This document shows positions 1-32,314 of a stretch of 32,314 nt of DNA, piece after piece (the stretch's first letter is position 1; every line of letters begins with the position of its first letter). The position numbers and the translations under genes were made by a program. The notes under the pieces are model-generated. The model saw only the letters and a program-made list of their open reading frames with translations, did no database searches and was not told where the DNA came from. This DNA is from an uncultured Clostridia bacterium (lineage in GTDB: Bacteria; Bacillota; Clostridia; Christensenellales; UBA1242): NCBI GenBank assembly GCA_944383275.1, contig CALWOV010000010.1:1-32314 (forward strand). Direction: 5' to 3'.

Positions 1-78
1 GCCGTTGGGACAACGGATTTGCGTTTAGCAAATTGGTTTGTGAACATCGTGAGCAAAACAACATCACATAGTTTATAG
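1..78. other. Hairpin-rich edge segment, possible partial gene end
   Basis: This segment is clearly richer in G+C than the DNA that follows. It holds two adjacent perfect 6-bp hairpins: CCGTTG/CAACGG (about 2-16) and ATTTGC/GCAAAT (about 17-33). A third imperfect pairing, TTG.TTTG with CAAA.CAA, follows. Two plus-strand frames are open from the window edge, one stopping at TAG 76-78 and one at TAG 69-71, so it could be the 3' end of a gene. Neither short peptide resembles a family I know. A structured RNA, an intergenic repeat or a coding tail are all possible. Confidence 0.3.
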
Positions 79-186
79 TTTGTTTTTTAAAATCAAATAT
101 AATTTATAAAATAATTCATAAAGGTTTTAGTTATAAATTTTAATTTCCAATTATTTAACATATTAATTATAAAGGTGTAAGGTTTT

Positions 187-834
187 ATGAAAGTAAAAAT
201 TTGTGCTAATAAATCGGTAATTGATGCAAAAATGTGTGTAGATGCAGGGGCTGATTTAATTGGTGTTTTGGTTGGGCAAGAGCATAATAGCACCGATTTT
301 ATTAATAAAGAAACAGCAAAACGTATTTGTAGTTTCGTTGATAAAAAGTGCGATGTTGTTCTTGTAACGCATTTAACAAATGCAAATAAAATTATTAATT
401 TAACAAATTTTATTGGAAATAACTATATTCAGTTACATTCAGAGATTAGTGAAACCGAAGTTGAAAAAATTGTTAAAAAATTACCCCAAATAAAACTGAT
501 ACGAGTTATTCATATAGATAAATCTGGTGAAATTTTAACAAACATAAACCAAATAAAATGTGCAGATTATTATCTACTAGACAGCTTTAACATAAAAGAA
601 AATAAAGTTGGTGGAACAGGGTGCGTGCATAATTGGGAAGCAAGTGCTAAACTTGTTAAATCATTAAACAAACTGGTATTCCTTGCAGGTGGCTTAACAC
701 CCGATAATGTGAAAGAAGCAATTTTAAAAGTTCAACCTTATGGCGTTGATGTTAACACAGGTTGCAAACTAAACGGAATAAAAAATGCAAAAAAAGTTTT
801 AGATTTTGTTAGAAACGCAAAATCAGTTGAATAA
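187..834 (+). CDS. TrpF-like phosphoribosylanthranilate isomerase family protein
   Basis: A 215-residue (beta/alpha)8-barrel protein of the TrpF family, which in tryptophan synthesis isomerises N-(5'-phosphoribosyl)anthranilate to CdRP. It keeps the N-terminal KIC motif with Cys6 (general base in the family), Asp132 in LLDS (general acid), GGTG with HNW at 142-150, AGGLTPDNV at 167-175 and GVDVNTG at 186-192, the phosphate-binding end of the barrel. Length is typical. The start is ATG 187 behind an AAAGGTG-like site at 171-177. Odd points: no other trp gene is nearby, and the loop that normally carries the substrate-binding Arg (SPR-like) reads HNSTDF here with no Arg. The fold is confident; anthranilate as substrate is uncertain. 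It may belong to a divergent TrpF-like branch. Confidence 0.8.
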   Translation: MKVKICANKSVIDAKMCVDAGADLIGVLVGQEHNSTDFINKETAKRICSFVDKKCDVVLVTHLTNANKIINLTNFIGNNYIQLHSEISETEVEKIVKKLPQIKLIRVIHIDKSGEILTNINQIKCADYYLLDSFNIKENKVGGTGCVHNWEASAKLVKSLNKLVFLAGGLTPDNVKEAILKVQPYGVDVNTGCKLNGIKNAKKVLDFVRNAKSVE

Positions 835-888
835 GAACTTTTTAAGATAATATCTCTATATTATTCTGGTTTGGAATAATAAAAATAC

Positions 889-917
889 TTTCATTTTTAA
901 TTTAATTATGTTATAAT
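889..917 (+). promoter_or_regulatory. Predicted promoter for the 1075 lipoprotein gene
   Basis: TTTCAT at 889-894, a 17-base spacer and TATAAT at 912-917, preceded by TG (extended -10, TGtTATAAT). It would leave a leader of about 150 bases before ATG 1075. That leader contains a perfect 12-base palindrome CAGTTATAACTG at 985-996, which could be an operator but is unproven. The -35 match is weak; the -10 is strong. Confidence 0.45.
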
Positions 918-1074
918 TTTAATATTATAAAATATAGATTCAAAATATTTTGTTCAAAATTTAAATCACATATGAAATGTTTTTCAGTTATAACTGTTTG
1001 GTTAATGGGATTTAATAGGACATCTTATTTTGATTTTAAATACAACTTATAACAATATAATTAAAAGGTGAAAA

Positions 1075-4000
1075 ATGAAAAGTAAAAATATATTATTTAC
1101 ACTAATTATGTGTTTATTTACTTGTGGAATTATTTTTTCTGGTTGTGCAAAATTTGAATATAAATTAAATTTTGTTGTTGATGATGAAATTTATTATACA
1201 ATAAACACGTCAGGCAACGAAGCAATATCACTTCCGGCAAACCCAACTAAAGATGGTTATAATTTTGATGGTTGGTATTGGGACGAAGGAACTTGGTTAA
1301 GAGAGTTTACTGCAAACTCACTTTTAAACGAGCCTTTATCTAGTGATATGAAAGTTTATGCAAAATGGTCTGACGAGCATACATTAAAAGGCACTGATGC
1401 TAAATTTTTAAATTTTACTCAAGTTAATTCAACAACTTATGAAACAGCAGTTTCCAATTCTACAAACTTGCTTAATTTTAGTGAAATCGTTGAAGTTGCT
1501 AATAAAAGCAGTTGGTTGCTTTGTCTTGATATTTATGCAACTCAAAATATACCAAGTAAAATTGCAACTTTAAACGAAGGTGGTAACACTTATTATGTTT
1601 TGGTTTCTGCAGAAACGGGTGATGTTAAATTATACACATTAAATATAAGAAGAAAACCTTTATATGAAGTCTCTTTTGATACTATTGGGCAAAACGGTTT
1701 GGAAAGTATAACAGTTGAAGAAGGAGAGATTATAGAAAAGCCAACTGCACCAGAAAAAGAAGGTTATACTTTTGTTGATTGGTCTTTTGATTTTTCTAAT
1801 CCAATAACATCGTCTATGCAAGTGTCTGCTATCTATCAAGCAAATAAATATAATATAATTTATCATTCTTCATATAATGACAATATTATAAAACAGGAAG
1901 TCAAATACGATGCTTCAATAAGTTTAAACGATGAAATATTTACATATAATGGTTATAAAATAATTGGTTGGGAAAGTGAAATAAATGGAGAAACAAATAC
2001 ATATTTACCAACAGAAAATTTAGTTTATAAATTTACAAATGATATAGAGTTATTTGCTGTATGGGAAATGGTTGATTATAAAATTACTTACCACCTAGAA
2101 AGTGGCATTAATGTTAATAACCCTGTAACTTATACAATAGAAGATACTATAATTTTAAATGATGCTGCAAAAGCATACTATAATTTTGAGGGGTGGTATT
2201 TAGATGAAGAGTTAAATAACCCAATAACTCAAATTAATGAAGGCACTTTTGGTGATGTTGATTTATATGCAAAATTTTCTCCTATTACATATAGAATAAC
2301 ATATCATCTTGATGGTGGTGTTAATGGCGATAATCCAGCAACTTATAATGTTGAAAGTGGGGATATTTGGCTTGAAGATGCTTCTAAAAATGGATATAAG
2401 TTTGTGGGGTGGAATTCTTATGATTATTTTAATTATATAATTAAATTAGAACTAGAGCCAGATTATTCTATAAACTTAAGATTGACGAAAGCGCAAGATA
2501 AAAACAGTTATATAGATGAGGTTATTCAAGGCGCACAAGATGGCGAGTTTGTTATGATTGGGGTTAACGCAATTCCATCAGGTTGCTATGGTGATATCGA
2601 ATTGTATGCCATTTATGAATTAATAGATTATAACATTAATTATCACTTAGACGGTGGAATAAATACATATAACCCTGTTGCATATAATATAGAAGATGAA
2701 ACAATCACACTTAATGCGCCGGTTAAGGAAGGTTATTCTTTTGATGGTTGGTATAAAGATGATGAATTTACCGAACCAATAAAACAGATAACAGCTGGTA
2801 GTTTTGGCATTTTGAATTTATATGCAAAATGGATTGAATATGATATTGATATTTCTTACGATGAGAATAAAACTGATATAAGCGAAGAAGACGAATTAAC
2901 AAGTGAACTATTTAATGCTACAGCAGTTGATACTGACGGAAATGTGTTGCCTGTTTTAATAACAAACATAACAGGAATTATGAATGCAGGAACAACAATA
3001 GAACTAGAACTTAAAGCACAGGGCTTATATAACACCGAGATAACAAAAAACATTTTTGTAAAAGTTTATGGAAAACCAAACATTACATTTAACAGAGAAC
3101 TCTATTACTTATATGTAAATGAAAATGTTAAAGACTTTATTAGTGCTGTGGATGATTTTGGAAATGAGTTAAATATTACTATTCAAAAAATAAGTGGAGA
3201 CTTTGATTTAGCAGGTGTTGTAATATTTACTGCAACTGCTCAAAACAATGCAGGCATAACATCTACTGAAACTATATATTTAAGTGTTTTAAGTGAAAGC
3301 CAAGCAATTATTGCTTTATATAACTCAAAAGATGAATACATTGATTATAAAATAGTTGAACTTAATAGTGATTATGTGTTAACTCCTGCAACATATTGGT
3401 TTGATGAAGAAAATAATCAATACACTGATGCAGAAGGAAATAGTTTGATACAAATAACAACAAAAGGTTTAATTAAACTTTATAGTTACGATTACATAAT
3501 CACTAATGCAGATAGTTTGCTTTATTATATGAATAACGAAATATATCGTGATGGTAAAATAATATTATTAAGCAATATTAATTTAAGCAATGCGCAAATA
3601 AAGGGCATTAGCAATTTCAGTGGTATGTTTGAAGGAAATAATCATAGAATTAGTTTTTTTGAATTAACTTCAGCTTATAATATGGGATTTTTCAATTCTA
3701 CAGAAAATGCAACAATTAAAAATCTCACATTAGAAAATAGTGAAATTGATAAAACAACAAGCGCAGAAACATTTGCTGGTATGTTGATTGGATATGCAAA
3801 ATCAACAGAAGTAATTAATTGTATAACGCATGGAAGTGTGTTTGTCGATACTAATGCAAACAATGTATCAGGTGGTTTAATTGGTTATGCAGAAAACTGT
3901 AATATCTCAAATTCCTATTCAAGATGTGGTGTTGCTGCCCATGGTGGAATTTCTTCAACTACAGCATATTCTGGTGGGCTTGTTGGCCATGCGATAAACA

Positions 4001-4428
4001 GCACAATAACAGATAGTTTTGCATCAGGCACTATTCATGCAAGTGCTGGGGATGTAGAAAATAAGAATGGTATTGCTATTGCAAGAGGTTACAGGTCTTA
4101 TGCTGGTGGATTAATAGGTTATGGCGAAACAGTTGAAATTTCTAATAGTTATGCTGAAGGATTGGTTTTTTCATTATTACAAACCAGCGTAGGTTTGCAT
4201 AACTCTGCTTATGCTGGTGGATTGGTTGGCTTCGGCACAGGTAGTATTTATAATAGTTATGCAACAAATAATATTTCATCAATAACTTCTTGCACTGATG
4301 AATCGCAACAATATACTGCCTATGCTGGTGGTCTTGTCGGTAATAAAGATTTTGAAGTTGATGAAGATTGCTATTCAACAGGAGATGTTTTTATGTCTGC
4401 CAAAACCATTGTTGAAGGCGTAAGTTAA
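1075..4428 (+). CDS. Surface lipoprotein with InlB-type, Ig-like and GLUG repeats
   Basis: An 1117-residue exported lipoprotein. Residues 1-23 are a signal peptide ending in the lipobox FSG|C, so Cys24 is the predicted lipidation site. Roughly six Listeria-Bacteroides/InlB B-type repeats follow (about 27-98, 197-258, 258-332, 335-402, 406-515, 519-587), recognisable by YHLDGG, GYxFDGWY and LYAKW patterns. One or two Ig-like segments span about 588-740. Six GLUG-type repeats (AGGLVG or SGGLIG at about 900, 932, 967, 1009, 1047 and 1085) run to the C-terminus. Such proteins are extracellular adhesion or binding proteins; no enzyme motif is seen. The protein stops about 20 residues after the last GLUG core, within a repeat, so it may be naturally short or truncated. 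Start ATG 1075 has an AAAAGGTG site. The gene has its own terminator. Confidence 0.85.
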   Translation: MKSKNILFTLIMCLFTCGIIFSGCAKFEYKLNFVVDDEIYYTINTSGNEAISLPANPTKDGYNFDGWYWDEGTWLREFTANSLLNEPLSSDMKVYAKWSDEHTLKGTDAKFLNFTQVNSTTYETAVSNSTNLLNFSEIVEVANKSSWLLCLDIYATQNIPSKIATLNEGGNTYYVLVSAETGDVKLYTLNIRRKPLYEVSFDTIGQNGLESITVEEGEIIEKPTAPEKEGYTFVDWSFDFSNPITSSMQVSAIYQANKYNIIYHSSYNDNIIKQEVKYDASISLNDEIFTYNGYKIIGWESEINGETNTYLPTENLVYKFTNDIELFAVWEMVDYKITYHLESGINVNNPVTYTIEDTIILNDAAKAYYNFEGWYLDEELNNPITQINEGTFGDVDLYAKFSPITYRITYHLDGGVNGDNPATYNVESGDIWLEDASKNGYKFVGWNSYDYFNYIIKLELEPDYSINLRLTKAQDKNSYIDEVIQGAQDGEFVMIGVNAIPSGCYGDIELYAIYELIDYNINYHLDGGINTYNPVAYNIEDETITLNAPVKEGYSFDGWYKDDEFTEPIKQITAGSFGILNLYAKWIEYDIDISYDENKTDISEEDELTSELFNATAVDTDGNVLPVLITNITGIMNAGTTIELELKAQGLYNTEITKNIFVKVYGKPNITFNRELYYLYVNENVKDFISAVDDFGNELNITIQKISGDFDLAGVVIFTATAQNNAGITSTETIYLSVLSESQAIIALYNSKDEYIDYKIVELNSDYVLTPATYWFDEENNQYTDAEGNSLIQITTKGLIKLYSYDYIITNADSLLYYMNNEIYRDGKIILLSNINLSNAQIKGISNFSGMFEGNNHRISFFELTSAYNMGFFNSTENATIKNLTLENSEIDKTTSAETFAGMLIGYAKSTEVINCITHGSVFVDTNANNVSGGLIGYAENCNISNSYSRCGVAAHGGISSTTAYSGGLVGHAINSTITDSFASGTIHASAGDVENKNGIAIARGYRSYAGGLIGYGETVEISNSYAEGLVFSLLQTSVGLHNSAYAGGLVGFGTGSIYNSYATNNISSITSCTDESQQYTAYAGGLVGNKDFEVDEDCYSTGDVFMSAKTIVEGVS

Positions 4429-4545
4429 AATTAATATAAAAACAAATTAATTTATAAGTTAATAATTTAATAACATATTTATTATAATAACAAAATCATC
4501 AATTTATTTTTAAATTAACAAATTATAAATTCAAATAGAAAAAAA

Positions 4546-4577
4546 TAACACGCCTTTAAATTAAGGTGTGTTTTTTG
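4546..4577 (+). terminator. Rho-independent terminator after the 1075 gene
   Basis: Stem ACACGCCTT (4548-4556) pairs with AAGGTGTGT (4563-4571), with one G-T pair and a 6-base loop, followed by a run of T. Confidence 0.85.
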
Positions 4578-4684
4578 TATAACTTTATGTTTATAAAGAT
4601 GATTTTATATTAAATCTATAAATATTTTTATTAATTTTATCAACAATATATATAAAAATGTTGATTTTTTTAATTAAAAGTATT

Positions 4685-4712
4685 TTGAATTTATACGACA
4701 ATATGATATACT
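4685..4712 (+). promoter_or_regulatory. Predicted promoter of the ligase/acyltransferase operon
   Basis: TTGAAT at 4685-4690, a 16-base spacer and TATACT at 4707-4712. The predicted transcript would begin near 4719. It therefore excludes the in-frame ATG at 4658 and supports translation from GTG 4742. Confidence 0.55.
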
Positions 4713-4741
4713 GGTTTTGTCGTGTTTACAAAGGAGTAGTC

Positions 4742-6331
4742 GTGGAAAATAAAACTTGCTATGAAATGTTAATTAATGGTGTTGACTTAAAGAAAGGTTA
4801 TATTGTTTTTAACAGCCATAAAATATCCACAAAAACATTTTTAAAAAATATAGAAGATTTTGCAATTAATTTAAAAAGTTTAGGGTTTAAAAAAGGTGAT
4901 GTATTAACACTTTATCTTCCAACTTGTCCACAAGCACTTGTTGCGTTTTATGCTTGTTCAAAACTTGGCGTTGTTGCAAATATTGTGCACCCACTTATGC
5001 CAATAGATAAATTGAAAGATAATTTAAAACAAACTAAATCTAAAGGTTTAATGTATTTTGATATATTAATAAAAAATCATAAAGATTTAGCATCGTTAAA
5101 TCAAATATTAATAAATTGTTCAATTTCAAACTATGTTGTTATACGAAAATTGCTTTTTATGATTTTTTCTTTTTACAAATGCAAAACATATAAAAAAGCA
5201 ATTAAATATTCAAAAATGATAAAAAGCAACAAAAATGCTGTGCCTACAGAAATAGAAGGGAAATCTAAAGATGTTGTTTGCACAATGCACAGTGGTGGAA
5301 CAAGTGGTGTGCCTAAAATAATTGAATTGCAAAATTGCGCTTTTAATGATTTAAGTATTTCACTTGAAAAGATGTATACCAGAAAAATTCGTGGTGGTGG
5401 AAATGAATATTCACTTGTTGCTCTTCCAATCTTTCACGCTTATGGGCTAGGGGTATCTGTTCACACTTGTTTAACTAATCAATACAGTTTGGTTCTTGTG
5501 CCAAATTTTAAACCTAAAACTTTTAATAAAATAATTAAAAAATATAATGTAACATTCTTTGCTGGCGTGCCAATTATGTTTAAAAAGATGATGGAGCAAA
5601 AGAATTTTCGTGGTAGGCATCTTGCAAAATTAAGAGATTTGTGGTGTGGTGGTGATGTTTTAACAGAACCATTTGTTGAACATTTTGATATAATTTTGAA
5701 GAAATATAAAAGTTCAGCAAGGCTTTTTAGGGGATATGGTTTAACAGAAGTTTCCAGCGTTTGCGCTGCCAATACTTTTGAAAATTATCGGCCATATAGT
5801 TGTGGAAAAGCAATTCCAAACACAAAAATTGAAATTTGGGACGATAATAACAACCTTTTAGCACCAAACACCATAGGAGAAATAGCTGTTTGTTCTCCAT
5901 CTGTTATGAAAGGCTATTTAAATGAAGTTAATGGTTTTGTTCATAAAGGCAAAGAAAAATGGGTTAAAACAGGCGATATGGGTTATATGGACGAAGATGG
6001 TTATTTATATATAATGGACAGAAGAAAAAGGTCTATAAAAATCAATGCAATAAATGTGTTCCCATCTGAGATAGAAACTTTGGTAAAACAAATTGAAGTT
6101 ATAGATGAAGCTTGTGCTGTTCCATATCATTATAATGATAAAACCTATATTAAACTTTATATAACTTTAAAAGACAAAACTTATAACAAAGAAATTGTTA
6201 AAAGAGACATCTTAAATCTATGTAGAAAGAATTTAATGAAATATTCTGTTCCAAGAATGATAGAGGTTATTGATGCAATGCCAAGAACAAATTTTGGAAA
6301 AATAGATTTTAAGAATTTAGAAATTAATTAG
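4742..6331 (+). CDS. AMP-forming acyl-CoA synthetase / acyl-adenylate ligase
   Basis: A 529-residue member of the class I adenylate-forming (AMP-binding) superfamily, which activates a carboxylic acid with ATP and normally passes it to CoA or a carrier thiol. Visible core motifs are the P-loop SGGTSGVPK (184-192), YGLTEVS (from 332), TGD (410-412), DRRKRSIKINA of the hinge region, and the C-terminal catalytic Lys520 in TNFGKID. An in-frame ATG lies at 4658, but I chose GTG 4742: AAAGGAG sits just upstream at 4730-4736 and a promoter overlaps the longer N-terminus. It is first in an operon; the next gene starts 11 bases after its stop. Its neighbours, two membrane acyltransferase-like proteins, suggest it supplies an acyl donor. 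The acid substrate cannot be read from sequence. Confidence 0.85.
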   Translation: MENKTCYEMLINGVDLKKGYIVFNSHKISTKTFLKNIEDFAINLKSLGFKKGDVLTLYLPTCPQALVAFYACSKLGVVANIVHPLMPIDKLKDNLKQTKSKGLMYFDILIKNHKDLASLNQILINCSISNYVVIRKLLFMIFSFYKCKTYKKAIKYSKMIKSNKNAVPTEIEGKSKDVVCTMHSGGTSGVPKIIELQNCAFNDLSISLEKMYTRKIRGGGNEYSLVALPIFHAYGLGVSVHTCLTNQYSLVLVPNFKPKTFNKIIKKYNVTFFAGVPIMFKKMMEQKNFRGRHLAKLRDLWCGGDVLTEPFVEHFDIILKKYKSSARLFRGYGLTEVSSVCAANTFENYRPYSCGKAIPNTKIEIWDDNNNLLAPNTIGEIAVCSPSVMKGYLNEVNGFVHKGKEKWVKTGDMGYMDEDGYLYIMDRRKRSIKINAINVFPSEIETLVKQIEVIDEACAVPYHYNDKTYIKLYITLKDKTYNKEIVKRDILNLCRKNLMKYSVPRMIEVIDAMPRTNFGKIDFKNLEIN

Positions 6332-6342
6332 GAGAAAACTTT

Positions 6343-7626
6343 ATGGATAAATGTTTAGAAGAAGATGCATCTATAAAGGTCAATGAAGTTTCTACCCCAA
6401 AAAGCAGTGAAGAAGTTACAACTACAAAAAGAATAAAAAGCATAGACCGATTTCGTGGATTTTGCGTGTTTTGTATGCTTATATTCCAATTTTTAAAGAA
6501 CTTTCCTAGTTTAGGCATATTATCTCGATTAGCAGACCACTCGCTTGAAACAGGTATTATAATTTTACCGGGAATGACGCTTGCAGATATAATTGCACCT
6601 GCGTTTATATTTGCAATAGGTTTAACCTTTGCGCTTTCATTTTCAAAATGGCAAAGATTATATGGCACAAAACGCGCAATAATTCACTATCTTGAACGCG
6701 CACTTTCAATAATCGGTCTTGGAACTTTCCTTGATTTATGTAACAAAGTTTTAGATTCTTTCAATGGCTATACTTTAAATGCTTTCGATTGGACAATATT
6801 TGCATTTTCAATTATCGCAATAATCGGGCTTGTGTTAAGGTTCTTGGCAGTAATTCCATCTTGGAAGAAAAAGTTATCAATGCCAGCAGAACAAATATTT
6901 TATATTGCACTTTCCTGTATGGGAATTATGAATATAATTATAACTACAATAGATTTTATTAATATTTATAACGACTTTGGTGCCTTTAAATATAACTATT
7001 GGGTAACATTGCAAGGCATAGGTTTTGCAATCTTGGTTGCACTTCCATTTGTAAAAGCAAAATCGTGGGTTAAATTTCTTGGTGCAGCCATATTGTTTAT
7101 TGCGTTTACCGTTTTCCATCAAATTGGAAACCATAAAGAATGGCTTGATGTAATAGTTCACGGTGGTGTAGTTGGTGGTTTCGGTTGGGGCGCAATGCTG
7201 ATATTTGATATGTTTATCGCTGATTTATATTTTAAAAATAAATCAAATGCATTAATGACATCGATTTTCTTTTGTGCAATAGGTGTATTTCTAATTCAAT
7301 GGCTAGGAAACATTAATATGGGCAGTTGTTCGCCTACATTTATATTAGTAAGCGTTGGTCTAAGTGGAATAATTTTCTTTGTGTTTGATGCACTTGATAA
7401 ATTCCATAAAACAACTTTTGACCCACTTGTTTGGTGGGGTAAAAACCCTATAATAATGTTCCTTGTTGAATTCTTTGTAATTGGTGTTTATACAACTGTT
7501 ATGCCAGAAAGTGTGCTTGCAGGTGCTAGTTGGTATGGTGCATTAATTCAAGGCATAATTGCCGTGGTTGTTCTAACATTAATAGCATATGGGCTTTCAA
7601 AAAGCAAAAAATCGTTAAGTTTATAA
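6343..7626 (+). CDS. Polytopic HGSNAT/DUF5009-type acyltransferase-like protein 1
   Basis: A 427-residue integral membrane protein with about ten hydrophobic segments after a ~30-residue polar N-terminus. It carries the family signature SIDRFRG (33-39), then DH (His66) followed by GMTLADIIAPAFIFAIG (77-93). This resembles the region around the catalytic His of heparan-alpha-glucosaminide N-acetyltransferase, a family that moves acetyl groups from cytoplasmic acetyl-CoA to sugars on the other side of the membrane. It sits 11 bases after the ligase gene behind AGGAGAA and 10 bases before a paralogue. Inferred role: transfer of an acyl group made by the ligase onto a surface or lipid-linked glycan. 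The donor and acceptor are unknown. The N-terminal fold is well supported, the exact activity is not. Confidence 0.7.
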   Translation: MDKCLEEDASIKVNEVSTPKSSEEVTTTKRIKSIDRFRGFCVFCMLIFQFLKNFPSLGILSRLADHSLETGIIILPGMTLADIIAPAFIFAIGLTFALSFSKWQRLYGTKRAIIHYLERALSIIGLGTFLDLCNKVLDSFNGYTLNAFDWTIFAFSIIAIIGLVLRFLAVIPSWKKKLSMPAEQIFYIALSCMGIMNIIITTIDFINIYNDFGAFKYNYWVTLQGIGFAILVALPFVKAKSWVKFLGAAILFIAFTVFHQIGNHKEWLDVIVHGGVVGGFGWGAMLIFDMFIADLYFKNKSNALMTSIFFCAIGVFLIQWLGNINMGSCSPTFILVSVGLSGIIFFVFDALDKFHKTTFDPLVWWGKNPIIMFLVEFFVIGVYTTVMPESVLAGASWYGALIQGIIAVVVLTLIAYGLSKSKKSLSL

Positions 7627-7636
7627 GGAGAAAAAA

Positions 7637-9037
7637 ATGAAAAACAAAATTCAAGTTACTGATTCAGTTGATGACGAAATTAAAGAAGATAATAAAGTTG
7701 AATTAGAAATACCTAGTTCAGACAATTCTAATAATGAAGTCATAGTTAAAAAACAAGAAGTTACAAAATCGGATAGTAGAACTGATAATAAAAAAGAAAA
7801 TGAAAATCAAAAACAAGGTGGCACAAAAGAAAGAATTTTATCAATAGATAGATTTCGTGGACTTTGTATGTTTGCAATGGTTTGCTCTTTTGTGTTTGGT
7901 ATCTTTTCAGCATTTGGCTTTTTTGCGCCAATAATAGAACACGGAGATGGCGGTTTCCAAGTTTTACCAGGTGTGTCTTTTGCTGACTTATTTGCTGCAA
8001 TGTTTATCTTTGTTATTGGGCTTACAATGGTTAAAAGTTTTAAATCAAGAGAAGCTAAATTTGGCACAAGGCAAGCATATTTTCAACTAGCAACAAGATT
8101 TCTTGCATTAATTGGTGTTGGAATATTGTTTAACGGTTTTGAAAATGGTTGGGCAGAAATTTTCACAGGTGAATCTGCTTGGGCAGATTTATCAATTAAA
8201 ATCAAAATCTTTGGCGTTATGTTCTGGATTGCTGTTGCACTTTTAATTGTTTATGTTATTTCACTTTTTGTTAAAAATGAAAAATTTAAAAGAATTGCAG
8301 AAGCAATGTTCAGATATTTCCTAGCAATTGCTGGTGTTATGGCTCTTTACTTTATATTAGTAAGCACGGGTGAAAAAATCACTGCACCTGTTGATGGCGA
8401 ACGCTTTGGTGGCTGGGAATGGGATACTTTACAAAATATTGGTCTTGCTGGGTTGTTGGCACTTCCATTTGTTAAATATGATAAATGGGGCAGACTTACC
8501 ATAGTTGGTGTTACTTTCGTTGTTTTATCAGTTCTAATGCAAAATGGTTTATTCCCACTTGCAAACAGAATCTTAGAAGGTGGAATTTTTGGTGGATTCA
8601 GTTGGGCTTGCATACTTTTACTTGGAACAGTTTTTGCCGAATTAAAAGACCATAAATTCTATTGGATATTATCTTCATTACTACTACTTATATCTGTTGT
8701 GTTAATTGTAGGTTTCGACTTCATTGCTGCTAAACGTGGTTGCACCCCTGTTTATGCAATATTCTGCGCAAGTATATCTTCAATGATTTGGGGTGGGCTT
8801 AATTATCTTAATAATTGGAAACCTAAATTCGACTTTTTTGCCGTTTGGGGAAGTAATGCAATTTTAACCTATATATTAACAATATTCTTTGTTGGTATGA
8901 TTTTAGGTGGAATTTTTGGCGATGCACTTTCAGCAGTAAGCATTTGGGTTGCAATAATAATAACAATTTGCATCTTGGCATTATTTACTGTAATGAATTG
9001 GCTTTTAAAACGCAAAAATAAATATATTAGATTATAA
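7637..9037 (+). CDS. Polytopic HGSNAT/DUF5009-type acyltransferase-like protein 2
   Basis: A 466-residue paralogue of the upstream gene, alignable through SIDRFRG (69-75), EH (His102), LPGVSFADLF and FIFVIGLT, with similar hydrophobic segment order. It has an unusually long (~65 residues) hydrophilic, Lys/Glu/Asn-rich N-terminal tail, predicted cytoplasmic and disordered. Start ATG 7637 follows AAGGAGAAAAAA. It is the last gene of the operon and is followed at once by a strong terminator. Tandem paralogues may form a heteromer or use different acceptors; the sequence does not decide this. Confidence 0.7.
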   Translation: MKNKIQVTDSVDDEIKEDNKVELEIPSSDNSNNEVIVKKQEVTKSDSRTDNKKENENQKQGGTKERILSIDRFRGLCMFAMVCSFVFGIFSAFGFFAPIIEHGDGGFQVLPGVSFADLFAAMFIFVIGLTMVKSFKSREAKFGTRQAYFQLATRFLALIGVGILFNGFENGWAEIFTGESAWADLSIKIKIFGVMFWIAVALLIVYVISLFVKNEKFKRIAEAMFRYFLAIAGVMALYFILVSTGEKITAPVDGERFGGWEWDTLQNIGLAGLLALPFVKYDKWGRLTIVGVTFVVLSVLMQNGLFPLANRILEGGIFGGFSWACILLLGTVFAELKDHKFYWILSSLLLLISVVLIVGFDFIAAKRGCTPVYAIFCASISSMIWGGLNYLNNWKPKFDFFAVWGSNAILTYILTIFFVGMILGGIFGDALSAVSIWVAIIITICILALFTVMNWLLKRKNKYIRL

Positions 9038-9040
9038 TTT

Positions 9041-9070
9041 AAAAACCTCTTTTTAGAGGTTTTTTATTTT
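9041..9070 (+). terminator. Terminator of the ligase/acyltransferase operon
   Basis: AAAACCTCT (9042-9050), loop TTTT, AGAGGTTTT (9055-9063), then a T-rich tail. A perfect 9-bp stem. Confidence 0.9.
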
Positions 9071-9350
9071 ACTTTTCAATACAAGTTAAGTAATGTTTTA
9101 AATTAAAAACAACTTTTAATTATAATGTATAAAAACAAGCACAAGGTCGCAATCTTTTGAAACTAGCAGAAAAAAGATAGTGGAATAAACTGTTTCCACA
9201 TTTTTTTATATTAGTTTAAAAAATGCTTAACTAATATTACTTGTTTTTTGTTTTTATTAATATTAATAAATCGTAAAAAAATATATATAGTAATTGATTT
9301 TTAGCGATATAGTATAAAAAATTAGTAATATAATAGTATTTTTTTGTTAT
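9071..9350 (+). repeat. Upstream copy of imperfect direct repeat flanking the 9564 gene
   Basis: Non-coding DNA that aligns with 12496-12690 along nearly its whole length. Shared stretches include ACTTTT..AT..AAGTTAAGTA, AATTATAA.GTA, AAAACAAGCA, CTTGTTTTTT, ATTAAT.AATC, ATATATA and AATATAAAAAATTA-like runs. Relative to the other copy it carries an extra ~95 bases (about 9141-9235) placed in the loop of the shared AAAACAAG/CTTGTTTT hairpin. The extra segment contains the element listed at 9151-9220. From about 9350 to the promoter at 9482 I see only AT-rich sequence. Confidence 0.65.
9151..9220 (+). repeat. Hairpin element, copy 1
   Basis: Begins AATCTTTTGAAACTAG and ends TTTTTTATATTAGTTTAAAAAA. 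Nested pairing: outer AAACTA (9160-9165) with TAGTTT (9212-9217), middle A-run (9170-9175) with T-run (9201-9207), inner GTGGAA (9180-9185) with TTCCAC (9194-9199). A second copy at 21644-21711 keeps the flanks and outer stem but has a different inner stem that also pairs. This pattern points to selection on structure (RNA or DNA). It lies about 345 bases upstream of a lipoprotein gene. Confidence 0.6.
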
Positions 9351-9481
9351 TAATAAAATTTAATTATAATTAATTACTTAAATATAAAATTAATTTTACA
9401 AAATTATTTAATTCTTATAAATTTTTAATATTGATACATACTAAGATTATAGACTAAAGTAAATTAATTCTAAACAAATGC

Positions 9482-9510
9482 TTGACATATGGGGGTAGGA
9501 GTTTGATAAA
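9482..9510 (+). promoter_or_regulatory. Promoter of the 9564 lipoprotein gene
   Basis: TTGACA at 9482-9487, a 17-base spacer and GATAAA at 9505-9510 (TAAAAT overlaps two bases later). The spacer includes GGGGGTAGGAG, striking in this AT-rich DNA. The promoter at 31519 has a comparable purine-rich spacer and a similar TTGAT..AAAATTA end. Confidence 0.65.
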
Positions 9511-9563
9511 ATTAATCTAAAGCACATTGACTTGATAGAATATTATTAGATAAGGAGAAACAA

Positions 9564-12446
9564 ATGAAAAAATTTAAATCACTTTTTACTAGAAACATTA
9601 TGTTCGCTGTTTTTTCTGCAGTTCTACTTGCAACCTTTGGAATATTTTTGGTAGGTTGTGGAGAAAAAGGTGAAGATGGTAGTAAATGGATAACCGGCAC
9701 AGATATGCCAACCACAGAAGTTGGTGTTAATGGAGATATGTATCTTGATACAGATGATTATGTGTTATATCAAAAAGCAAATAATCAATGGCAAGTAGTT
9801 ATGAATAACTTTGGTAAAGGCGAAGTTGTCGAAGGTAATAAATGGTTTACTGGAACAAACACACCGGCTGTTGAATTTGGAGCAAATGGAGATATGTATA
9901 TTGACACCGATGACTATATTCTTTATCAAAAAACAGATGGCCAATGGATTGTTGCGATAAGTGATTTTGGTAAGGGCGAAGAAGCAGAAGCAACTAAATG
10001 GATAACTGGAATATTATCTCCTGCAACTGATTTAGGTTCAGATGGTGATATGTATTTAGACACAGATGATTACATTTTGTATCAAAAAGAAAATGGGGTA
10101 TGGAAAACCGTTATTGAAGATTTTGGCAAGGGCGAAATTGGCGCAAATGGTCAAGATGGAAAAGATGGTGCTAAATGGTTAACTGGGGAAGATGCTCCAA
10201 CAGAAGATCTTGGTGTAAATGGTGATTTATATATAGATACAAAAAACTATGTTTTATATCAAAAATCTGATAATATATGGTCAATTCTTATTGTAGATTT
10301 TGGTAAAGGTTTTGACGATACAGCGTTTCAAAATAAAATTTCCGAATTAGAAGAAAAAATTAATTCTGGGAAAATAGATGTAGAAAGACTATCTTCTTAT
10401 CAAAATGAAGTTATATATGATAAAACTAATTTAATTTCAGAAGAGTTTACTTGGGAAGATAACAGTTATATTAATTATCGTAATGGTGTGCTTTTGTCTC
10501 CAAATGAGATCTATATCTCATCTGGAACATATATACCTGTTGAGCCAGAAAAAAATTATGTGTTTTTTTGTAATAAAACGGTTTTATATTTTTATCATTA
10601 TGCATTTTATGATGAAGGTTTTGGGTATATATCAGGTTCAAACGAAATGACTAACATTTTAAAAACGCCAGAAAATGCTGCTTATGTTAGATTTTCAATA
10701 CACAAAACAGGTTCTAAAGTTACATTTGAAGAATTTATAGTAAGTGAACTTGAGTTTTACAATCAAAATTCTACAATATATTCAGCACCACAGCAAATTG
10801 CAGTTATTCAAGGAATTAATGCTAATGATACTTTAATTGATGGATCTATATCAGTTGAAAAATGCGAATTTTTTGATAAATATAGTTCTCCTAACTTAAT
10901 TCAACCGGGAAAAGTTTATGATGGTTATTTTATGGGTACAACGTCACCCAATTTAGCAACAAATGCTACATACACAGTAATGACTGAAATTCCGGTGGTA
11001 GAAGGTCAAATTTTAAATGTTTGGCAAGGATCCTTTACTAAAGCATCAATGAGATTTGTTACACAATTTGATGAAAATTTTAATTTAATTAGTCGTCCAG
11101 CTACTAATAATGAAAATGTTAATATAACAGATTTCACTGTTCCTATAGGAACAAAATATGTTGCGATTACAATCTACTCATCGGCTTGGAATGGAACAGA
11201 AAAAGTTCAAGTTCAATGTAGTATTGATGGACTTTATTTAGGAAAATATTATGAGCCAGGGGTTCCTATTTATAAATTAAATGGAAACTATTATGATATG
11301 GTTGCAGAGCAAGCACCACTTCATGTTTATCTTCCAGACGAAATATGTGTTGCTGAAGGTATGACAATAGAATTGTATAATTCACAAATTTGCCTTGAAT
11401 ATGAAGATTATAATTTTCAATGGTTGGCTTCTGGATTTGGTAGACCATATGAAAGAAAATTTAGTATAACAGGAACAGAAAATTTGACTGGGCAAACAAA
11501 GGTATTAACTTTGAATTTATTTGATGATAATTTAAATATCAAATATACTGCCTCTTGCACAGTAAAATTTGTTTCAGATGTCATCGACACTGAACAACTT
11601 ATCATTCCTATTGGCGATAGTTTGACAAACAACAAGGCTTGGCTTACTAAGGTAAACGAATATTCTAATGGCAAAATCAAATTCCGTGGAACGCAAGGAA
11701 CTATGGATAAAACAGATACTAAAACTATGTCCCATGAAGGAAGGAGTGGTGCTACGACTGGGTGGTATAATTCAGGCACTTCAAAATATGATTTTAATCC
11801 AACAAACTCAACTTTAGAAGTAAAAGAAGATGAAAATGGACAATATACAGAAAATCCATTTTGGAATCCGACAACTGATGCTTTTGATTTTGATTATTAT
11901 TGCAATAGTAAACAAGATGGTGGTGCTGGATATTTTCAAGATGAAAATGCTCAAGAAATAAGTATAAACCCAACAGGTGTGCAAATTTATTTAGGAACAA
12001 ATGGTATTAGTCTAGATTCTACATCTTCGGTAAATAACATAAAAACACTTATCGATAACATTAGAAAATCATCAAAAGGTGCAACTATTCCTATTTATGT
12101 TGTAAACACTTTATTCCGTCCAAATCAAATTTTTTCAACTAATAATGATGGATATACGACAAATGATTCTGGGGAGTTTGGTTTTAGGGCAAATATGAAA
12201 GTTATGAATTTGGAAATTGGACTTTATCAAGCATTAAATGATTATAAAAATGTTTTCTTTGTTCCAGTTGCTGCAACACACGACAGTGAATATAATTATC
12301 CTTACGAGGAAGTTCCTGTAAATCCACACAGCACTGAAAAATTTAAACAATATACCGATTGTGTTCACCCAACAACTGCTGGTTATTATCAGATGGCAGA
12401 CATAATGTTCAGCACAATTGCAGCACATTATAAAGATAATATTTAA
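9564..12446 (+). CDS. Lipoprotein with four 47-residue repeats and C-terminal SGNH/GDSL esterase domain
   Basis: A 960-residue exported lipoprotein. The signal peptide ends in LVG|C (Cys32). Four 47-residue repeats follow at 41-87, 93-139, 145-191 and about 204-250, with the pattern KWxTG...P...G.NGDMYxDTDDYxLYQK...W...FGKGE. Linkers between repeats are 5, 5 and 12 residues, the last with short collagen-like GxxG runs. The middle (about 250-680) looks beta-rich and may hold carbohydrate-binding-like modules. The C-terminal ~280 residues are an SGNH hydrolase: GDS with Ser686 (block I), GTNG with Asn813 (block III) and D932-C-V-H935 (block V). The family removes acyl groups from glycans or lipids. 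Start ATG 9564 follows AAGGAGAAACAA. The gene is bracketed by repeated non-coding DNA and has its own promoter and terminator. The substrate is unknown. Confidence 0.85.
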   Translation: MKKFKSLFTRNIMFAVFSAVLLATFGIFLVGCGEKGEDGSKWITGTDMPTTEVGVNGDMYLDTDDYVLYQKANNQWQVVMNNFGKGEVVEGNKWFTGTNTPAVEFGANGDMYIDTDDYILYQKTDGQWIVAISDFGKGEEAEATKWITGILSPATDLGSDGDMYLDTDDYILYQKENGVWKTVIEDFGKGEIGANGQDGKDGAKWLTGEDAPTEDLGVNGDLYIDTKNYVLYQKSDNIWSILIVDFGKGFDDTAFQNKISELEEKINSGKIDVERLSSYQNEVIYDKTNLISEEFTWEDNSYINYRNGVLLSPNEIYISSGTYIPVEPEKNYVFFCNKTVLYFYHYAFYDEGFGYISGSNEMTNILKTPENAAYVRFSIHKTGSKVTFEEFIVSELEFYNQNSTIYSAPQQIAVIQGINANDTLIDGSISVEKCEFFDKYSSPNLIQPGKVYDGYFMGTTSPNLATNATYTVMTEIPVVEGQILNVWQGSFTKASMRFVTQFDENFNLISRPATNNENVNITDFTVPIGTKYVAITIYSSAWNGTEKVQVQCSIDGLYLGKYYEPGVPIYKLNGNYYDMVAEQAPLHVYLPDEICVAEGMTIELYNSQICLEYEDYNFQWLASGFGRPYERKFSITGTENLTGQTKVLTLNLFDDNLNIKYTASCTVKFVSDVIDTEQLIIPIGDSLTNNKAWLTKVNEYSNGKIKFRGTQGTMDKTDTKTMSHEGRSGATTGWYNSGTSKYDFNPTNSTLEVKEDENGQYTENPFWNPTTDAFDFDYYCNSKQDGGAGYFQDENAQEISINPTGVQIYLGTNGISLDSTSSVNNIKTLIDNIRKSSKGATIPIYVVNTLFRPNQIFSTNNDGYTTNDSGEFGFRANMKVMNLEIGLYQALNDYKNVFFVPVAATHDSEYNYPYEEVPVNPHSTEKFKQYTDCVHPTTAGYYQMADIMFSTIAAHYKDNI

Positions 12447-12495
12447 TAATAATATTATATCTTAAATTATTTTTAAAAAATTAAATTATAAATTC

Positions 12496-12690
12496 ACTTT
12501 TAAATCTAAGTTAAGTATTAATTAAAATTAAAAGTAAATTTAATTATAAAGTAATAAAACAAGCATAATATATTGCTTGTTTTTTATTTTAATTATTAAT
12601 TAATCAAAAAACATATATAAAATATATATATTTTTGCAGTTAAATATAAAAAATTAAGCATATAATTGCAATTTTTGTAACTATTTTATA
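12496..12690 (+). repeat. Downstream copy of imperfect direct repeat flanking the 9564 gene
   Basis: Aligns with 9071-9350 minus the inserted hairpin segment. It includes a working-looking terminator (12556-12590). The rest of the gap to the next gene (12691-12848) is AT-rich, with only a weak inverted repeat ATAAAAC/GTTTTAT at 12811-12840 that might end the minus-strand gene. Confidence 0.65.
12556..12590 (+). terminator. Terminator after the 9564 gene
   Basis: AAAACAAGCA (12556-12565), 8-base loop, TGCTTGTTTT (12574-12583), followed by TTATTTT. It lies inside the downstream direct repeat. Confidence 0.8.
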
Positions 12691-12848
12691 ATTAATAATT
12701 GCCATAAATAATTAATAAATATATAACTTTTTTAAAAATTTATAAATTATCTATATGTAAATAAGAATAATCTATAAATAATTTTAAGTTATATAAACAG
12801 TGCACAATTTATAAAACATAAATCATTTAACTAGTTTTATTTTTAATG

Positions 12849-13346
12849 TTAAGGCTTTATAATTTCAATTTCTAAATTCATAGTTTTTGCCATTTGAATG
12901 GTTTGCTTTGTTATTCCATTTTTACCATTGTAAACGGCTATTATTTTTGAAGAATTTTCTAACATATACTTTTTGCATTTTGCAATACAATCGTTATAAT
13001 AAAAGGTGTTTGAAATAATGCTAACTTTGTCTGCTTGCATTTGAATGTTTTGATATCTTAAAATATTTTCGTCATACCAGTTCTGACTTTGATTAAGGCA
13101 CGGTATTGCACACTCTAATGTTAAATTGGGATACTTTGCTTTAAGTTCTAAAACTAATTCAGCAGCAAGCATTTCAACGCCAAGTGAAAGACTGGTTATA
13201 AAATGGTTATATCCATTTTTAATAGATTTCTCAATTTTATTTTTAAATCTGTGCTTGAAAATTTTAAATCTAATTTTAGATTGTGAATAACCCCAAGGCA
13301 ATGATTTTGGGTGATGCCCCACAAAACAACAAGTTTTATTTTGCAT
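12849..13346 (-). CDS. SLOG/DUF1273-like family protein
   Basis: A 165-residue protein resembling the SLOG (DprA/LOG-like Rossmann) group typified by DUF1273/YpsA. It has an N-terminal CCFVGHHP, LPWGY, then FITSLSLGVEMLAAELVLEL (66-85), LECAIPC (97-103) and a C-terminal nucleotide-fold segment IIAVYNGKNG. Family members are thought to bind nucleotide-derived ligands; a specific function is not established. The usual GHRP motif reads GHHP. The start follows AAGGAG on the minus strand, with a good promoter. It is divergent from a XRE-type regulator, which might control it, though no shared operator was recognised. Confidence 0.75.
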   Translation of the reverse strand: MQNKTCCFVGHHPKSLPWGYSQSKIRFKIFKHRFKNKIEKSIKNGYNHFITSLSLGVEMLAAELVLELKAKYPNLTLECAIPCLNQSQNWYDENILRYQNIQMQADKVSIISNTFYYNDCIAKCKKYMLENSSKIIAVYNGKNGITKQTIQMAKTMNLEIEIIKP

Positions 13347-13370
13347 CTTAAAACTCCTTATAGTGCAATA

Positions 13371-13399
13371 ATTATAGAAGATTTGCGTTAAATAGTCAA
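13371..13399 (-). promoter_or_regulatory. Promoter of the SLOG-like gene
   Basis: Minus strand: TTGACT (13399-13394), 17-base spacer, TATAAT (13376-13371), about 25 bases before the start codon. Confidence 0.75.
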
Positions 13400-13432
13400 T
13401 TATAATTAAGTAATGTTATATATTGTCGTGAA

Positions 13433-13461
13433 TTAAAACAAATATAATTGTGAAGTATAAT
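13433..13461 (+). promoter_or_regulatory. Possible promoter of the XRE regulator gene
   Basis: A perfect TATAAT at 13456-13461 with only a weak TTAAAA 17 bases upstream (13433-13438). Confidence 0.35.
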
Positions 13462-13498
13462 AGTTAATAATGGTTGAGTAAAATTCAAGGAGTTTTGA

Positions 13499-13816
13499 AT
13501 GGATATTTTTGATAAAATTGACAAACTTAGGGTAAATCGTGGTTGGACAATATATAAGTTGGCACAGGAATCAGGGCTTTCGCAACAAACAATTCACCAG
13601 TGGTTTGATAATCATTCCACCCCAACAATAGCAGCAATACAGGCTGTTTGTGAAGCGTTTGGAATTACAGTTGCTGAATTCTTTTCAGAAAAAGAACTTA
13701 TAGAAGCAACAGATGAACTTAAAAAATTATATAACGATTGGTGTTGCCTTACAAAAGACGAACAAACTTCAGTAAAGTTAATTATTGAAAACTATATAAA
13801 AAACAAACAAAAATAA
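13499..13816 (+). CDS. XRE-family helix-turn-helix transcriptional regulator
   Basis: A 105-residue protein. Residues about 6-62 form a Cro/C1-type HTH: WTIYKLAQESGLSQQTIHQW covers helices 2 and 3, followed by the family's PTIAAIQAVCEAFGITVAEFF. The C-terminal ~40 residues are charged and helical, ending KNKQK, and may dimerise. Start ATG 13499 follows CAAGGAG. It is divergent from the SLOG-like gene and 93 bases before the hydrolase start. Targets are unknown; autoregulation is common for this class but nothing here proves it. Confidence 0.85.
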   Translation: MDIFDKIDKLRVNRGWTIYKLAQESGLSQQTIHQWFDNHSTPTIAAIQAVCEAFGITVAEFFSEKELIEATDELKKLYNDWCCLTKDEQTSVKLIIENYIKNKQK

Positions 13817-13874
13817 TTTAAATTTTATTTTTAGTTTATAAAATTTTGTATTTTGTTTAATTTACTTCTAGCAT

Positions 13875-13903
13875 TTGTAAATCATAATTTATTTTGTTAT
13901 AAT
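13875..13903 (+). promoter_or_regulatory. Promoter giving an apparently leaderless hydrolase mRNA
   Basis: TTGTAA at 13875-13880, 17-base spacer, TATAAT at 13898-13903. Transcription would be expected to start at about 13910, which is the A of the ATG. No ribosome-binding site lies between the -10 box and this ATG. Confidence 0.6.
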
Positions 13904-13909
13904 TTTTAT

Positions 13910-14701
13910 ATGGAAAAGTTGCTTAAAATTAACAAAGTTAATTTAAATGTCCAAGAAAATGTGGTTGGCACTGATTGTGCTGTTTTAATTGTTCACGGAA
14001 TTTCGGAACATATTGGTAAATATCAGTGTTTAGTGCAATCGTTGAATAAAAATAATATAAGCACATTTGCTGTTGATTTGCGTGGGCACGGTAAAAGTGG
14101 TGGCAAACGGGGAGATATAAGAAGATTTAGCACTTTTGTTAAAGATGTTTGCGAACTTTTGCATTATATTAAACAAAATTATAACTTCAAAAAAGTTGGA
14201 TTATTTGGTCATTCAATGGGGGGACTTATATCTGCAAGTTGTGCAAGCGTTGAAAATGTTGATTTTTTAATTCTTTCTAACCCTGTGGTATATCTTCCAA
14301 AAAAATTTAGGGCAATAAAGTTTATGCCGTTTCGTTTGTTTCCTTTTGTTAGAATTGATAAAAAACTTATAGAAAGTAAACAGCAACAAGAACAAAGCAA
14401 AAAAGATAGCTTAGTTCTTAAAAATTTTACTATTAGACTTGTTGGCAATATGTTTTGTTCAGGTGTAAGAAACTTAAATAAAAAGTTAAATATAACCTGT
14501 CCAACACTTATGATGATTGGTGATAACGATGGTTTACTAAATCAACAATTTAAAAGCAAAGAGTTTTTTGATAAAATTAATACTAAAAATAAAACTTATA
14601 AAGTTTATAATGCTAAACATTTACTGTTTGATGGAGTTAATACTCAAGATAGAGTAAATGATATTATAGACTGGCTAAATTTATCAGTTCTCAACTACTA
14701 A
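13910..14701 (+). CDS. Alpha/beta hydrolase, monoacylglycerol lipase-like
   Basis: A 263-residue serine hydrolase of the monoacylglycerol lipase / lysophospholipase type. Visible are VHGISEH (28-34, oxyanion region), DLRGHGKSGG (56-65), the nucleophile elbow GHSMGG with Ser102, Asp207 in GDNDG and His237 in AKHLLFDG, giving a full triad. There is no signal peptide, so it is probably cytoplasmic or membrane-peripheral. An in-frame ATG at 13853 would add 19 hydrophobic residues, but a consensus promoter lies inside that extension, so I place the start at ATG 13910. This implies leaderless translation. It probably cleaves acyl esters of glycerides or lysophospholipids; the exact substrate is not readable. 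Confidence 0.82.
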   Translation: MEKLLKINKVNLNVQENVVGTDCAVLIVHGISEHIGKYQCLVQSLNKNNISTFAVDLRGHGKSGGKRGDIRRFSTFVKDVCELLHYIKQNYNFKKVGLFGHSMGGLISASCASVENVDFLILSNPVVYLPKKFRAIKFMPFRLFPFVRIDKKLIESKQQQEQSKKDSLVLKNFTIRLVGNMFCSGVRNLNKKLNITCPTLMMIGDNDGLLNQQFKSKEFFDKINTKNKTYKVYNAKHLLFDGVNTQDRVNDIIDWLNLSVLNY

Positions 14702-14941
14702 AACATTTAATTTTTACAGTAAAATTAAAAATATATTTAAGAAAAAAGTTGATTAAAAGTTAAAATTAATTAATATATAATAATCAAAATGGCAATTATT
14801 TATTTTTTAAAAATATATATAATGATATTCATTATTTTATAAAATATTTTGCAAAAATATAAAATTTTTTTTAAAAAAATATATTATACTTGTAAAAATT
14901 AGTCACAAAGTTGCATTTTTAAGATACTAAAAGGATAAAAA

Positions 14942-15283
14942 ATGAAAGGATTAATTATAAAAAAACACTGGTTAGAACTTATATTTCAAGGTAAAAAAAT
15001 TTGGGAAATAAGGGGTAGCAAGACTAACATTCGTGGAAAAATTGAACTTATTGAAAGTGGAAGTGGTAAAGTTGTTGGTGAATGCTGTTTAGTTGATTGC
15101 ATAAGTCTTAATTTAGAAAATTATGCTAGTAATAAAAAATTGCATCAAATAGATGATGCAAATGTTTTACCTTATAAAAAAACTTACGCGTGGGTTTTAA
15201 GCAATGCAAAAAAATATGAAATTCCACGACCTTATAAGCACCCTAATGGTGCAATTATTTGGGTTAATTTAGATAAGTGCTGA
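14942..15283 (+). CDS. ASCH domain protein
   Basis: A 113-residue single-domain protein of the ASCH (PUA-like beta-barrel) family. It shows the N-terminal KGLIIKKHWLELIFQGKKIWEIRG, then LIESGSGKVVGECCLVDC, and near the end LPYKKTYAWVLSNAKKYE. ASCH proteins are predicted RNA-binding or nucleotide-processing proteins; some bacterial members hydrolyse N4-acetylcytidine. No partner gene is evident. Start ATG 14942 follows AAAAGGATAAAA. A -10-like TATACT lies at 14885-14890. It ends in TGA, which shows TGA is a stop codon in this organism. Confidence 0.8.
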   Translation: MKGLIIKKHWLELIFQGKKIWEIRGSKTNIRGKIELIESGSGKVVGECCLVDCISLNLENYASNKKLHQIDDANVLPYKKTYAWVLSNAKKYEIPRPYKHPNGAIIWVNLDKC

Positions 15284-15380
15284 TTTTTATTTTATTTATT
15301 GAAAGTTTATTTGTTAGTGCATATAGAACTCCATTAAATAAAACTATGTTTAATAAAATTATAAAAAATTTTAATTTTTA

Positions 15381-16508
15381 TTACTCATAATTAGTATTTA
15401 ACGGTATTTTATTTTTCTTATGTTCTTGTTTATATTGAGTTTTACATTCTTTCCAAAGTTGAAATATTAGTCTTAATGAATTTAAAACAAATTCTTGTGA
15501 TTCTTTATCAAGCATTTTAAAACGTTTTTTGGCCTTTCTTATAAAAGTTATGCTTTTCAAAAAAAGTTGATTTACTTGCCAATCTTTACCCATAAGGTCA
15601 AATGCAAGATTAACAAACTTTAACCGTTGTTCTTCATTAAATGCCTCAAGCCATAATTTAACAAATTTTTCAAATATTTGTGAAACTTTGTTGTTTTGAA
15701 AAATATATTTAAAATCACCTTTTTTGGTAACTTTCCAATTGAATGGGTCGTGCTGGAACAAAAAAACTCCATAACAATCAACTACTTTATAATCGGGAAT
15801 GTGGTGCATTGCAACCCCAACAAGAGATTCCTTTACAATAGTTTTATCAAGCTTAAATGCAATTTCATTATATTGTGCAGAGTTATAATAGTTGGTTTTA
15901 AAACCTGGCCCATCGTGGTCAAAAATTTTAATAATTCGATTTTTAATTTCTTGTGAACAAAATAAAGACGCATATAAGGCAAGATTTCCACCTTTACTGT
16001 GTCCACCTATAAAAATTTTTTTGTTTATAAGTGATGCAACTTTATTTAGATAACTTAAACTTTCCAAGTGAGATGGTATGGTTTCAAGAAACGACATATT
16101 AAAATCTTCTTTCCAACCAACAAATGTAAGGTCTGTTCCACGATATGCTATATAACAAAAATCTTCAAAAATAAAAGTTATTGCTGAAAATTGAATCTCG
16201 GCTTGCATATTCCAATGATTTACATAATAATTTATTTTCATTGTGTTAAAACGACTGCTTTTTTTAATTAATTTTATTAATTTTTTATTATTTCGTTTTG
16301 CTAAAGTATCTTTTGTAAGCATACGAAAGTTTTGTTTGGAAAAAAATTCTAAGTCACAATCACTTTGCAAGTTTTCAATTCCACCCACAAAATCTTGAAA
16401 ATCTATATATGCTAGCTGACTTAAAATTAAACTATCAACACTGTTAAATGGGTGCTGACTGAAATTTAAGTTTCCATAATGTTTTAAATAATAAAATAAA
16501 TTTTTCAT
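15381..16508 (-). CDS. DUF2974 (Mbeg1-like) alpha/beta hydrolase
   Basis: A 375-residue predicted lipase-like protein. Family marks are the N-terminal FNSVDSLILSQLAYIDF, FCYIAYRGTDLTFVGWKEDF (a lipase-3-like RGT segment) and the nucleophile elbow GGHSKGGNLALYAS, followed by FDHDGPGF. The DUF2974 family has a class 3 lipase-type fold; its biological substrate is not established. There is no signal peptide. The start lies behind AAAGAGA on the minus strand, and TATAAT at 16560-16555 could be its -10 box. It appears monocistronic. The C-terminal ~100 residues are basic and helical. Confidence 0.8.
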   Translation of the reverse strand: MKNLFYYLKHYGNLNFSQHPFNSVDSLILSQLAYIDFQDFVGGIENLQSDCDLEFFSKQNFRMLTKDTLAKRNNKKLIKLIKKSSRFNTMKINYYVNHWNMQAEIQFSAITFIFEDFCYIAYRGTDLTFVGWKEDFNMSFLETIPSHLESLSYLNKVASLINKKIFIGGHSKGGNLALYASLFCSQEIKNRIIKIFDHDGPGFKTNYYNSAQYNEIAFKLDKTIVKESLVGVAMHHIPDYKVVDCYGVFLFQHDPFNWKVTKKGDFKYIFQNNKVSQIFEKFVKLWLEAFNEEQRLKFVNLAFDLMGKDWQVNQLFLKSITFIRKAKKRFKMLDKESQEFVLNSLRLIFQLWKECKTQYKQEHKKNKIPLNTNYE

Positions 16509-16667
16509 AGCGTCTCTTTATTAATTTAATTAAAAATAAACATCTTTATTTTTGATTATAAATTATTCTAGTAAAAGAATAACACAAAATTTTAACTTTA
16601 TAAAGGAAAATTAAAAAATTGTTTATTTTTTTATTAAAAACTGTTAATTTAATATCTAACTAAAACA

Positions 16668-16696
16668 AAAAAACTGCAAATATTTTGCAGTTTTTT
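16668..16696 (-). terminator. Terminator of the small membrane protein gene
   Basis: A perfect 13-bp stem AAAAAACTGCAAA/TTTGCAGTTTTTT (16668-16680 and 16684-16696) with a 3-base loop. Its symmetry would also let it act on the plus strand. Confidence 0.85.
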
Positions 16697-16708
16697 AAAA
16701 TTTTTTAT

Positions 16709-17215
16709 TTATGCTTTTCTGTTTGCAAGATAACCAAGTAAGCCCAATACAACACCACCAATAATAAGCATATAGAAACCTATTCCTGGAATGAATGAAG
16801 TAGCAGCGATACCTGATGTAGCAAAGAAAATAATTCCACAAATTAATGCAACAACTGTTAAAAGTAAAGCAATTATTGATAAAAATTTGTTAATTTTTGC
16901 AAACATATTGTTTTTGCCCATTTTTGTGAATTGCAAAACAAACATTATTACATAGATTGCTGCAACAACCAAAAGGGCAACAGCCATAATGTCAACAATT
17001 AATGCACAAGCAGAATTAAATTCTTGACCTGTAAGTTGATAAATAGTTTCTATTGTTGACCAATCGGTAAAGATAGTATATCCTGTTTGATTGGTAATTG
17101 AGCCAATTTCTTCAACTCTTGTGTAGATAGCAAGGAACATTGGCAAAATTAAAAGAACAAGCCCAACTGAAGCAAGTAAATTAAACAAAAGATTGCTTGA
17201 TGATGATTTTTTCAT
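16709..17215 (-). CDS. Small four-helix membrane protein, unknown function
   Basis: A 168-residue protein with four predicted transmembrane helices: about 10-30, 70-95, 103-130 and 140-163. An extracytoplasmic loop of ~40 residues lies between the first two. It ends in a Gly-rich helix and a basic tail (NRKA), a layout common in small Clostridial membrane proteins. I recognise no family. Two in-frame ATGs exist (17221 and 17215). The strong AAAGGGGG site lies 8 bases before 17215 but only 2 before 17221, so 17215 is preferred. It is a single-gene unit with its own promoter and terminator. Confidence 0.7.
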   Translation of the reverse strand: MKKSSSSNLLFNLLASVGLVLLILPMFLAIYTRVEEIGSITNQTGYTIFTDWSTIETIYQLTGQEFNSACALIVDIMAVALLVVAAIYVIMFVLQFTKMGKNNMFAKINKFLSIIALLLTVVALICGIIFFATSGIAATSFIPGIGFYMLIIGGVVLGLLGYLANRKA

Positions 17216-17237
17216 AAACATAACCCCCTTTATTTTG

Positions 17238-17267
17238 ATTATATTAAATAAAAGTTAATTAAGTCAA
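17238..17267 (-). promoter_or_regulatory. Promoter of the small membrane protein gene
   Basis: Minus strand: TTGACT (17267-17262), 18-base spacer, TATAAT (17243-17238). The predicted leader is very short, with the ribosome-binding site near its 5' end. Confidence 0.7.
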
Positions 17268-17466
17268 TAAAATAGCAAAAATTAAGTCCTACAAAAAACC
17301 ATAAATGTAGATTTAACCGTTTAAAATGTAAACAAAATTGTATTAAATAAAAATTTTTTCGAAAAAATTTAATTTTAAATTAATTTTAATATAAAATTTT
17401 GATTTATAATTTTTGTATGAAATTTTTTAATTTGCAAATAATACTAAAAAATTAAAAGGAGATTTT

Positions 17467-18075
17467 ATGAAATTAAAAGATAGTCAAACCTATTTAAACT
17501 TGGCAAGAGCCTATGCTTCCGAGTGTCAGGCTAAAACAAGATACGAATTTATAGAATATGGAGCAAGATATAATAATTATAAGAATATTGCAGATATTAT
17601 TGATGAAATTGTATATCAAGAATTTAATCACGCAAGAATGTTCTATACATTTATTCAAAAAGGGGAAGATAAGCAAATTGATAATATTCATATTGACGCA
17701 GGTTTTCCTTTTAGAGAAAAATGGGATTTACAAGAAAATTTAAGACTTGCAAGTGAAGATGAAGCGCACGAAGAAGAAATGTATGATGAGTTTGCAAAAA
17801 CAGCAAACGAAGAAGGCTTTCCTGAAATCGCACAACTATTTTTAGATACAAAAGAAGTTGAAAATTATCACAGGCAAATATTTGCAGAACTTTATGACCA
17901 AATGAAAAACAACACTTTATATGTAAAAGATGAACCCGTCACTTGGATTTGTGGTGATTGTGGGTATATGGCAACAGGAAAGGTTGCTTTTGATGAATGC
18001 CCACTTTGCAAAGCAAAGCGTGGTTCAATAAAACTTATATTAAATGCAAAAATGTTAAACAATAAATACTGTTAA
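17467..18075 (+). CDS. Rubrerythrin
   Basis: A 202-residue non-haem iron protein that reduces hydrogen peroxide in anaerobes. The N-terminal four-helix di-iron domain shows Glu19, Glu52-x-x-His55, Glu99/Glu102 and Glu132-x-x-His135 as probable ligands. A C-terminal rubredoxin-like domain has CGDC (Cys162, Cys165) and CPLC (Cys178, Cys181) for one iron. The length is close to typical for the family. Start ATG 17467 follows AAAAGGAGATTTT. A TATAAT lies at 17405-17410, but I found no clear PerR box. It supports an anaerobic, oxidative-stress-managing host. It is followed by its own terminator. Confidence 0.92.
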   Translation: MKLKDSQTYLNLARAYASECQAKTRYEFIEYGARYNNYKNIADIIDEIVYQEFNHARMFYTFIQKGEDKQIDNIHIDAGFPFREKWDLQENLRLASEDEAHEEEMYDEFAKTANEEGFPEIAQLFLDTKEVENYHRQIFAELYDQMKNNTLYVKDEPVTWICGDCGYMATGKVAFDECPLCKAKRGSIKLILNAKMLNNKYC

Positions 18076-18186
18076 TGGTAATTAAATTTTCAAAATATGC
18101 ATTTATATAAAAATAAATTTTAAAAACTATTTAAAACTAAAATTGTAAATAAGAAAAAAGCTTGCAACCTTTAAAATTTGCAAAAT

Positions 18187-18218
18187 AAAAAGATAATGAG
18201 CAATACATTATCTTTTTT
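18187..18218 (+). terminator. Terminator after rubrerythrin
   Basis: AAAAGATAATG (18188-18198) pairs with CATTATCTTTT (18206-18216) around a 7-base loop, ending in a T-run. Confidence 0.8.
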
Positions 18219-18326
18219 GTTAATTTAAAATTGATTTGTTAAATTTGCTTTTTATTAATACTAATTAAAATCAATTTATGATAAACTTTATAACACTTTT
18301 TGAATTTAATCAATTTAATTAAATAA

Positions 18327-19337
18327 TTATAAAAAACTTGTGGCTTGTTTTTTATTTTCTTCTACTACATTATAAAATTCATTATCTAATTTTTCAATTT
18401 TTCGCATATCCATTTTATTTGTTGGTTTTAGTTTATAAGATTGTAAACGATTATCAATTAAAATTGGTATAATATTTGGAATATTTGAAGGAATAATTTC
18501 AAGTTTAATTTCTTTTCTATCGTAATCTTTTTGTATTAATTGCAATTTATCTTGATTTTCTGGATTGTAAAGTAAATCGTTCATAACTTCTGTAAGATAA
18601 TCTCTAATAAATACTTTTTTATTTTTAAATGGAACTTTAGTGTTTTCGAATTGCTTTCTGTTAATTAAGTTTGCTTGAATAATATACTCATCAACCAAAC
18701 TTCTTATATTAGTTACATTTGGTGTTGAAGTGTTCAATTCTTGCTCTAACATATAAGCCAAAGTGTTATACATTACAAAGTTTTCTTCAAAAGAAAATTC
18801 TTGATAATATATGCCACCATTATCTTTAAATTTTTCAGTATATGTTTGTTTAATTAGTGGTCTTATTTTATTTTCTTTTATTAAATTCTCACAAAATTTT
18901 GTTGTATAATTGGGGTTAGCATAAGTTTTAAGCGTAGTTCCTTTTCCATTAAGATAGTCAAAAATCATAGCGTGCAAACTTTCGTGAACTAAAACTCTTT
19001 TTGCGTGCGTTTCTGATTGTAGTTTATTGCTTGCAAGAAAAATCTCATCAGGGCAATCTCTGTCAAACTGTCCTTCTAGTTTTATCGCTTCTTCTGAAAC
19101 TATATCTTTTAAAAGTGGGGTTAATTGTTGAACAACATAATCAAGTTCTGTGTTTGTAATATCAGGGTAAAATGCTTTATATTTTTTAATTTGTTGTTCT
19201 ATATATCTGTTAAATTCATTTTGTTGATTATAATTTTCAATTCTTAATTTTCGCTTTGCAAACCCAAAAGTTTTTGCAAGTTCACTTTTAATATCATTCA
19301 TATTATTAATAAATTCTTCAGATAATTCTATTGGCAT
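18327..19337 (-). CDS. Unrecognised protein with HExxH metallopeptidase-like motif
   Basis: A 336-residue cytoplasmic-looking protein with no signal peptide or membrane helix. It has HESLH (His118, Glu119, His122) in a hydrophobic helix, RVLVHESLHAMIFDYL, which matches the zincin active-site pattern. A later acidic helix, EFSFEENFVMYNTLAYMLEQE, could supply the third zinc ligand. The N-terminal 100 residues are charged and helical. I cannot place it in a named peptidase family. The start follows AAAAAGGAG, with a strong minus-strand promoter. It is divergent from the 614-residue gene at 19604; the 266-base gap between start codons holds back-to-back promoters. A protease, or an inactive peptidase fold, is plausible. 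Confidence 0.65.
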   Translation of the reverse strand: MPIELSEEFINNMNDIKSELAKTFGFAKRKLRIENYNQQNEFNRYIEQQIKKYKAFYPDITNTELDYVVQQLTPLLKDIVSEEAIKLEGQFDRDCPDEIFLASNKLQSETHAKRVLVHESLHAMIFDYLNGKGTTLKTYANPNYTTKFCENLIKENKIRPLIKQTYTEKFKDNGGIYYQEFSFEENFVMYNTLAYMLEQELNTSTPNVTNIRSLVDEYIIQANLINRKQFENTKVPFKNKKVFIRDYLTEVMNDLLYNPENQDKLQLIQKDYDRKEIKLEIIPSNIPNIIPILIDNRLQSYKLKPTNKMDMRKIEKLDNEFYNVVEENKKQATSFL

Positions 19338-19362
19338 AAAAACTCCTTTTTTAATACATTTA

Positions 19363-19391
19363 AGTATATCACAAAACAGTTAAAAAGTCAA
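19363..19391 (-). promoter_or_regulatory. Promoter of the HESLH gene
   Basis: Minus strand: TTGACT (19391-19386), 17-base spacer, TATACT (19368-19363). Confidence 0.7.
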
Positions 19392-19546
19392 TTTTAATAT
19401 TTTTAGATGTTAAGAAACTATTATGTTTTTTTAGTAGCATTTTAGTTAAGCGCCTTTTAAAATTACAAGTTTTTTATACTAATTTTTAAGGTAATTTTTT
19501 TATTAATTTATACTTCTAATAAGGGTATTTTTAAAGGGATTGGGTA

Positions 19547-19575
19547 TTTACAAAAGTGCGAATTTATGGTATAAT
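19547..19575 (+). promoter_or_regulatory. Promoter of the 614-residue gene
   Basis: TTTACA at 19547-19552, 17-base spacer, TATAAT at 19570-19575. The predicted transcript start near 19582 excludes the in-frame ATG at 19556 and supports ATG 19604. Confidence 0.7.
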
Positions 19576-19603
19576 TAAAGAAATATTTATAGGGGAGAAA
19601 TAT

Positions 19604-21448
19604 ATGGAAAAACAACAGCAAAAACCATTGTTTGATGAAGAGTATATAAATAAAATAAAAGAGCAGGCAATGTTGCCAGAAGTTGGGCTTTCAGACTATA
19701 AACTATGTTATGTAACAACAGCAAGTGATGTGGATTTTGTTAAAAGGCAAATCAATCATTCAGTAAAAAATTCTAAGGCTTCAGACAGAAATTTAAACGA
19801 CCTAGTGTTTACTAAAGTATTTAATCATAATGGCGAAAAATATATGTTCTATTTTGTAAAAAATGACATTTTAGAACAAGATACAAATACAATAAGTAAA
19901 ATTGCTAACTTTAATTCGTTAATCTATTATAATATTTTAACAGGTGGTTTTGGTTCTAAAAGGCAAAAAACCGAAAAAATTTTACCAGAATATATAGAAA
20001 TGGCAAAACGAACTTGTTTTATTGATGCTAATGGGAATATTCAGCCATTAAGCAGAATACCTGTTGCATCAGGAACAATTAAAGACGGAGATTTTAATAA
20101 AAACACTTTTATAGAATGCTTTAAAACAGCAAGAAATAAGTGCGCAGATAGTATAAGTGTTTCAAGAAAAACCAATGGAAATAATTTTGAAATATTCTTA
20201 GATTTATCACCTGAATTTTGCAAATATTGGGTAAATAAGGAAATAAAGGGATCTTTTATAGGTTATTTAGATCAGGCAATAAATGAAATAAGGTTAGACC
20301 TTGACCAAATAAAAAATGCTTGTGAAGCATATAATTTACTTGCTGCAGATGGAACAATTAATGGTCAAGTAACTAAAGAAAATCACGCTTATATTTCTAA
20401 AAAAAATATAAACAGTTATTGTCTTATTGGAAATCCAAATTTTGCGAAACAAACTTTATTAGATGATTATGAAAAATTGTTTAAATTTGGGAATGCATAT
20501 CCTATAAGTGATTTATTGTTTTTGCCATCAAATAAAGTTTTAGATATTTTGCTACAAGTTTGTAATGATAAAATAGAAAACGACAAGAAATTTAAAACTC
20601 AAGAAGAAGTTATTGAAGAAGATTTTCGTTTCTTTCAATTTTTAAAACAAACAGACCCTAAGTTTCAAAAGGATAATAGAACATATAGTCAGTTGGAGGC
20701 AACAAGAGAGCAAGACCTTTATGCAACCTATGTTGGAAGAATGTTTAGAGAAGGAATAAGATATAAAACTGAAGCATATGCTTATCAAAAAGAATTGCGT
20801 GATAAAATGAATTATCGTGATGAAAAGCATGGTAATAAACTCGTTGAAATGAAAAATGCTTGGGATTTGGGCTATGATAATGAACAATATAAACAAATGA
20901 AGAAAGCATTTGGAGAGTTGGGAACAAAAATATATGATAGAGTATATTATGTTAAATTTTTAAACTATTTACTTGAAACATATAAGCCAACAGGTGCGTT
21001 ATTTGATTTAACAGAGTTAAGCGATATGTTCGGCGACCCTAAAAGAGAAGCTGCGACAATAGAGTATTCACGAAGAGCGACAGAACAAGATAAAGAATTT
21101 GCAAAATATTTAATGCAAACAACAACAGTTGATGATTATATTTCACTAATTCAACGATTTGATGGAATTATAGATGTTCAAGTTGGAAAAAATTCTAATG
21201 GAAGATTTGTTCAAAGCACTTTGTCTGTTAACCCATATACCAAAAATGAAATTTATGATAAAATAGGTGATTTAATAACACCTTGGAGAATGGTCAGAAA
21301 CAGTGAAACAAATAAAGAAAAAATATATGTAGGTGCTGACCCACTAGCATTTGCATCAAAACAAAGACGTGAAGTATTAAACAAAATATTACAGCAAGCA
21401 GATAGAAGTGTAACGCAACAAGATGAAGATTGCCCAACAAGTTTTTAA
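19604..21448 (+). CDS. Large unrecognised cytoplasmic protein (614 residues)
   Basis: No family is recognised. The protein is hydrophilic, without signal peptide or transmembrane helix. It has a mixed alpha/beta N-terminal half (for example LCYVTTASDVDFVKRQI and NGEKYMFYFVKND) and a strongly helical, charged part from about 320 to 500 (DFRFFQFLKQTDP, RMFREGIRYKTEAYAYQKEL). It ends in a polar tail DEDCPTSF. There is no Walker, nuclease or HTH motif I can defend. AGGGGAG at 19591-19597 precedes ATG 19604; an earlier in-frame ATG at 19556 lies upstream of the predicted transcript start. It is divergent from the HESLH protein and has its own terminator. Pairing with that gene suggests shared control, but this is inference. 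Confidence 0.75.
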   Translation: MEKQQQKPLFDEEYINKIKEQAMLPEVGLSDYKLCYVTTASDVDFVKRQINHSVKNSKASDRNLNDLVFTKVFNHNGEKYMFYFVKNDILEQDTNTISKIANFNSLIYYNILTGGFGSKRQKTEKILPEYIEMAKRTCFIDANGNIQPLSRIPVASGTIKDGDFNKNTFIECFKTARNKCADSISVSRKTNGNNFEIFLDLSPEFCKYWVNKEIKGSFIGYLDQAINEIRLDLDQIKNACEAYNLLAADGTINGQVTKENHAYISKKNINSYCLIGNPNFAKQTLLDDYEKLFKFGNAYPISDLLFLPSNKVLDILLQVCNDKIENDKKFKTQEEVIEEDFRFFQFLKQTDPKFQKDNRTYSQLEATREQDLYATYVGRMFREGIRYKTEAYAYQKELRDKMNYRDEKHGNKLVEMKNAWDLGYDNEQYKQMKKAFGELGTKIYDRVYYVKFLNYLLETYKPTGALFDLTELSDMFGDPKREAATIEYSRRATEQDKEFAKYLMQTTTVDDYISLIQRFDGIIDVQVGKNSNGRFVQSTLSVNPYTKNEIYDKIGDLITPWRMVRNSETNKEKIYVGADPLAFASKQRREVLNKILQQADRSVTQQDEDCPTSF

Positions 21449-21485
21449 CAATAACTTAAAGATTAAAAACTTTTAAAGTGATAAT

Positions 21486-21523
21486 AAAAAAGAATTTTAT
21501 CGTATTTGATAAAGTTCTTTTTT
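21486..21523 (+). terminator. Terminator of the 614-residue gene
   Basis: AAAAAAGAA-T-TTTATC (21486-21501) pairs with GATAAA-G-TTCTTTTTT (21508-21523), with a single T-G position in the stem. Confidence 0.85.
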
Positions 21524-21643
21524 GTTAGTTTTTAAAAATAATAGTTAATGTTAGTAAATTAAAAACCTACAAAATATAAAAGATATTGTATTGAATAAAC
21601 AAAATCATTTTATTTAGTTAAAAAATATTAGGTTAATACTCAT

Positions 21644-21711
21644 AATCTTTGAAACTAGAAAAAAATAATGGAAAAAATTTTTACCATTATTTTTATATTA
21701 GTTTAAAAACA
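21644..21711 (+). repeat. Hairpin element, copy 2
   Basis: Same flanks as copy 1: AATCTTTGAAACTAG at the left, TTTTATATTAGTTTAAAAA at the right. The outer stem is AAACTA (21652-21657) with TAGTTT (21699-21704). The inner stem AATAATGG (21664-21671) with CCATTATT (21684-21691) differs in sequence from copy 1 but still pairs. It is about 240 bases upstream of a lipoprotein gene and lies after a separate terminator, so it is not needed to end the previous gene. The remaining gap up to 21889 is AT-rich, with a short GACT-AA-AGTC hairpin and T-run at about 21716-21731. Confidence 0.6.
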
Positions 21712-21889
21712 TACAGACTAAAGTCGTTTTTTATTTTTGCAAAAAAATTATAAAGTTTGCAGATTAATTTTTTAATAACTATTTATCATTATTACGCATA
21801 AATATATTTTATATTCAAAAAATATATACATAATATTTAATTACTGTTTTATGGTATATTAGTTTAATTTTAAAAACTTTGATTTTTGC

Positions 21890-21918
21890 TTGTGTAATAT
21901 TTTTTGTTTTGTTATAAT
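21890..21918 (+). promoter_or_regulatory. Promoter of the beta-helix lipoprotein gene
   Basis: TTGTGT at 21890-21895, 17-base spacer, TATAAT at 21913-21918. It does not share the purine-rich spacer of the other two lipoprotein promoters. Confidence 0.6.
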
Positions 21919-21947
21919 TTAATTAACAATTTTAAAAGGAGTTTTGT

Positions 21948-22958
21948 ATGAAAAGTTTAGTAAAATCTAGTAAAACAATTTTATTAAGTGTTTTTGCTAT
22001 ATTGTTTGTTGCTGCAAGTGTTTTCTTACTTTCTGCTTGTGGCGAAAAAACAACACCAAGTGTTGAAGCAAAAGTTTTATCATACTATTTCGATGAAAGC
22101 ACTTTGCCTACAATTTCTGTGGTAACAGATGTTGATGGAGATATTGCTTGGGATAGTGACCAAACAGTAGAAGCAGGTGTTAAAAGTTATAATTGGACAT
22201 TTACACCGAAAAACACAGATGCCTATGAAGTTGTTAAAGGAAGCATTGAACTTAAAAATGTAGATAAATATGTTTCTGGTCAACAAGATCAAACCTATGA
22301 AAGCGAAATTGCTTTATGGGAAGATGGAAAAACTTATGTTTATGAAAACTGTAATTTTGCAAGTTCTGTATCTTCAACCAAAAAAGTTGATTTAACATTT
22401 ATAAACTGCACATTTAACACAAGTAATACAGGTGCAGGTGGAGATAAATGTATATACCTAACTTCATTTACAAATTTGGTTGTTGAAGGTTGTACATTTG
22501 GGGGCGAAACAACAGAAGGCACACTTTCAACAGCAGGCTATGCACTTGACCTTAACATTTACAGCACTGAAGTTGATAAAATAGTTATTAAAAACAACAA
22601 ATTCAACACAACAGCAGGCGCAAATGCAGACAGTGTTGCTATTTCAATTAAAGTAAGACTTGGCGAAACCGATAAACCTACCGATGTAACAGGCACAGAA
22701 GGAAGTATATTAAACGGTGTTGAAATTTCAAGAAATGATTTTGCTGACACTTGTAACACAATTTATATAGGAAGTGGTCCAAAAGGAAGCGCAAATGCAA
22801 ACATTTCAACTGGTGCATTTAATGTAAGCGTTTCTGGAAATACAACTGATGTTTATGTTCTTGAAAGATATTTATATCCAGAAGGTGAAACAGCACCAAG
22901 ACAACTTGTTGGTGCAAACTCAACAGCAAGTTTTGGAAACAAAACTTCTATTGAATAA
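21948..22958 (+). CDS. Lipoprotein with Ig-like and right-handed beta-helix region
   Basis: A 336-residue exported lipoprotein. The signal peptide ends in LLSA|C (Cys31). Residues about 45-105 are Ig-like, with a YNWTFTPKNTDAYEVVKG stretch often seen in bacterial surface Ig-like modules. From about 120 to 310, repeated N/G-C-x-F and I-x-N-N-x-F rungs (ENCNF, INCTF, EGCTF, KNNKF, SRNDF, SGNTT) indicate a parallel beta-helix of about six coils. Such helices bind or cleave polysaccharides, but no catalytic residue set can be assigned. Start ATG 21948 follows AAAAGGAG. It is monocistronic with a clear terminator. Probably a cell-surface glycan-binding protein; this is inferred. Confidence 0.8.
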   Translation: MKSLVKSSKTILLSVFAILFVAASVFLLSACGEKTTPSVEAKVLSYYFDESTLPTISVVTDVDGDIAWDSDQTVEAGVKSYNWTFTPKNTDAYEVVKGSIELKNVDKYVSGQQDQTYESEIALWEDGKTYVYENCNFASSVSSTKKVDLTFINCTFNTSNTGAGGDKCIYLTSFTNLVVEGCTFGGETTEGTLSTAGYALDLNIYSTEVDKIVIKNNKFNTTAGANADSVAISIKVRLGETDKPTDVTGTEGSILNGVEISRNDFADTCNTIYIGSGPKGSANANISTGAFNVSVSGNTTDVYVLERYLYPEGETAPRQLVGANSTASFGNKTSIE

Positions 22959-22991
22959 AATAATTAAAATATTAATTTAATATATAAAAAT

Positions 22992-23020
22992 AAAAAACAG
23001 CCTTATGGCTGTTTTTGTTT
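22992..23020 (+). terminator. Terminator of the beta-helix lipoprotein gene
   Basis: AAAAACAGCC (22993-23002), loop TTAT, GGCTGTTTTT (23007-23016), then T-rich sequence. Confidence 0.9.
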
Positions 23021-23108
23021 TATAAAAATATTTTCATAAATATAAAATATTATATTTTTAGAATAAATAATAAAATTAAAAGCTTTTTTTATTTAATAAC
23101 GCAATCTA

Positions 23109-24236
23109 TTATAAGACGCTTTTTATTGCATCTTTACAATATTTTAATACAGTATCTTTATTAAGTTTTAAATCATTAATTGTTTGTATTATTTCAACAT
23201 CAACTTTAAGAGGACTGTTTTCTAAAGGTATAAAGTTTTTAGTATCAACCCGACACAATTCTTTTGAAACATTAAACCTAATGCCATATTGTGAGGTTTT
23301 TGTTGGTTTTCCCATTGCATAAAAACTTGATGGTTGACCACCATTTTCTCCAACTAACACAAAGCCTTTATCTTTTAAATCGGTAGCCATTAATATTGCA
23401 GAAGAGTGAGAATAATTATTTATTAAACAATATCCTTTTATATTTTGTTTTTCAATGGTATCCAAAATTAAAGGGAAAACCCAAGAATAAGTTGTGCCGC
23501 CTTGATTATCTCTAAGGTCAACTATTAAAGGTTTTTTGTTTTGAAGTTTTAAAGAAATTCTTTTATTAAAATTTACAATATGTTTGCTTTTACTAAAAGG
23601 GTATAAACCGTCAAAAGTGTTAATTTTAAAATAATTATAGTATTTATATGTTTTAAAAATATATTTGTTTTTAGGTTGCTTTATAAGGCTGTCTTTATTA
23701 TCCCATATAACAGGTTCTACAATAACATTAAATATTTCATTATTTTGATTAATTGTTATTTTAATATTGTCCTTATTTGTAACTTTAATCATTTTAAGCA
23801 AAACAGGGTAGGTCATATACGAACATATTCTATAAAATTTTCCTTCTAAACACTCGGAAGTAATAATTGGTATAAGCCGTTGTTCTATTTCTGTAACAGG
23901 AATATCATTAATAGCAATAAGTTCGCCAAAAATAAACTTTTCATTTAACTTATTTTTTATAAGATTTGAAATATAATATTTTTTATTTAATCTTTTTATC
24001 TTATATGGATAAGCCACATTTTCTTTTATTGTAATAAATGGCCAAGTATGAGAATCTTTAAACAAAGCGTTTAGCCTAAGCATCTCATAGTTTTGTTCAA
24101 ATTCGTTTAATTTATTAAAAACAGGTTTTAATTTATTAAGTTCTTTTAAAAATTCTGTTTTGCTGATGTTTTGATATAAATTAGGGTGAAATTTTTCCAT
24201 TTCACTAAATAAATCTACAAGCGCTAAATACTCCAT
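23109..24236 (-). CDS. S41-family (C-terminal processing/tricorn-like) peptidase
   Basis: A 375-residue serine protease-like protein. An N-terminal helical region (1-60) is followed by KDSHT (60-64), a candidate catalytic His site in this family. A PDZ-like segment lies around FIFGELIAINDIPVTEIE (101-118). The S41 core has LIVDLRDNQGG (237-247), the nucleophile region NYSHSSA (274-280) and VGENGGQPSSF (295-305). There is no signal peptide, so unlike many CtpA-type enzymes it is probably cytoplasmic. The start lies behind AGGAGAAATAA on the minus strand. No obvious partner: serS lies upstream in the same direction but is separated by its own terminator and about 310 bases. Confidence 0.8.
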   Translation of the reverse strand: MEYLALVDLFSEMEKFHPNLYQNISKTEFLKELNKLKPVFNKLNEFEQNYEMLRLNALFKDSHTWPFITIKENVAYPYKIKRLNKKYYISNLIKNKLNEKFIFGELIAINDIPVTEIEQRLIPIITSECLEGKFYRICSYMTYPVLLKMIKVTNKDNIKITINQNNEIFNVIVEPVIWDNKDSLIKQPKNKYIFKTYKYYNYFKINTFDGLYPFSKSKHIVNFNKRISLKLQNKKPLIVDLRDNQGGTTYSWVFPLILDTIEKQNIKGYCLINNYSHSSAILMATDLKDKGFVLVGENGGQPSSFYAMGKPTKTSQYGIRFNVSKELCRVDTKNFIPLENSPLKVDVEIIQTINDLKLNKDTVLKYCKDAIKSVL

Positions 24237-24551
24237 TTATTTCTCCTATGGTATCACTATAAAAGTTTTGCATATCTAGGGTAAAAAGTCAAATTATTAT
24301 TTTATAAAAGTTATATTTAAATTTATTGATTTTTATAATTCAAATTCGTAATTTTAATGTTTAAAAATATTATTTTAATTCGGTGTTTATTTAATTATAA
24401 CATATAAAAAGCATATAATTATACCTTAATTTTAATATATCAATGTAAACTTATTTAATTTTTTTTATTTAAACCATAACTTTAACTTAATAAAATCAAC
24501 ATATTAAACTTATTTAATTTCTTAAATTAAGTGTTATTTAATTATAGTGAA
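24237..24551. other. AT-rich intergenic gap
   Basis: Apart from a possible minus-strand promoter for the S41 gene close to 24237 (TATAGT-like -10), I see no gene, repeat or stable structure. The serS terminator begins at its right edge. Confidence 0.5.
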
Positions 24552-24593
24552 TAAAAAAGTAAATACAAATTTAAAACTGTATTTACTTTTTAA
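24552..24593 (-). terminator. Terminator of serS
   Basis: AAAAAGTAAATACA (24554-24567) and TGTATTTACTTTTT (24578-24591), a perfect 14-bp stem with a 10-base loop. It lies immediately past the serS stop on the minus strand. Confidence 0.85.
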
Positions 24594-24596
24594 TAA

Positions 24597-25898
24597 TTAT
24601 TCAACCAAATTTCCTTTTGCATCAATCTTGCTATAAGGAAGCCATTTTTTAAGTGCATCAGGAATTAAAATGCTTCCGTCTTTTTGTTGATAGTTTTCCA
24701 TTATAGCAATCATAGTTCTTCCTATTGGCATTGCAGAACCGTTAAGTGTGCAAACATATTCATTTTTCTTTGTCTCTTTACAACGATATCTAATATTTGC
24801 ACGCCTTGCTTGAAAGTCTAAATAATTACTGCAACTTGAAATTTCGCGATATTTATTTTGTCCTGGCAACCACACTTCAAAATCGTGGCAGTGGCACGCA
24901 CCAAAACCAAGGTCTCCTGTGCAAAGTTTTACTTCACGATAATGAAGATTAAGTTTATCAAGAACGCGTTTTGCACTTGCTGTAAGTTTTTCAAACTCTT
25001 CCCAAGATTTATCTTTGGCACAGAATTTTACCATTTCAACTTTTTCAAATTGATGTTGACGGAACATACCTTTAACATCGCGTCCAGCACTTCCTGCTTC
25101 AACACGATAACAAGGGGTTAAAGAACAATAGTTAATAGGTAAGTCGGTTTCATTTAAAATCTGATTATTATAAATGTTTGTAACAGGAACTTCTGCAGTA
25201 GGAATTAAAAACAATTCCTTACCATCATTTGTGGTTTTAAACATATCTTCTTCAAATTTTGGAAGTTGCCCTGTGCCTTCTGCAATATTTCTTGTAACCA
25301 TAAATGGCACAGAAACAGGGGTGAATCCATTTTCAATAGCTGTTTCAAATAAGAAATTCTTAACTGCCATTTCAAGCCTTGAAGCCGCATTTTTCATAAC
25401 GGTGAACCTTGCGCCTGCAAGTTTTGCCCCACATTCAAAATCTAAAATGCCCATATTTTCGCCTAGTTCATAATGTTCCTTTGGCGTAAAATCAAATTCA
25501 GGCTTTTTGCCATAATAATTTACAACTTCATTTTCACTGTCATCTTTTCCGATAGGGGTAGTGTCGTCATATATATTTGGCATATACATCATATAGTTAT
25601 TAAGTTCTTTTTCCTTGTTTCTTAAAGCGTCTTCAAGTTGTTTAACTTTTTCTGCAAGTGCTGTCATTTCTTGTTTAACTGCTTCAATTTCACTTTTATC
25701 TGCTTTTTTATAAACAAGTTCTCCGATTTTTGAAGAGCCTTTATTATGTTGACTTTGCAATTCCTGACATTCTTTTTTTATTTTAGCAATTTCATTGGTT
25801 AAATCTATAAAGTATTTTTCATCTAAATCAAAATTTTTGTTTTTAAGTTTGGTTTTATATTCGTTTAAATTATCTAACATTTTTTTCAAGTCTAACAT
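24597..25898 (-). CDS. serS: Seryl-tRNA synthetase
   Basis: A 433-residue class II aminoacyl-tRNA synthetase that charges tRNA-Ser. Residues about 1-110 form the long antiparallel coiled coil that grips the tRNA variable arm. The catalytic domain shows class II motif 2 GMFRQHQFEKVEM and motif 3 GSAMPIGRTMIAIMENYQ, plus PTAEVPVTN and EISSCSNYLDFQARR, all typical of SerS. Length matches bacterial homologues. The start follows TAGGAGATTTTATT on the minus strand, with a consensus promoter just upstream. The leader is only about 35 bases, too short for a T-box, so control by that common route is unlikely. Monocistronic. Confidence 0.96.
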   Translation of the reverse strand: MLDLKKMLDNLNEYKTKLKNKNFDLDEKYFIDLTNEIAKIKKECQELQSQHNKGSSKIGELVYKKADKSEIEAVKQEMTALAEKVKQLEDALRNKEKELNNYMMYMPNIYDDTTPIGKDDSENEVVNYYGKKPEFDFTPKEHYELGENMGILDFECGAKLAGARFTVMKNAASRLEMAVKNFLFETAIENGFTPVSVPFMVTRNIAEGTGQLPKFEEDMFKTTNDGKELFLIPTAEVPVTNIYNNQILNETDLPINYCSLTPCYRVEAGSAGRDVKGMFRQHQFEKVEMVKFCAKDKSWEEFEKLTASAKRVLDKLNLHYREVKLCTGDLGFGACHCHDFEVWLPGQNKYREISSCSNYLDFQARRANIRYRCKETKKNEYVCTLNGSAMPIGRTMIAIMENYQQKDGSILIPDALKKWLPYSKIDAKGNLVE

Positions 25899-25938
25899 AA
25901 TAAAATCTCCTAATAATAATTAATTTTTGGTAAATTTA

Positions 25939-25967
25939 ATTATACGATATAATCGCATTATTGTCAA
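25939..25967 (-). promoter_or_regulatory. Promoter of serS
   Basis: Minus strand: TTGACA (25967-25962), exactly 17 bases, TATAAT (25944-25939), a full consensus promoter. Confidence 0.9.
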
Positions 25968-26637
25968 ATATTAAATTAATTTTAAAAATTGCATTATATA
26001 TTTCAAACTTATAATTATTATATTTTTTATAACAATTGTGCTGTTTTTTGTAGATTATCAACTAAAACACTAGACAAATTATGGCTTTTTTGTTATAAGT
26101 TAAGTAATAATTAACAGTAATTGCTGTTTAGTTATGTTATAGATTGAAGTTTTAAAAATTAAATTTATTTTGAAGTCTCTATTTTATTTAATTAAAAAAT
26201 AAAAGCTTACTATTTTAATTTTTGAAAAATTTATAATTTAAATATTTTAAAACTTTAAAAACAAAAAATATCGAATTTAATTTTTTTAAAATACAAACAA
26301 AAGTTACTAATTTAATTATTTTATAGAAAGTTTTGCTTGTAAAATATTGTTTTTAATTTTAAATATTATTTTGCAAGAAAAAACTATTTTTTTATTTGCA
26401 TATATAAACAATATTTACAATATTTAATAATATAGGCCAAATAATATTAAATTTAATAACTTAAAAGTTAAATGTAAAATTAATGCTTTACAAAAAATTT
26501 ATAGTTTTATCATCATAAATATCAGTTTTACTTGTAAATGACTATAAGTTCTTGCAAATAAAATTTCTGATTATAAAAAAAGTGGAGAAAATAATAATAT
26601 AAGTTTAAATACAGCTTATATTTTGTAAGGAGAAAGA
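25968..26637. other. Long AT-rich gap before the ABC operon
   Basis: About 670 bases without a credible gene. It contains AAGTTAAGTAATAATTAA at about 26096, similar to the left end of the direct repeats at 9083 and 12507. A nearby inverted pair AACAG..CTGTT is centred near 26122. No strong promoter for the operon was identified; AAGGAG at 26630-26635 is the ribosome-binding site of the next gene. Confidence 0.45.
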
Positions 26638-29142
26638 ATGTTAGTTGCTCAAATAATAACTTTATGCGTTGTTGCCATTGGTTTGCTTACTGCATATATT
26701 GTAATTAAATTAAAGAAAAAAACAATACCAGATTTGGTTTATAAAATTGTATCAATTGTTTTGACAACAATCTTCTTTTTTCGGTTTATGCTTGGGGAAG
26801 ATGCAATAAGTGGAATATTTGAACTAACAAACTCACCAATTAATAATAGCGCTTTAACAGTTATAAGTTTAATTTTAAATTGGTTTTTATATGCTGTAAT
26901 TTTGCTTGTGGTTTTATATCCATTTTTCAAAAATTCAAAATATGCAACCGTAATTAAATATTTTGGAACTATTGTAACCTTACTTTGTATTGGCTTTATA
27001 TATTACATAACAACAGGAATTGTTGGCACTGACGCATATTCAGGCTTTCAAATAAGAACATTTCTTATTGGGTTAGAGTTGGGAATTTTGCTTGCTTATT
27101 GTGCTGTTGTGTTTTGGGAAAATAATAAGTTTAAAGTTAACAAGAATGATGCGTGGGGCTTTGCCTATATTGTGGGAATGTTGCTTGCCACTATGCCATC
27201 ATATATGCTTCAAGCGCTTTTTGGCTATGCAAACTATGCAATCCAATTAAAAGACTTGAATTTACCACATAGAATAATTTTATACCTTGCTTTCTTAATT
27301 CCAATTGCACTATATTTTTTACTGCGCAAAAAAGACAAAGAAACTATTCGTGGTGTTTTGCTTTATATAAGTTTAGGAACTTTGCTTACTTTTAGTATAA
27401 ATTATAAATTTGTAGATTTCCTTGATGTAACGCATTGGCCATTCCATTTGTGTAATACTGCTATGTATTTAATACCATTGTGCTTACTGTTTAAAAAATG
27501 GGATAAATTATTCTATTTTACCTATTTTATAAATGTTTTAGGTGCGTTCTTTGCAATGCTTATGCCAAACTATGATGATAGCGTAAATTTAATAAGCAGC
27601 AGGGTATTAGAGTTTTACACCAATCATTACATAGCATTTTTTATGCCAATTTTAATGGTTGCATTAAGGGTTTATGAAAGACCTAAATTAAAGCAATTCA
27701 AATATTCAATGATTGGTTTTGGAATATACTTTCTACTAGTTTTAATTTTAAATGCTTGGTTTAGCAATTATGGAACAGTAGATTATTTCTTCTTAAACAG
27801 TGACTTTATTGCTGATAAACTTGGCAGATGGGCTGAAAACCTGCTTAACATAGTTCTGACATTTAATATAGGAGATTTAACTTTTACATTCTATCCTATA
27901 TATCAAATACTCTTCTTTATAGTATATGTAATTTTAGGCGCAGGTGTTTGGTTTTTATATGAAGGTGCTTATACTTTTGTTGATACTTTATATGATATTG
28001 CAGACAGAAAAAGAAAAATTAAATTAGATGAATTGGCTTTGCAGGTTGCTTTGAATGGACGAAGCAAGGAGGAACCTATGGATTTAGAGAATAAAGATAA
28101 AATTATTCTAAAAAACTTTACAAAAAAATATGGAAACAGTAAAGTGTATGCAGTTAAAGATGCAGACCTTGTTGTAAACAGTGGCGATATTTTCGGCTTT
28201 CTTGGACACAACGGTGCAGGAAAAAGCACAATTATAAAATGTATGGTAGGAATTCAGCCTATAACAAGTGGAAACATTGAAATATGTGGATATGATATAG
28301 ACAAACAGTCGGTTATGGCTAAAAAGAATATTGGCTATGTTCCAGACCACTATGCACTTTATGAAAAATTAACAGGAAGAGAATACATAAACTATATTGC
28401 AGACTTATATGATGTAAGTTTAAAAGACAGAAATAAAGCGATTGAAAAATATGTTAAACTGTTTGAATTGAAAGATGCTTTTGACAACCAGATAAAAACA
28501 TACAGCCACGGTATGAAACAAAAAATTGCAATAATGTCGGCACTTGTTCATAACCCAAAAGTTTGGATACTAGATGAGCCACTTACTGGTCTTGACCCTG
28601 TAAGTATTTATCAGGTAAAAGAATGTATGCGTCAGCACGCAAAAGAAGGCAACATTGTGTTCTTCAGTAGTCACCTTATTGATATAGTTGAAAGTTTGTG
28701 TAACAAAATTGCAATTATAAAGCGTGGAAAAATTTTGGCTTATGAAGCCGTAGAAAACATTGAAAAAGAGCAAACTTTAGAAGAATATTATTTAAAAGTA
28801 TCTCAAACTCCTGTTGAAACTTGCTTTGTAGATGAAAAAGATAAAGAAAAAATTAACAAAAAAGAAAAATTTGTTATCTTTAAAAGAAAAAACAAAAACA
28901 TTAAAATTAGCAACGATGAAGAAAATAAGAAAATAGAACAAGAAACACAATCTTCGGAAATTGATTTAATTTTAGACGAAATAGATACAAACAAAAAAAG
29001 AACACAAAAATTAAAAAGTAAACTAAAAAGAAAAAGTAAGAAACAAGATAAAAAAATTGAAAATAAAACTGAAAAGAACAATGAAATAAATAATAAAGAA
29101 TTAAAAATGGACAAAACAAATAAAGAAAATAATAAGGACTAA
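26638..29142 (+). CDS. Fusion: YwaF-like membrane domain plus ABC transporter ATPase
   Basis: An 834-residue two-part protein. Residues 1-~465 have about a dozen hydrophobic segments; the second half (~235-460) resembles the YwaF/TIGR02206 membrane family, including THWPFHLCNTAMYLIPL. Residues ~487-735 are a complete ABC ATPase: Walker A GHNGAGKST (523-531), signature YSHGMKQK (622-629), Walker B VWILDEP (642-648) and H-loop His679. The last ~95 residues are a highly Lys/Glu/Asn-rich tail. Start ATG 26638 follows TAAGGAGAAAGA. Near the domain junction lies a strong site, AAGGAGG, 5 bases before in-frame ATG 28078, so a separate ATPase could also be made. It is first of a three-gene operon with a permease 3 bases downstream. 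Probably an exporter or lipid/peptide transport system; cargo unknown. Confidence 0.85.
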   Translation: MLVAQIITLCVVAIGLLTAYIVIKLKKKTIPDLVYKIVSIVLTTIFFFRFMLGEDAISGIFELTNSPINNSALTVISLILNWFLYAVILLVVLYPFFKNSKYATVIKYFGTIVTLLCIGFIYYITTGIVGTDAYSGFQIRTFLIGLELGILLAYCAVVFWENNKFKVNKNDAWGFAYIVGMLLATMPSYMLQALFGYANYAIQLKDLNLPHRIILYLAFLIPIALYFLLRKKDKETIRGVLLYISLGTLLTFSINYKFVDFLDVTHWPFHLCNTAMYLIPLCLLFKKWDKLFYFTYFINVLGAFFAMLMPNYDDSVNLISSRVLEFYTNHYIAFFMPILMVALRVYERPKLKQFKYSMIGFGIYFLLVLILNAWFSNYGTVDYFFLNSDFIADKLGRWAENLLNIVLTFNIGDLTFTFYPIYQILFFIVYVILGAGVWFLYEGAYTFVDTLYDIADRKRKIKLDELALQVALNGRSKEEPMDLENKDKIILKNFTKKYGNSKVYAVKDADLVVNSGDIFGFLGHNGAGKSTIIKCMVGIQPITSGNIEICGYDIDKQSVMAKKNIGYVPDHYALYEKLTGREYINYIADLYDVSLKDRNKAIEKYVKLFELKDAFDNQIKTYSHGMKQKIAIMSALVHNPKVWILDEPLTGLDPVSIYQVKECMRQHAKEGNIVFFSSHLIDIVESLCNKIAIIKRGKILAYEAVENIEKEQTLEEYYLKVSQTPVETCFVDEKDKEKINKKEKFVIFKRKNKNIKISNDEENKKIEQETQSSEIDLILDEIDTNKKRTQKLKSKLKRKSKKQDKKIENKTEKNNEINNKELKMDKTNKENNKD
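28066..28080 (+). promoter_or_regulatory. Internal ribosome-binding site and start at the ATPase domain
   Basis: AAGGAGG at 28066-28072, a 5-base gap, then in-frame ATG 28078 (Met481). It fits the consensus better than most gene starts in this window and sits just before the ABC domain begins. Confidence 0.6.
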
Positions 29143-29145
29143 TTT

Positions 29146-30792
29146 ATGAACAATTTTAAAGCATTATTAATGATGCAGTTAAAAGATAAAATAGATTTTT
29201 CATGTTTTAAAAGTGTGAAAGCAGGTATTTTCAAAGTTGTGCTTTCTATCTTTAAGTTTGTGGTTATTACAGCAATTATCTATTTGGCATTTTTCTTTTT
29301 AAGTTATTTAAGATTAGTGTCTTTATTAAACGGAATTCCACAAAACTTTTTCAATCTTGTTTTCACCATAATGTTTATTTTGTCGATAATCGTATGTTCG
29401 GCAGGTCTTGTTAAAAATTTGTATTTTACAAAAGATAATGCACTGCTTTTAACTTTTCCCGTTCAAAGAACTTCAGTTTTTACTTCTAAACTATTGGTAT
29501 ATTATATCTACGAACTAGTTAGAAACTTAACCTATTTATTACCACTTTTTATTGCTTATGGGCTTATAAATGGCTTGCCATTCTATTTCTATTTTTGGGT
29601 TTTGCTTATGTATCCAATAATAACAGCAATACCCGTTGTTATTGGTGCGCTACTTTCAATTCCCTTAGTGTATATTATAAATTTTGTAAAACAAAACAAA
29701 TGGCTAGAAGTTATTTTGTTTACAATATTTTTTGCAGCAGTTGTTGCAGCCTTGATATTTTTAATAAGTGCAATTCCTCCAAACATAAATCTAGTTGGAA
29801 CTTGGGGAACTACATATTGGCAAATTCAAGACTTTTTAACTTCATTTAATGAAATATTTATACCATTTTCTTGGCTTGCAACAATGGTTATAGGGCAAAG
29901 ATATGGAACAGTTAACGAATTGTTTACATCAACCCAATGGTTTTCTTTATTGGGTGCAATAGGGTTAATAGTTGCTGTTGTTGCTCTTTTATATCTAATA
30001 GTTCGTCCACTTTATTTCAAAATGGCAAGCACACCTTTTGAATATAAAAAATCAGCAATAACTAAAAAATTCAAAAACAAAAAAACTAAACCATTTGCTT
30101 CAGCAGTAAAAAAAGAAGGCATTTTAAATTTGCGTATGCCAGAAAAACTTTATACACTATTATTTGTTGTAATTGGTATGCCTATTGCGATATTTTTATT
30201 AAATCAAATTTATTCAGCAATGGATACGCGTTTAACGGGTGCAAATATGGCTGTTGCGTTTAATATATTAATGATACTTTTAATTTCACTTTCTTCAAGC
30301 ACAAGCATTTCATATGCTTACAGCGAAGAAGGGGCGTCAAGTTATCTACAAAAAACAATTCCAAGACCATATTTGCAAAACTTAACATCAAAATTAGTTA
30401 TTAATGCCATTTGCATAACACTTTCAATTTTGGTTTCAGTAATAATTTTTGTTGATTTTGTAAGCTACAGTTTTTGGCAAGGTTTGTTAATTTTTTTAAT
30501 AATAGAATTGGGGTATCTAGGGCATTTAATGTGGTGTGCCGAACTTGATATAATGAACCCACAAACTTGGCAATATCAAACAACAGGAACACATGTAAAT
30601 AACCCAAACGAAATTAAAGCAACACTTTATGCGTTATTAATTTCAGTTTTGTTTGCATTTTTAACATTCTTTTTCATAAGAGAAAATTTAATTACAGTAT
30701 GGTTTAAAGTTCTTTTAGTTGCTGCACTTTTCTTTGCGTTAAGGCTTTACCTGTATGTAAGTAAAATTAAAGTATATTATAAGGAGAAATAG
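29146..30792 (+). CDS. ABC-2-like transporter permease
   Basis: A 548-residue polytopic membrane protein with about twelve hydrophobic segments in two halves (about 35-290 and 335-545). A cytoplasmic basic loop, KKSAITKKFKNKKTKPF (~305-320), separates them. YFTKDNALLLTFPVQRTSVFTSKL after the first helices is typical of large ABC-2-type permeases that work with a separate ATPase. It starts 3 bases after the ATPase gene stop (AAGGA in the gene end as ribosome-binding site), so coupling of translation is likely. With the upstream ATPase it should form the membrane channel. The substrate is not evident. Confidence 0.8.
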   Translation: MNNFKALLMMQLKDKIDFSCFKSVKAGIFKVVLSIFKFVVITAIIYLAFFFLSYLRLVSLLNGIPQNFFNLVFTIMFILSIIVCSAGLVKNLYFTKDNALLLTFPVQRTSVFTSKLLVYYIYELVRNLTYLLPLFIAYGLINGLPFYFYFWVLLMYPIITAIPVVIGALLSIPLVYIINFVKQNKWLEVILFTIFFAAVVAALIFLISAIPPNINLVGTWGTTYWQIQDFLTSFNEIFIPFSWLATMVIGQRYGTVNELFTSTQWFSLLGAIGLIVAVVALLYLIVRPLYFKMASTPFEYKKSAITKKFKNKKTKPFASAVKKEGILNLRMPEKLYTLLFVVIGMPIAIFLLNQIYSAMDTRLTGANMAVAFNILMILLISLSSSTSISYAYSEEGASSYLQKTIPRPYLQNLTSKLVINAICITLSILVSVIIFVDFVSYSFWQGLLIFLIIELGYLGHLMWCAELDIMNPQTWQYQTTGTHVNNPNEIKATLYALLISVLFAFLTFFFIRENLITVWFKVLLVAALFFALRLYLYVSKIKVYYKEK

Positions 30793-30794
30793 CA

Positions 30795-31250
30795 ATGAGT
30801 AAATCAACCGTAATTATGATAATTGTTGTATATGTTGCATCTATTTTTGCTATTTCTTTATTCGGTATGCGAGCAATTGTTTTCGATGAGCGATTTCCTG
30901 TAACAAAAGTTGAATGCATAAATACAACCGATGATAAAGTTACTGTTACCGAAAGCAATGGAACAAAAATTTTAAATGTGCCGTTTACAACTCCAGGCGT
31001 TATAAACGCATATGGAAACGCAGAAGGAACTTATTTACAGTTATATTGGCGTGTTTATCCAGATAACGCAACCGAAAAGTCTGTGAGATTTGTTTATGAT
31101 ACTTCACTTACACGGTTCGAGTTTGTTAAAGATGCCGAAGGTAACGAATTAGGGCTTATTCTTTTTAACGGCCCAACATCGTTCAGTTTAAGAATTATGG
31201 CAACCGATGGAACTCGTGTTTATGATGAGGTTTGGATAAGTGTAAGATAA
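30795..31250 (+). CDS. Small membrane-anchored extracytoplasmic protein
   Basis: A 151-residue protein with one N-terminal membrane helix (about 5-27), no lipobox Cys, and a beta-rich domain outside the membrane (VTKVECINTTDDKVTVTES, then YLQLYWRVYPDN). The C-terminal half resembles an Ig-like or cohesin-like beta sandwich, but I cannot name a family. It starts 2 bases after the permease stop, with AAGGAGAAATAGCA as its site overlapping the permease end. As the last gene of the ABC operon it is a candidate accessory subunit on the outer face of the transporter; this is inferred from position. A terminator follows about 90 bases downstream. Confidence 0.75.
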   Translation: MSKSTVIMIIVVYVASIFAISLFGMRAIVFDERFPVTKVECINTTDDKVTVTESNGTKILNVPFTTPGVINAYGNAEGTYLQLYWRVYPDNATEKSVRFVYDTSLTRFEFVKDAEGNELGLILFNGPTSFSLRIMATDGTRVYDEVWISVR

Positions 31251-31340
31251 AACTTGTTTTAATTTAATATAAATTGTTATTTATAAACTAGATTAATATT
31301 TTATCAACAAACAAAAATAATCAATTTTAATAACATAGAA

Positions 31341-31377
31341 AAGGAACTTTATATTAAATTATAAAGTTCTTTTTTTA
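31341..31377 (+). terminator. Terminator of the ABC operon
   Basis: GGAACTTTATA (31343-31353) pairs with TATAAAGTTCT (31360-31370), with a 6-base loop and a 7-base T-run. Confidence 0.85.
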
Positions 31378-31518
31378 TATAAATTTAGTTTAAAAACATT
31401 GTAATGAAACGCTATAAAATATAAAAATTTGTAAATATTAATTAATATATGGCTTCTATACTAACCCCAAAAAGATTAAATAAGATAGCGTTATTATTAA
31501 AAAACAGTTAGCAAACAG

Positions 31519-31547
31519 TTGACACGGAGTGGAAGTATTGATAGAAT
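31519..31547 (+). promoter_or_regulatory. Promoter of the 31601 lipoprotein gene
   Basis: TTGACA at 31519-31524, 17-base spacer, TAGAAT at 31542-31547. The spacer CGGAGTGGAAGTATTGA is purine-rich like that at 9488-9504. Confidence 0.75.
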
Positions 31548-31600
31548 AAAATTAGGTGTTATATCCTTTTTAAACAAAAAAAATTAAATGGAGAATGTAA

Positions 31601-32314
31601 ATGAAATCGGTAAAGTATTTTTTTAATAATAAGGTTATATTGTCGATTTTTTCTGTAATACTATTCGCATTCTTTGGTGTCTTCCTTGTTGGGTGTGGAG
31701 ATATTACAATAAAAAGTATGACAATTAATCAAGGAACATTAGAAACAACAGTGCTTCGTGGCACAGAATTAGACACATCAAAAACTGTTGCAGTTGTTAC
31801 ATATTCAGATAATACAACAAAAACAGTTGAAGCAAAAGATTTAGTTTTTGGTTCAATCGATACTTCAACCGTTGGTAATAAAATTTTAACAATAACTTAC
31901 ACAGACGATGAAGAAAGAACTATTTCTATCAATTTTGCTGTTAATGTTGTTGCTTCTGAAAACGATGTTCTTTCTATCAGTCGTCTTGAAAGTGCGTTGT
32001 TAAACGAATTTAATTCAAACAGAACTGCTTCTGGCCAATACGATTCCTTCAAAGACCAAGAACAGCCTTTGTATGTGGGTGATGATAATGCTTTTAATTT
32101 TAGGATAAACGCAGCAGGTTATGATGCAGATGGCACATTTGTGCCAAACATTATAAATCCTAAAGTTAACATAACCGTTGAAATTATTGGGGATAACCCA
32201 CTTACAGCAGATAAAGAAGCAGATGACGCAAAAACAGTTTTAACCGGAACAAGTTTAGCACACTTTGTTGCTATTAATGAAGATGTAAACACTCTTCAAT
32301 TTTCACAAAACGCA
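31601..32314 (+). CDS. Ig-like surface lipoprotein, 3' end beyond the window
   Basis: An open frame from ATG 31601 to the window end (238 codons, no stop), so the protein is incomplete. The signal peptide ends in LVG|C (Cys32) and closely resembles that of the 9564 lipoprotein in the core FGxFLVGCG. Residues ~36-116 look like a bacterial Ig-like (Big_3-type) domain: SMTINQGTLETTVLRGTELD, VTYSDNTTKTV and GNKILTITYTDDE. The region after 120 has no domain I recognise; it includes GQYDSFKDQEQPLYVGDDNA. AATGGAGAATGTAA provides the ribosome-binding site. The promoter spacer is like that of the 9564 gene, suggesting shared control. Probably a cell-surface protein. Confidence 0.85.
   Translation, partial: MKSVKYFFNNKVILSIFSVILFAFFGVFLVGCGDITIKSMTINQGTLETTVLRGTELDTSKTVAVVTYSDNTTKTVEAKDLVFGSIDTSTVGNKILTITYTDDEERTISINFAVNVVASENDVLSISRLESALLNEFNSNRTASGQYDSFKDQEQPLYVGDDNAFNFRINAAGYDADGTFVPNIINPKVNITVEIIGDNPLTADKEADDAKTVLTGTSLAHFVAINEDVNTLQFSQNA

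Follow-up and report, generated by a model that had tools for sequence, protein, structure and literature searches.

SCC elements have a serine recombinase and inverted-repeat ends, include cassettes without a recombinase that are mobilizable in trans, and occupy one chromosomal site. The multi-targeting serine recombinase Cp36 has a target motif that consists of an A-rich side, an AA core and a T-rich side (Durrant et al. 2022, PMC10083194). Another element with a serine recombinase and inverted-repeat ends is IME_Rho_tet, which carries a relaxase and is found largely in one kind of ORF, MAFF2 (PMC12904643). Among short repeats, the SPRITE repeats of Streptococcus pneumoniae are dispersed terminator-like hairpins with AAAA/TTTT ends that lie mostly between convergent genes, and neither an enzyme nor cargo is known for them (PMC3049150). 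Here, a stretch of 32,314 nt from an uncultured Clostridia bacterium (contig CALWOV010000010.1; hereafter the window) was analyzed. Two hairpins in this window are likely minimal, non-autonomous copies of mobile gene cassettes that reside in terminator loops, presumably by way of a serine recombinase. No description of this element family was found in the open-access literature, and it is seemingly undescribed.

Copies in the window and in its genome

A first-pass annotation had reported two hairpin sites (9151-9220 and 21644-21711) with a common outer sequence and outer pairing, and both are present at these positions. The pair exceeds chance, as a strict pattern has one match in the window versus none in 100 shuffles. 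The sites were correctly placed, but their length was underestimated: copy 1 really spans about 9131-9248, with AAAAACAAG/CTTGTTTTT as its outermost stem. A degenerate third copy, located between convergent genes, had been missed, and the region proposed instead as a third copy (31285-31400) is a partial match that the profile does not find and represents at most a relic. The features are as follows:

about 9131-9248, plus strand: mini-element copy 1 and its target (profile E 3e-19; 83 bits; arms duplex -7.9)
9131-9139, plus strand: copy 1, left arm of the host terminator, AAAAACAAG
9143-9144, plus strand: copy 1, left AA core
9145-9154, plus strand: copy 1, left box, GGTCGCAATC
9155-9168, plus strand: copy 1, left inverted repeat, TTTTGAAACTAGCA
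9170-9207, plus strand: copy 1, internal hairpin
9209-9221, plus strand: copy 1, right inverted repeat, TATTAGTTTAAAA
9222-9234, plus strand: copy 1, right box up to the AA core
9240-9248, plus strand: copy 1, right arm of the host terminator, CTTGTTTTT
18157-18252, plus strand: degenerate mini-element copy 3 (profile match at 18158-18255, E 4.7e-6)
21460-21570, plus strand: possible relic directly upstream of copy 2 (sequence inspection)
21620-21733, plus strand: mini-element copy 2 (profile E 1.7e-15; 66 bits)
21620-21625, plus strand: copy 2, A-run
21648-21658, plus strand: copy 2, left inverted repeat, TTTGAAACTAG
21659-21694, plus strand: copy 2, internal hairpin
21694-21709, plus strand: copy 2, right inverted repeat, TATATTAGTTTAAAAA
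21717-21722, plus strand: copy 2, GACTAA
21727-21733, plus strand: copy 2, T-run
31337-31400, plus strand: possible relic within the former third candidate (partial blastn match, 84% over 42 nt, E 1.3e-4)

In copy 2, the pairing of the inner arms of the host terminator has been lost. The outer arms of copy 3 are AAAAAAGC...GCTTTTT and its inner hairpin is AAAAGATAATG...CATTATCTTTTTT. The possible relic at 31337-31400 contains a hairpin, AAAAGGAACTTTATA...TATAAAGTTCTTTTTTT, followed by TTTAGTTTAAAAACAT, and its ends are not recognizable, while that at 21460-21570 consists of a terminator hairpin followed by TTTTTTGTTAGTTTTTAAAA; the own-genome profile search gave no match at 31285-31400 or at 21460-21570.

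The expectation that further copies would be present in the genome is borne out, as both blastn and a profile search find dispersed family members on contigs C4, C6, C10, C11, C13 and C20. About ten clear copies are contained in the 1.06 Mb of the genome, two of them being the window hairpins, which match each other in blastn with E=1e-10. The profile, based on eight copies of this genome, returned eight strong copies (E 1e-12 or better), copy 3 as one degenerate new copy, and partial ones; all eight strong matches are the profile's own building sequences, so that independent support comes from blastn and from the relatives. The own-genome mini-copies are short (90-130 bp), dispersed, non-coding, non-autonomous and bounded by inverted repeats, and they are mostly old. 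The end of contig C6 (C6:52478-52568) holds the near-identical right end of an ABC cassette, which is apparently recent.

Element anatomy and covariation

Alignment of own and related copies reveals a common plan: a variable outermost stem, AA, a left box (approximately GGTTAAACCA), TTTTGAAACTAGCA, an internal hairpin flanked by an A-run and a T-run, TATTAGTTTCAAAA, a right box (approximately ATAATAGACT), AA, and the second half of the outermost stem. The element boundary is formed by a 14-bp inverted repeat (TTTTGAAACTAGCA) that lies 10 nt inside the AA core, and the right end reads TGCTAGTTTCAAAA, 10 nt, AA. The inverted repeats are subterminal, and the outer 10 nt differ between the two ends of an element. 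Just inside each end, the elements contain a terminator-like hairpin; in the minimal form, a single hairpin, which is the "inner stem" of the first-pass annotation, serves both ends. Terminator-like hairpins of at least 10 bp were detected just inside the inverted repeat at 45 of 52 ends; among 26 element centres and 26 shuffled ends, five and three, respectively, have one. Tandem copies are joined with a single AA.

Several types of internal hairpin exist, e.g. AAAAGGAACTnTAC.../...GTAnAGTTCCTTTT and AAAGATAGTGG.../...CCACTATCTTT. The hairpins of both window copies are of the second type and homologous to each other, and the earlier observation that their inner stems differ and yet pair is correct, with compensating changes from GTGG/CCAC to ATGG/CCAT. 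Compensatory changes occur within a hairpin type. Across 28 copies, 84% of the cells in the two helices are paired, and sliding the helices by 1-3 columns lowers this to 42-62%. All but 3 of 500 shuffles have a lower covariation score. RNAalifold, applied to the first eight copies, yielded no consensus structure because the inner stems differ in length. Selection on the fold had been suggested: pairing is indeed retained despite sequence change, but the explanation lies in an internal terminator hairpin, which gives the inner stem, and in the split terminator of the host, which gives the outermost one, instead of in a regulatory RNA.

Host terminators as the insertion site

The outermost stem differs at every locus and is an intrinsic terminator of the host whose loop is interrupted by the element. 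Followed outward from the two element ends, the flanks represent the arms of one hairpin, which has an A-run at one flank and a T-run at the opposite one. These flanks re-form one hairpin in 25 of the 26 larger elements, L429 being the one that fails, with a mean perfect stem of 10.0 bp compared to 1.75 +/- 0.57 for shuffled partners (maximum 3.9 in 500 rounds) and a mean duplex energy of -14.2 compared to -6.4 after shuffling. The flanks of the 26 elements also fit the published Cp36 motif of an A-rich side, AA core and T-rich side, and in an AT-rich genome such a motif describes an intrinsic terminator. No target duplication beyond AA is detected at the element junctions, and every junction has only AA in common. 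No orthologous empty site was recovered, as few members of the genus have the flanking gene (3/17) and a comparable terminator is missing from the distant homologues that were examined; the exact crossover, core length and conservative exchange are therefore inferred from the junctions.

The gene context of 27 elements is convergent in 17, tandem in eight and divergent in two cases, and 25 of the 27 adjoin one or more gene 3' ends. It follows from this context that gene 3' ends determine where an element lies and that the link between window copies and lipoprotein genes is incidental. The distances to the lipoprotein start codons, earlier given as 240-350 bases, are 344 nt for copy 1 and 237 nt for copy 2, but a location ahead of lipoprotein genes finds no support as a rule: the own-genome copies on C6, C11, C13 and C20 have non-lipoprotein neighbours, and one C4 neighbour matches a loose lipobox regex only.

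Cargo and spread of the family

Element size ranges from about 100 bp to 8.3 kb, and the larger members (0.7-8.3 kb) contain one to five genes. Single-gene cassettes encode a YdjC deacetylase, a transglutaminase-like protein, a metallo-beta-lactamase-fold protein, a nudix protein, a short-chain dehydrogenase (SDR), a GDSL hydrolase, a methyltransferase, an AAA ATPase, DUF4932 or membrane proteins, the last of which were called by inspection. The cargo of larger elements includes type I restriction-modification (HsdM, HsdS, HsdR), an Eco47II-type restriction-modification system with an AAA ATPase, a cytosine methyltransferase with a type II restriction enzyme, a GmrSD-type protein, and ABC transporters. 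The cassettes carry genes between species, including anti-phage systems.

Within the family of the window, model R2 (E<=1e-4) detects the element in 64 of the 197 genomes, spread over 22 of the 42 genera, and model R1 gave one weak match among 24 same-order genomes outside the family. The right-end motif occurs in 81 of 297 genomes, while a reversed control pattern has no matches, and copy number varies strongly between genomes. An identical left end is joined to entirely different left flanks in 12 genomes from seven genera, although two of the 12 genomes (G189 and G196) have one site in common; many contigs break 50-57 bp inside that left end, a pattern that a recent repeat would produce. 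Four complete or nearly complete copies from three genera contain the same pair of genes, for an ABC permease and an ATPase, with about 99% DNA identity. Since cassettes that are about 99% identical occupy different terminators in different genera, the family moves horizontally. Scans of IMG/VR with two end patterns produced no matches, and plasmid and phage collections yielded only weak matches to the ABC genes plus one 67-nt match.

Candidate recombinase and proposed mechanism

Most family members have no recombinase. An exception is L456 (8.3 kb), with genes for a 500-aa large serine recombinase (P0001) and for type I restriction-modification. P0001 contains resolvase (PF00239), recombinase (PF07508) and zinc-ribbon (PF13408) domains, and DUF4368 was not detected in it at E values up to 10. 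In the set of 297 genomes, an element end is present 70-665 bp past the recombinase gene at 16 of 20 retrieved P0001-homologue loci with at least 64% identity, and beside none of ten loci with 54% identity or less. Genomes with this recombinase also contain the right-end motif more often than expected (11/21, P=0.010), which provides only mild support because the recombinase-bearing genomes G300 and G140 contribute the ends of their own element to the pattern count. A single serine recombinase common to all genomes was considered and rejected, as the enzymes retrieved first are diverse and the ends are associated with one clade only. In the window's own genus, neither a recombinase of this clade nor a PF00239 match was found, a point against this enzyme, although the window's genome contains at least one apparently recent cassette end (on C6) and is only 90% complete. 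Judging from these sequences, a large serine recombinase is the most likely agent of movement. The family is not placed in the Cp36-like clade, and the resemblance is one of target choice.

In the inferred junction, and also at tandem copies, the joined ends consist of a 14-bp inverted repeat, 10 nt, AA, 10 nt and a 14-bp inverted repeat. Serine integrases typically have attP sites that form such an imperfect palindrome, about 50 bp in length and centred on the core. These enzymes normally do not recombine attP with attL/attR, and tandem copies therefore need another explanation. In the proposed mechanism, the excised circle would bring the two ends together in an imperfect, attP-like palindrome (about 50 bp; 2-bp AA core), the predicted junction being GACTAAGGTT. 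A large serine recombinase from rare autonomous members could act in trans on the remaining members and would join the circle to A-run...AA...T-run sites, i.e. to intrinsic terminators in these AT-rich genomes. With its own terminator hairpin at each end, an insertion would restore the termination of the interrupted gene and insulate the cargo. Termination by the end hairpins would also account for inner stems that still pair while their sequence drifts or is exchanged.

Alternative explanations

The first-pass annotation had offered a small non-coding RNA, a cis-regulatory RNA or a MITE-like mobile element as candidate identities, and the last of these is correct but too small, the hairpins being the minimal form of a cassette family. 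A structured non-coding RNA or cis-regulatory leader that acts on downstream (lipoprotein) genes would be compatible with the conserved helix, the covarying inner stem and the position 237-344 nt upstream of two lipoprotein genes. However, the downstream genes are unrelated, most copies are located between convergent genes, the outermost stem is locus-specific and matches the flanking host terminator, and gene cassettes of kilobase size are bounded by the same ends. In addition, Rfam has no match in the window at the gathering threshold, and two loci searched with their relatives gave weak matches far below gathering scores, mostly to eukaryotic families, making an RNA leader very improbable. 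The case illustrates that covarying hairpins at 3' ends can pass for regulatory RNAs.

Mobilization as a classical MITE by the DDE transposase of an insertion sequence appears unlikely: short, dispersed, non-coding elements with inverted repeats and 3'-end placement would be in line with it, as for pneumococcal repeats (PMC3049150), but the inverted repeats are subterminal with differing outer 10 nt, target duplication does not go beyond AA, tandem junctions contain one AA, and the delimited elements show no linked DDE gene. Subterminal inverted repeats, hairpin targets and a circular intermediate, here suggested by the proposed circle junction, are also features of IS110/IS1111-type elements, which use a guide RNA; yet their DEDD transposase (PF02371) is present in none of the 22 family genomes tested, a set that includes the window's own genus, with further high-copy genomes lying outside it, and we give this origin hardly any credence. 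Quite improbable, too, are integron-like cassettes moved by a tyrosine recombinase, even though mostly single-gene, recombinase-free cassettes with foldable ends and occasional tandem copies resemble them and tyrosine recombinases (PF00589) are common. These enzymes do not track the elements, with only a fragment in G028, which has complete and recent cassettes, and no match in G006. The common core is AA only, the crossover is located in the middle of a palindrome instead of in the basal R box of a folded site, insertions are dispersed with at most short tandem runs, and the enzyme linked to the ends is a serine recombinase.

Comparison with known systems

Terminators are abundant and their loop is expendable, which gives a recombinase that recognizes terminators as DNA many safe places to insert. 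If correct, the interpretation as cassettes moved by a serine recombinase explains how single genes and defence systems are traded in streamlined uncultured Clostridia of about 1 Mb without integrons or typical transposons, and it would provide an enzyme that naturally integrates at multiple sites and whose attP-like end is defined. Other orphan terminator-like repeats, such as the pneumococcal SPRITE, could then be relics of such systems.

The family shares a large serine recombinase and many targets per genome with the Cp36-type multi-targeting enzymes (PMC10083194). It differs from them in that its targets are intrinsic terminator loops, most members have one or few genes and no enzyme, the ends contain their own terminator hairpins, and DUF4368, common though not universal in the published enzymes, is not detected. 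The combination of a serine recombinase and inverted-repeat ends is likewise found in IME_Rho_tet (PMC12904643), whereas the delimited elements have no relaxase and their insertions are dispersed over terminators instead of being confined largely to one kind of ORF. The latter feature also separates the family from SCC elements and their single chromosomal site. The SPRITE repeats (PMC3049150) are similar in their hairpins, convergent placement and ends, and unlike them the present family has cargo and a candidate enzyme. MITEs resemble the window copies in being short, non-coding, non-autonomous and bounded by inverted repeats, but here the parent would be a serine-recombinase element and not a DDE insertion sequence, and no target duplication is detected beyond AA. 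With integron gene cassettes, the family has in common small size, the lack of a recombinase, foldable sites, defence and metabolic cargo and horizontal spread; it differs in apparently having no attI platform or ordered array, in the probable use of a serine instead of a tyrosine recombinase and in the insertion into host terminators. On balance, we favour viewing the family as a dispersed counterpart of the integron, in which mostly recombinase-free cassettes with their own terminators at both ends would be moved in trans by a serine recombinase into terminator loops at many sites per genome, allowing near-neutral gene capture across the whole bacterial family.

Cassette ends and tandem units

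Cassettes with unrelated cargo have in common a module of ~250-300 bp located near the right end, one of the two cassette ends, with a short ORF inside (MHFNLDNKEYSLTLENR...). This module could represent a promoter, a regulatory region or a recombination-accessory region. In addition, several genomes present tandem units with a single AA at the join (GACTAAGGTT). The positions of both features in loci and delimited elements (L-numbers) of related genomes are as follows:

L426 1532-1831 (element coordinates), right-end-proximal module
L240 8047-8346, right-end-proximal module
L185 5233-5472, right-end-proximal module
L455 939-1178 (element coordinates), right-end-proximal module
L240 9011-9107, tandem units with single-AA join
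L121 3239-3590, tandem units with single-AA join
L125 2854-2970, tandem units with single-AA join

Surroundings of the ABC cassette

The ABC cassette, which carries ABC permease and ATPase genes, is adjoined in genomes G196 and G189 by a nucleotide-pyrophosphatase-like gene (L185 2466-3083). Since only 3/17 genomes of its genus have this gene, it may itself have been acquired. In genome G087, a tyrosine recombinase fragment corresponding to the C-terminus (L231 3321-3515) lies directly outside the right end of the cassette. A 67-nt non-coding stretch of the cassette (L195 query 2180-2246) is matched with 87% identity by a human faecal phage genome (MT835493.1:30520-30585).

Proteins encoded in the window

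Inspection of the translation identified an 834-aa fusion of a multi-pass membrane domain and an ABC-type ATPase domain (26638-29142). The window also encodes a 960-aa lipoprotein (9564-12446), whose N-terminus contains four near-identical repeats (KWITGTDxPxTExGxNGDMYLDTDDYxLYQK) and whose C-terminal part appears, by eye, SGNH-type hydrolase-like, and a surface lipoprotein of 1117 aa (1075-4428), in which a GLUG motif occurs alongside six repeats of the Listeria-Bacteroides (InlB) type.
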